From Ruminococcus sp. (GTDB taxonomy: Bacteria; Bacillota; Clostridia; Oscillospirales; Ruminococcaceae), in the NCBI GenBank assembly GCA_017441505.1, contig JAFRXL010000011.1, positions 1 to 44,014 of the forward strand: a stretch of DNA of 44,014 nt. The letters are read 5' to 3'. Position 1 is the first letter of the stretch, and each line of letters opens with the position of its first letter. The notes beneath the pieces were generated by a model. The model saw only the letters and a program-made list of their open reading frames with translations, did no database searches and had not been told where the DNA came from. A program made the translations under genes and the position numbers. This document shows positions 1 to 44,014 of this stretch, in pieces.

Positions 1-2
1 GA

Positions 3-242
3 AATTTATATGCTAAACAGATAGCAAGTGATTTCACAACTAATTATTCATGGATAAATGACCAGATAGAAATATCAGAAGTTGCTGATAATTCCTTCAC
101 AGCAAAAAGAAATTATGAAAAGCCAAGAAACGAAATGTCATCTGGATTAAGAGGAACAGATACATTTAAGATCGTATTCGATGATAGTACTCAGGATTGG
201 AGAATTGATGCTGTTGAAAGTACATCAGAATTCTTTGATTGA
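3..242 (+). CDS. C-terminal end of an unidentified protein (partial)
   Basis: An open frame runs from the window edge to a TGA at 240-242 and gives 79 residues, with no stop before that. The end has the look of a small alpha-beta domain: alternating hydrophobic strands, one reading TFKIVFDDSTQDWRIDAVE, as in NTF2-like or lipoprotein C-terminal domains. The start lies upstream of the window, so signal peptide and length are unknown. A strong terminator follows at 255-287, so this is the last gene of its transcript. I do not recognise the family. Confidence 0.6.
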   Translation, partial: NLYAKQIASDFTTNYSWINDQIEISEVADNSFTAKRNYEKPRNEMSSGLRGTDTFKIVFDDSTQDWRIDAVESTSEFFD

Positions 243-254
243 TATTTATAATGC

Positions 255-287
255 AAAAGTGCTCTTTCGTATGAAGGAGCACTTTTT
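255..287 (+). terminator. Intrinsic terminator after the partial gene
   Basis: AAAAGTGCTC (255-264) pairs with GAGCACTTTT (278-287), and TTC/GAA extends the stem inward. The right arm ends in a run of T. It lies 13 bases after the stop codon at 242. Confidence 0.85.
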
Positions 288-291
288 GCAG

Positions 292-426
292 ATTAGCACA
301 ATTTTGTTTTCGTATAACACACAAGTCTCTGGATGAAAATATATGCATTTATCAGTAGAATTATAGAAAATTTAAAAAAGTATTTAAAAATCTAATAAAA
401 CTACTTGCAAACAAAATTGTGCTAAT
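292..426. repeat. 18-bp perfect inverted repeat flanking 99 bp
   Basis: ATTAGCACAATTTTGTTT at 292-309 is the exact reverse complement of AAACAAAATTGTGCTAAT at 409-426. The arms do not extend further on either side and no target-site duplication is visible. The right arm covers nearly all of the spacer of the promoter at 405-433, so it could be a regulator site working with the upstream copy. It could also be the ends of a small mobile element. The 99 bp between the arms are AT-rich with no gene. Confidence 0.8.
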
Positions 427-433
427 ATATAAT
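405..433 (+). promoter_or_regulatory. Promoter of the SH3-like gene
   Basis: The -35 box TTGCAA (405-410) and -10 box TATAAT (428-433) are 17 bp apart. The spacer is one arm of the 18-bp inverted repeat. Transcription would begin near 440, inside a second inverted repeat. Confidence 0.75.
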
Positions 434-460
434 AATATTGCTTGAAAAAGCAATATTATT
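431..460. repeat. 13-bp perfect inverted repeat over the start of transcription
   Basis: AATAATATTGCTT (431-443) is the exact reverse complement of AAGCAATATTATT (448-460), with a 4-base loop GAAA. The repeat begins inside the -10 box and ends three bases before the GGAGG ribosome binding site. Because transcription should start within it, it is more likely a DNA operator than an RNA hairpin, unless a promoter further upstream is used. Confidence 0.75.
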
Positions 461-476
461 ATGGAGGATAAAAAAT

Positions 477-806
477 ATGTTAAATGTCAAAAAAAGTGTT
501 GCAGCGATAATGGCAGCATTATCTCTTGCAGGAGCAGTTTCAGTACCTGCTTTAAGCAGCAAGATAATTAATCCAACAGTAACTGAAGCGACATCAATTT
601 ATTATGAGTCTAATATAACTCCAGGTACAAGGACTGTTAAAGCAAATACAAATTTCAGAAAACGTCCCGGATATGATTATGCTGTAGCTTGTTCAATAAA
701 AAAGGAAAGTAAAATTACAGTTACAAAAGTTGCTGCAACATCTGATGGAACATGGTACTACTCCAAGTATGATAATGCTTGGGTACACAGCAGCCGCTTA
801 AAGTAA
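477..806 (+). CDS. Small secreted SH3-like domain protein
   Basis: The start at 477 is chosen over an in-frame ATG at 438 because GGAGG at 463-467 sits 9 bases ahead of it, and because the protein then begins with a classical signal peptide (LNVKKSVAAIMAALSLAGA, cleavage near residue 30). The mature part of about 75 residues matches a bacterial SH3 domain: TRTVKANTNFRKRPGYDYA, then GTWYYSKYDNAWVHSSRLK at the C-terminus. Such domains usually bind cell wall peptides, but no catalytic domain is attached. It is a single-gene unit with its own promoter and terminator. Binding cell wall is inferred from the family; the signal peptide and SH3 pattern are visible. Confidence 0.75.
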   Translation: MLNVKKSVAAIMAALSLAGAVSVPALSSKIINPTVTEATSIYYESNITPGTRTVKANTNFRKRPGYDYAVACSIKKESKITVTKVAATSDGTWYYSKYDNAWVHSSRLK

Positions 807-823
807 ACTAATAATGTAAGAAA

Positions 824-857
824 AAAACCGTTTTCTCAGATTTGAGAAAACGGTTTT
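824..857. terminator. Bidirectional terminator between convergent genes
   Basis: AAAACCGTTTTCTCA (824-838) pairs perfectly with TGAGAAAACGGTTTT (843-857) around a 4-base loop. A-runs on the left and T-runs on the right let it end transcription of the SH3-like gene and, on the other strand, of pyrB. Confidence 0.9.
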
Positions 858-871
858 GATTTTATATTGAG

Positions 872-1954
872 TTATATAAGCTTGCGTTCATCGCAGTATT
901 CACATTCAAGGAGTGTCTCATCACCGCTTGAACGGAAACTCTTAGGGAGATATTCTTCGTGGTTGGTGATACACTTAGGATTATCGCATTTTACGCTGTT
1001 ATATACTTTGCCTTTAAGAGTTTCGGATGATCTCTTCTCTTTGAGAATAGTGATAATGAGTGCCATACGAACAAAAACTCCGTATTTAGCTTGAGTGAAG
1101 TACATTGCTCTTGGGTCGTCATCAACGTCAACAGTTATCTCGTCAACACGGGGAAGCGGATGCATAACTATCATATCTTTCTTAGCAAGCTGCATTTTTT
1201 TCTTATCGAGGACATATGTGTTCTTCTGAGCGAGGTACTCCTCAACGCTTGCGAATCTTTCCTGCTGTATCCTTGTCATGTAGAGAACATCAAGTTTGCC
1301 GATAGCTTCTTCGAGAGTGTTGACCTCTTCAAATGTACTGCCGTTAGCCTTGATAATATCCTTTATGTAAGCCGGCATATGAAGTTCCGGAGTTGATATG
1401 AATACGAACTTATTGTTCTTGAACATACTAAGAGCTTTGCAGAGCGAGTGGACTGTTCTGCCGTTTATGAGGTCGCCGCACATACCTATAGTCAGACCGG
1501 AAAGAGTCTTCTTTTCTATTTTCAGAGTAAGAAGGTCTGTGAGAGTCTGGGTAGGGTGGAGATGACCGCCGTCACCGGCGTTGATAACTGAACAATCAGC
1601 TGTAAGTGAAGCAGCTTTTGCAGCACCTGCTATCGGGTGACGTATAACGAGTACGTCAGCGTAATTGCTGACTATTTTAGTGGTATCTTTTATAGTTTCG
1701 CCTTTAGCAACAGAGGAATTTGCCGGATTATCAAATCCGATGATCTGTCCTCCGAGCCTTATCATTGCAGTCTGAAATGACATCTGAGTACGTGTGGAAG
1801 GCTCGTAAAAGAGCGTAGCCATAACTTTTCCGTCACATTCATGAGCGAATTTTGAAGGATCGTTCTTTATCTCTTCACCGAGAGACACTACCTTAGTCCA
1901 CCATTCAACCGGATAATCGCTCAGATCAATAAGGTGCTGATACTCTGAAAACAT
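872..1954 (-). CDS. pyrB: Aspartate carbamoyltransferase with fused PyrI-type zinc ribbon
   Basis: It joins carbamoyl phosphate and aspartate in the first committed step of pyrimidine synthesis, in the cytoplasm. Family motifs are present: STRT at 53-56, SVAKGET at 81-87 with the catalytic Lys84, HPTQTLTDL at 133-141 and HPLPR at 265-269. A catalytic chain normally ends near residue 306. This one runs to 360 and ends with a four-cysteine ribbon, Cys323-x4-Cys328 and Cys351-x2-Cys354, which resembles the zinc domain of the regulatory subunit PyrI. PyrI's nucleotide-binding domain is missing. AGGAGG at about 1965-1970 supports the start. It is the last gene of the asnB-HD-pyrB operon. PyrB identity is certain; the origin of the tail is inferred from the cysteine spacing. 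Confidence 0.96.
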   Translation of the reverse strand: MFSEYQHLIDLSDYPVEWWTKVVSLGEEIKNDPSKFAHECDGKVMATLFYEPSTRTQMSFQTAMIRLGGQIIGFDNPANSSVAKGETIKDTTKIVSNYADVLVIRHPIAGAAKAASLTADCSVINAGDGGHLHPTQTLTDLLTLKIEKKTLSGLTIGMCGDLINGRTVHSLCKALSMFKNNKFVFISTPELHMPAYIKDIIKANGSTFEEVNTLEEAIGKLDVLYMTRIQQERFASVEEYLAQKNTYVLDKKKMQLAKKDMIVMHPLPRVDEITVDVDDDPRAMYFTQAKYGVFVRMALIITILKEKRSSETLKGKVYNSVKCDNPKCITNHEEYLPKSFRSSGDETLLECEYCDERKLI

Positions 1955-1976
1955 AAAATTTAGACCTCCTATATTT

Positions 1977-2645
1977 TTACAGTATTTTACTGCCGTTTAC
2001 GATCATTTCAAACTGAACTTTAAGATAATCGGAAGCTCTGCGGCAGAGCAGCATACGCTTCATAAATATCTCGAAGTACTCCATTACGGAAGAAATCTCA
2101 GTATCTATTTTCAAATCAAGGATTATTGAAGATCTGTCATCACTGAATTTTACATCCGAACTCACAACAGCGTAGTTTACACGGTCGTGAATATCGAAAG
2201 TAAGCAGATCGGTATTTCTTACACGGCTTCTTCTGACATCTGTCTTGTCGCCAATGATGAGTGCAGCAGAAATAGGGTCAAGAGGAAGTCCTGTACCTTC
2301 ATCGTGATTTCCTATCGCAGAGATCACCGAGCATATCTCTGATGCAGGCATACTGAGATTATCAAGCAGTCGGAAAGCCATAACAGCACCGCTCTGTGCG
2401 TGGTCGATACGATTTATAACATTGCCGATGTCATGCATGATCGAAGCTATCTTTGCAAGCTCGACAGTACGTTCATCGTAGCCGAGCGTACTGAGTATCA
2501 TGCTTGAAGTTGCAGCTACACGTTCAACATGAGCAAAGGAATGTTCGGTATATCCCTGTGCTTCGAGAGCCTGATCTGCACGGCGGATATACTCCATAAT
2601 ATCGGGGTTTTGTTTGATATACTTATATGTTACTAAACTTGGCAT
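1977..2645 (-). CDS. HD-domain metal-dependent phosphohydrolase
   Basis: A 222-residue protein with the metal-binding pattern of the HD superfamily: His39 in the first helix, His71-Asp72 (MHDIGN), His114 in GNHDEG and Asp133 in GDKTD. The family removes phosphate from nucleotides or related small molecules; the substrate cannot be read from the sequence. No membrane segment or signal peptide is present, so it is cytoplasmic. It starts 9 bases after asnB and ends 22 bases before pyrB, with its own AAGGAG site, so it is part of one transcript with two genes of aspartate-derived nitrogen metabolism. A role in nucleotide handling is a guess from this context. Confidence 0.8.
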   Translation of the reverse strand: MPSLVTYKYIKQNPDIMEYIRRADQALEAQGYTEHSFAHVERVAATSSMILSTLGYDERTVELAKIASIMHDIGNVINRIDHAQSGAVMAFRLLDNLSMPASEICSVISAIGNHDEGTGLPLDPISAALIIGDKTDVRRSRVRNTDLLTFDIHDRVNYAVVSSDVKFSDDRSSIILDLKIDTEISSVMEYFEIFMKRMLLCRRASDYLKVQFEMIVNGSKIL

Positions 2646-2654
2646 AAGTTCTCC

Positions 2655-4526
2655 TTAATATTTTCCGTCATTTTCAAAATAAACCTTATACCATATAAGG
2701 AATATGAATACTGTCCATATTTTTCTGCTGTTGTCAGCTTTACCGGCTCTGTGGTCATCGAGAAGCTTTATAAGAGGAGCTGTATTGAAGTATTTCTTTG
2801 AGTTTTCGCTCTCAAACGCATTTTTTACAATGTTGTAGTACTTATCCTCTTTGAGCCATACTCTTATCGGTACAGGGAAGCCGAGTTTCTTCTTTGCAGC
2901 AGTCTTTGCGGTCTGCTTTGGAGTATCCTTTTTAGCAGCAAGCCGCATAGCGTACTTGGTGATATACTTTGTTTCGGCTGTGCCTTTATCATGAGTAACT
3001 CTGTACTTCGTAGGTATCTTTTCAGCCATAGCCATTATTTCCTTGTCAAGGAAAGGAACACGGAGTTCGAGCGAGTTAGCCATGCTCATCTTGTCAGCTT
3101 TGAGAAGAATATCTCCTGCCATCCACATATGGAGGTCAAGATACTGCATCTTTGTAACGTCGTCCTTGCCTACAACATTGGAGTAATAAGGTTTTGTAAG
3201 GACTGTAGGGTCCGGAGCATTTGTCTTTATTTTCAGGATATTTTTTCTCTGCTCCGGAGTGAACATATAGGCGTTTCCGATGAATCTTTCTTCAACATCC
3301 TTACCCTTACGGACAAAGAAGTTTACTCCTCTTTTGGCAGGGAGCTTTGAAGCTACAGTGCCTATACCTCTTTTGAGTACTCTCGGCAGTTTATCGTACA
3401 ATGTGCCGTCAGGGTCACTGTAGACATTATAGCCGCCGAATATTTCGTCAGCACCCTCGCCGGAAAGCACGACTTTCAGCTTATCTGACGCTATATTGCA
3501 GACGAAGTAAAGTGCAACAGCGGAAGGGTCGGCAAGAGGTTCATCCATGTGATATTGTATCATTGAAAGGCTGTTCCAGTATTCCTCAGGAGTTATTACC
3601 TTGCTGGTGTTCTCTTTTCCGATAGCTTTGGAGAAATTTTTTGCCCAGCCTATTTCATTGTACTTTTCATCCTTGCCGAATCCGACTGTAAAAGTTTTAT
3701 CGACATCGGCAATAGCTGCCACATAGCTGGAGTCGACACCGCTTGAAAGGAATGAACCTACTTCAACGTCAGCTATTTTGTGAGCTTTAACGGAATCATG
3801 GAAGGTATCGGAAATTTTGTTTACCCACTGTTCAAGAGAAGGCTTGTTGTCGGCATCAAAGTTAACGTCCCAGTACTTTTTGATAGTGAGCTTGCCGTCT
3901 TTTAACTTAAAATAGTGAGCAGGCTGGAGCTTGTATACATTCTTGAAAAAGGTCTCAGAAGCAGGTGAGTACTGGAAAGTTAAATAGTTTTCAAGAGCTT
4001 CTTCGTTGAGCTCTTTTTTGAACTCAGGATGTGCAAGGAAGCTTTTTATCTCAGAGCCGAACATAAATGTACCATTCATCTGAGCGTAGTACATAGGCTT
4101 TATTCCAAAGAAGTCACGGGCACCGAAAAGCTCCTTTTTGTTTTTATCCCAAATTACAAACGAGAACATTCCTCTTAGCATATCAAGAAGTTTTTCTCCG
4201 TACTGCTCATAACCGTGTATGAGAACTTCGGTATCGGTATTAGTAGAAAATTTATGACCGGAAGCTATGAGCTTCTCTCTGATCTCCTTATAATTATATA
4301 TCTCGCCATTAAAAACAATGACAAGAGAGCTGTCTTCATTAAAAATAGGCTGATCGCCCTGTGAACTGATATCGATTATGCTGAGTCTTCTGTGTCCGAG
4401 GGCTATATCGTCATCAATATATTTACCTTCTGCGTCAGGTCCACGATGACGGATTCTGTCCATCATATCCTCAAGTATTCTGTCTGGATCGTCTATGGTG
4501 TTAGTAAATCCAACGATTCCGCACAT
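2655..4526 (-). CDS. asnB: Asparagine synthetase (glutamine-hydrolysing)
   Basis: It makes asparagine from aspartate, ATP and glutamine. The start at 4526 gives MCGIVGF, which puts the nucleophile Cys at position 2 where the glutaminase domain needs it; an in-frame ATG at 4598 would bury it and has no ribosome binding site, while GGAGGT lies at 4539-4544. The glutaminase domain covers about 1-200 (RHRGPD at 27-32, FNGEIYN at 72-78) and the synthetase domain follows with the pyrophosphatase loop SSGVDSS at 261-267. Its 623 residues fit the family. It is the first gene of the operon, with a promoter at 4613-4641. Confidence 0.96.
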   Translation of the reverse strand: MCGIVGFTNTIDDPDRILEDMMDRIRHRGPDAEGKYIDDDIALGHRRLSIIDISSQGDQPIFNEDSSLVIVFNGEIYNYKEIREKLIASGHKFSTNTDTEVLIHGYEQYGEKLLDMLRGMFSFVIWDKNKKELFGARDFFGIKPMYYAQMNGTFMFGSEIKSFLAHPEFKKELNEEALENYLTFQYSPASETFFKNVYKLQPAHYFKLKDGKLTIKKYWDVNFDADNKPSLEQWVNKISDTFHDSVKAHKIADVEVGSFLSSGVDSSYVAAIADVDKTFTVGFGKDEKYNEIGWAKNFSKAIGKENTSKVITPEEYWNSLSMIQYHMDEPLADPSAVALYFVCNIASDKLKVVLSGEGADEIFGGYNVYSDPDGTLYDKLPRVLKRGIGTVASKLPAKRGVNFFVRKGKDVEERFIGNAYMFTPEQRKNILKIKTNAPDPTVLTKPYYSNVVGKDDVTKMQYLDLHMWMAGDILLKADKMSMANSLELRVPFLDKEIMAMAEKIPTKYRVTHDKGTAETKYITKYAMRLAAKKDTPKQTAKTAAKKKLGFPVPIRVWLKEDKYYNIVKNAFESENSKKYFNTAPLIKLLDDHRAGKADNSRKIWTVFIFLIWYKVYFENDGKY

Positions 4527-4612
4527 AATATAATTGATACCTCCGTTTTTAGATGTTGCCTGCTGAAAAAGAAATCCTATTATGATAAATTCCAGCAAAA
4601 TATGCTTTTAAT

Positions 4613-4641
4613 ATTATACTACAATTCATTATATTTTGCAA
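4613..4641 (-). promoter_or_regulatory. Promoter of the asnB-HD-pyrB operon
   Basis: On the minus strand TTGCAA (4641-4636) is 17 bp from TATAAT (4618-4613). It lies 87 bp upstream of the asnB start, back to back with the cbi promoter. Confidence 0.75.
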
Positions 4642-4711
4642 CCAATATTCTAAAAAATCGCATATAAAAATGAAATATCAGAGTAAGTATATTTAACAAT
4701 TAATGCGGATG

Positions 4712-4740
4712 TTGATTTTGAAAGCAAAATGTGTTATAAT
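4712..4740 (+). promoter_or_regulatory. Promoter of the cbi operon
   Basis: TTGATT (4712-4717) and TATAAT (4735-4740) are 17 bp apart, with an extended -10 TGT. The leader to the start of cbiD is only about 30 bases, so there is no room for a cobalamin riboswitch, and no B12-box motif is visible between 4527 and 4778. Confidence 0.8.
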
Positions 4741-4777
4741 TTTATGTGGAAATTAACACTGCAAGGAGTGAGTCGGA

Positions 4778-5905
4778 ACGGAAAAATATGTCTATAGCGG
4801 CGGAAAAAAGCTAAGATGCGGCTATACTACGGGGAGCTGTGCAGCTGCGGCAGCTAAAGCTTCTGCTGAAATGCTGCTCAGCGGACATAAGGTGTGCTAT
4901 GCAGCAATTTCAACTCCATCAGGAATAATCGTCAGAACTGAGATAAAAGAGCAGACCATAAACTGCGATTTCGCCTCTTGTGCAGTGGTGAAGGACAGCG
5001 GTGATGATCCGGATGTGACTAACGGTATTATGGTGTATGCCGAGGTCAGACGGATAGAAAGCGGTGTTGAAATAACCGGCGGCAAAGGTATAGGCAAAGT
5101 GACTAAACCGGGACTCGATCAGCCTGTAGGGGAGTACGCTATTAATTCTGTTCCGAGAAAAATGATAGAGCAGTCGGTCAGGGAAGCAGCCGAGATATAT
5201 GAATATAAGGGCGGTTTCAGGATAGTTATATCAATTCCTCAGGGGGAAGAACTCGCCAAAAAAACTTTCAATCCAAGAATGGGGATAGTAGGCGGAATAT
5301 CGGTCATCGGGACGACTGGTATAGTCGAGCCGATGAGCAGCTCCGCTATAGTTGAGACCATAAGAACAGAAGCAAATATGCGAAAAGCTAATGGTCACGA
5401 GTATTTGCTGCTGAACGTCGGAAACTACAGTGAGGACTTTATAAGGCTAAAGAACGAAAAGCTCTCCGACAGAACTGTGACTTGCAGCAATTTTATCGGC
5501 GATGCATTCGATATAGGTGTTTCATTAGGTTTTAAGGGAATACTTCTTATTGGTCACATTGGAAAGCTTGTGAAGCTTGGGTCAGGAATTATGAATACTC
5601 ATTCTTCGTATGCCGATGGAAGAATGGAGACACTTGTATCATGCGGCGTTGCGGCTGGAGTGTCAAATGATATTCTTGTACGGCTGCTGGACTGCGTTAC
5701 GACTGATGCGGCGATTGATATTCTTATAGAAAATAATGCTGCTGATGTTGTGTTTAAAGTTCTTGTGGAGAGAGTTGAGCACTATATTGCTGCAAGAGTT
5801 CATGATGAAGTTGAAATAGGAGCAGTTATCTTTTCAACTAAGAACAATATACTTCTAAAAACAAGTAAAGCAGATGAACTTATAAAACATATATCGGAGG
5901 AATAA
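4778..5905 (+). CDS. cbiD: Cobalt-precorrin-5B C1-methyltransferase, apparent ACG start
   Basis: CbiD methylates C1 of the corrin ring in the anaerobic B12 pathway, using S-adenosylmethionine. The first in-frame ATG is at 4871, but the frame is open back to a TGA at 4769-4771, and the upstream codons give the family's conserved N-terminus EKYVYSGGKKLRCGYTTGSC followed by alanines. No ATG, GTG or TTG occurs in that upstream stretch. The best initiation site is ACG at 4778, nine bases after AAGGAG at 4763-4768. The ATG at 4788 is in another frame and stops after eight codons. From ACG the protein has 375 residues, a usual CbiD length. A sequencing error at this codon (ACG for ATG) is the main alternative. 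First gene of the operon; cbiF starts directly after its stop. Confidence 0.93.
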   Translation, partial: TEKYVYSGGKKLRCGYTTGSCAAAAAKASAEMLLSGHKVCYAAISTPSGIIVRTEIKEQTINCDFASCAVVKDSGDDPDVTNGIMVYAEVRRIESGVEITGGKGIGKVTKPGLDQPVGEYAINSVPRKMIEQSVREAAEIYEYKGGFRIVISIPQGEELAKKTFNPRMGIVGGISVIGTTGIVEPMSSSAIVETIRTEANMRKANGHEYLLLNVGNYSEDFIRLKNEKLSDRTVTCSNFIGDAFDIGVSLGFKGILLIGHIGKLVKLGSGIMNTHSSYADGRMETLVSCGVAAGVSNDILVRLLDCVTTDAAIDILIENNAADVVFKVLVERVEHYIAARVHDEVEIGAVIFSTKNNILLKTSKADELIKHISEE

Positions 5906-6664
5906 ATGGTACATATAGTTGGTGCAGGCTGTGGAGCTCCTGACCTTATAACGGTCAGAGGAATGAGACTTATTGAACAGGCGGATGTGGTGATATACGC
6001 AGGATCGCTGGTAAATCCGGAGCTTTTAAAGTACGCAAAAGAAAGTGCTGAAATATATAACAGTGCCGAAATGACTTTGGATGAAGTAGTGAGTGTGGTG
6101 GCTGATGCTGAAAAATCAGGAAAAACAACGGTCAGACTGCATACTGGCGACCCCAGTATTTACGGAGCAATAAGAGAGCAAATCGACAGATTTGATTTGC
6201 TTGGAATAAAATATGATATATGTCCGGGAGTAAGCTCTTTTTGCGGAGCTGCGTCGTCCCTGAAAGCTGAGTATACTCTCCCTGATGTGTCACAGACTGT
6301 TATCCTTACACGTATGGCTGGACGTACTCCGGTACCGGAAAAAGAGAGCATAGAAAAGCTTGCAGAGCATGGAGCTACAATGATAATTTTTCTGAGTGCA
6401 GGAATGCTTGAAGAACTTTCACAAAAGCTGATTAAAGGCGGATATTCGCCGGAAACTCCTGCTGCGATAGTGTATAAAGCTACATGGAACGATGAGAAAA
6501 TTTGCAGATGTAAAGTAGAGGATCTTGCAGAGACTGCGAGGTCTAACGATATAAAAAAGACAGCACTTATTGCTGTCGGTGATTTTCTTGGCGATGACTA
6601 TTCGCTCTCTAAACTATACGATCCGGCATTTGAAACTGAATTCAGAAAGGCAGAAAAAGAGTGA
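5906..6664 (+). CDS. cbiF: Cobalt-precorrin-4 C11-methyltransferase
   Basis: A SAM-dependent methylase of the tetrapyrrole methylase fold, acting on C11 of the corrin ring. The N-terminal glycine loop VHIVGAGCGAPDLITVRG and the segment RLHTGDPSIYGAIREQ are characteristic of CbiF/CobM, as is CPGVSSFCGAASSL. Its 252 residues fit the family. The start is adjacent to the cbiD stop and is served by GGAGG just upstream. It overlaps cbiG by four bases (GTGA), which suggests translational coupling. Confidence 0.95.
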   Translation: MVHIVGAGCGAPDLITVRGMRLIEQADVVIYAGSLVNPELLKYAKESAEIYNSAEMTLDEVVSVVADAEKSGKTTVRLHTGDPSIYGAIREQIDRFDLLGIKYDICPGVSSFCGAASSLKAEYTLPDVSQTVILTRMAGRTPVPEKESIEKLAEHGATMIIFLSAGMLEELSQKLIKGGYSPETPAAIVYKATWNDEKICRCKVEDLAETARSNDIKKTALIAVGDFLGDDYSLSKLYDPAFETEFRKAEKE

Positions 6665-7695
6665 ATATATCAATTATATCCGTGACTAAAAAAGGAAACG
6701 AGATTTCAAAGTATATTGCGGAGGGACTCGCTGAGTATACTGTCCGTCGATATTCATTTTATAAGAATTCTGACAATGATTCGGAGACGTTTAATGATAT
6801 TAATGAATTGACACGGAAATTGTTTTTTCAAAGTCGTGTTATTATTTTTGTATGTGCGTGCGGCATAGCAGTTAGAGCAATATCGAAGTATATTGCTTCA
6901 AAGCAAAGTGATCCGGCTGTAATAGTAATTGATGATAATGGAAAATATGTGATACCGATTTTATCCGGACATATTGGCGGAGCAAATGTATTTTCAAAAT
7001 ATATTGCTGAAAAAATTGGTGCAGAAGCGATAGTTACTACAGCGACAGATACAAAAGGATTGTTCTCGCCTGATAGCTTTGCAGTTGAAAATGGACTTGT
7101 AATAGATGATATAAAAATAGCTAAGGAAATAGCGTCGGCTGTTCTGAACGGTGAGCCAATTGGACTTGACACTGACTATGATCATGTTAATCTTCCAAGT
7201 GAAATAAGTCTTGATAAGAAATGTCGAACAGGGCTGTATATTGGGAATAAAAACGATCATAGTCCGTTTAAGATCACGCTTAAACTTATACCTAAAAATA
7301 TAGTTCTGGGTATAGGCTGCAAGAAGGGGACAAGTTGTGTGCTTATTGATGAGGCGATCAGGGATGTGCTTTCAGATAATGGAATTGATATTAGAAGAGT
7401 GTCTCAGATAGCTTCGATCGACTTGAAGGCGAATGAACAGGGATTGGTAGAATATTGCAGAAAAAATAAAATTGATTTTATAACATTTTCAGCTGACGAC
7501 CTAAAAAATGTTGAGGGCGATTTTACTGGTTCAGATTTTGTTGCGAGTATCACAGGTGTTGACAATGTGTGCGAACGATGTGCGGTGATGTGCAGCGGAG
7601 GCAAGATAATCGTTAGGAAAACAGCGATAAATGGGGTTACTGTTGCTGTTGCAGAAAAAGATATTATGCTTGATTTTGAAAGGAGTATAATATGA
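6661..7695 (+). CDS. cbiG: Cobalt-precorrin-5A hydrolase
   Basis: CbiG opens the delta-lactone of cobalt-precorrin-5A and releases acetaldehyde, the step between CbiF and CbiD. The 344-residue protein begins at GTG 6661. The N-terminal part has FVCACGIAVRAISKYIASK and the central part has PILSGHIGGAN, both hallmarks of CbiG. The C-terminal domain carries GIGCKKGTSC and the SADDL motif followed by TGVDNVCERCAV. It is translationally coupled to cbiF and cbiH through 4-base overlaps. From this gene to cbiA the DNA is visibly richer in A and T than cbiD or cbiP. Confidence 0.93.
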   Translation: MNISIISVTKKGNEISKYIAEGLAEYTVRRYSFYKNSDNDSETFNDINELTRKLFFQSRVIIFVCACGIAVRAISKYIASKQSDPAVIVIDDNGKYVIPILSGHIGGANVFSKYIAEKIGAEAIVTTATDTKGLFSPDSFAVENGLVIDDIKIAKEIASAVLNGEPIGLDTDYDHVNLPSEISLDKKCRTGLYIGNKNDHSPFKITLKLIPKNIVLGIGCKKGTSCVLIDEAIRDVLSDNGIDIRRVSQIASIDLKANEQGLVEYCRKNKIDFITFSADDLKNVEGDFTGSDFVASITGVDNVCERCAVMCSGGKIIVRKTAINGVTVAVAEKDIMLDFERSII

Positions 7696-8417
7696 AACTA
7701 TACATAGTTGGTTTTGGACCGGGTAATTATGAAGGTATGACCATTGAAGCGAGGTCGGCAATAGAAAGCAGCGATCTTGTAGTTGGATACACTACATACA
7801 CAAAAATTATTAAGCAATATTTTCCAGAAAAAGAGTACCTGAGTACAGAAATGAGAAAAGAGAAAGAAAGAGTCTTATTAGCTCTCGAAAATGCTGTTAC
7901 TAAAACAGTAGCAATTATTTGCAGTGGAGACTCTCAGCTTTATGGTATGGCAGGATTAGCTTTTGAATTGAGTGAAGCGTATTCGGACGTTGAAATAGAA
8001 GTGGTAGCTGGAGTGACTGCGGCATTTAGTGGCGGAGCTGTTCTTGGTGCTCCGCTTACTCATGATTGTGCGTTAATAAGCTTGTCTGACTTGCTTACTC
8101 CTGCTCTAAAAATAGAGAAAAGACTAAGATGTGCATCAGAGGGTGATTTTGTTATAGTTTTGTACAATCCCTCGTCCAAAAAAAGAGTTGATCATTTGAA
8201 AAAAGCTTGTGAAATAATACTGGAATATAGAGATGGTAATACGCCGTGCGGTGTGGTAAGAAATATAGGACGTGCTGGACAAGAAAGTAAAATTTTGACG
8301 TTAAAAGAACTGCGAGATATAAGTGTAGATATGTTCACAACAGTATATATAGGAAATTCAGAAACTAAAATTTTAAATGGCAAAATAGTTACACCAAGAG
8401 GGTATAATAATGACTAA
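7692..8417 (+). CDS. cbiH: Cobalt-precorrin-3B C17-methyltransferase
   Basis: It methylates C17 and drives ring contraction of the corrin macrocycle. The tetrapyrrole methylase features are the N-terminal loop YIVGFGPGNYEGMTIEA, the ICSGDSQLYGMAGL segment, the EVVAGVTAAFSGGAVLGAPL loop and FVIVLYNPSSKKR, a run typical of CbiH/CobJ. Its 241 residues correspond to the methylase alone, with no extra domain. ATG overlaps the cbiG stop (ATGA at 7692-7695), and the end overlaps cbiJ by eight bases. Confidence 0.95.
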   Translation: MKLYIVGFGPGNYEGMTIEARSAIESSDLVVGYTTYTKIIKQYFPEKEYLSTEMRKEKERVLLALENAVTKTVAIICSGDSQLYGMAGLAFELSEAYSDVEIEVVAGVTAAFSGGAVLGAPLTHDCALISLSDLLTPALKIEKRLRCASEGDFVIVLYNPSSKKRVDHLKKACEIILEYRDGNTPCGVVRNIGRAGQESKILTLKELRDISVDMFTTVYIGNSETKILNGKIVTPRGYNND

Positions 8418-9150
8418 AGTGTTGATCTTTGGCGGTACGACTGAAGGACGTGAATTAGCTGAATATTGCTATACGAATTCAATACCGTGTGATGTTTCGG
8501 TAGCAACAGAGTACGGATTAAAAATGTTGCCTTCAAAAATAAAAGTATATTGCGGAAGACTTTCTTCGGATGAGATGAGAAATCTTATACGTGATAATCT
8601 GTATTCCTTAGTTGTTGATGCAACGCATCCGTATGCTGTCGAAGCGAGCGAAAATATAAAGAATGCTTGTGTAGCTTCTTCTACCAAATATATCCGGCTT
8701 GCAAGAGATCAATCAAAAATCGAAGGCGAAAAGATTGATTGTCATGCTGATCTTGTTGAAAGACTGAATAAAACGTCTGATGTGATATTAAATACAATGG
8801 GAAGTAAAATTTTGCCAGTTCTTATTAAAGTTAATGATTACGAAAAAAGAATATGGAACAGGGTTTTGCCTTCAAAAAATATAGTAAAATATTGCACTGA
8901 ACTTGGATTTGATGAAGATAAGTTGATAATGGAGAAAGGTCCATTTTTCATCGAACAGAATATTGAACATATACAAAGAAGCTGTGCGAAAATTTTGCTC
9001 ACGAAAGAAAGTGGGGCAACGGGTGGATATCCAGAAAAAATCATTGCAGCAAAAAAATGCAATATATTAACACTTACACTTGTTAGGCCGTCAGATGATG
9101 GATATAGTCTTGAGTATATAAAAGATTTTTTAAATGGAGTTAAGAAATGA
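8410..9150 (+). CDS. cbiJ: Cobalt-precorrin-6A reductase
   Basis: It reduces the corrin macrocycle with NAD(P)H. Typical signs are the N-terminal VLIFGGTTEGRELAEYC, VVDATHPYAVEASENIKNAC, RLARDQS, and near the C-terminus LLTKESGATGGYPEKI. Its 246 residues match the CobK/CbiJ family. It lies between the methylases CbiH and CbiET and overlaps both reading frames (8 and 4 bases). A Rossmann-type cytoplasmic enzyme with no signal peptide. Confidence 0.94.
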   Translation: MTKVLIFGGTTEGRELAEYCYTNSIPCDVSVATEYGLKMLPSKIKVYCGRLSSDEMRNLIRDNLYSLVVDATHPYAVEASENIKNACVASSTKYIRLARDQSKIEGEKIDCHADLVERLNKTSDVILNTMGSKILPVLIKVNDYEKRIWNRVLPSKNIVKYCTELGFDEDKLIMEKGPFFIEQNIEHIQRSCAKILLTKESGATGGYPEKIIAAKKCNILTLTLVRPSDDGYSLEYIKDFLNGVKK

Positions 9151-10334
9151 TATACATAATCGGAGTAGGAATGGATGGAAAAAATACATTAACTCTTGAG
9201 GCGAAAAATGCAATTGAAGAATCAGATATTCTAATTGGTGCTGAAAGAATGGTGCGAATGTTTGATTGCTTAAACAAGAAGTCGATCATTACCTATAATT
9301 CGGATAAAATCACGAGTATACTGAAGAACGAAACTTACAGTAGTGCGGCTGTTATAATGTCTGGCGATATAGGCTTTTATAGTGGTGCAAGTAAGCTTAT
9401 TGAAAAAATTGAAGGAATGAAATATAAAATGATTAGTGGAATCGCAAGTTATTCATATTTCTGTTCTGCTATTGGAATACCTTACGAAAACATTAAACTA
9501 TATTCGTTGCATGGCAATAGTGATAGTGTTGCAATAAAAGTCAAATTATATGAAAAATGCTTTTTTTTACTCGATAACAATAATACTCCTGATAAAGTAT
9601 GTAAAAGACTTGCTGATTATAGTTTAGGTGATGTGGAAGTGTTTATCGGAGAGAATCTTGGTTCACAAAATGAGAAGATATACAAAGGAAAAGCGTATGA
9701 TTTTATAGAAACTAATTTTGCCGATTTGAGTGTGATGATTACCTTAAATAGTAAATATTTGTCATATGATCCTATTGGAATTAATGACGAAGATTTTATC
9801 AGAGGTAACGTGCCTATGACGAAATCTATGATTAGAGGTGCGGCTGTATCGGGAATGAAAATTCAGCGTGATTCAATTTGTTGGGACATTGGATGCGGAA
9901 CTGGATCGGTATCTATTGAAATGGCTTATAAATGTTTTGGTGGAACTGTGTTTTCCTTCGATAAATCTCAGAATGCTTTGGATCTAACCGAAGCTAATGC
10001 AAAAAAATTTGGTTGTGACAATATAGTGCGTATTTATGGTGAGTGTCCAGCGCGTTTTGGAGAAGCTCCTGTGCCTGATAAGGTATTCATAGGTGGATCG
10101 TCAGGAAAATTATGTGAGATTTTGGACTATATTTACTCTCAAAATAATAAAATTGATGTAACCATAAATGCGGTGACACTTGATACTCTAAATGAAGCTG
10201 TGTCATATTTTAAAAAGAAATGTATAAAGTACTCCTTCGTACAAATTGCTGTCAACGAAACGAAAAATATCGGGGACCACATAATGTTCCTTGCACAAAA
10301 TCCGGTGTTTATTATCAGAGGATATAGTTTATGA
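9147..10334 (+). CDS. cbiET: Fused cobalt-precorrin-7 C5-methyltransferase / precorrin-6B C15-methyltransferase (decarboxylating)
   Basis: Two enzymes in one 395-residue chain, as in CobL. Residues 1 to about 205 are CbiE, with IIGVGMDGKNTLTLEA and the MSGDIGFYSG segment. Residues about 215-395 are CbiT, with the entry motif FIRGNVPMTKSMIR and the class I SAM-binding loop DIGCGTGS at 247-254. The fusion methylates C5 and C15 and decarboxylates the acetate side chain at C12. A run of eight T at 9561-9568 inside the CbiE part is a possible slippage site, but the frame is intact. Four-base overlaps join it to cbiJ and cbiA. Confidence 0.95.
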   Translation: MIYIIGVGMDGKNTLTLEAKNAIEESDILIGAERMVRMFDCLNKKSIITYNSDKITSILKNETYSSAAVIMSGDIGFYSGASKLIEKIEGMKYKMISGIASYSYFCSAIGIPYENIKLYSLHGNSDSVAIKVKLYEKCFFLLDNNNTPDKVCKRLADYSLGDVEVFIGENLGSQNEKIYKGKAYDFIETNFADLSVMITLNSKYLSYDPIGINDEDFIRGNVPMTKSMIRGAAVSGMKIQRDSICWDIGCGTGSVSIEMAYKCFGGTVFSFDKSQNALDLTEANAKKFGCDNIVRIYGECPARFGEAPVPDKVFIGGSSGKLCEILDYIYSQNNKIDVTINAVTLDTLNEAVSYFKKKCIKYSFVQIAVNETKNIGDHIMFLAQNPVFIIRGYSL

Positions 10335-11671
10335 GAAGTGTTATGATAGCTGGGACGAAAAGTGGATGTGGAAAGACAACAATAATGTGCGGAATTCTGT
10401 CAGCATTAAAAAATAGAGGATTAAAAGTTGCATCCTTTAAGTGTGGTCCGGACTATATTGATCCGACATTTCACAGGACAGTGATTGGAATTGATTCACA
10501 TAATCTTGATAGCTTTTTCTGTGATAACAATACATTAAGATATATTTTCAACAAATATAGTAAAGGCGATGATATATCTGTTATCGAAGGAGTTATGGGA
10601 TTTTTTGATGGCGACAGCTCCTCTGCAAAGGCGATTTCTGATATTTTAAGCGTGCCTGTGATTATAGTAATTGACTGTAAAGGGATGAGTGACTCGATTG
10701 AAGCCGTGATGAAGGGGTATATAAATCACCATACTCCAAATTATATTGCTGGCTTTATTTTTAATAGATTACCTTTTAAATTGGTTCCTAAAGTAAAGCA
10801 ATTTTGTTGTAATTGCGGAGTAGAGTATTTTGGAATTATGCCTGAAATTGGTTTTTCTTTCGAGAGTAGGAACTTAGGACTTATTATGGCTGGTGAAGTA
10901 ACTGATATTGAAACCAAACTACAATCTATTTCTAAAATTGTCGAGGAAAATGTTTTGATCGATAAGATTTTAGATCTATATTCAAATAATTATGATTTTG
11001 AATTAGAATTAAAAATAAAGAAATTTCGTGAAGCTCCATCTATTGCAATAGCAAATGATAATGCATTTTGCTTTATTTATTCGGAGAATATTGCTTTACT
11101 TACTGAAATGGGATGCAAGATCGTTTATTTTTCTCCGATGGATGACAATATAGTACCAGATGCTGATGGCTTGATTATCCCGGGAGGTTATCCTGAAATA
11201 TATGCTGAAAAATTATCATCTAATAAAACCATGCTAACAAGCATGAAGGAAAAGATTGATTCTGGTTTGCCAACTATTGCTGAATGTGGTGGGTTTATGA
11301 CACTTCATAACAATATTGCTTGCTATGAAAATGACTATAAAATGGCAAAAGTTTTTGATGCGAAAGTTTTCCAAACTGATAAACTGACACGTTTCGGATA
11401 CATAAAAATGAAGGCATCCACGGATAATTTGATATGTAAAAAAGGCGATACGATTTTAGCTCATGAGTTCCATTATTTTGACAGCACTGATTGTGGAACT
11501 GATTTTTTAGCTGAAAAAAAGGATGGCAGAAATTGGAGATGCTGTCATACAAGTGATACATTATACGCTGGATTTCCACATTTATATTTTTATTCCAATT
11601 TAAAAATTGCTGAAAATTTTGTACAAAAATGCTGTGAATACAAAAAGAAAAAAGGAGAACGAAATGCCTAA
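10331..11671 (+). CDS. cbiA: Cobyrinic acid a,c-diamide synthase
   Basis: It amidates the a and c side chains of cobyrinic acid using ATP and glutamine. The N-terminal ATPase domain has the P-loop GTKSGCGKT (8-16) followed by SFKCGPDYIDPTFH. The C-terminal class I glutamine amidotransferase domain has GLIIPGGYPE and the nucleophile Cys319 in AECGGFMTL. Its 446 residues fit the family. The reading frame ends inside the start of cbiP (8-base overlap). The DNA here is among the most AT-rich of the operon. Confidence 0.95.
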   Translation: MRSVMIAGTKSGCGKTTIMCGILSALKNRGLKVASFKCGPDYIDPTFHRTVIGIDSHNLDSFFCDNNTLRYIFNKYSKGDDISVIEGVMGFFDGDSSSAKAISDILSVPVIIVIDCKGMSDSIEAVMKGYINHHTPNYIAGFIFNRLPFKLVPKVKQFCCNCGVEYFGIMPEIGFSFESRNLGLIMAGEVTDIETKLQSISKIVEENVLIDKILDLYSNNYDFELELKIKKFREAPSIAIANDNAFCFIYSENIALLTEMGCKIVYFSPMDDNIVPDADGLIIPGGYPEIYAEKLSSNKTMLTSMKEKIDSGLPTIAECGGFMTLHNNIACYENDYKMAKVFDAKVFQTDKLTRFGYIKMKASTDNLICKKGDTILAHEFHYFDSTDCGTDFLAEKKDGRNWRCCHTSDTLYAGFPHLYFYSNLKIAENFVQKCCEYKKKKGERNA

Positions 11672-13133
11672 GAAAATTATGCTTCAAGGTACGATGTCTA
11701 ATGTCGGAAAAAGCTTTCTGACAGCTGCTTTGTGTAGAATCTTTCGGCAGGATGGATATAAGGTTGCACCTTTCAAGTCACAGAATATGGCACTAAATTC
11801 TTTTATTACTATAAATGGAGAAGAGATCGGAAGAGCTCAGGCTCTTCAGGCTGAGGCGGCTGGAATAGTCCCAACTGCATATATGAATCCTATTTTATTG
11901 AAGCCTACGACGGATGTTGGTTCCCAGGTCATCGTCAATGGGAAAGTCAGAGGGAACATGAGAGCTGCTGATTATTTCAGATATAAAAAATGCTTGATTC
12001 CGGATATTATTGCTGCATATAAAAAACTTGAATCCGAATTTGATATAATAGTCATTGAGGGTGCAGGTAGTCCCGTAGAGCTAAATTTGAAAAAAGATGA
12101 TATAGTAAATATGGGACTTGCTGAACTTCTTAAATCTCCTGTGTTGCTTGTTGGTGATATTGATCGTGGTGGTGTTTTTGCACAGCTTATCGGGACTCTT
12201 TCTTTATTGGAAAAAAATGAAAATGAACTTGTAAAGGGACTGATCGTTAATCAATTCCGAGGTGATATTTCACTTTTTTCTGACGGTGTGAAAATTCTTG
12301 AGGAAAAAAGCCAAAAAAATGTGCTTGGAGTTATCCCCTATATAGAAACTCTGCTTGAAGATGAAGATAGTTTGTCTGGTAAATTTAATAATAAATCCGG
12401 CGATCATGATATAGAGATAGCAGTTATTAAATTACCAAAAATATCTAATTTCAGTGATTTTGATGTGCTTATGCAATACTCGGGAGTGTTTGTGAATTTT
12501 GTTTCAAATCCCAGTCAGCTTATAGCACCTGACATGATAATCATTCCCGGTACGAAGAGTACTATCGCTGATCTGAAGTGGCTTAGAGAAAGTGGCTTTG
12601 AGGAAAAAATCAAACAGTTTTCTGCTGCTGGAGTGTTGCTTTTTGGAATATGCGGAGGCTATCAGATGCTCGGCAGTTCCATAGATGATACTATTGGATG
12701 TGAGTCCGGAGGAGTGATTAAAGGCATGGGGGGGCTTGAACATAAAACAATTTTTTGCTCTGAAAAAAAGCAATGTCAGGTCAGTGGGAAATTTGATAAA
12801 ATAGTAGATTCTTATTCTTTTTTATCTGGTGCTTCTTTTTATGGATATGAAGTTCATATGGGGGAGACCGTTTCAAATGATTCCCGACTGCTTGAACATG
12901 GCGGCTCGTATTCGCATAATATTGCCGGATGTTATGTTCACGGATTGTTCGATAGTGCTGACGTTTCAGGACGTTTGATAAAGGAACTTTTTAGACGTAA
13001 AGGACTGCAATTTAATTGTGACATTATTGACCGAAAAGAATTCAGAGATCAGCAGCTTGATCTGATAGCTGATATTGTCAGAAATAATATCGATATGTCA
13101 GCAATATACAGAATAATTGAGGAGGGCGTATGA
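11664..13133 (+). CDS. cbiP: Cobyric acid synthase
   Basis: It amidates the b, d, e and g side chains of the corrin ring. The start at 11664 is preferred to an in-frame ATG at 11607 because AAGGAG at 11652-11657 lies six bases ahead and the protein then begins PKKIMLQGTMSNVGKSFL, the family N-terminus with its P-loop variant. KSQNMALNSF and GRAQALQAEAAG are typical CbiP/CobQ runs. The glutaminase domain has the nucleophile Cys330 in FGICGGYQML. Length 489 residues. A run of seven G at 12728-12734 lies in the glutaminase domain. It overlaps cbiC by four bases. Confidence 0.95.
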   Translation: MPKKIMLQGTMSNVGKSFLTAALCRIFRQDGYKVAPFKSQNMALNSFITINGEEIGRAQALQAEAAGIVPTAYMNPILLKPTTDVGSQVIVNGKVRGNMRAADYFRYKKCLIPDIIAAYKKLESEFDIIVIEGAGSPVELNLKKDDIVNMGLAELLKSPVLLVGDIDRGGVFAQLIGTLSLLEKNENELVKGLIVNQFRGDISLFSDGVKILEEKSQKNVLGVIPYIETLLEDEDSLSGKFNNKSGDHDIEIAVIKLPKISNFSDFDVLMQYSGVFVNFVSNPSQLIAPDMIIIPGTKSTIADLKWLRESGFEEKIKQFSAAGVLLFGICGGYQMLGSSIDDTIGCESGGVIKGMGGLEHKTIFCSEKKQCQVSGKFDKIVDSYSFLSGASFYGYEVHMGETVSNDSRLLEHGGSYSHNIAGCYVHGLFDSADVSGRLIKELFRRKGLQFNCDIIDRKEFRDQQLDLIADIVRNNIDMSAIYRIIEEGV

Positions 13134-13774
13134 ATTTAGAATATGTTCTTCCTTCGGAAATCGAAAAAAGGAGCTTTGAAATTATAGAGAGCGAACTTGG
13201 TAATGTCGATATTCCTGACGATATAAAACCTATTATTTTAAGAGCAATACATACAACTGCTGATTTTGATTATTTTAAAAATCTATATTTTTCGGACAAT
13301 GTTGTTGAAATTGCTTTGAGGACTCTGCAAAAGGGAGCAGTCATAGTTACGGACACCAATATGGCTCGTTCGGGTATCAATAAGAAGGCACTTGAAAGAC
13401 ATGGATGCGAGTGTGTATGTTATATGGCTGATGATGATATTGCTCAGACAGCCAAGCTGAATGGTACAACACGAGCTGTAGCGTCAGTGGACAAGGCTTC
13501 ATTATTAGACAGACCTGTTATATATGCGGTCGGCAATGCTCCTACAGCTCTCATACGTCTTAGCGAATACATTAAAAATGGTACTTTCTTGCCTGAGGTC
13601 ATAATCGGAGCACCTGTTGGATTTGTAAATGTAGTTCAGTCCAAGGAAATGATTATCGAGACCGGTGTACCGTGTATCGTTGCACGGGGTAGAAAAGGCG
13701 GAAGCAATGTTGCGGCAGCTATCTGTAATGCTCTTCTTTATATGCTTGATACTAAAAACGTTCCTCAAAAGTGA
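13130..13774 (+). CDS. cbiC: Cobalt-precorrin-8 methylmutase
   Basis: It moves the methyl group from C11 to C12 to give cobyrinic acid. The 214-residue protein contains the conserved catalytic histidine in RAIHTTADFDY (His41), followed by TDTNMARSGI, VGNAPTALIRL and GAPVGFVNVVQSKE, all standard for CbiC/CobH. Last gene of the cbi operon. No clear terminator follows it; the promoter of the riboswitch operon begins 38 bases downstream, so some read-through into the riboswitch leader is possible. Confidence 0.95.
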   Translation: MNLEYVLPSEIEKRSFEIIESELGNVDIPDDIKPIILRAIHTTADFDYFKNLYFSDNVVEIALRTLQKGAVIVTDTNMARSGINKKALERHGCECVCYMADDDIAQTAKLNGTTRAVASVDKASLLDRPVIYAVGNAPTALIRLSEYIKNGTFLPEVIIGAPVGFVNVVQSKEMIIETGVPCIVARGRKGGSNVAAAICNALLYMLDTKNVPQK

Positions 13775-13812
13775 AGCTATATTGTCGTAAACGTGAAAAA
13801 TGTGCAGAATAC

Positions 13813-13841
13813 TTGAATTTTAAGTATGGATTTGCTATAAT
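13813..13841 (+). promoter_or_regulatory. Promoter of the riboswitch-controlled chelatase/transport operon
   Basis: TTGAAT (13813-13818) and TATAAT (13836-13841), 17 bp apart, with an extended -10 TGC. Transcription should begin near 13848, about 30 bases before the riboswitch. Confidence 0.8.
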
Positions 13842-13879
13842 TAGTATGTTCATGAACAAGTAAAATTGAATAATAACAA

Positions 13880-14045
13880 ACGGTGCCGGATGTAAAAATA
13901 TTTTATTGACGGTCAAAAGGGAAGCAGGTGAGATACCTGCACGATCTCGTCACTGTGATTGTGGAGCGGTAGACATTATCAGCCACTGAGAAATCGGGAA
14001 GGCGGTCATATCGTGTTGATGCATAAGTCAGGAAACCTGCCGTAT
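13880..14045 (+). ncRNA. Cobalamin riboswitch aptamer
   Basis: The conserved core of the cobalamin riboswitch can be followed in order: AAAAGGGAAGCAGGTGAGA near 13914-13932, CCTGC pairing with GCAGG, CTCGTCACTGTGA, AGCCACTG at 13981-13988, GGGAAGG near 13996-14002, and the B12 box with GTCAGGAAACCTGCC at about 14028-14042. Its position between a promoter and a terminator hairpin implies that bound cobalamin stops transcription of the operon that begins with the CbiK-like lipoprotein. The rest of the 13775-14205 gap is the promoter and the expression platform. Confidence 0.93.
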
Positions 14046-14131
14046 TGTTTGTACAGGATCTGAATGATCCGGGTCACGAGGTATTGATCGTACTATTTCA
14101 GGCTCTCTTAAACGAGGGTCATTTTGCAGTG

Positions 14132-14157
14132 CCTTCTGATAGTTCAGAGGGTTTTTT
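14132..14157 (+). terminator. Riboswitch expression-platform terminator
   Basis: CCTTCTGA (14132-14139) pairs with TCAGAGGG (14144-14151), followed by six T. A second weak hairpin, GGCTCTC/GAGGGTC at 14101-14120, lies just before it and may be part of the switch. The antiterminator pairing could not be settled by eye. Confidence 0.75.
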
Positions 14158-14205
14158 ATTGCTTAAACGATCCGTGCCTTTTATAGGAAAGGATATGTTT
14201 TTATT

Positions 14206-15264
14206 ATGAAAAAAATGGTTGCTTTAATGCTTGGTCTTGCTGTTGTTACATCTGCTTTTACAGCTTGCGGAAGCAGCGATAGCTCATCAAAGAGTGAAAC
14301 TTCATCATCTTCATCTGAGGATGCTGCAACTACAGAAGCTGCAACAACTGCTGATGAAGAAGCTACAGCTGAAGAGAGTACAACAGAAGCTGCTGGTGAG
14401 GAAGAAGAGGAAGAAGAAAACTACAATACAGGCGATGCATCTTTGGATAACGTTCGTAATCAGGATGAGATCGGTGAAAATGAGCTTTTAGTTCTCAGCT
14501 TCGGTACAAGCTATAATGACAGCCGCCGTCTTACAATTGGTGCTATAGAAGATTCACTTGAAAAAGCTTTCCCTGAATTCTCAGTTCGCAGAGGTTTTAC
14601 TGCAAATATCATTATAGATCATGTTAACAAGAGAGACGGTATACTTATAGATGATGTTGATGCTGCAATGAAGAGAGCAGTTGATAACGGTGTTAAGACA
14701 CTTGTTGTTCAGCCAACTCACCTCATGAACGGTCTTGAGTATAATGACCTTATAGATCAGGTCGGCAGCTATGCTGACGGATTTGAAAAAGTCGTATTTG
14801 GTGAGCCGCTTCTCACTTCCGATGAGGATTTCAAGAGAGTTGAAAAAGCTATTGTTGACTGGACTTCCGAATATGACGACGGAAAGACTGCTATCTGCTT
14901 CATGGGTCATGGTACAGAGGCACAGTCAAATGAGGTTTACCAGAAGATGCAGGACCTCCTTACAGCTGACGGATACACAAATTACTTTGTAGGAACTGTT
15001 GAAGCTACTCCTTCTGTAGACGATGTGCTTGCTAAGGTAAAAGAGGGCAATTACGAAAAGGTAATTCTTGAGCCACTTATGGTCGTTGCCGGAGATCACG
15101 CTAACAACGATATGGCTGGTGATGAAGAGGATTCATGGAAGTCAGTATTCACAGCAGCAGGCTACGATGTAGAGTGTCTCGTAAGAGGTCTTGGAGAAAA
15201 TGAGGCTATCAGAGAGATCTACGTTGACCACGCAAAGGCAGCTATTGAAAAGGCAGCTGAATAA
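14206..15264 (+). CDS. Exported CbiK-like cobaltochelatase lipoprotein
   Basis: The C-terminal 270 residues match the CbiK class II chelatase fold: LLVLSFGTSYNDSR, RRGFTAN, QPTHLMNGLEY with His172, VFGEPLL with Glu200, and MGHGTEAQSN with His235. These are the expected metal-binding and catalytic positions of sirohydrochlorin cobaltochelatase. Unlike the cytoplasmic enzyme, this one has a lipoprotein signal with Cys21 (VTSAFTAC) and a linker of about 55 residues rich in Ser, Thr and Glu, including a run of glutamates. It should therefore be anchored outside the membrane. It is the first gene after a cobalamin riboswitch and is followed by a NEAT-like lipoprotein and an ABC importer. A role in inserting or removing a metal from a tetrapyrrole at the surface is inferred; cobalt capture is an alternative. 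Confidence 0.9.
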   Translation: MKKMVALMLGLAVVTSAFTACGSSDSSSKSETSSSSSEDAATTEAATTADEEATAEESTTEAAGEEEEEEENYNTGDASLDNVRNQDEIGENELLVLSFGTSYNDSRRLTIGAIEDSLEKAFPEFSVRRGFTANIIIDHVNKRDGILIDDVDAAMKRAVDNGVKTLVVQPTHLMNGLEYNDLIDQVGSYADGFEKVVFGEPLLTSDEDFKRVEKAIVDWTSEYDDGKTAICFMGHGTEAQSNEVYQKMQDLLTADGYTNYFVGTVEATPSVDDVLAKVKEGNYEKVILEPLMVVAGDHANNDMAGDEEDSWKSVFTAAGYDVECLVRGLGENEAIREIYVDHAKAAIEKAAE

Positions 15265-15271
15265 CAAAAAC

Positions 15272-15295
15272 ATCGGGCAGTTTAAGCTGCCCGAT
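15272..15295 (+). terminator. Intercistronic hairpin after the chelatase gene
   Basis: ATCGGGCAG (15272-15280) pairs perfectly with CTGCCCGAT (15287-15295). Only a short T tract follows, so it probably acts as a partial terminator or 3'-end stabiliser that lets the chelatase be made in excess over the transporter genes. Confidence 0.65.
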
Positions 15296-15315
15296 TTCAA
15301 TATAGTGAGGTAAAA

Positions 15316-16227
15316 ATGAAAAGATCATATTTAGCAGCTCTTTTATTGAGCGGAATAATTATTACAGGATGCGGAGCAAATAAAAGTTCATCATCAAAGG
15401 AAAGTTCTTCTGCAACTGAAAATACAACAGCAGCTGTTACAGAGACAGCTGAGCAGTCTGCTGAATCGACCGAGCACGCAACAGCTCCGCAGCAGGAAGT
15501 CGGTTACGAGGGCATGACTGCGGTAGCCGCAGATGAACTCAATGACGGAACCTATGATATAACAGTTGATTCTACATCATCGATGTTCAAGATAACAGCC
15601 TGTGAACTTACTGTTGAAAATGGCACTATGACTGCAAAAATGACCATGAGCGGCAAGGGATACGACAGTATGTATATGGGTACAACTGAGGAAGCTGAAA
15701 AAGCTCCCGAAAACGAGCAGATACCGGCTGTTATGGAAAATGGAGTAAGCACATTTACAGTACCTGTTGAAGCTCTTGATAAAGAGATGATCTGCACATC
15801 CAAAAGTGCCAAGAAGCAGGAATGGTACGACCGAAAGCTTGTGTTCAGAGCAGATTCTCTTCCGCTAACAGCTTTTAAGGACAGTGCGTCCCATGGTATA
15901 GAATCGATAGATATTGAAGACGGCGAATACAAAATCGACGTTACTCTTGAGGGCGGTTCCGGCAAAGCAAGTGTTCAGTCACCGGCAGTTTTAAAAGTAA
16001 CAGACGGTAAAGCCGTTGCTGAAATTGTCTGGAGCAGCAGCAACTATGATTACATGATCGTTGACGGAGAAAAATATCTCCCTGTAAATACAGAGGGAAA
16101 TTCCGTTTTTGAGATCCCCGTAACTGTTTTTGACAAGAAGATGAAGGTTTCAGCAGATACAACAGCAATGAGCACTCCGCATGAAATAGAGTACACCTTA
16201 TATTTTGATACATCAACATTGAAATGA
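15316..16227 (+). CDS. Lipoprotein with two NEAT-like domains
   Basis: The lipoprotein signal ends at Cys19 (GIIITGC) and is followed by a Ser/Thr/Glu linker. Two related beta-rich units of about 110 residues follow. The first contains GKGYDSMYMGTTEEA and the second contains SSSNYDYMIVDGEKY, each preceded by DGTYDI or DGEYKI and followed by FTVPVEALDK or FEIPVTVFDK and a C-terminal strand pair. This is the look of NEAT or iron-transport-associated domains, which bind haem in Gram-positive surface proteins. The ligand is unknown. The gene begins 51 bases after the chelatase and overlaps the binding-protein gene by four bases (ATGA). Confidence 0.75.
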   Translation: MKRSYLAALLLSGIIITGCGANKSSSSKESSSATENTTAAVTETAEQSAESTEHATAPQQEVGYEGMTAVAADELNDGTYDITVDSTSSMFKITACELTVENGTMTAKMTMSGKGYDSMYMGTTEEAEKAPENEQIPAVMENGVSTFTVPVEALDKEMICTSKSAKKQEWYDRKLVFRADSLPLTAFKDSASHGIESIDIEDGEYKIDVTLEGGSGKASVQSPAVLKVTDGKAVAEIVWSSSNYDYMIVDGEKYLPVNTEGNSVFEIPVTVFDKKMKVSADTTAMSTPHEIEYTLYFDTSTLK

Positions 16228-17366
16228 AGAAGAGAATAATTGCGGCTGCATCTGCGTTTTTTCTGGTGATAAACAGTTCGTGCTCCTTTAAAAAGGAGAA
16301 TACAGATGCATTATCAGGCATGAAAAAGACAGGCTCAATGGAGCTTTATTACGCAGATCAGTTTAAAGTGGATTATTACGAAGACGGTTTTTCGCATATT
16401 ATTATCGGTGACGATGAGTTCCTTCTCGTGCCGGAAGGGGAGGATGCTCCGGAAGATATTGGAGACATCACAATACTCAGGCAGCCGATAGAGAATATAT
16501 ATACAGCATCCTCGTCGTCGGTCGATCTTTTTGACGGTATCGGCGAACTTGATAAGATAAAGATGATCTCGACTGCTGAAAAAGACTGGTGTCTGCCGTC
16601 GGTGACAGAAGCTCTTGACAACGAAGATATTAGCTACATAGGCAAATACAGTGCTCCGGACTATGAAGCACTTATTGAGAATGACTGCGACTTTGCTCTT
16701 GAAAACTCAATGATATGGCACACTCCGGAAGTAAAGGAGCAGATCGAAAGACTGGATATTCCGGTAATGGTCGAGCTTTCAAGTTACGAATCACATCCTC
16801 TCGGCAGAATGGAGTGGATGAGGTTGTATGGACTTCTCCTTGGAAAAAGCAAAGAAGCTGATGAATTTTTCAAAAAGAAGTCGGACTTGTTTGAGTCGGC
16901 TGTTACTGATGAAATACCGGATAACGAGCGAAAAACGGCAGCATTTTTCTCTGTAAGTCCAAACGGATATATCAACACAAGAAAGCCGGGGGACTATATA
17001 TCCAAGATGATAGAGCTTGCCGGCGGAAAGTACATATTCACAGGCAAAGACCTGAATGTAGATGATAATGCAATGTCCACGATAAATATACAGGTCGAAA
17101 CTTTCTACGAATCGGCAAAGGAAGCTGATTATCTTATATATAACAGTACTGTTGACGGCAAACTTGATTCTATGGAGCAATTGCTGGAAAAGTGCAGTAT
17201 TTTAAAGGACTTCAAAGCTGTGAAAGAGGGGAATGTCTGGTGTACTGAGCAGAATATGTTCCAGCAGACAACAGGTGCAGCCGATATGATACTTGATCTT
17301 CACACGATTTTTATGGGAGAAGCCGGTGACAACGAGCAGCTCTCATATCTTCATCGCCTGAAATAA
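16224..17366 (+). CDS. ABC transporter substrate-binding lipoprotein (FecB/BtuF type)
   Basis: A 380-residue protein with a lipobox Cys20 (VINSSC) and the class III (TroA-like) binding fold used for siderophores, haem and corrinoids. It has an N-terminal lobe with GDITILRQPIENIYTASSSS, a central helix, then a C-terminal lobe with ISKMIELAGGKYIF and the closing segment LKDFKAVKEGNVWC. The start ATGA overlaps the previous stop. With the following permease and ATPase it forms a complete importer. The substrate is uncertain: the riboswitch upstream suggests a corrinoid, cobalt complex or tetrapyrrole; the NEAT-like partner suggests haem. Confidence 0.85.
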   Translation: MKKRIIAAASAFFLVINSSCSFKKENTDALSGMKKTGSMELYYADQFKVDYYEDGFSHIIIGDDEFLLVPEGEDAPEDIGDITILRQPIENIYTASSSSVDLFDGIGELDKIKMISTAEKDWCLPSVTEALDNEDISYIGKYSAPDYEALIENDCDFALENSMIWHTPEVKEQIERLDIPVMVELSSYESHPLGRMEWMRLYGLLLGKSKEADEFFKKKSDLFESAVTDEIPDNERKTAAFFSVSPNGYINTRKPGDYISKMIELAGGKYIFTGKDLNVDDNAMSTINIQVETFYESAKEADYLIYNSTVDGKLDSMEQLLEKCSILKDFKAVKEGNVWCTEQNMFQQTTGAADMILDLHTIFMGEAGDNEQLSYLHRLK

Positions 17367-17375
17367 GGAGTTAAT

Positions 17376-18401
17376 ATGACTTGTAAGAAAAATATCCGTA
17401 TAATAGCAGGATTTGTGCTGCTGTCGGTTACAGTGTTGATTTTTTTCTTCATGAATCTTGTCAAAGGCAGCAGCAGTATATCTCTGCATGACACGATCTC
17501 CGCACTGACCGGAGGCGATGTGCCAATATCGGTACACAGGATAATCATAGATATACGTCTGCCGAGGTGTCTTGCCGCTATGATACTTGGTGGAGCACTT
17601 GCAGTATCGGGATTTTTGCTGCAATGTTTTTTCGGCAATCCTATCGCAGGACCTTATGTACTTGGCATATCGTCCGGAGCTAAACTTGCGGTTGCACTGG
17701 CTATGATATTTTCCCTTAAAAACGGCATACTTCTTGGCTCAGGGGTAATGGTGCTTGCGTCATTCATAGGTTCTTTGATCTCAATGGGACTTATACTTCT
17801 TATGTCCGGAAAAGTCAGAAATATGGCTCAGCTTATCATAAGCGGAGTTATGATAGGCTATGTGTGTTCGTCCATTACTGAACTTGCGGTCACGTTTGCA
17901 GACGACTCAAATATAGTAAATCTGCATAACTGGTCAATGGGAACTTTTTCCGGTACGGACTGGGAGGATATTCGTTATATGTCAGTGATAGTGTTTACTG
18001 CCTTTATCGCAGCATTTTTCATTTCAAAGCCTCTTGGAGCGTATCAGCTCGGTGAAAAATATGCAAGCAATATGGGAGTAAATATAAAACTTTTCCGTGT
18101 TGTCCTCATACTTCTTTCAAGTATCTTATCAGCCTGTGTTACGGCATTTGCAGGACCTGTATCTTTTGTGGGAGTAGCAGTTCCGCATCTCATGAAAAGT
18201 CTTTTCGGAACTTCAAGACCTCTGATAATAATTCCGGCATCTTTTTTAGGCGGAGCTGTTGTGTGCATGGCTTGTGATTTTGTAGCAAGGATACTTTTTG
18301 CACCTGTCGAGCTCAGTATAAGTACAGTTACGGCATTTTTCGGAGCTCCTGTAGTAATAATGATAATGCTGAAAAGAAACCGTCAGAAGGGAAGTGTGTG
18401 A
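17376..18401 (+). CDS. FecCD/BtuC-family ABC transporter permease
   Basis: A polytopic membrane protein of 341 residues. Family hallmarks are DIRLPRCLAAMILGGALAVS near residue 58, GNPIAGPYVLGISSGAK, the LWSMG-like segment NWSMGTFSGTDW, and GPVSFVGVAVPHLMKS near the C-terminus that faces the ATPase. It is the membrane channel of the importer, normally a homodimer. It starts nine bases after the binding-protein gene and its stop lies two bases before the ATPase start, so the three should be made together. Confidence 0.93.
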   Translation: MTCKKNIRIIAGFVLLSVTVLIFFFMNLVKGSSSISLHDTISALTGGDVPISVHRIIIDIRLPRCLAAMILGGALAVSGFLLQCFFGNPIAGPYVLGISSGAKLAVALAMIFSLKNGILLGSGVMVLASFIGSLISMGLILLMSGKVRNMAQLIISGVMIGYVCSSITELAVTFADDSNIVNLHNWSMGTFSGTDWEDIRYMSVIVFTAFIAAFFISKPLGAYQLGEKYASNMGVNIKLFRVVLILLSSILSACVTAFAGPVSFVGVAVPHLMKSLFGTSRPLIIIPASFLGGAVVCMACDFVARILFAPVELSISTVTAFFGAPVVIMIMLKRNRQKGSV

Positions 18402-18402
18402 T

Positions 18403-19503
18403 ATGCTGAGGGCTGAAGAACTTTCTGTCGGATACGGTAAGAAGGTAGTAGTTAGCGGAGTTAGTTTTGAAGTCAAAGCAGGTGAAGTCATATCTATCAT
18501 CGGACCTAACGGTGCAGGAAAGAGTACGATATTAAAGACTATAGCCTCGCAGCTTCCTTTGCTTGGCGGTAAAGTACATATAGGTGAAAATATCATCTCA
18601 GAGATGAGCGAAAAGGAACTATCGAGAAAAATGTCACTTATGCTTACTGAGCGGATAAATTCTGAAATGATGACCTGCTATGATATTGCTGCAACCGGAA
18701 GATACCCATATACAGGTATGTTTGGAATTTTGGAAAAAGAGGACAGGGATATAGTCGAGGAGGCAATGTCACTGACTGGTATCTCATATTTGCGAGATGT
18801 GGATTTCAGGAATATAAGTGACGGACAGCGTCAGTGCGTGATGCTTGCAAGAGCTATAGCTCAGGAGCCGGAAGTAATGCTGCTTGACGAGCCAACATCA
18901 TTCCTTGATATAGACCACAAGCTTGAACTGCTGACACTTCTCAGAAAACTGGCAAGAGGTAAGCAAATAGCAGTTGTAATGACTATCCACGAACTTGACC
19001 TCGCCCAGAGATTTTCAGACAAGGTATTGTGTATCAGGGACGCTAAAGCTGACAAATACGGTACTCCGGAACTTGTTTTTTCGGGCAGTTATATCAACGA
19101 GCTCTACGACATAAAGAATGGCACATTTGAGCCTTTGTACGGCTCTTCCGAGCCGGAACGAGTTGAAGGTGCTCCGGACGTATTCGTCATAGGAGGCGGG
19201 GGATGCGGTATACCTGTATATCACAAACTGCAAAGAGAGGGAATACCATTTGCAGCTGGGATAATTCACGAAAATGATTTAGACTATCCATTGGCAAAGC
19301 ATCTTGCAGCAGATTTAGTTTCAGAACGTGCATACGAACCTATTTCAGAGCAAAACTATAATAAGGCTCTGGAAATAATGAGAGTATGCAGCAAGGTCAT
19401 TTTTTGTACTGAAAAAACAGGTACGATGAATCAGAAAAATCTTCTTCTGAAAGAAACTGCGGAAAAAGAGGGGAAAGAAATAATACTGCCGCACGAAATA
19501 TAG
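18403..19503 (+). CDS. ABC transporter ATPase with Rossmann-like C-terminal extension
   Basis: Residues 1 to about 245 are a standard importer ATPase: Walker A GPNGAGKST, signature ISDGQRQ and Walker B VMLLDEPT. After that comes an extension of about 115 residues that includes DVFVIGGGGCGIPVYHKLQR and HENDLDYPLAKHLAADLV. The glycine-rich loop suggests a small nucleotide-binding domain. Similar tails occur, as I recall, in archaeal and clostridial BtuD- or HmuV-like ATPases, which would fit corrinoid or haem transport. ATG 18403 is chosen over the in-frame GTG at 18394 because of spacing from AGAAGGG. Last gene of the operon, with a strong terminator. Confidence 0.92.
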   Translation: MLRAEELSVGYGKKVVVSGVSFEVKAGEVISIIGPNGAGKSTILKTIASQLPLLGGKVHIGENIISEMSEKELSRKMSLMLTERINSEMMTCYDIAATGRYPYTGMFGILEKEDRDIVEEAMSLTGISYLRDVDFRNISDGQRQCVMLARAIAQEPEVMLLDEPTSFLDIDHKLELLTLLRKLARGKQIAVVMTIHELDLAQRFSDKVLCIRDAKADKYGTPELVFSGSYINELYDIKNGTFEPLYGSSEPERVEGAPDVFVIGGGGCGIPVYHKLQREGIPFAAGIIHENDLDYPLAKHLAADLVSERAYEPISEQNYNKALEIMRVCSKVIFCTEKTGTMNQKNLLLKETAEKEGKEIILPHEI

Positions 19504-19506
19504 AGA

Positions 19507-19545
19507 AAAGCTTCTTATGTTATGACGAACATAGGAAGCTTTTTT
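19507..19545 (+). terminator. Terminator of the chelatase/transport operon
   Basis: AAAGCTTCTTATGTT (19507-19521) pairs with AACATAGGAAGCTTT (19528-19542) with one G-T wobble, and the T-run continues to 19545. Confidence 0.9.
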
Positions 19546-19595
19546 ATAATAAAAATCGTATTCACTGAACTATCACTATTCTCAGAATTTACTTG

Positions 19596-19624
19596 TTGTT
19601 TTTTTGTCGGCTGTATGTTATAAT
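19596..19624 (+). promoter_or_regulatory. Promoter of ftsH
   Basis: TTGTTT (19596-19601), 17-bp spacer, TATAAT (19619-19624) with extended -10 TGT. It lies about 30 bases upstream of the ribosome binding site of ftsH. Confidence 0.75.
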
Positions 19625-19655
19625 CAGCTCATCAGCAAAAGGAGATGATTTTTCA

Positions 19656-21494
19656 ATGAATGAAAAAAATAACAATAATAGAAAAAATTATCTGATCTTC
19701 GCTGTCATAGCACTGATACTTATGTTATTGTACAACTCTTTCGTGATTCCGTCTGTAAAAAAGGCTCAGACAAAAGATACGAATTACAGCTTCTTTCTGA
19801 AGCAGATCGATGAAGGTAATGTTTCAAAGGTACAGATAAAGGAAGATGAGATAATTTATAATGTACAAGAGGAAAATGGTACGGAAAAGCTCTATTCAAC
19901 TGCAAAAATAAATGATCCGGAGCTTATCTCACGACTTTACAGCAAAGGGAGCATCGATTTTACAGGGAGCATCAGAACTGCGAACTCTGTCGCTGAATTT
20001 ATAGTATCATGGATACTTCCGCTTATTTTTATGATAGTGCTCTGGAATTTACTTATTAAAGGCATGGGAAAACGTATAGGCGGACTTGGTAATGCAATGT
20101 CGTTCGGAAAAAGCAATGCAAAAATTTACGTGAAGGCTCAGACAGGTACAACATTTGCAGATGTTGCCGGACAGGATGAAGCTAAAGAGGCTCTTGAAGA
20201 AATAGTTGATTTTCTGCATGATCCTCAAAAATACACTGAGATAGGAGCAAATCTGCCTAAAGGAGCGTTGCTTGTAGGACCTCCCGGAACCGGAAAGACC
20301 TTGCTTGCTAAAGCCGTAGCAGGTGAGGCTGATGTCCCGTTCTTCTCTATATCAGGCTCTGAATTTGTTGAAATGTTCGTAGGTATGGGTGCAGCTAAAG
20401 TACGTGACCTTTTTAAACAAGCTAATGAAAAAGCTCCGTGCATTGTTTTTATTGATGAGATAGACACTATCGGCAAGAAACGTGACGGTCAGCCGAGCGG
20501 CAACGATGAACGTGAGCAGACTCTCAATCAGCTTCTTACCGAAATGGACGGTTTCGACGGCAAAAAAGGAGTGGTCATACTTGCTGCGACCAATCGTCCG
20601 GACTCGCTTGACCCTGCACTTCTCCGTCCGGGAAGATTTGACCGCCGTATCCCTGCTGAACTTCCCGACCTTGCCGGACGTGAAGCAATACTCAAAGTTC
20701 ACGCAAACAAAATTAAATATGACTCAAATATAGATTTTAATGCTATCGCAAGGGCTACTGCCGGAGCATCAGGAGCTGAACTTGCCAACATCATCAATGA
20801 ATCAGCTCTGAGAGCTGTGAGAAACGGACGCAAGCTTGTCAGCCAATCAGACCTTGAAGAAAGTGTTGAGGTCGTAATTGCCGGATATGAGCGTAAAAAT
20901 GCTGTTATATCTTCAAAAGAAAAGGAGATAATAGCTTACCACGAGATAGGTCACGCACTTGTTGCCGCTATGCAAAAGGACTCCGCACCGGTACATAAAA
21001 TTACTATCATCCCACGTACCTCCGGAGCTCTTGGCTACACTATGCAGGTCGACGAGGGAGAAAAATTCCTCATGACCAAAGAAGAAGCTCTTGCACGTAT
21101 CGCCATTCTTACCGGCGGACGCTCGGCAGAGGAGCTTGTTTTCAACACCTGCACAAGCGGAGCTTCTAATGATATTGAAAAGGCTACTAAGATAGCAAGA
21201 GCTATGGTCACCAGATACGGTATGAGCTCAAGCTTCGACATGACAGCACTTGAAACGGTCAGCAATAAATACCTCAGCGGAGATACTTCACTTATCTGCT
21301 CACCGGAAACGGCTTCTAAGATCGATAATGAAGTAAGCAATATAATCCGCAAAGCTCACAGCGAGGCAGTAAAGATACTCTCTGAGAACTCCGGTAAACT
21401 TCACGAGCTTGCACACTTCCTGCTCGAAAAAGAAACTATCACCGGTGAAGAGTTCATGAGCATCCTGAAATCAGATAATATTGCTCTCACATAA
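19656..21494 (+). CDS. ftsH: ATP-dependent membrane zinc metalloprotease FtsH
   Basis: It degrades misfolded and regulatory proteins at the membrane. The start at 19656 follows AAAGGAG and gives 612 residues; an in-frame ATG at 19593 overlaps the promoter. The layout is a short cytoplasmic start, a membrane helix at about 12-30, an extracellular domain, a second helix at about 110-133, the AAA+ domain with Walker A GPPGTGKT at 208-215, and the zinc site HEIGH at 429-433. It stands alone between terminators. Confidence 0.97.
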
Positions 21495-21504
21495 TGACAT
21501 CTTA

Positions 21505-21537
21505 CCCCAGTTTTATTTTATAGAGATAGGACTGGGG
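21505..21537 (+). terminator. Probable ftsH terminator
   Basis: CCCCAGT (21505-21511) pairs with ACTGGGG (21531-21537). The loop is long and the tract that follows is A/T mixed rather than pure T, so efficiency is uncertain. Confidence 0.5.
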
Positions 21538-21643
21538 ATATAATTTACTTATAACCGATTCATAATATCAATTTTTTCCACTATATTTAATATTTTTATG
21601 GCGATATGTCCTGAATTATCACCTGTTAAACATAGTAAACACC

Positions 21644-21672
21644 TTGAATTATCACACAAAATGTGTTATAAT
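21644..21672 (+). promoter_or_regulatory. Promoter of mtnN and the dockerin gene
   Basis: TTGAAT (21644-21649), 17-bp spacer, TATAAT (21667-21672), extended -10 TGT. An 11-base direct repeat TGAATTATCAC at 21612-21622 and 21645-21655 overlaps the -35 box and may be an operator. Confidence 0.75.
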
Positions 21673-21705
21673 TAATTATAAAATCGTTCAGGAGTGATAT
21701 AAATA

Positions 21706-22383
21706 ATGAAAACAATAGTAATAATTGGTGCAATGCCGTCAGAACTTGTAGATATAAGAAAAACTCTCGGTGAAGCTGAGATCAAAAAATTCTCAGGTTT
21801 TGATTTCCACATCAACAACTACAAAGGAAATACTCTTATCAATGCTTGCTGCGGTATAGCAAAGGTTAATGCTGCACTTTGTGCCCAGGCTGCAATTGAT
21901 AATTTTCATCCGGACTTTATTATCAATGCCGGTATCGCAGGCGGAATGAATTCGGCTGTCAAAGTTTGCGATATTGTAATTTCTAATGAAGTTCTCCCCC
22001 ATGACCTCGATCTCCATTTTCTCAAGGACTACCCGCCTTACTGCGGTATTTTCAAGGCAGATCAGAATCTTATGGATACTGCTGAAAAAGTATGCTCGGA
22101 ATTCGGAGTTAAGAGCTTCATAGGAAGGATCGTTTCAGGTGAAGCATTCATTTCAAGCACAGAAGTGAAAAACGACATCCAGAAACGTTTTGACCCATAC
22201 GCTGTTGATATGGAAAGTGCTGCTATCGGACATTGCTGCTTCCTGAATGATATGCCTTACGTCAGCGTAAGATGTATTTCAGATAACGCTGATGATGAAG
22301 GTGCTATGTCTTTTGATGAATTTGAAAAAATTGCAGCAAAACGTGTTGCTGAGATTGTACTCAGGATGACTGAGCTGCTCTAA
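21706..22383 (+). CDS. mtnN: 5'-methylthioadenosine/S-adenosylhomocysteine nucleosidase
   Basis: It splits adenine from methylthioadenosine and S-adenosylhomocysteine, clearing by-products of SAM-dependent reactions. The N-terminus TIVIIGAMPSELVDI holds the family's catalytic acid, and NAGIAGGMNSAVKVCDIVIS, VSGEAFIS, VDMESAAIG and RCISDNADDE follow, the last with the adenine-binding Asp. Its 225 residues match the family. The gene is 14 bases ahead of a dockerin gene and shares its transcript. The many SAM-using Cbi methylases in this genome would supply substrate, but that link is an inference. Confidence 0.95.
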   Translation: MKTIVIIGAMPSELVDIRKTLGEAEIKKFSGFDFHINNYKGNTLINACCGIAKVNAALCAQAAIDNFHPDFIINAGIAGGMNSAVKVCDIVISNEVLPHDLDLHFLKDYPPYCGIFKADQNLMDTAEKVCSEFGVKSFIGRIVSGEAFISSTEVKNDIQKRFDPYAVDMESAAIGHCCFLNDMPYVSVRCISDNADDEGAMSFDEFEKIAAKRVAEIVLRMTELL

Positions 22384-22397
22384 AAGGAGTAATTTCT

Positions 22398-23306
22398 ATG
22401 AAAAAAATCTCTGCTGCTATTTTAGCAGTTTCTCTTGCTGTTTCATCAGCAGCTGCATTAACTTCATCCGCCGAAAGTGACGACTCCTATTCCCCAGGTT
22501 TTTACTTCAAAGCACAGCCAAGTGAGGACTTCCAGATACTCCACTCCGGACGTGCTTACCTCGATACTTCAAATGCTAAATCCGATACTCCAACTCTTAA
22601 TGTCAACGCTTACATTACCGACGAAAAAGAACTTGTAGGCGGATTTGTAGCTAAATGGTCCGGCTCTGAGGGCGTAACACTCGATAATCTTAAATCTCCT
22701 AAGGACGTATACGGAGTTCTTCCATATACTCCGGATGAAGAATATTACGATATATCCCTCGCCTGTGACACAGAAAAAGGCTTTATATCAGTCAATTACC
22801 CAAATATGATGATATTTCCGGATCAGCCTGATAAAAAATATGCATTTGCTCTCACCGGTGAAAAATCAGATGACTATCCATTTGCTATCTTTGATGCTTC
22901 ATTAAACAAGTCGGCAGAACCCGGAGTTTATTCGATAAACTTCCATTCAAACGGTTCCGGTGACAGATGCAATATCATCTATAAACCAAGTGCGAAAGAA
23001 ATTATAGATTTCGTCCCGAGCGGAGACCTTACACCAAGTCTGTATATAAACGTTTCCGACAGACCTTTAGGTGATGTCAATGGAGACGGAGATGTTGACG
23101 GCTCTGATGCTGCTCTTGCTCTTTATGCTTATGCACACGCAAATGTTGCTGATGATGTTGTGGATGAGGCTGGTATGATAGCAGCCGATGTTGACGGAAG
23201 CGGCGATGCTGACGGCTCGGATGCTTCGCTAATTCTCGCATATTATGCAAATAAAGCTACGACTGATCTCTCATTTGTTGATTTTATCGATACTATAGTT
23301 GAATAA
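22398..23306 (+). CDS. Secreted protein with C-terminal type I dockerin, N-terminal domain unknown
   Basis: A signal peptide (residues 1-26, ending SSAAALTSSA) is followed by about 190 residues of a beta-rich domain that I cannot name, somewhat like cohesin or carbohydrate-binding folds. The last 75 residues are a dockerin with two calcium loops, DVNGDGDVDGSD and DVDGSGDADGSD, each followed by a helix. This dockerin differs from the GDANCSG type of the GH9 and GH26 enzymes, so it probably docks to another cohesin. No catalytic motif is visible. GGAG precedes the start, 14 bases after mtnN. Confidence 0.8.
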   Translation: MKKISAAILAVSLAVSSAAALTSSAESDDSYSPGFYFKAQPSEDFQILHSGRAYLDTSNAKSDTPTLNVNAYITDEKELVGGFVAKWSGSEGVTLDNLKSPKDVYGVLPYTPDEEYYDISLACDTEKGFISVNYPNMMIFPDQPDKKYAFALTGEKSDDYPFAIFDASLNKSAEPGVYSINFHSNGSGDRCNIIYKPSAKEIIDFVPSGDLTPSLYINVSDRPLGDVNGDGDVDGSDAALALYAYAHANVADDVVDEAGMIAADVDGSGDADGSDASLILAYYANKATTDLSFVDFIDTIVE

Positions 23307-23311
23307 TGCTT

Positions 23312-23340
23312 AAAAGCCAAAGCTCACTGCTTTGGCTTTT
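23312..23340 (+). terminator. Terminator of the mtnN-dockerin operon
   Basis: AAAAGCCAAAGC (23312-23323) pairs perfectly with GCTTTGGCTTTT (23329-23340) around TCACT. Confidence 0.9.
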
Positions 23341-23352
23341 ATTTTGCAGCAA

Positions 23353-23383
23353 AAAACCACAGGCTATCAACACCTGTGGTTTT
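23353..23383 (-). terminator. Terminator of the foldase-like gene (minus strand)
   Basis: AAAACCACAGG (23353-23363) pairs with CCTGTGGTTTT (23373-23383). On the minus strand it is followed by a T-run, so it ends the gene at 23403-24710. Confidence 0.85.
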
Positions 23384-23402
23384 ATTCGTTATTTCTTAAT
23401 TA

Positions 23403-24710
23403 TCAGCCGTACAATGAAACGTCCTCAATATCAAGCTTGAACGGAGCGTATCTCTTATATGCTGACTTATTCTTCTCAACTGAGTAGCTGTCTGCAATAG
23501 CATTGAGCCAATCATCGAAATCTACACCATATCTCTGCTTAAGGAGAGCATCTATGTTGTCATCTGACCAATAATCGTCCTTAGTCATACGCTTTGTGAT
23601 GTCGCCCTTGATAACTAAGTAAATAGTGCTGTCATCGTAGTTATACTTAACAGCCTCATATTCTTTAAGGTCATCAAATACGAAGTCGTTATATTTTTTC
23701 ACAGCGACCTCAGCTTCGGACTGAGTAGTTGTTGTAGTAGGCTGTTCGTCCTTATCAGCAGTTGTTGTAACATACTTTGTTACTGTTACTTCATTCTGAT
23801 ACGGACTTGTAGTAGTTGTTGTAGTTGTGATAACTGAGCCGTTTTCGTCAGTCTGAGTTGTTCCTTCTGTTGTAGTACCGGTCGTCTCAGTAGTTGTAGG
23901 TGTAGTAGTTGTAGTGGTGGTTGTGCCAGAAGATTCATCACCGGCAACTGTTGTCAGGGTTGAGGAGAACTCTTCGTACTCAGTCTTGATGTCGTCCATC
24001 TTCTTTAACTTCTCTTCGTCATCCTTGACATCGTTTATCTCTTTTACCCAGCTGTCGACCTTCTTGTCAATCTTACGCTTTATATCCTCATCGTAAGCAT
24101 TGCCCTCAGCGTCAGTGAGCTTTATCTCTATGTACTTGATACGTGCGGTATTATCGGTAAAGTACTTCTTGAGGTCTTCTTCAGAGCAGCCTTTCTCAGC
24201 ATCGATACCATAGTAATGATCGAAAAGGTACTCCTGTTTATATGAGTTTCTGTAAGCCTTTAAGAGTGAATCCTCACTGATACCGTTATCCTTGAAAAGA
24301 TCGTTGTCACGAACAGACTTGATATACTTCTTTATCTCGTCCTCTTCTTCCTGTGTGAGCTTTCCGTCGATCTTATCGAATTCCTTTTCTATAGCAACAT
24401 AGAGCTTGCAGGTCTCTGTAGCCTGATCCTGTATCCAGTCCTCAGCGTCCATATCTTCGATCTTTGCCTTTTTCATATCATCGAATGTCGGGAGAGAGCC
24501 CTGTTCCATAACAACTCTGTACATTGCATTTCTGTATGCAGAGATCTCATTATTTATAAAGATTCCCGCAGGTACATCGCAGCCGTCAACTGTAAGTGCG
24601 TTCTTTGTGTTATTGCCAAGTGTTATCGCACCGGGAGCGTTGCATCCTGCTGTTGTTGCCGCAAGAGCAAAAGTAAGTGCAGCAGCGGCAAATCTATTGA
24701 CTTTTTTCAT
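23403..24710 (-). CDS. PrsA/SurA-like lipoprotein foldase with a Thr-rich insert
   Basis: A 435-residue lipoprotein with lipobox Cys23 (LAATTAGC). Residues 35-250 are helical and charged, and resemble the N-terminal chaperone part of PrsA/SurA proteins: NALTVDGCDVPAGIF, an early helix, then EEDLKKYFTDNTARIKYIEI, a typical entry to the parvulin region. At residues 262-330 the protein carries a low-complexity stretch dominated by threonine. The C-terminal 100 residues are again folded. I see no complete parvulin active site, so an isomerase activity is doubtful. It should help fold exported proteins at the membrane outer face. Own promoter and terminator. Confidence 0.7.
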   Translation of the reverse strand: MKKVNRFAAAALTFALAATTAGCNAPGAITLGNNTKNALTVDGCDVPAGIFINNEISAYRNAMYRVVMEQGSLPTFDDMKKAKIEDMDAEDWIQDQATETCKLYVAIEKEFDKIDGKLTQEEEDEIKKYIKSVRDNDLFKDNGISEDSLLKAYRNSYKQEYLFDHYYGIDAEKGCSEEDLKKYFTDNTARIKYIEIKLTDAEGNAYDEDIKRKIDKKVDSWVKEINDVKDDEEKLKKMDDIKTEYEEFSSTLTTVAGDESSGTTTTTTTTPTTTETTGTTTEGTTQTDENGSVITTTTTTTSPYQNEVTVTKYVTTTADKDEQPTTTTTQSEAEVAVKKYNDFVFDDLKEYEAVKYNYDDSTIYLVIKGDITKRMTKDDYWSDDNIDALLKQRYGVDFDDWLNAIADSYSVEKNKSAYKRYAPFKLDIEDVSLYG

Positions 24711-24755
24711 TATGTATTCCTCCGATTTGTATAAGATAATTTCAGATACGGATTT

Positions 24756-24784
24756 ATTATACTACATTTTTTTAAATTTGTCCA
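24756..24784 (-). promoter_or_regulatory. Promoter of the foldase-like gene
   Basis: On the minus strand TGGACA (24784-24779) is 17 bp from TATAAT (24761-24756). Confidence 0.7.
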
Positions 24785-24854
24785 TAGTAATTTGAAATTT
24801 TTTTCAAATTGTCACATTTTCATTACTTTCGGTAATTTAAATTAAGGTTTCGTC

Positions 24855-24883
24855 TTGACTAAAAGTCTTATAAATGATACAAT
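24855..24883 (+). promoter_or_regulatory. Promoter of the thyX operon
   Basis: TTGACT (24855-24860), 17-bp spacer, TACAAT (24878-24883), extended -10 TGA. The leader to thyX is about 30 bases. Confidence 0.75.
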
Positions 24884-24919
24884 AATAATATATGTATTTT
24901 TTTAGACGGAGGTTTTTTC

Positions 24920-25693
24920 ATGAAAGTAGAACTCCTTGCACACACTCCTGATCCGGAGAGAATAGTTGCAACTGCTGCTAAACTCTGCTACTCAAGCAGT
25001 GATATAGGCTCTCTCAGAGACGGTCTTACTGATGACAAGATAGAAAGCTTTATCGATATGCTTGCTTCGATAGGTCACGAAAGCGTTATGGAGCACGTTA
25101 CCTTTACATTCGGCATCGAGGGAATATCAAGAGCTTGCTCGCATCAGCTCGTAAGGCACAGAATAGCATCCTATTCCCAGAAAAGTCAGCGATATGTCAA
25201 CGAGGACGGCTTCGAGTTCATAACTCCTCCCGCTATAGCTGACATACCTGAGGCAAAAGAAGAATATGATCGTGTTATAGATATTATAACTGAAAGCTAT
25301 TCTAAAATTGCTGATATGCTCACTGAAAAACATAAAAAAGCTCTCATGGACGGGGGGGCGGACGAAAAAACTGCTGCCGGAAAAGCTCGCAAGCTTGCTA
25401 ATGAGGACGCAAGATTCCTTCTGCCCAATGCCTGCGAGACTAAGATAGTCGTTACTATGAATGTGAGGTCCCTTTTCAACTTTTTCAGACATAGATGCTG
25501 TAACCGTGCTCAATGGGAAATAAGAGATGTTGCAAACGAAATGCTCAGACTATGCCTGAAAACTGCACCGCATATTTTTGCTCATGCCGGTCCGTCATGT
25601 GTAGCTACAGGAAAATGTCCGGAAGGAAAAATGACCTGCGGTAAAATAAATGAAGTCAAGAATTACTTTGCTTCGCTCAAATCTGACAACTGA
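24920..25693 (+). CDS. thyX: Flavin-dependent thymidylate synthase
   Basis: It methylates dUMP to dTMP with methylene-tetrahydrofolate, FAD and NADPH, releasing tetrahydrofolate. The ThyX signature RHRIASYSQKSQRY starts at Arg79. The C-terminal part has FFRHRCCNRAQWEIRDVANE, which is the second conserved block with the dUMP-binding Arg. Its 257 residues fit the family. First gene of a six-gene operon. A tract of seven G at 25352-25358 lies in the middle of the gene. Confidence 0.96.
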   Translation: MKVELLAHTPDPERIVATAAKLCYSSSDIGSLRDGLTDDKIESFIDMLASIGHESVMEHVTFTFGIEGISRACSHQLVRHRIASYSQKSQRYVNEDGFEFITPPAIADIPEAKEEYDRVIDIITESYSKIADMLTEKHKKALMDGGADEKTAAGKARKLANEDARFLLPNACETKIVVTMNVRSLFNFFRHRCCNRAQWEIRDVANEMLRLCLKTAPHIFAHAGPSCVATGKCPEGKMTCGKINEVKNYFASLKSDN

Positions 25694-25710
25694 CCCCTTG
25701 GAGGAAACTG

Positions 25711-26601
25711 ATGCTCGAATTCAGAGATATTGCTATTACTGACAAAAATAAAATATGTACCGCTTTGAAAAAGTCCGATTTTATGGGATGTGAATACAGC
25801 TTCGCAAACAATATGGCGTGGAAGCGTCTTGCGGATTCTCAAATTTGCTTCTATAAAGATTTTTACATATGCGGTGCATTTAACACCGACGATAACGCTC
25901 CGCATTTCATACTCCCTGCCGGAAGCGGTGATTATAGTGATGTTATCGGTGAACTGAAAAAATTTTCCAATTCTCTGAACAAGCCCCTTGTGCTGACCGG
26001 TGTTACCGAGAATTCATTGAAAATGCTCGGCGAGCTTTTTCCGGACGCTTTCACTGCCGAATATGACCGGGACAGCTCCGATTATATCTATGACTCGCAG
26101 AAATTCATCGACCTTAAAGGTAAAAATTATCACGGTAAACGTAATCATCTTACAAGATTTATGGAGCTTTCACCGGAATTCTCTACAGTCACAGACAATG
26201 ATATTGATGACTGCATAACATTTTGTACCAAAGAGTATAATGACCGCTCAGAAAATGCCGATCATTCTTTTATAGCTGAACAGTACGCTATAAATACTTA
26301 TTTCAGCTATTTTCATGAACTCGGTCTGAAAGCCGGACTTATCAGGATCGACGGCAATATCGCAGCTGTGTCCATAGGTGAACAGCTGAATTCCGACACA
26401 TTCTGTGTCCACATAGAAAAAGCAGATACACATTATAATGGTATCTATACCGGTATCGCAAACTTATTTGCTAAAAATAATGCAGCCGGTTTTAAATACA
26501 TCAACCGTGAGGAAGACCTCGGTTTAGAGGGACTTAGAAAATCCAAGCTCTCCTATCATCCGGAGTTTCTCCTCAATAAATATATCGTTACTTTTAAATG
26601 A
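25711..26601 (+). CDS. DUF2156-family protein
   Basis: A 296-residue cytoplasmic protein of the GNAT-related DUF2156 family, the domain seen in the soluble part of phosphatidylglycerol lysyltransferases. Recognisable parts are CEYSFANNMAWK near the N-terminus, FIDLKGKNYHGKRNHLTRF, the strand GLIRIDGNIAAVSIGE, and KYINREEDLGLEGLRKSKLSYHP cut by the typical conserved Asn-Arg-Glu. Acyl or aminoacyl transfer is the family's likely chemistry, but the substrate is unknown. It has no membrane segments. Second gene of the thyX operon. Confidence 0.8.
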   Translation: MLEFRDIAITDKNKICTALKKSDFMGCEYSFANNMAWKRLADSQICFYKDFYICGAFNTDDNAPHFILPAGSGDYSDVIGELKKFSNSLNKPLVLTGVTENSLKMLGELFPDAFTAEYDRDSSDYIYDSQKFIDLKGKNYHGKRNHLTRFMELSPEFSTVTDNDIDDCITFCTKEYNDRSENADHSFIAEQYAINTYFSYFHELGLKAGLIRIDGNIAAVSIGEQLNSDTFCVHIEKADTHYNGIYTGIANLFAKNNAAGFKYINREEDLGLEGLRKSKLSYHPEFLLNKYIVTFK

Positions 26602-26614
26602 AAGGAACATTACT

Positions 26615-27157
26615 ATGATATACGCATTTCTTGCTAACGGATTTGAAGAAACCGAGGCTATCGCTCCGATAGACCTCCTCAGAAGAAGCGGAAAAACTGT
26701 CGTGACTGTCGGAGTTGGCGACAACATTATCACCGGCTCTCACGGTATCCCTGTTGTGACCGATACTATCGCTCAGGAAGCTCCGCTTACAGATGAACTT
26801 GAAATGATAATACTTCCGGGAGGTATGCCGGGTACACTCAACCTCGAAAAATCAGATTATGTTCAGGCTGCTATCGACTACTGTGTTGCCAATAACAAGT
26901 ACATCGGAGCTATCTGTGCTGCTCCGTCAATACTTGGTCACAAGGGACTCCTCAATGGAAAAAAAGCTGTCTGCTACGAGGGATTTGAAACTCAGCTTGA
27001 AGGTGCTGAAATAGGCGATACTTCCGTGGCTGAGGACGGCATCTTCATCACCGCAAGAGGTGCAGGAGTTGCTGTTGATTTCGGTCTTAAACTTGTTGAA
27101 AAGGCTGTATCAAAGGCAGAAAGTGACAGACAAAGACGTGCTATTCTCTGTGACTGA
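26615..27157 (+). CDS. DJ-1/PfpI family protein
   Basis: A 180-residue single-domain protein. It starts IYAFLANGFEETEAIAPID, with the conserved Glu near residue 11, continues EMIILPGGMPGT and has the nucleophile elbow GAICAAPSILG with Cys101. Members act in protein or nucleotide deglycation, stress response or as chaperones; sequence cannot tell which. Third gene of the thyX operon, with a stop one base before the start of the next gene. Confidence 0.93.
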   Translation: MIYAFLANGFEETEAIAPIDLLRRSGKTVVTVGVGDNIITGSHGIPVVTDTIAQEAPLTDELEMIILPGGMPGTLNLEKSDYVQAAIDYCVANNKYIGAICAAPSILGHKGLLNGKKAVCYEGFETQLEGAEIGDTSVAEDGIFITARGAGVAVDFGLKLVEKAVSKAESDRQRRAILCD

Positions 27158-27158
27158 T

Positions 27159-27722
27159 ATGAAAGATAAGAAAGAGTTCAGAAAGCATTTCAGTATTCTG
27201 CGGGAAAACTCCAAAAGCCCGTCAAAGGACAAGCTTATATACGAAAGAATGATGACTTGCAGCGATGTAAAATCAGCTGATGTGATACTCATGTATGCTT
27301 CATTCGGTTCTGAGGCCGATACATGGACCGCCGCTAAAGAAATGCTCGGGCAGGGGAGGACTCTGGCTTTTCCAAAATGCCTTAAAGACGGTATCATGAC
27401 TTTTCATATAGTAACCGAGATCGCTCAGCTTACAGCAGGCAAATACGGTATCATGGAGCCTGACGAAAGTCTGCCGGAGCCGGTATGTACTGACAAGACT
27501 GTCTGCATAGTCCCGGGACTTGCTTTCACTATGACCGGCAGCAGACTCGGCTACGGTGGAGGGTTCTACGACCGCTTCCTTGAAAAACATCAGGAACTGC
27601 ATACCATCGCCCTTAGCTATGAAGCTCTGATAACATCTGAACTGCCGGTACAGGAACACGACCTCTGTGTCGATTCAATTATTACAGAAGAAAGGATGAT
27701 AATTTGTAATGAAAAGCAATGA
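27159..27722 (+). CDS. 5-formyltetrahydrofolate cyclo-ligase
   Basis: It converts 5-formyl-THF to 5,10-methenyl-THF with ATP. The 187-residue protein has ILMYASFGSEADT, a Lys-rich N-terminus, GKYGIMEPDE, and the family hallmark VPGLAFTMTGSRLGYGGGFYDRF. The start at 27159 is one base after the DJ-1 stop; reading further upstream would run through that gene, and an in-frame GTG at 27150 is a weaker choice. Together with ThyX it gives the operon a folate theme. Its last 14 bases overlap mltG. Confidence 0.93.
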   Translation: MKDKKEFRKHFSILRENSKSPSKDKLIYERMMTCSDVKSADVILMYASFGSEADTWTAAKEMLGQGRTLAFPKCLKDGIMTFHIVTEIAQLTAGKYGIMEPDESLPEPVCTDKTVCIVPGLAFTMTGSRLGYGGGFYDRFLEKHQELHTIALSYEALITSELPVQEHDLCVDSIITEERMIICNEKQ

Positions 27723-29133
27723 CGATCTTATAAACAATATACTCAACGAACTGGACAATAACGCTTCTTCCGGCAAGGATGAAACTGAATATGTCCCATT
27801 TGATGAAACTCCGGGTGATGATCCGACAGAGTACGCTCCCCGTGAAGAGGATGCTCAGTTTGCTCAGGAAGAACCTGATATGTCCTATGATGACTATATT
27901 CAGGAACAGCCTCAGGAGCAGTATGAGCCACAGTACGAAGCTCCGCAGCAGCAGTATTATAACGATCAGGAAATGTATGACGAACCTGAAAGAGCTGTGC
28001 CTGCCAAAAAGAAAAAGAAGAACAGAAAAAAGAAAAGAAGCAGAGTTCCGGGAGTTCTTATACTCACCACGCTCATCTTTGGTGTATCGATAATCCTTTC
28101 AATGGTAATTATCGGATTTGGCAAGGATATGCTCGGAATCGGAAAAAGCGATTCAACAAAGCGTGTTGTTATCAAAGAAGGTGCAACCACTGAGGAGATC
28201 GCATACCAGCTTAAAGATGAAGGTATTATAAAGTCCCCTAAATTCTTCATGCTGTTTTCAAGGATGAGAAAATCCGATTCTCTTTATATTGCGGGCGAAC
28301 ACTTTATCCGTCCGAATATGGCTTATGAAACTATTATCCAGAACCTCACGACCGATGAGATCCAGAATAAGGAAACTATCGAGATCACCTTCCCAGAGGG
28401 TATCACGCTCTTTGAAGCTGCTGATATACTCGATAAAAATGGCATCTGCAAAAGAGATGACTTTATCTTCAATTTCAACGCCGGCGGATTCAACTTCCCG
28501 TTCGAGGACAGACTTCCGACTAATCCAAAACTGAAATTCAACAGAATGGAAGGCTATCTGTTCCCTGATACCTATTTCTTCTATCAGGAAATGGAGCCGG
28601 AAAAGGTCTGCCAGAAGATATACAGCAACTTCAATCAGAAGATGACAGAAGACCGCTATAAGAAAATGGAAGAGCTTGACCTCAGCCTCGACCAGCTTAT
28701 AACATTTGCTTCTATTGTACAGAAAGAAGCTGGTAACGTCGACGAAATGCCTACTATAGCTTCTGTATTCTGGAATCGTCTGAGAAATAAGGACGAATAT
28801 CCGAAACTTGAGTCCAATCCAACTCAGAACTACGCTAATAACGTTATCAAGAAAAATATGGAAGTTCTCGATAAGACTATGCTTGATGCTTACGATACCT
28901 ATTCAGGTACAGGACTTCCTCCAGGAGCTATCTGTAGTCCGGGTATGGAAGCTATCGATGCGGTGCTTGCTAACTTCCCGACAAACTACTACTTCTTCTA
29001 CGCAAACGTTTATACTAAGCATACTCGTTTTGCTGAAACTTATGAACAACATCTCCAGAACGAAGAGATAATACATCAGGAAGAAGCAGAATATGAAGCT
29101 GCTCAACAGGAGGCTGCTAATAATGGACAATAA
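27709..29133 (+). CDS. mltG: Endolytic murein transglycosylase MltG
   Basis: A membrane-bound enzyme that cuts nascent glycan strands and so sets their length. Residues 1-105 are cytoplasmic, rich in Gln, Glu, Tyr and Pro and ending in a Lys/Arg-rich block. A membrane helix follows at about 112-136. The YceG domain then has FPEGITLFEAADIL, EGYLFPDTYFF, SIVQKEAGNVDEMP with catalytic Glu340, LESNPTQNYA and SGTGLPPGAICSPG. Its 474 residues are longer than most because of the acidic cytoplasmic arm, common in this group. It overlaps both neighbouring genes. Confidence 0.95.
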   Translation: MKSNDDLINNILNELDNNASSGKDETEYVPFDETPGDDPTEYAPREEDAQFAQEEPDMSYDDYIQEQPQEQYEPQYEAPQQQYYNDQEMYDEPERAVPAKKKKKNRKKKRSRVPGVLILTTLIFGVSIILSMVIIGFGKDMLGIGKSDSTKRVVIKEGATTEEIAYQLKDEGIIKSPKFFMLFSRMRKSDSLYIAGEHFIRPNMAYETIIQNLTTDEIQNKETIEITFPEGITLFEAADILDKNGICKRDDFIFNFNAGGFNFPFEDRLPTNPKLKFNRMEGYLFPDTYFFYQEMEPEKVCQKIYSNFNQKMTEDRYKKMEELDLSLDQLITFASIVQKEAGNVDEMPTIASVFWNRLRNKDEYPKLESNPTQNYANNVIKKNMEVLDKTMLDAYDTYSGTGLPPGAICSPGMEAIDAVLANFPTNYYFFYANVYTKHTRFAETYEQHLQNEEIIHQEEAEYEAAQQEAANNGQ

Positions 29134-30346
29134 ACTTGAAGTACTCGCTCCTGCCGGCGATGAGGAAAGACTCGGTGCTGCACTGAATTTCGGTGCAGAT
29201 GCCGTATACCTCGGCAGACAGCAATTCGGTATGAGAGCATCACCGATGAATTTCGATTTTGAACAGCTCGTTAAAGCTGTTGAATCTGCTCACTCAAAGG
29301 GAATAAAGGTGTATCTTACCTGCAATACGCTTCCAAGAAATAACGAGATACCTTTCTTTGAAAAGTATGTAAAGGAAGCTGTTGAAGCTAAAGTTGACGC
29401 CCTTATTGTTGCAGATATAGGACTGCTCATGCTCATAAAAAAATACGCTCCGGATATGGAGATACATATCTCAACTCAGACCGGTATAGTCAACTACGTA
29501 ACTGCTCGTGAGCTCTACAACATGGGGGCAAAGCGTGTCGTACTCGCAAGGGAGCTTTCGCTGGATGAAATTGCAGAAATACGTGCAAAAACAAGTCCGG
29601 ATATGGATATTGAGACGTTCGTACACGGTGCGATGTGTGTATCATTTTCCGGCAGATGTCTGCTTTCACAGTATCTTGTGAACCGTGATGCTAACAGAGG
29701 CGAGTGTGCCCAGCCTTGCAGGTGGGGTTATCATCTTGTTGAGGAAAAGCGTCCGGGACAGTATTTCCCGATATTCGAGGACGAAAAAGGTACCTACATC
29801 CTCAACGCAAAGGATATGTGCATGATAGAACATATCGACAAGCTTGCAGAAGCCGGTGTAACAAGCCTGAAAATAGAGGGCAGAGCTAAGTCGGCTTACT
29901 ATGTTGCCGTTGTCACAAACGCCTACAGAATGGCTGTGGACGAATACTACAAAGACCCGTACAATTTCAAGCTTCCGGACTGGATTAGAGATGAAGTATA
30001 CAAAGTAAGTCACAGAAAGTACTGCAACGGATTCTTCTTCGGTACTCCGGAGGAATCGCAGTACTACGAAAACAGTGGTTATATCAGAAATTACGATGTT
30101 GTTGCTATTGTGGAAGAATGCAGTAACGGCACTGTCTTCTGCACACAGAGAAACAAGTTCTTTGCCGGAGACACCGTTGAACTTCTCGCACCGTCTTTAA
30201 AGCCTGTTGAGTTGGTACTCGACAAGCTTTACGATGAAAAGGGAGAAGAGATAGAGACAGCAAATCACGCAATGATGAAGTTTTCTTTCAAGTCTGATCT
30301 GATATTCCCTAAGGGCACAGTTATCCGAAAGCAGACCGATCAATAA
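29123..30346 (+). CDS. U32 family peptidase
   Basis: A 407-residue protein beginning LEVLAPAGDEERLGAALNFG, the usual start of U32 proteins. The U32 signature is visible as ETFVHGAMCVSFSGRCLLSQ, followed by the cysteine motif RGECAQPCRW. The family contains collagenase-like proteases and enzymes that hydroxylate tRNA or rRNA bases (TrhP/RlhA), and the cysteine layout is compatible with the latter. The start at 29123 follows AGGAGG at 29108-29113 and lies 11 bases inside mltG. Last gene of the thyX operon. Confidence 0.92.
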   Translation: MDNKLEVLAPAGDEERLGAALNFGADAVYLGRQQFGMRASPMNFDFEQLVKAVESAHSKGIKVYLTCNTLPRNNEIPFFEKYVKEAVEAKVDALIVADIGLLMLIKKYAPDMEIHISTQTGIVNYVTARELYNMGAKRVVLARELSLDEIAEIRAKTSPDMDIETFVHGAMCVSFSGRCLLSQYLVNRDANRGECAQPCRWGYHLVEEKRPGQYFPIFEDEKGTYILNAKDMCMIEHIDKLAEAGVTSLKIEGRAKSAYYVAVVTNAYRMAVDEYYKDPYNFKLPDWIRDEVYKVSHRKYCNGFFFGTPEESQYYENSGYIRNYDVVAIVEECSNGTVFCTQRNKFFAGDTVELLAPSLKPVELVLDKLYDEKGEEIETANHAMMKFSFKSDLIFPKGTVIRKQTDQ

Positions 30347-30349
30347 AAA

Positions 30350-30388
30350 AAGTCCTGAGAGAGTTTCGGCTCTTTCAGGACTTGCTTT
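30350..30388 (+). terminator. Terminator of the thyX operon
   Basis: AAGTCCTGAGAGAG (30350-30363) pairs with CTCTTTCAGGACTT (30370-30383) with one wobble, followed by GCTTTTT. Confidence 0.88.
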
Positions 30389-30437
30389 TTATTGTACTGT
30401 TTTGTATAAAAGAAAAAAGCACTCAGAATGAGTGCTT

Positions 30438-30511
30438 TGGAGGCGCCACCCAGATTTGAACTGGGGATCAGGGTGTTGCAGACCCACGCCTTACCACTTG
30501 GCTATAGCGCC
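30438..30511 (-). tRNA. tRNA-Cys (GCA)
   Basis: The minus strand folds as a cloverleaf of 74 bases with encoded CCA. The acceptor stem is GGCGCTA/TGGCGCC and the anticodon loop is CTGCAAC, giving GCA. Last gene of the four-tRNA cluster. Confidence 0.95.
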
Positions 30512-30516
30512 GTCAT

Positions 30517-30592
30517 TGGAGCGGATTACGAGGCTCGAACTCGCTACCTCCACCTTGGCAAGGTGGCGCTCTACCAGATGAGCTAAATCCGC
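30517..30592 (-). tRNA. tRNA-Gly (GCC)
   Basis: A 76-base cloverleaf on the minus strand with encoded CCA. The acceptor stem begins GCGGATT, the anticodon arm is CCACC-TTGCCAA-GGTGG with anticodon GCC, and the T-arm has GTTCGAGCC. Five bases separate it from tRNA-Cys. Confidence 0.95.
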
Positions 30593-30594
30593 AT

Positions 30595-30671
30595 TGGCGA
30601 CCCCGAACAGACTCGAACTGTCGACCTCCTGCGTGACAGGCAGGCGTTCTAACCAACTGAACTACGAGGCC
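30595..30671 (-). tRNA. tRNA-Asp (GTC)
   Basis: A 77-base cloverleaf on the minus strand with encoded CCA. The acceptor begins GGCCTCG, the anticodon arm is CCTGC-CTGTCAC-GCAGG with anticodon GTC. Only two bases separate it from tRNA-Gly. Confidence 0.95.
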
Positions 30672-30678
30672 AAGAAAT

Positions 30679-30754
30679 TGGTGGGGACTACAGGGCTCGA
30701 ACCTGTGACCCTCTGCTTGTAAGGCAGATGCTCTCCCAGCTGAGCTAAACCCCC
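30679..30754 (-). tRNA. tRNA-Val (TAC)
   Basis: A 76-base cloverleaf on the minus strand with encoded CCA. The acceptor is GGGGGTT/AGTCCCC, the anticodon loop is CTTACAA with anticodon TAC. First gene of the cluster, about 47 bases after the proximal promoter. Confidence 0.95.
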
Positions 30755-30800
30755 ACGTTATTTCTTAATGTCATCAATGCTCTTGCCTGACGACTTTAAT

Positions 30801-30829
30801 ATTATATCACATCTTTTTGAATTTGTCAA
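30801..30829 (-). promoter_or_regulatory. Proximal consensus promoter of the tRNA cluster
   Basis: On the minus strand a perfect TTGACA (30829-30824), 17-bp spacer and perfect TATAAT (30806-30801), with extended TGA. Confidence 0.9.
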
Positions 30830-30895
30830 GTACTTTTTTCAAGTTTTTTTAAAATTCTTTTTGGTGTGATAGTCGCTCCTTGAAGCGACTTAGAT

Positions 30896-30924
30896 ATTAT
30901 ATCACAGCTTAAACTGTTTGTCAA
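30896..30924 (-). promoter_or_regulatory. Distal consensus promoter of the tRNA cluster
   Basis: A second perfect TTGACA (30924-30919) and TATAAT (30901-30896) with 17-bp spacing and TGA extension, 95 bp upstream of the first. Between them, 30871-30890 is a hairpin AGTCGCT/AGCGACT just after the expected start. Confidence 0.88.
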
Positions 30925-30981
30925 CACCTTTTTTCAAATTTTATGATTTTTATTATCAAGATATTCCTTTTCCTTTAAAAG

Positions 30982-31010
30982 TTGAAAAAATATCGAGAAA
31001 ATGGTATAAT
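30982..31010 (+). promoter_or_regulatory. Promoter of the SpoU methyltransferase gene
   Basis: TTGAAA (30982-30987), 17-bp spacer, TATAAT (31005-31010), extended TGG. It points away from the tRNA promoters. The rest of 30755-31038 is AT-rich with no gene. Confidence 0.8.
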
Positions 31011-31038
31011 ATAGAAAAAGCTATCGAAAGGAAATATC

Positions 31039-31839
31039 ATGTCGGATATTATAAGAATAACCTCTGATTTATCGCATGAAATAGAGATTTTTTCGTTGAA
31101 AGAACCTCAGCTTCTTCATTATTATGAGCCGGAAAGGGGAATTTTTATCGCTGAAAGTCCGCTCGTAATAGGACGTGCACTTGATGCTGGATACCAGCCT
31201 TTATCATTGCTTGTTGACGAAAGCGAGCTAAAAGCTCCCGATTTGGACATTATATCACGCTGCGGAGATGTCCCTGTCTATACTGCCGAACCTGAACTGC
31301 TCACGCAGATGATCGGTATCAAACTCACCAGAGGTATTATGTGTGCAATGAGGAGAGGGGAGCTTCCGCTTGCTGAAACTATCTGCAAGGATGCGAGAAG
31401 GATCGCAGTACTTGAAAATGTGCTGAACCCTACAAATGTCGGTGCAATAATAAGGTCTGCCGCCGCACTCAATATTGATGCAGTCTTGCTGACAAATGGA
31501 TGCAGTGACCCACTTTACAGACGATCTGCAAGAGTGAGCATGGGGACTGTATTTCAGATCCCCTGGACTTATGTCGGCGACGATTATATATCTGTTCTGC
31601 ATAAACTCGGTTTCAAGACTGCCGCTATGGCTCTGTGTGAGGACTCAGTCAGTATCGATGACAACAACCTTATGTCTGAACCAAAACTTGCAGTGATACT
31701 CGGTTCAGAGGGTTACGGACTATGCGAGGAAACTATAAAAAGCTCGGATTATACAGTAATGATACCAATGTCTCACGGAGTTGACTCGCTCAACGTAGCC
31801 GCCGCAAGTGCTGTCGCATTCTGGCAGTTGGGAAGATAA
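31039..31839 (+). CDS. TrmH/SpoU-family RNA 2'-O-methyltransferase
   Basis: A 266-residue SAM-dependent RNA methylase with the knot-fold motifs in order: motif 1 NPTNVGAIIRSAAAL, motif 2 VILGSEGYGL, motif 3 VDSLNVAAASAVAFW. The N-terminal 100 residues form a substrate-binding domain like that of the 23S rRNA methylases, including FIAESPLVIGRALDAG. The exact RNA target (rRNA or tRNA) cannot be told. A ribosome binding site AAAGGA precedes the start and the promoter is adjacent, so it is a single-gene unit. Confidence 0.93.
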   Translation: MSDIIRITSDLSHEIEIFSLKEPQLLHYYEPERGIFIAESPLVIGRALDAGYQPLSLLVDESELKAPDLDIISRCGDVPVYTAEPELLTQMIGIKLTRGIMCAMRRGELPLAETICKDARRIAVLENVLNPTNVGAIIRSAAALNIDAVLLTNGCSDPLYRRSARVSMGTVFQIPWTYVGDDYISVLHKLGFKTAAMALCEDSVSIDDNNLMSEPKLAVILGSEGYGLCEETIKSSDYTVMIPMSHGVDSLNVAAASAVAFWQLGR

Positions 31840-31863
31840 CAACAGCTTATTTCGCAAAATCAC

Positions 31864-31892
31864 TTTACTTTTTCTTCGTTTTGTGGTACAAT
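31864..31892 (+). promoter_or_regulatory. Promoter of the SGNH hydrolase gene
   Basis: TTTACT (31864-31869), 17-bp spacer, TACAAT (31887-31892), extended TGG. The boxes are less perfect than others here. Confidence 0.6.
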
Positions 31893-31927
31893 ATAATTTG
31901 CATTATGAATAAAGAAAGAGTGGATAT

Positions 31928-32983
31928 ATGAAAGACAAAATTTTGAGTATCATAAAAAGCCCTGTTTTAGCTGTAGTGCTTTTGATCTCAGGTCTGACTA
32001 TCGGACTGTTTGCGTATGCCGCAAAAAATACGAACGAGATACCGTCCGGCGATACCTCGTCTGTGCTGACAAAAGCTTCTGAAAATAAAAGACCGCTAAG
32101 CAGCGAGATGATATTCTCAGAGACAAGCAAAAAAGCTCACACAACATCGCTCGTGACTACCAAAAAAACTACCACCACCTCAACAACGACAGTCACGACA
32201 ACTATCGCAACTACAGCAGAAGTTACTACTGTTGTCACAGAGGCACCAACAGAAGCTCCCCAGCCTGAACCACAGCCGGAGCCTGAGCCGGATCCGGAGC
32301 CGCAGGATACAGCTCCGCAGCCAACTCCCGGACAGCCGCTCTCGCCTTATCTCCATGCAGGAGTATCCCCGAACAGTGCGTTCTATCAGGAAAGACTTGC
32401 TATCTTAGGCGACTCCATAGCGACCGGATATTCATTATACGGCTATATCCCAAGTGCTCACAGTATTGCAAGAGAATCAGTCGGACTTTGGAACATCCAT
32501 AACTATACATTCAATTTCGGATACGGCGATATGAACGTTTCAAATGCTGTCGCCTATATGCAGCCTCAGATAATAATGCTTTCAATAGGCATGAACGACC
32601 TCCCGAACCGCAATCCGGAATGGTTTGCCGGTCTGTACTCGGCATTTGTCAGCGAGGTTCTTGCTGCCGCTCCGAATACATATGTTATATGTGCTGGTAT
32701 CACTCCTGTTGCCGACTATGTTACATACAGCACCAATGAGAACATCCGCAGCTATAATGCTGCCATTGAAAATATGGTCAACAGTATGAATTCTCCTCAG
32801 GTGTATTACTTCGATGCCTACTCTGTACTTGCCGACAGCAATACACTCGCTTTAAGTCCGGCAAACTCCGGCGGTGACGGTATCCATATCGGCTCAGGAA
32901 GCTACAACAGCATCCTCACAGCCTTATTCAATTTCCTCGATACAACTCCGATAATGGAGAATTTAACAAATCAGGCTCAATAA
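31928..32983 (+). CDS. Secreted or membrane-anchored SGNH/GDSL hydrolase
   Basis: A 351-residue protein with an N-terminal hydrophobic segment at about 11-30 that may be a signal anchor. Residues about 65-105 are rich in Thr and Val and are followed by a Pro/Glu stretch, a wall-spanning linker. The catalytic domain has block I ILGDSIATGYS with Ser163, block III SIGMND, and block V DGIH with Asp317 and His320. Such enzymes de-acetylate or de-esterify polysaccharides or wall polymers. The polysaccharide-degrading setting suggests an esterase, but the substrate is unknown. Confidence 0.85.
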   Translation: MKDKILSIIKSPVLAVVLLISGLTIGLFAYAAKNTNEIPSGDTSSVLTKASENKRPLSSEMIFSETSKKAHTTSLVTTKKTTTTSTTTVTTTIATTAEVTTVVTEAPTEAPQPEPQPEPEPDPEPQDTAPQPTPGQPLSPYLHAGVSPNSAFYQERLAILGDSIATGYSLYGYIPSAHSIARESVGLWNIHNYTFNFGYGDMNVSNAVAYMQPQIIMLSIGMNDLPNRNPEWFAGLYSAFVSEVLAAAPNTYVICAGITPVADYVTYSTNENIRSYNAAIENMVNSMNSPQVYYFDAYSVLADSNTLALSPANSGGDGIHIGSGSYNSILTALFNFLDTTPIMENLTNQAQ

Positions 32984-32986
32984 ATA

Positions 32987-33021
32987 AAACCCGAAAGCAG
33001 CTTCAAATTGCTTTCGGGTTT
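32987..33021. terminator. Terminator of the SGNH gene, shared with the SdpI-family gene
   Basis: AAACCCGAAAGCA (32987-32999) pairs perfectly with TGCTTTCGGGTTT (33009-33021), then GTTTTTATT on the plus strand. On the minus strand it is only five bases after the stop at 33026 and has a weaker T tract. Confidence 0.85.
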
Positions 33022-33025
33022 GTTT

Positions 33026-33382
33026 TTATTTGAGGTCATCGCTGAATTTCCTTTTCAGCTGATATTCAGTCACAATTATTGAAGCTACGATAACTGCTAT
33101 TTGGAAAAGCAATATAGCTAATTGAAAAGCAGCTCCACTTGCATCACCGTTTGCTAAAAATACTGAAACAATTGTAAATACAAATGAAAATATCCCTATA
33201 ATGCTCCATGCCTTGCCGCATCTGTCATTAGCAAAATGCCATGCTTCTTCACTGGACATAGCTCTTTTTGTTCTGAATCCTATCGAGAAGTCTATCGCAG
33301 ACTTAGCATATTTTATCATGCAATAGCCTCCAAGGGAAACTCCGAGCGATACTATTATGTTAACTATCATCAATACATCCAT
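33026..33382 (-). CDS. SdpI-family membrane protein
   Basis: A 118-residue protein with three membrane helices (about 4-24, 66-86 and 91-113). The central motif IGFRTKRAMSSEEAWHFAN is the SdpI family signature. Bacillus SdpI gives immunity to the SdpC toxin and senses it; the short form here has only the conserved half. No toxin gene is visible nearby, so immunity is unproven. The start at 33382 is chosen because AGGAGA lies six bases upstream; the in-frame ATG at 33439 overlaps the promoter. Confidence 0.82.
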   Translation of the reverse strand: MDVLMIVNIIVSLGVSLGGYCMIKYAKSAIDFSIGFRTKRAMSSEEAWHFANDRCGKAWSIIGIFSFVFTIVSVFLANGDASGAAFQLAILLFQIAVIVASIIVTEYQLKRKFSDDLK

Positions 33383-33407
33383 AACTGATCTCCTGTTCTT
33401 TTTAAGA

Positions 33408-33436
33408 ATTATAACATGGAGCAATATATTTGTCAA
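33408..33436 (-). promoter_or_regulatory. Promoter of the SdpI-family gene
   Basis: On the minus strand a perfect TTGACA (33436-33431), 17-bp spacer and TATAAT (33413-33408), extended TGT. Confidence 0.85.
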
Positions 33437-33437
33437 C

Positions 33438-33471
33438 AAAAAATCCTCTCCGTTTTATCAGAGAGGATTTT
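33438..33471 (-). terminator. Terminator of the MATE gene
   Basis: AAAATCCTCTC (33440-33450) pairs with GAGAGGATTTT (33461-33471). On the minus strand it is followed by T-runs. It lies directly after the MATE stop and directly before the SdpI-gene promoter. Confidence 0.88.
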
Positions 33472-33474
33472 TGA

Positions 33475-35019
33475 TCATATTTTTCTTCCATGCTCGGCAA
33501 GGAATTTCTGTCTTTGAAGTTCCTCAAACATATCCATTGTTCTGAATTCAAGCGTTGCCAGCGATATAGCTATCAAAGCCGACAGGAAGTCCGCTACCGG
33601 ACCGGTATAGAGAATACCGTCTATACCCATAAAAGCAGGCAATATAAGAAGTATCGGCACAAAGAAGATTATCTGTCTTGTAAGCGACAATATAACACCC
33701 TTTATCGGCTTTCCTATCGACGTGAAGAACGTTGACGTGATTGGCTGCAAACAGTTTATCCACGTAAAGAACAGGAATATCCTGAAAAATTTAGCTCCGA
33801 ACTCATAATATCCGTCACTTGCGTGTTCATTCGCAAAGAGTGCGAGTATCTGTCTCGGCATTGTCTGGAATAGTGCAAATGCTAAAATAGATATTATAGC
33901 TCCGGCAGCTGTTGCCAGCCAGTACGCATCTTTGACTCGGTCATAACGTCTTGCACCGTAGTTGAAGCTCTCGATAGGCTGTGTACCCTGAGCAAGTCCT
34001 ATAACGATAGAGAACACTATCATGTTGACTTTCATAACGATTCCGGCACAAGCTATAGGGTCATCAGTACCATATTCAGAAAGTGCACCATAATGTTTGA
34101 GCGAATTATTCAGCACTATCTGTACTACCGCAATGGCTATCTGATTGAAAAACGATGCCATACCTATCGACATTACCCTTGAAGTGTGCTGGAAAACCGG
34201 CACAAAGTGAGCTGCTCTGAGTTTCACGGTCTTATAACGGCTGACATATACGATAACTATAACAGCAGATACTATCTGTCCGATGACTGTTGCCCATGCC
34301 GCACCTTTCATACCCCATTCCAGCTGAAATACGAATATATAGTCGAGAACAGTATTTATCAAAGCTCCCGTGATGTTGCATATCATCGTCATTTTCGGAC
34401 TTCCGTCAGCTCTTATGAGATGACCGCCGCCTGTAGTAAGTATAAGGAATGGGAAGCCGATCGCTGTTATTCTTACATAGTCCTTGGCATACGGCAATAC
34501 CATGTCTGAAGCTCCGAAAAGTTTCAGGAGCGGTTCGAGGAAGCCTATTGTAACAGCACAAAGAACAGCTCCGAACCCGACAAGCATTGTAAGTGCATTT
34601 CCGACGTAATATCCGGCTTTTTTCTTATCTCCCATGCCCAATGCAAGGTTGAAACATGAAGCTCCGCCTATACCAAAGAGCAGTGCAAGAGCCATACATC
34701 CCGTGGTAAACGGAAACGCTATAGATGTAGCCGCATTACCTAATGTACCAACTTTTCTTCCTATGAAAAACTGATCTACTATATTATAAAGAGCACTTAC
34801 CAGCATACCAACTATACTTGGTATCGCAAATTTCAGCATGAGTGCTGTTACCGGAGCTGAGCCCAACGGATTTCCTGCTGCACCATTTGGCGGAGGTCCG
34901 CCTGCCCCGGGAGGTCTGCCCATTCCAGGCGGAGGTCCACCAATACCTGGCGGAGGACCGCCGGCAGTAGTATCAAGGAGCGGAGTGTTCCCCGATTCGT
35001 TTATCTTTGTTTCGTCCAT
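33475..35019 (-). CDS. MATE-family multidrug or small-molecule exporter with Pro/Gly-rich N-terminus
   Basis: A polytopic protein of 514 residues with about 12 membrane helices in two homologous halves. The first half has MLVSALYNIVDQFFIGRKVG and RADGSPKMTMICNITGALIN, the second GLAQGTQPIESFNYGARRYDR, a typical MATE run. Members export drugs or metabolites in exchange for Na+ or H+. Before the first helix lies an unusual stretch of about 45 residues made of GGPPPG and related repeats, which is not part of the family and is probably disordered in the cytoplasm. Own promoter and terminator. Confidence 0.93.
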   Translation of the reverse strand: MDETKINESGNTPLLDTTAGGPPPGIGGPPPGMGRPPGAGGPPPNGAAGNPLGSAPVTALMLKFAIPSIVGMLVSALYNIVDQFFIGRKVGTLGNAATSIAFPFTTGCMALALLFGIGGASCFNLALGMGDKKKAGYYVGNALTMLVGFGAVLCAVTIGFLEPLLKLFGASDMVLPYAKDYVRITAIGFPFLILTTGGGHLIRADGSPKMTMICNITGALINTVLDYIFVFQLEWGMKGAAWATVIGQIVSAVIVIVYVSRYKTVKLRAAHFVPVFQHTSRVMSIGMASFFNQIAIAVVQIVLNNSLKHYGALSEYGTDDPIACAGIVMKVNMIVFSIVIGLAQGTQPIESFNYGARRYDRVKDAYWLATAAGAIISILAFALFQTMPRQILALFANEHASDGYYEFGAKFFRIFLFFTWINCLQPITSTFFTSIGKPIKGVILSLTRQIIFFVPILLILPAFMGIDGILYTGPVADFLSALIAISLATLEFRTMDMFEELQRQKFLAEHGRKI

Positions 35020-35060
35020 ATTTATCCCTCTTTAAATTAAACATTAATAAATTCTTATTA

Positions 35061-35089
35061 ATTATACATCATTCGGGCGAAAAATTCAA
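35061..35089 (-). promoter_or_regulatory. Promoter of the MATE gene
   Basis: On the minus strand TTGAAT (35089-35084), 17-bp spacer, TATAAT (35066-35061). The gap 35020-35324 otherwise holds AT-rich DNA with no recognisable gene between 35090 and 35226. Confidence 0.75.
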
Positions 35090-35226
35090 TCGTTTTAATG
35101 CATCAAATCGATATTTTTTGAGAATTGTTTTTGTGAATATATAACAAATAATTTTATGCGGATGTAGTAAAAAATATAGTCATGTGTTTTTTATTATTAA
35201 ATATATGAAATTTACCCCTTTCAGAC

Positions 35227-35255
35227 TTGACATTTTGCAGAAAAAATGGTATAGT
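35227..35255 (+). promoter_or_regulatory. Promoter of the ACT-domain/hom operon
   Basis: A perfect TTGACA (35227-35232), 17-bp spacer, TATAGT (35250-35255), extended TGG. Confidence 0.8.
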
Positions 35256-35324
35256 AATTAAGTAATGTACAATTGTTCACCCACGGCGGACGATTTGTAG
35301 TATTTTATTTTTTGGAGTTTCAGT

Positions 35325-35768
35325 ATGGACAGAAAATCACAGTTGATAGTCGCTGATGCAAATGTCCTTCCTGACGTGTTTTCAAAGGTTCTGGAAGTTA
35401 AAAAGCTCATAGCTCAAAAAGGCGAAAAAAGCTTTGCATCTGCCTGTAAACGTGTCGGCATTTCAAGAAGTGCTTATTATAAGTACAAGGACAGCGTTTT
35501 TCCGTATGAAGAGCTGTTCACCAGGAAGATAGTCAATTTGTATCTCCTTCTCAGCGACAGTCCAGGAGTGCTTTCAAGTGCTCTTGTTTTTCTTCATAAT
35601 CTTAATGCGAATATCCTCACAGTGAATCAGAGTATCCCTATCGATGGTGCTGCCGCTGTTAACATCTCATTACGGCTCACTGATGACTCTGATGACGAGC
35701 TTGATTCGCTTAACTTAATATCTGAACTCGAAGGCGTTCTTGAGGTAAAGATCCTCTCCGCCGAATAG
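35325..35768 (+). CDS. ACT domain protein (PheB/UPF0735 family)
   Basis: A 147-residue protein. The N-terminal part has a short helical region with FASACKRVGISRSAYYKYKD, which looks like a small DNA-binding or dimerisation helix-turn-helix. The C-terminal 75 residues are an ACT domain with LLLSDSPGVLSSALVFLHNL and a closing VLEVKILSAE. ACT domains bind amino acids and regulate metabolism. Its place 21 bases before homoserine dehydrogenase suggests that it senses threonine, methionine or a related amino acid, but this is inferred. Confidence 0.88.
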   Translation: MDRKSQLIVADANVLPDVFSKVLEVKKLIAQKGEKSFASACKRVGISRSAYYKYKDSVFPYEELFTRKIVNLYLLLSDSPGVLSSALVFLHNLNANILTVNQSIPIDGAAAVNISLRLTDDSDDELDSLNLISELEGVLEVKILSAE

Positions 35769-35789
35769 TTTTTTCCGGAGGTTCTTTTT

Positions 35790-36980
35790 ATGTCAGTTAA
35801 ATTTGCAGTTTTAGGTCATGGTGTAGTTGGTTCTGGAGTTGTTGAGCTTTTCTATAAGAATAAGAAAAGCATAGAAAAACGTGCAGGAACCGAAATGGAT
35901 ATAAAATATATCCTCGATCTGAGAGAGTTCCCGGATTCACCATATCAGGATAAATTCACAAAGGATTTCAAGGACATACTTAATGATGACGAAGTTACTT
36001 CAGTTGCAGAGTGCATGGGCGGTGTCGAGCCTGCTTTTTCATTTGTAAGGGCTTGCCTTGAAAGCGGTAAAAGTGTTTCAACATCAAATAAGGAATTAGT
36101 TGCTGAAAAAGGCGATATTCTCCTTAGAATAGCTAAAGAGCACAACTGTAATTTCTTCTTTGAAGCAAGCGTAGGCGGTGCTATCCCGATAATCCGTCCA
36201 CTTCATCGCTGCCTTGCAGCTAATGATATTACAAAGGTCGCAGGCATCCTCAACGGTACTACTAATTTCATACTTACAAAAATGTATCACGAAAGTATGT
36301 CTTTTGAAGATGCTCTCAAGCTTGCTCAGGATCTTGGTTACGCTGAAAAAGACCCTACTGCTGACGTTGAAGGTCACGATGCGTGCAGAAAGATATGCAT
36401 TATTTCTTCTCTCGTTTTCGGAAAGCACGTTTACCCAAGAAGCGTATACACTAAGGGTATCTCAAAAGTCCAGCTCTGCGACGTAGCGGCTGCTGATGTT
36501 CTCGGACACGCTATAAAGCTCATCGCATCTGTAAGAAAGCAGGAAAATGGCAAGATACTTCCTGCTGTTATGCCAATGCTCATTTCTCACGAAAACATAA
36601 TGGCTGGCGTAAATGACGTTTTCAATGCTGTACTCGTTTATGGAGACGGTATCGACCAGACTATGTTCTACGGCAGAGGTGCCGGAAAGCTCCCGACTGC
36701 AAGTGCTGTTCTCGGTGATGTTATAGAAACTGCAAAGGCTAATGGTACGGTTCTTTCACAGACATGGGAGTCTATCAATAATGACCTTTTCGTTGATGAT
36801 ATTGATAATCTCAAAAATCGCTGGTATTTCCGTGTACCTGCCGGAAGCAATGCACCTGTGGGCTCATACGAGCACGAAGACGGCATCTCTTTCATCACTA
36901 AAGAGGAGCTCACATTTACTCAGGCTGCTGAAAAGTCAGCTGAGCTCAATGCTCTTGCATTCCTCCCAGTTTTTGAGTAA
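35790..36980 (+). CDS. hom: Homoserine dehydrogenase
   Basis: It reduces aspartate semialdehyde to homoserine, on the way to threonine and methionine. The NAD(P) loop is FAVLGHGVVGSGVVELF at 5-21. Then come STSNKELVAEKG, EASVGGAIPIIRPL, ILNGTTNFILTKM and EKDPTADVEGHDACRKICI, all standard. The C-terminal region includes YGRGAGKLPTASAVLGDV. At 396 residues it is shorter than forms with a full C-terminal ACT domain, and the missing regulation may be supplied by the ACT protein encoded just upstream. Both are on one transcript. Confidence 0.96.
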   Translation: MSVKFAVLGHGVVGSGVVELFYKNKKSIEKRAGTEMDIKYILDLREFPDSPYQDKFTKDFKDILNDDEVTSVAECMGGVEPAFSFVRACLESGKSVSTSNKELVAEKGDILLRIAKEHNCNFFFEASVGGAIPIIRPLHRCLAANDITKVAGILNGTTNFILTKMYHESMSFEDALKLAQDLGYAEKDPTADVEGHDACRKICIISSLVFGKHVYPRSVYTKGISKVQLCDVAAADVLGHAIKLIASVRKQENGKILPAVMPMLISHENIMAGVNDVFNAVLVYGDGIDQTMFYGRGAGKLPTASAVLGDVIETAKANGTVLSQTWESINNDLFVDDIDNLKNRWYFRVPAGSNAPVGSYEHEDGISFITKEELTFTQAAEKSAELNALAFLPVFE

Positions 36981-37025
36981 TATTTTAAACCGGAAACTTT
37001 TGGGGGTTACGGTTCATTATGTTGA

Positions 37026-37058
37026 AAAAGTCCAGAGCTTATCTGGACTTTTTTTTAT
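37026..37058 (+). terminator. Terminator of the hom operon
   Basis: AAAAGTCCAGA (37026-37036) pairs with TCTGGACTTTT (37042-37052), followed by a T-run to 37058. Confidence 0.92.
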
Positions 37059-37100
37059 AAAAATATTATCACTGATTTATTACGTATCAGTGGGAAAAAC

Positions 37101-37132
37101 AAAGGACTTCCGCATTATAGCGAAAGTCCTTT
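37101..37132 (-). terminator. Terminator of the GH26-GH9 operon
   Basis: On the minus strand AAAGGACTTTCG pairs with CGGAAGTCCTTT (37132 to 37101) with one G-T wobble. It lies just after the GH9 stop at 37141. The T tract beyond it is short. Confidence 0.75.
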
Positions 37133-37140
37133 TGAAATTA

Positions 37141-39756
37141 TTAGTCGACGTAGATAGGGAGTACAGCTGTTTTAAGGAGCATCTTCTGAATAGCAAGAGC
37201 GTCCTTATTTGTAAGGTCTGAACCCGGATCGTAGCAGTCAGCGTTGAGTCTTCCTGCCGCTGTAATAGCAGAATCATCAGTACCGCCTACATCGAAAGCG
37301 TCCTGATTTGCAAGAACCTGCATAACGAGAACAGCATCGTTCATTTTTACTTCGCCGCTGCAGTTTGCATCACCATAGAGTCTGTCTTTGACTTCAGTTG
37401 GATTTGTTGTAGGATCAGTTTTAGTTGTAGGCTCTGTAGGCTCTTCCTTTACAGGAGTTGTGCCGTCCGGTTCAGTACCGCCTACGAGAACGCCGTCAGC
37501 GTAAACGCAGATGTTTTCTGTACGAACCTCCGGCGGATCGTCAACAGCGAAGAAGTCTGTTTTCTTACCGAGTTTCAGATCCTTAAAGCTCCAGTCATTT
37601 TCCGGCTCCCAATTATAGACGATATATTTATGTGTTTCGTTGTCTGTATAGCCCTTGCCGTAGAAACCAACGGAGAACTGGCTCTTTTTGCCTGAGTTGA
37701 CGATATTGCAGCCGTCCCATGAAACTTCAACGTAGTATACATCATCCATGTCCTTGTATTTCTTGATGTCGCTTACAGTTGCTGTAGCACCCTCGATTTC
37801 CATTTCTGACTGATCGTAGAGCTTCTTTGCTTCAACGATAGTAGGATCGAGTATCTCGGATGTATTGATGAAATATCTTACAGTGATATTCTTTGCAGGG
37901 GATGATTCGCCTGAAAGGACCTTCATAGAGATCTCAACAGCACCTGTTCCGTCATCGTTGCGGTTATCAAGACCAATAGCTTCTACCCAGTAACCGCCGC
38001 CTTTACCGTCGGAGTTGTTGCCGTATGCACGCTTCTCGTCCTCTGGCGGGAAGTTAGGAGTGATAGCCATATCTTCTGTTCCGTAAATAGCGTAGAGACC
38101 TGCGGAAGCACCTGGGAGACAAGCATTGTAGTCGATAGTTACTTCGTTTTCGGTCCAGTCCTTAGTAGCATCATCGTGCTGATCTTTACCGTCAGGACCG
38201 CCAGCGAGAGCTCCCCAGAGGATATGTCTCTGCTCACGGGGATCTTCAGCCATGAGAAGACCTGAAGCAGCACGGTGGTGAGGATTCTTTACGGATGTGT
38301 CGTTGTAACCTACAACGAATGATCTTGGACCATGAGTACCGTTTTTACCGGCAAGGACAGAGAACTTTGGATCTTCCTTGAAAGTTATATCGTTTTTACC
38401 GAGGACGTAATCCATCTGCTTCTTAGCCCATTCGCTCCACTCAGAAGGCTTGCCGTCGTTGTGGTACTTATCATAGAGCAGACATATCAGCTGCATAGCA
38501 GTATTGTAACGGCAGCTGCCCCATACCTGGAGGAAAGCAAATCCCTGAGGAGTTTCAAGAGCCTGCCATGTGCTGAGGCACTTGCCGAGACAGTCGTTAT
38601 CCCAGAAGTCCTTGAATACGTACTGGTTCTTGCCCTGAGCTTTTCTTATCTGATTTACCATGTCGAGCTCCGGGTGCTGTTCATTTATAACAGCCCAAAG
38701 GAGTGCAGCACCAGACCACATATCGTTCCAGCAGTAAGCCCAGCCGGAAGGAGCGTAATAATCGAAGTACTCATATGCACCGTCCTCGAATACAGAAGCG
38801 TCACCTGTTGCGAGATACATCCATGCAGCAGCCCAGCAGTAGTCGTCTTCCCAGTGATTTGAACGATAGAACTCGCTTGGACCGTCAGCGTTGTCTGAGA
38901 GTTCCTTTGGATTATCGTTAGCGAACTTCCAGAGTGCCTTTGCGTAATCAAGTGATTTTTCAGCGTACTCTTCATCAGTGTCCTTGAAGTTGAGGTAGTT
39001 GATAGCCAGAGATGCACAAGCTGATACAACGTAATCAGTCTGAGGCTTTTCTGCTGTAAGGAAGTAAGCAGGACGAGCCATAGTATCTACCTCAGGGGTA
39101 TTCCAGATAGAGTGGTCGATGTGACCTTCTCCGACCTGATAGCAGTGAGCGATAACAGTACCGTCCTTATCACGGAAAGTACACTTCATAAGGTAGTCAT
39201 TGAAGTGGCGGAGAATAGTCTCGATATGAGAATCCTGTTCGAGCTTCTTATATACATCACGGTACTCGTAATAACCCCAGCCGAGAGTTGCAGCTGTGTA
39301 GTTTTCAGGCATACCGAATTCAACGTGGTCGCCGGCATCGTGGAAGCCGCCTGAAACGTCGATAGTGCCGTCGCCGTCCGGATCGAGGACGTCCTTATAT
39401 TTCGCCATGAATTCAGGCGAGAGGTTAGTACCGCCCTTGCTTGACGGAGTAGTTACGCCGTCCCATTCGATCATAGGAACGTGGGCATCGTATGTATGGC
39501 AGTCACCACGCCAAGAGAGAAGCGAGTCACGCTCTGCGGTATCTCCGCACATATTTGCGTCGTAGAAATAGAGCGAATACTGGAGTGAACGAGCGTAGTC
39601 GATGTCAAGACCTGAATCCTGAACGATCTCGCTGATAGGTGCCGAGAATACCGGTTCTTCTTCTTCCTCTGCTGTTACAAAAGAGAAAGAGGAGCTCGGC
39701 AGTGCGAGAGATAGAGCCGCCAATGCTCCGGCGGTCATGCGTTTGTAAAACTTCAT
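37141..39756 (-). CDS. Cellulosomal GH9 endoglucanase with CBM3c and dockerin
   Basis: An 871-residue secreted enzyme that should cut cellulose. The order is signal peptide (1-29), GH9 catalytic domain (about 45-575), CBM3c (about 588-750), a Thr/Pro linker with TEPTTKTDPTTNPTE, and dockerin (795-868). Catalytic residues are Asp140 and Asp143 in DAGDH and the acid Glu538 in NEVTIDYNA; PHHRAASG is also present. A CBM3c next to GH9 usually makes the enzyme processive. The dockerin starts GDANCSGEVKMNDAVLVMQ, nearly identical to that of the GH26 protein. It lies 61 bases after GH26 with no promoter seen between, so the two probably share a transcript. AGGAGG precedes the start. Confidence 0.96.
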   Translation of the reverse strand: MKFYKRMTAGALAALSLALPSSSFSFVTAEEEEEPVFSAPISEIVQDSGLDIDYARSLQYSLYFYDANMCGDTAERDSLLSWRGDCHTYDAHVPMIEWDGVTTPSSKGGTNLSPEFMAKYKDVLDPDGDGTIDVSGGFHDAGDHVEFGMPENYTAATLGWGYYEYRDVYKKLEQDSHIETILRHFNDYLMKCTFRDKDGTVIAHCYQVGEGHIDHSIWNTPEVDTMARPAYFLTAEKPQTDYVVSACASLAINYLNFKDTDEEYAEKSLDYAKALWKFANDNPKELSDNADGPSEFYRSNHWEDDYCWAAAWMYLATGDASVFEDGAYEYFDYYAPSGWAYCWNDMWSGAALLWAVINEQHPELDMVNQIRKAQGKNQYVFKDFWDNDCLGKCLSTWQALETPQGFAFLQVWGSCRYNTAMQLICLLYDKYHNDGKPSEWSEWAKKQMDYVLGKNDITFKEDPKFSVLAGKNGTHGPRSFVVGYNDTSVKNPHHRAASGLLMAEDPREQRHILWGALAGGPDGKDQHDDATKDWTENEVTIDYNACLPGASAGLYAIYGTEDMAITPNFPPEDEKRAYGNNSDGKGGGYWVEAIGLDNRNDDGTGAVEISMKVLSGESSPAKNITVRYFINTSEILDPTIVEAKKLYDQSEMEIEGATATVSDIKKYKDMDDVYYVEVSWDGCNIVNSGKKSQFSVGFYGKGYTDNETHKYIVYNWEPENDWSFKDLKLGKKTDFFAVDDPPEVRTENICVYADGVLVGGTEPDGTTPVKEEPTEPTTKTDPTTNPTEVKDRLYGDANCSGEVKMNDAVLVMQVLANQDAFDVGGTDDSAITAAGRLNADCYDPGSDLTNKDALAIQKMLLKTAVLPIYVD

Positions 39757-39817
39757 TGTTTATCATCCTCCTGAAAATTATGTTTTGGCAACGCTGTACA
39801 AAGACAGTCAGTCGTTA

Positions 39818-41677
39818 TTAAAAACTTTTTATTTTGCCGATCAGATACTTTTGTATCTGTAAAGCATCGAGATTTGTAAGACCGCTGGTGCCTCTTTCGT
39901 AAACATCAGCATTGTCTTCGCCTTGTTCTGTAAGGCAGTTTTTGTCAGTACCACCTACACCGTAAGCATCCGCATTAGCTATAGCCTGCATAACAAGAAC
40001 AGCGTCGTTCATTTTTACATCGCCGCTGCAATTGGCATCGCCGAGCAGGAGCTTATTGTTTTCGGTAGGGATAATTGTTGGATTTACACTTACCTCATAT
40101 TTTTTGAGGTCAGGCAGTTCGTCAAGTGTTATGCAGTAATCGCTGTTGTATATCTCAATAAGATTCTCCACAGGATTGTTCTGTTCACTTGTGAGGTAGT
40201 TCATATACCAAGGGCAGAAATACAGCCATGCAGCCCTGTCATTCACGAGATTTTCGAGAGAAGGGATAGAGTCATTTTCAGACATTGCAACCATTTTCTG
40301 TCCGTCAGTACCTTTTACGAGGCTGTAGAAAGTCGAAGCGATAGAGCTGAGATTCGGCAGACCGTCAACGGCATTATACTTATCATAGCCGACTATATCT
40401 ACAACGTCATCGCCCGGATACCATTGAGCTGAGACAGGTGAAGTATAGCCTGTCCAGACCCAGATGAGGTTATCCAGACCGTATTCGTTTGTGAGCTGGT
40501 CGTAAAGGAATCTATAGAGCTTCTTGCAAGCCTCTGGACCTTCAGCTCCCCACCAGAACCAGCCGCCCTCAGCTTCATGAAGAGGTCTCCAGAGTACAGG
40601 AACATCGGCATCCTTGAGCTTTTTCAGCTCTTCAGCAATGACTTTTATATCAGCCATTATAAGTTCATGTTCCCAAGTATCTTCTTCGAGTGCTTTGGTG
40701 ATACTGAAAGTGGTGAAAGGAGTATTTCCGGTAGATTCAACATAGAAAGCGGTTTTGGAACTTCCTTTTTCGCATGGAACGTTCCAGTGCCATGTGAGAG
40801 TAGCGATACCTTTATACTCGTTTACCCACTGGATAGCTCTTTCCGGAGCGTGGTCACGCCAAGTAGACGTGGAATTATAAGCGAGAAGGTCGATACCTCT
40901 GATAGCAGGCTGTTTACCGGTTTTTTCCTTTATGTAGGTGAATTCCGCTTCGTTGTCGACTATATAATTTTTGCAGTTGGGGTCAGCATTTATATTGTAG
41001 TTATGCTCTCCGCAGTACTCCTGCTGACCGGCAATAATGTGACTGCCGTACTGGTCGCAGAGGTAATTATAGAGCCGCTTTGCAGATGCAGAAGCGTTTG
41101 GGTTTGAAAGCGACCTTGTAGGTGAAAGATTTTTTATTTTCTCATCAGCCGGTCTAATGGTCAGATAATCAAAGTAGGTGTAACCCCAGTAAGCTTTGAG
41201 TTCGATAGTATTTTTACCTTTTCTGAGATTGATGACACCGCCTGATGTTTCGGAGAATTCCTTGTTATACGGGAATGTTACTTCTCCCTGATTTGAGCCG
41301 TTGATGTTGAGATACTGAACTTTTTTATTTGGATCGGTTGGCTCGCAGTAGCTGATAGTCAGCTCATAGAGACCAGCTTCCGGTACATCGACCTCGATAC
41401 TTAAAGTAGTATTTTTCTGATCGAGGTAAGCGAAGCCTTTTCCTGAAAATCCGGACAAGTCAGCATCTTTCGGCAAATCCTTTTTTTTGTCAAAGCCGTC
41501 AAGACCGGTGCTGTATATTTTGCCGCCCTGAGTAGAGCCGTCCTCAAATTCATATTTCTGGACGTTGTCGGATACGGCAGAAGATACCGGTGCCTGCGGT
41601 GCGAATGAAATACTTGCTGCTGCAATAACTGTGGCAAGTGCCATACCAGCAGATGATCTTAGCAGTGTTTTTTTCAA
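39818..41677 (-). CDS. Cellulosomal GH26 mannanase with CBM35-like domain and dockerin
   Basis: A 619-residue secreted enzyme expected to cut beta-mannan. The order is signal peptide (1-34), a CBM35-like beta-sandwich (about 40-175, with YEFEDGSTQGG and LRKGKNTIELKAYWGYTYFD), GH26 barrel (about 190-520) and dockerin (about 546-615). The acid/base is Glu368 in RPLHEAEGGWFWWG and the nucleophile is Glu467 in MSENDSIP. The dockerin begins GDANCSGDVKMNDAVLVMQ. It is the first gene of the GH26-GH9 unit. The pairing would attack the mannan and cellulose of plant walls together. Confidence 0.95.
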   Translation of the reverse strand: MKKTLLRSSAGMALATVIAAASISFAPQAPVSSAVSDNVQKYEFEDGSTQGGKIYSTGLDGFDKKKDLPKDADLSGFSGKGFAYLDQKNTTLSIEVDVPEAGLYELTISYCEPTDPNKKVQYLNINGSNQGEVTFPYNKEFSETSGGVINLRKGKNTIELKAYWGYTYFDYLTIRPADEKIKNLSPTRSLSNPNASASAKRLYNYLCDQYGSHIIAGQQEYCGEHNYNINADPNCKNYIVDNEAEFTYIKEKTGKQPAIRGIDLLAYNSTSTWRDHAPERAIQWVNEYKGIATLTWHWNVPCEKGSSKTAFYVESTGNTPFTTFSITKALEEDTWEHELIMADIKVIAEELKKLKDADVPVLWRPLHEAEGGWFWWGAEGPEACKKLYRFLYDQLTNEYGLDNLIWVWTGYTSPVSAQWYPGDDVVDIVGYDKYNAVDGLPNLSSIASTFYSLVKGTDGQKMVAMSENDSIPSLENLVNDRAAWLYFCPWYMNYLTSEQNNPVENLIEIYNSDYCITLDELPDLKKYEVSVNPTIIPTENNKLLLGDANCSGDVKMNDAVLVMQAIANADAYGVGGTDKNCLTEQGEDNADVYERGTSGLTNLDALQIQKYLIGKIKSF

Positions 41678-41780
41678 GCTTAACTCCTCCTTAGGTTAAA
41701 TTATAGAGCTTAAATTAAAAATGAAACTATCATTTAAGTAGAGAGGGTATAATTTCACTTTATATAAAGCTGTTAGCTTA

Positions 41781-41809
41781 ATAATATCATGATTCCTAAA
41801 AAAAATCAA
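41781..41809 (-). promoter_or_regulatory. Promoter of the GH26-GH9 operon
   Basis: On the minus strand TTGATT (41809-41804), 17-bp spacer, TATTAT (41786-41781) with a TGA extension. The leader to the GH26 start is about 97 bases. Confidence 0.6.
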
Positions 41810-41840
41810 TAGTTTTAGTGAAAAAAAACTAAAAATGGTA

Positions 41841-41861
41841 TTACACATTATATATGTGCAA
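41841..41861 (-). terminator. Possible terminator of the LRR gene
   Basis: On the minus strand TTGCACAT pairs with ATGTGTAA (41861 to 41841) with one wobble, and T-rich DNA follows four bases later. The stem is short. Confidence 0.5.
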
Positions 41862-41868
41862 TATTTGG

Positions 41869-42714
41869 TCAGAAGCGACTGCGTTTTTTCTTTTTTCTTT
41901 GACTGATGAAAACTGAAATAAGAGCGACTGTCAGTAAGATCAGACCGCTCCAGAAGAAAAAATCCGGAACATCGATCGGCAGTTTACAGTTGTTGAGCGA
42001 ATCAAAAGCGGCTGGCGATTCAGTTCCGTATGAGAGCTCGATAGCGTTGCTTTGAGCGTAGTCGTAAGCGGCAGAGTCTTTGTCACAGGTTATCTTTAAA
42101 TCATCGATTACAGAATGACCTGATATGGCAGGGCGGTACCCGATCGCCTCGTTCCCGAAGCAGGTAACGGACTCTGGTATTGATAGACTTTTCAGTGAAT
42201 CGCACATAAAGAAAGCATAGTCGCCTATGGAAACAAGAGAGTTGTCGAGCTCGACTGTATCGAGATAAGTACAGCAAGAAAATGCGAATTTTTCTATTGA
42301 GGTTATATTTTCTGACAGTTCGACACTCTTTAGTGAACTGCAATATCTGAAGCAGGAATCCGGTATAACAGTAATTTTGGAAGGCAGACTTACATATGAA
42401 AGGTTACTGCATTTGCAAAAGCATCCCATGCCGATCTCTGAAACGTTTTCCGGCAGGTCGATGCCTTCAAGAGAAGTGCAGCCGTAAAAGCAATGGTGAC
42501 CGATGAACGTCAGGCTTTCGGGGAGCTGTATCTGCTTTAAAGTCGAACAATTATAAAAGGCGTTGTCTCTTATTTCGGTTACCGGATGACCCTCTATTGT
42601 GCCGGGAATGACGATATACTCGGGTTCACCTTTAAAGCCTGTAACGGTAGCTTTGTTGTTGATGATCGTATATGTTATCTGGTCAGACAGATCGATTTTT
42701 GGGTTGTTACTCAT
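41869..42714 (-). CDS. BspA-like leucine-rich repeat protein with C-terminal membrane anchor
   Basis: A 281-residue protein with five to six repeats of the LRR_5 (BspA) type, each of about 23 residues around I-x-x-x-C/A-F-x-x-C-x-x-L-x-x-I-x-L-P, at about 35-190. A single membrane helix at about 250-271 (FFFWSGLILLTVALISVFI) is followed by a very basic tail RKKKKRSRF. The N-terminus MSNNPKIDLSDQITYTII is hydrophilic and no signal peptide is present; the start is well supported by GGAGGT seven bases upstream. So it is either tail-anchored with the repeats inside the cell, or secreted in an unusual way. Function unknown; such repeats usually bind proteins. Confidence 0.85.
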   Translation of the reverse strand: MSNNPKIDLSDQITYTIINNKATVTGFKGEPEYIVIPGTIEGHPVTEIRDNAFYNCSTLKQIQLPESLTFIGHHCFYGCTSLEGIDLPENVSEIGMGCFCKCSNLSYVSLPSKITVIPDSCFRYCSSLKSVELSENITSIEKFAFSCCTYLDTVELDNSLVSIGDYAFFMCDSLKSLSIPESVTCFGNEAIGYRPAISGHSVIDDLKITCDKDSAAYDYAQSNAIELSYGTESPAAFDSLNNCKLPIDVPDFFFWSGLILLTVALISVFISQRKKKKRSRF

Positions 42715-42775
42715 TTTAAGACCTCCGTTTCAATAATAATATACATTAAAAATAAATGAATGTGAATAAGAAAAA

Positions 42776-42801
42776 AGCACAGTATATCTGCATAAAGTGC
42801 T
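42776..42801 (-). promoter_or_regulatory. Attenuator-like hairpin in the LRR gene leader
   Basis: On the minus strand AGCAC (42801-42797) pairs with GTGCT (42780-42776), followed by six T. A TATAAT at 42807-42802 on the minus strand precedes it but has no good -35. The stem is only five bases, so this is weak. Confidence 0.35.
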
Positions 42802-42883
42802 ATTATATGATATATTTTGACTAATATTGCCATATAAAACGTTTATGACTTGATATTTGCAGTAAAAACAGGTCGAAAAAAAC

Positions 42884-42912
42884 TTGCTGAAAATGTCGGG
42901 ATGTGGTATAAT
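42884..42912 (+). promoter_or_regulatory. Promoter upstream of spoIIR and the structured region
   Basis: TTGCTG (42884-42889), 17-bp spacer, TATAAT (42907-42912), extended TGG. The -10 box is part of an inverted repeat. It would give spoIIR a leader of about 170 bases. Confidence 0.55.
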
Positions 42913-43026
42913 GAACGCAAGGCATTCATTATACCTGATTTTAATGCCCTTGCAGATACGCAGATCAGCGATCTGCTCCCTGCAATCGGGCGATTATACC
43001 ATAACGCTTCGCTTTTATGGTATAAT
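42906..43026. repeat. Cluster of nested inverted repeats before spoIIR
   Basis: Four pairings are visible. GTATAATGAA (42906-42915) with TTCATTATAC (42925-42934); GCCC-TTGCAG (42946-42955) with CTGCAA-GGGC (42980-42991, two-base bulge); GCAGATC (42960-42966) with GATCTGC (42970-42976), nested in the previous one; ATTATACCATAA (42993-43004) with TTATGGTATAAT (43015-43026). The 8-mer GGTATAAT occurs four times, in orientations + - - +. It may be a structured leader RNA, a small RNA, or a miniature mobile element. The remainder of the gap 42715-43089 is AT-rich. Confidence 0.75.
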
Positions 43027-43089
43027 TTAAATATAAAAAGATGAATAATTTTCCGTTTTCTTCCAATCATATGACATGAGGTGAAGAAA

Positions 43090-43707
43090 ATGAAAAAATA
43101 CTCCGCATTAATTTTTACATTCGGACTTGTACTTACAATACTTATTTCAAATGTCTGCGTTTCCATAAGGGACGGCAGAAAACTTGATGAGCTCAGGGGG
43201 AGCGTTCTCAGGCTCCATATTTTAGCTGACTCCGACAGCGAAATGGATCAGTGGCTGAAAATGAAAGTCCGTGATGAGCTTCTTAGAAAAAGTGACTATA
43301 TATTTTGCAATGCTGATTCGCTTGAAGATGCTGAAAAAAATGCAAGTGCAAAACTTGATCTGATAAAACAAATATCAGAATCAGTCCTCAGACGTTACGG
43401 CTGCAAGGACAAGGTTAAGGCTGAGATAACAAATGTTGATTTCGATGAGAGAGTCTATGGCGACATCACTATGCCGGCGGGTAACTATAAAGCGTTAAGA
43501 GTGAGCATAGGTTCGGCTCAGGGACATAACTGGTGGTGCGTGATGTACCCTCCGCTGTGTATACCTGCGGTGTGCGGAATTGAGGATGATAAAGAGGCAG
43601 AAGAGGAGTTCTTTGACGAAGAGGAGCTCGATATAATGTATCATCCGAAAAAATATCAGGTCAGATTTGCTGTTTGGGACAAAATTAAAAGCTGGTTCGA
43701 CTTTTAA
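43090..43707 (+). CDS. spoIIR: Stage II sporulation protein R
   Basis: In sporulating Firmicutes SpoIIR is made in the forespore, exported, and triggers SpoIIGA to activate sigma-E in the mother cell. The N-terminal membrane/signal segment is ALIFTFGLVLTILISNVCVS. The conserved domain has VLRLHILADSDSEMDQWLKMKVRDELL and ends IGSAQGHNWWCVMYPPLC, the hallmark. At 205 residues it is of usual size. ATG 43090 follows GAGGTG at 43078-43083, so it is preferred to the GTG at 43081. The acidic stretch EEEFFDEEELD near 181 is unusual. Confidence 0.9.
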   Translation: MKKYSALIFTFGLVLTILISNVCVSIRDGRKLDELRGSVLRLHILADSDSEMDQWLKMKVRDELLRKSDYIFCNADSLEDAEKNASAKLDLIKQISESVLRRYGCKDKVKAEITNVDFDERVYGDITMPAGNYKALRVSIGSAQGHNWWCVMYPPLCIPAVCGIEDDKEAEEEFFDEEELDIMYHPKKYQVRFAVWDKIKSWFDF

Positions 43708-43732
43708 AATGTAAAAAATGCCAAAAATATAT

Positions 43733-43756
43733 CTTCCGCTTGACAAATAGCGGAAG
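43733..43756. repeat. 8-bp inverted repeat over the infC -35 box
   Basis: CTTCCGCT (43733-43740) is the exact reverse complement of AGCGGAAG (43749-43756). The -35 box TTGACA starts at the last base of the left arm and fills the loop. It could terminate spoIIR weakly or be an operator site. Confidence 0.6.
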
Positions 43757-43768
43757 GAGTTGTATAAT
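43740..43768 (+). promoter_or_regulatory. Consensus promoter of infC
   Basis: Perfect TTGACA (43740-43745), 17-bp spacer, perfect TATAAT (43763-43768). It gives an infC leader of about 160 bases. Confidence 0.9.
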
Positions 43769-43775
43769 AATTAAG

Positions 43776-43905
43776 AAAACAAAGCAGAACTATGCGTTCT
43801 CACCGTCAGGCTGAGCTTAAACGGTCAATATGTGAATGAAACTTGTTTATAGTTTTACGAGTGTATTGTGTGAGTGCGGATAATTTCTGCACTCATTTTT
43901 GTTTT
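43776..43905 (+). promoter_or_regulatory. infC leader with attenuator terminator (ribosomal-protein leader type)
   Basis: The leader has small hairpins AGAAC/GTTCT (43786-43800) and ACCGT/ACGGT (43802-43825), then a ten-base-pair hairpin TGAGTGCGGA (43871-43880) with TTCTGCACTCA (43885-43895), followed by TTTTTGTTTTATT. A strong terminator inside the leader of infC is the pattern of L20- or IF3-type autoregulation in Firmicutes, where L20 binds the leader. The binding RNA motif itself was not identified here. Confidence 0.75.
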
Positions 43906-43933
43906 ATTATTTTATAGTTGGAGGTGCTTGACT

Positions 43934-44014
43934 ATTAGCAAACAGGAACTGCAGATCAACGAAGAGATAAGAGATAAGGAAATTCTCGTAATCGACGCTG
44001 ACGGAACAAAGCTC
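43934..44014 (+). CDS. infC: Translation initiation factor IF-3 (5' part), ATT start
   Basis: The window ends inside this gene. From the ATT at 43934 the protein reads MSKQELQINEEIRDKEILVI, matching the start of IF-3 of Bacillus-like organisms. GGAGGTG at 43920-43926 is seven bases ahead of ATT, the proper distance. An in-frame TTG at 43928 is only one base from the ribosome binding site and so is unlikely. The use of ATT is known for infC in E. coli and Bacillus and lets IF-3 regulate its own translation. Confidence 0.9.
   Translation, partial: MSKQELQINEEIRDKEILVIDADGTKL

Follow-up and report, generated by a model that had tools for sequence, protein, structure and literature searches.

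Desulfovibrio vulgaris CbiK-P is an exported class II cobaltochelatase, which is periplasmic, is not a lipoprotein and is not known to have a NEAT domain; we take the structures 2xvx and 2xvy to be of this enzyme, and the organism reportedly has two functional CbiK proteins, as the title of a 2008 study by Lobo indicates. In the Isd-type haem relay of Gram-positives, NEAT proteins work together with a FecB-type lipoprotein importer under iron control. The Porphyromonas proteins named FetB and IhtB are presumably one and the same.

For IhtABCDE of P. gingivalis, roles in haem/iron or in Mn-porphyrin handling have been discussed (PMC10913741, PMC13402209), a B12 element of Desulfovibrio controls cbiK-cbiL and btuCDF (PMC545781), and P. 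gingivalis is cited as being without the steps to precorrin-2 (PMC6461909). This last source, Shelton et al. 2019, defines the genomes of tetrapyrrole precursor salvagers, which are primarily Firmicutes and 78% of which, where ecosystem data exist, are host-associated, and tests 5-aminolevulinate use; the part of it at hand names no uptake route and no exported chelatase (PMC6461909).

Here a window of 44,014 nucleotides from Ruminococcus sp. (contig JAFRXL010000011.1, the whole stretch that was analysed) was studied. We propose, with a probability of roughly 0.55, that it encodes a B12-repressed system through which a cobalt-loaded starting ring for B12 synthesis would be obtained from outside the cell, via a surface CbiK, a NEAT protein, a FecB-type protein and an importer. 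The observed basis of this proposal is gene content, export signals, a conserved active site, the NEAT fold, protein fusions, a riboswitch and a pattern of missing genes.

Layout and conservation of the locus

The chelatase-importer set lies directly 3' of nine corrin-ring genes on the forward strand, cbiD-cbiF-cbiG-cbiH-cbiJ-cbiET-cbiA-cbiP-cbiC (4871..13774). Among the ORFs of this operon, CbiJ, CbiET, CbiA and CbiC were recognized by Pfam; the names cbiD, cbiF, cbiG, cbiH and cbiP were assigned by reading the proteins, and homologous clusters are present in relatives. No cbiL, chelatase or cobalt transporter gene was seen among the ORFs of 4871-13774, and an Rfam search over 4500-4950 for a second riboswitch before cbiD returned one miRNA match only, far below the gathering score. 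Five genes behind one cobalamin riboswitch had been described in this region, and the same arrangement was recovered; an RF00174 aptamer at 13864..14058 (95.2 bits, E = 1.4e-22) is followed, all on the forward strand, by genes for an exported CbiK lipoprotein (14206..15264), a lipoprotein with two NEAT-fold domains (15316..16227), a FecB/BtuF-type substrate-binding lipoprotein (16224..17366), a FecCD/BtuC-type permease (17376..18401) and a BtuD-like ABC ATPase (18394..19503), the last having a GTG start and being extended at its C-terminus by about 120 residues.

Conservation was followed in the 80 best relatives. All four downstream partners occur in order in 50 of the 59 loci with enough sequence, which makes chance association unlikely; 71 of 74 loci have an upstream B12 box, and RF00174 was found upstream of CbiK in all nine relatives scanned with Rfam. 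The preliminary description had placed an exported chelatase with NEAT and FecBCD partners under B12 control; this is supported, and the set is kept together as a unit, some of its parts being fused, as described below. The set adjoins cbi genes in 39 of the 80 loci, as it does in the window, and is found in some gut and rumen Clostridia.

The chelatase, its NEAT partner and the importer

The chelatase belongs to the CbiK family (PF06180, 274.8 bits against a cut-off of 26.2, E = 8.7e-82), and its ORF carries a lipobox and, at about residues 25-85, an acidic Ser/Thr/Glu-rich linker, with the CbiK domain at residues 87-352. Against the NCBIfam equivalog SiroCoChCbiK it scored 230.1 bits, short of the cut-off of 400, and it is therefore named here a CbiK-family enzyme rather than the equivalog. 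Chain positions 145, 175 and 207 of 1qgo align with His235, Glu266 and His298 of the window protein; we take the metal ligands of Salmonella CbiK to be His145, Glu175 and His207, and the corresponding two histidines and one glutamate are the predicted ligands here. All three are kept in 80 of 80 best relatives and in 45 of 45 exported rows of the alignments, and in 70, 66 and 70, respectively, of the 71 cytosolic rows. The preliminary description had named His172, Glu200 and His235 as key residues; His235 stands, His172 is highly conserved yet pairs with 1qgo position 83, and Glu200 was rejected as a catalytic residue, being Glu in just 56 of the 80 best relatives and 25 of the 45 exported rows, in a column that holds V in 1qgo, R in 9b86 and L in 2xvx. 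The earlier picture of an extracellular, lipid-anchored chelatase with an intact predicted site is retained with the corrected ligands, and the earlier observation as a whole is partly confirmed; the chelatase-NEAT-FecBCD set behind the riboswitch was right, whereas the adjoining cbi operon had been omitted and the metal ligands misassigned.

The lipoprotein at 15316-16227 had been credited with two NEAT-like domains, and the NEAT fold was indeed found, though its score against PF05031 (28.1 bits) lies below the curated cut-off of 32.8. In the second domain, His or Tyr (PHEIEY / PYEIEY) occupies the presumed place of the NEAT Tyr ligand. Searched against PDB sequences, a NEAT profile gave weak matches only. 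CbiK and NEAT are fused into a single reading frame in 8 of the 45 exported loci (profile search), as are NEAT and FecB in 9 of the 45 and in 3 of the 80 best relatives (12 together), which ties the parts to one another; these fusion calls were made with a profile built from A1, at 41-297 bits, and Pfam placed no NEAT domain above its cut-off in seven fusion proteins, with one weak match (L198). The domain was absent from the covered stretch in 8 of the 45 exported loci, and from all 71 cytosolic-CbiK loci, 38 of which span at least 9 kb.

The Desulfovibrio exported enzyme had served as the earlier reference, but the nearest solved relative of the window CbiK is PDB 9b86, "Heme-binding protein FetB" (E = 7.4e-46), and not 2xvx (E = 4.8e-34). 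This kinship would fit haem-iron acquisition, in which the chelatase would, as has been suggested for Porphyromonas IhtB/FetB, remove iron from haem, and either iron or porphyrin would then be imported; haem is bound by NEAT domains of this fold, and PMC10913741 describes IhtB-IhtCDE as a haem/iron system, although IhtB itself is reported there as not PgFur-regulated. We regard such a function as improbable for the window set, since its B12 riboswitch and its place beside cbi genes point to B12. That B12 control and haem-like NEAT ligands point in different directions had been noticed before; the conflict would dissolve if the ligand were a sirohydrochlorin-type ring feeding the adjoining cbi operon.

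The full FecBCD-type ABC importer reported earlier is present, with the FecB-type lipoprotein, a PF01032 permease (E = 3.1e-78) and a PF00005 ATPase (E = 6.9e-28). The best NCBIfam models are BtuC for the permease (209.1 bits, cut-off 334) and the corrinoid ABC ATPase PRK09536 for the ATPase (residues 4-345, below cut-off), which scored 214.5 bits against the BtuD equivalog (cut-off 537). Such best matches would also be given by an ordinary BtuFCD-type corrinoid (cobinamide or cobamide) importer, with the CbiK and NEAT lipoproteins as surface binders of corrinoid or cobalt that aid capture; a plain importer of this type would have the same riboswitch control, and even organisms that make cobamides are rich in cobamide importers (PMC6461909). 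We consider this account rather unlikely, for the BtuC and PRK09536 matches are both well below their cut-offs, and the conserved chelatase site, the NEAT-chelatase fusion and the absence of ring-making genes alongside kept cbi ring genes would go unexplained. A review (PMC8123684) uses the label cnoABDC for a cobalt transporter, and it could denote the chelatase-importer locus.

Ring-making genes in carriers of the exported chelatase

Export of CbiK was judged by eye and by script; in the class set, 60 loci were judged, namely frames of at least 285 aa and four shorter ones, and class genomes with shorter CbiK frames were taken as cytosolic. Three of the proteins whose N-termini were inspected (G415, G461, G176) have a plain signal peptide and no lipobox. 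The locus counts were 45 exported and 71 cytosolic, the latter with one locus per genome, and the genomes fell into 38 exported-only, 8 dual and 63 cytosolic-only; the cytosolic class sample comprised 42 of about 80 genomes, hand-picked for spread and tested for CbiM and HemC, and SUMT was compared in 26 cytosolic genomes (13 of the family and 13 of the class). Two genomes with no CbiC (G043, G031) and the partial or CbiX-type matches G012, G064, G072, G007 and G078 were set outside the HemC/CbiM comparison, and G005, with a signal-like N-terminus without Cys and with HemC and CbiM, outside all groups. As a marker of precorrin-2 dehydrogenase, PF13241 was too unspecific and was kept out of the counts.

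In 27 of the 38 exported-only genomes, which have an exported CbiK and no other, HemC and SUMT are both absent, and CbiL is absent as well from 14 of these 27; such carriers should thus not make the ring. HemC was present in 11 of 38 exported-only against 50 of 63 cytosolic-only genomes (Fisher 7.5e-7, kinship not corrected for), SUMT in 11 of 38 against 18 of 26, and a CbiM-family match in 8 of 38 against 47 of 63 (Fisher 1.6e-7, the genomes being taken as independent though related). The 38 genomes represent 26 genera, 18 of which are wholly without HemC. CbiC was present in 15 of 15 exported-only genomes of the window's family, to which its search was confined, and none of these 15 has a CbiX separate from CbiK. 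Corrin-ring genes kept while HemC and SUMT are absent is the gene pattern of tetrapyrrole precursor salvagers, shown by the same 27 and by the window's own genome, in which one CbiK place, no cytosolic partner chelatase and no separate CbiX were found; this assembly is just 79.6% complete, so that its gene absences rest on relatives. Genes that read as nucleotide-loop genes are present in two of the carriers that lack HemC and SUMT. R. flavefaciens ND2009, Y1 and YL228, Evtepia gabavorous and Fusobacterium naviforme are named examples without HemC, SUMT and CbiM, and a search for CbiL gave no match in YL228. All 8 genomes with both an exported and a cytosolic CbiK, among them G354 with its second, cytosolic enzyme, have HemC (one partial) and CbiL.

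The 11 exported-only genomes that keep HemC and SUMT count against the idea of substitution. In G014 the cluster is flanked by apparent genes for a sulfate-type ABC transporter on one side and for a sulfite reductase on the other; the reductase has a homologue close to the cluster in G465 and G405, so that siroheme may explain HemC and SUMT there; G004 and G080, the other two of the five HemC-positive genomes inspected out of 11, have no such neighbour within 13-14 kb. HemC is also absent from 13 of the 63 cytosolic-only genomes (8 of the 21 family members and 5 of the 42 from the class sample), some of which have FecCD/ABC genes beside CbiK, and export is thus not the sole solution.

The eight CbiM-family matches in exported-only genomes also speak against substitution. 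All eight were counted as CbiM, although seven have frames of 335-362 residues, a length that would suit nickel-type NikM(N), and none of these lies near CbiK. The rarity of CbiM in exported-only genomes would suit a set devoted to cobalt uptake alone, in which the cell would release self-made sirohydrochlorin, have cobalt inserted into it by the exported CbiK and retake it as a cobalt carrier replacing CbiMNQO, and four genomes (G465, G435, G395, G336) have HemC, SUMT, CbiL and an exported CbiK only, with no CbiM above 100 bits. As a general account it is very doubtful, given the absence of HemC and SUMT from most exported-only genomes, and no ring exporter was seen in the gene set; a self-secreted sirohydrochlorin carrier in all carriers was dropped, as HemC is missing in many. 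It could apply to the HemC-positive minority.

Proposed function and comparison with known systems

In the B12-repressed system that we favour, a scavenged tetrapyrrole without a metal, of the sirohydrochlorin (factor II) or factor III type, would be loaded with Co(II) by the surface CbiK. The NEAT lipoprotein would receive the ring and hand it on to the FecB-type protein, uptake would proceed through the BtuC/BtuD-like importer, and the adjoining cbi genes would complete the corrin ring; which ring serves as substrate, which way the metal moves, the sequence of hand-over and import as a cobalt complex are inferred here. In most carriers examined, such a system would take the place of HemC and SUMT, of the cytosolic chelatase, in some cases of CbiL and usually also of CbiMNQO, and because most of them are without starting-ring genes, the first step of B12 synthesis may occur on the cell surface, with rings taken up from neighbouring organisms. 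More tentatively, gut and rumen Clostridia might in large numbers carry out cobalt insertion, the first committed step towards B12, outside the cell, on metal-free sirohydrochlorin or factor III leaked by other microbes, and import the cobalt complex; a single importer would then provide both ring and cobalt, and the cytosolic chelatase, the cobalt importer and the ring-making genes would have been lost. The preliminary interpretation is partly supported, in that loading of cobalt into a porphyrinoid, one of its three options, is favoured by the new evidence, while a dechelatase and a metal-binding lid gained no specific support.

The proposed system would be a concrete candidate uptake route for tetrapyrrole precursor salvagers, in which the corrin pathway is present and the starting ring is not made. 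If it is correct, microbes of the gut and rumen exchange early B12 intermediates, which cellulose-degrading Ruminococcus, among others, then complete, and tallies of B12 producers would have to be revised, since even a complete cbi operon would rely on other organisms. A B12 role is likewise suggested for those exported CbiK proteins that are at present treated as haem proteins (IhtB/FetB), and the idea is open to direct test in cultured strains.

The route had been suggested to be undescribed, which holds in part; IhtABCDE (PMC10913741) and the Desulfovibrio B12 element (PMC545781) precede it, whereas a literature search, covering sources in part, found no description of the NEAT partner or of an exported CbiK linked to genomes without the early pathway. 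The window set resembles Isd in its NEAT fold and FecB-type importer, but is B12-controlled, has a chelatase partner and fusions, and carries His or Tyr where the ligand is presumed to lie. It resembles BtuFCD in the best-matching models of its permease and ATPase and in its B12 riboswitch, but scores below the curated cut-offs and has chelatase and NEAT partners. CbiK-P is likewise exported; unlike the window lipoprotein, it is periplasmic and NEAT-less, and D. vulgaris has a second CbiK. The closest precedent is Porphyromonas IhtB/FetB with IhtCDE, in which, as in the window, a FecBCD-type importer is accompanied by a CbiK-like lipoprotein (PMC10913741); unlike the window, IhtABCDE includes a TonB receptor, and the available description has no NEAT partner and no link to a B12 riboswitch. 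No counterpart of that receptor, IhtA, is among the window's listed ORFs, nor is one expected in a Gram-positive. In their missing ring-making steps and their kept corrin-ring and loop genes, most of the exported-only carriers resemble the tetrapyrrole precursor salvagers, as far as these are described in the available part of Shelton et al. 2019 (PMC6461909).

Organisation and conservation of the CbiK operon

Nine corrin-ring genes of the window (4871-13774), in whose run no cbiL, chelatase or cobalt-transporter gene was read, are directly followed by a cobalamin riboswitch (13864-14058) and five genes encoding, in order, a CbiK lipoprotein, a NEAT lipoprotein, a FecB-type lipoprotein, a permease and an ATPase. 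The ATPase (18394-19503, +) carries a C-terminal extension (residues about 245-369) and is matched over residues 4-345, below that model's cut-off, by the corrinoid ATPase model PRK09536. The Ruminococcus-like assembly (2.24 Mb, 57 contigs) is 79.6% complete; among the matches listed, the best named one to its CbiK is a sheep-rumen Ruminococcus MAG (98% identity). Elsewhere in the window lie genes for two secreted glycoside-hydrolase-like proteins with C-terminal repeats read as dockerin (37141-39756 and 39818-41677, both -), a pair that would fit a cellulosome-bearing Ruminococcus, a secreted protein with a dockerin-like C-terminus (22398-23306, +; DVNGDGDVDGSD... ADVDGSGDADGSD), and four clustered tRNA genes (Cys, Gly, Asp and Val; 30438-30754, -).

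The N-terminus of the window's CbiK consists of a signal sequence with a lipobox, then a long acidic linker. Its closest solved structures are FetB (9b86), Salmonella CbiK (1qgo) and a putative chelatase from Desulfovibrio (2xvx). Alignment placed the metal ligands at His235, Glu266 and His298; each is kept in 45/45 exported CbiK rows, and cytosolic rows keep them in 70/71, 66/71 and 70/71, respectively. Because the aligned ligands are kept in both groups, exported CbiK should be an active chelatase.

At least 582 stretches encode CbiK relatives, and export status was read for the best 80 only; script scoring called a lipobox in 73, and the remaining seven include one broken off at a contig end (L008) and several with plain signal peptides. 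Gene order could be followed in the 59 loci of this group whose downstream sequence spans 4.7 kb or more: NEAT, FecB, FecCD and ABC genes all came after CbiK in that order in 50, and the search left one or two of them without a hit in the other nine. A B12 box (fuzzy consensus) preceded the CbiK core by no more than 1 kb in 71 of the 74 loci with enough upstream sequence, the exceptions being L042, L061 and L078, and Rfam confirmed the riboswitch in 9/9 loci scanned. Further cbi genes lie within 39/80 loci. Among Ruminococcaceae (family) and Clostridia (class) loci, the box preceded 28/46 exported CbiK genes versus 6/55 others. Downstream of the CbiK set in locus L064 is a tandem pair of Clostridiales-1 RNAs (RF01699; 13885-14222, -); this record is named Fusobacterium naviforme, a name that may misfit its kinship, since its CbiK sits among Lachnospiraceae rows in the tree.

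Fusions and the CbiK tree

A profile of this operon's NEAT family revealed CbiK and NEAT in one frame in 8/45 exported family and class loci, with NEAT behind CbiK in seven and in front in one (L195), and NEAT and FecB in one frame in 9/45, plus 3 of the 80 best loci. Pfam, applied to seven fusions, confirmed the CbiK or binding-protein half, and NEAT weakly in one. The domain was found in none of 71 cytosolic-CbiK loci, only 38 of which span at least 9 kb. Fusion of NEAT on both sides suggests a hand-over that would run from chelatase to NEAT to binding protein.

When 105 CbiK rows were placed in a tree, most exported rows (52) grouped together with one cytosolic row among them, and five exported/cytosolic changes were required. 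A second, small exported set lies amid cytosolic rows (genomes G354, G480, G115, G175 and G399); no NEAT domain was found in the stretches around CbiK of these five or of G041, G321 and G294. G480 encodes two CbiK domains in one exported lipoprotein, in a single frame (L153, 5053-6822, -), with a putative binding-protein gene and FecCD as neighbours; in G093 (L088), a precorrin-2-dehydrogenase-like domain precedes CbiK in one open frame.

Pathway steps in carrier genomes

CbiK was searched, and its N-termini read, in 98 family genomes (the window's own included) and 392 class genomes. This gave 38 exported-only genomes, whose sole CbiK is exported (15 family, 23 class), eight dual genomes with both forms (G009, G181, G188, G276, G324, G354, G390 and G415), and a comparison set of 63 cytosolic-only genomes (21 family; 42 class, hand-chosen). 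The ring-making enzyme HemC was found in 11/38 exported-only, 8/8 dual (partial at a contig end in G009) and 50/63 cytosolic-only genomes; SUMT, also ring-making, was present in the same 11 exported-only genomes, in 7/8 dual and in 18/26 cytosolic genomes tested. CbiM, of the cobalt importer CbiMNQO, exceeded 100 bits in 8/38, 1/8 and 47/63, respectively, and CbiL occurred in 22/38 exported-only (just below cut-off in G024) and 8/8 dual genomes. With genomes taken as independent, Fisher tests of exported-only versus cytosolic-only gave 7.5e-7 for HemC and 1.6e-7 for CbiM. The family alone showed the same direction for HemC (3/15 versus 13/21, p 0.019), with CbiM in 0/15 versus 12/21; CbiC was kept in all 15 exported-only family genomes.

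Neither HemC nor SUMT was found in 27/38 exported-only genomes, 14 of them without CbiL and 22 without CbiM. In two of the genomes lacking both ring-making enzymes (G090 and G073), the cbi cluster holds genes assigned, by reading of the proteins, as CobT, CobU, CobS, CbiB and CobD. HemC loss or gain has been repeated among exported-only genomes, as genera g1, g5, g164 and g116 each mix genomes with and without it. The HemC cluster of G014, which lacks CbiL, has genes for a putative sulfate-type ABC transporter on one side and a putative sulfite reductase on the other, consistent with a role in siroheme rather than B12 synthesis. In G008 and G030 CbiC was found, but the genome search returned neither CbiK nor CbiX.

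A proposed surface first step and known systems

The most likely explanation is that B12 synthesis has had its first step relocated to the cell surface: in genomes that retain corrin-ring genes and are without ring-making genes, the exported enzyme is the sole chelatase found, is under B12 control and is fused to tetrapyrrole-type binding domains. The ring supplied would be sirohydrochlorin (factor II) in carriers with CbiL and factor III in those without. Such factors may leak from B12 producers; a literature search found no text on leakage of this kind. Some cytosolic-CbiK genomes without HemC have FecCD and ABC genes beside CbiK (L102, L108 and L210; within the L106 stretch an ABC gene only). 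These may use an intracellular variant of the step that begins with uptake of the free ring. Three further genomes without HemC have cytosolic CbiK (G022, G085 and G006; L115, L116 and L117), and SUMT was present in both of those examined for it (G022 and G006); these are possible uroporphyrinogen III salvagers.

The literature search, limited mainly to open-access text without supplementary tables, found no account of a clostridial set that contains NEAT and is riboswitch-controlled, of fusions in such a set or of a connection with a missing early pathway, and we regard all three as new with moderate confidence. Exported CbiK is known from Desulfovibrio. Rodionov and colleagues describe delta-proteobacteria with CbiK as lacking known cobalt transporters (PMC545781), and precursor salvagers are an already defined class of genomes (PMC6461909). 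In Porphyromonas gingivalis, the Iht system (IhtABCDE) comprises both a CbiK-like lipoprotein and a FecBCD importer (PMC10913741).
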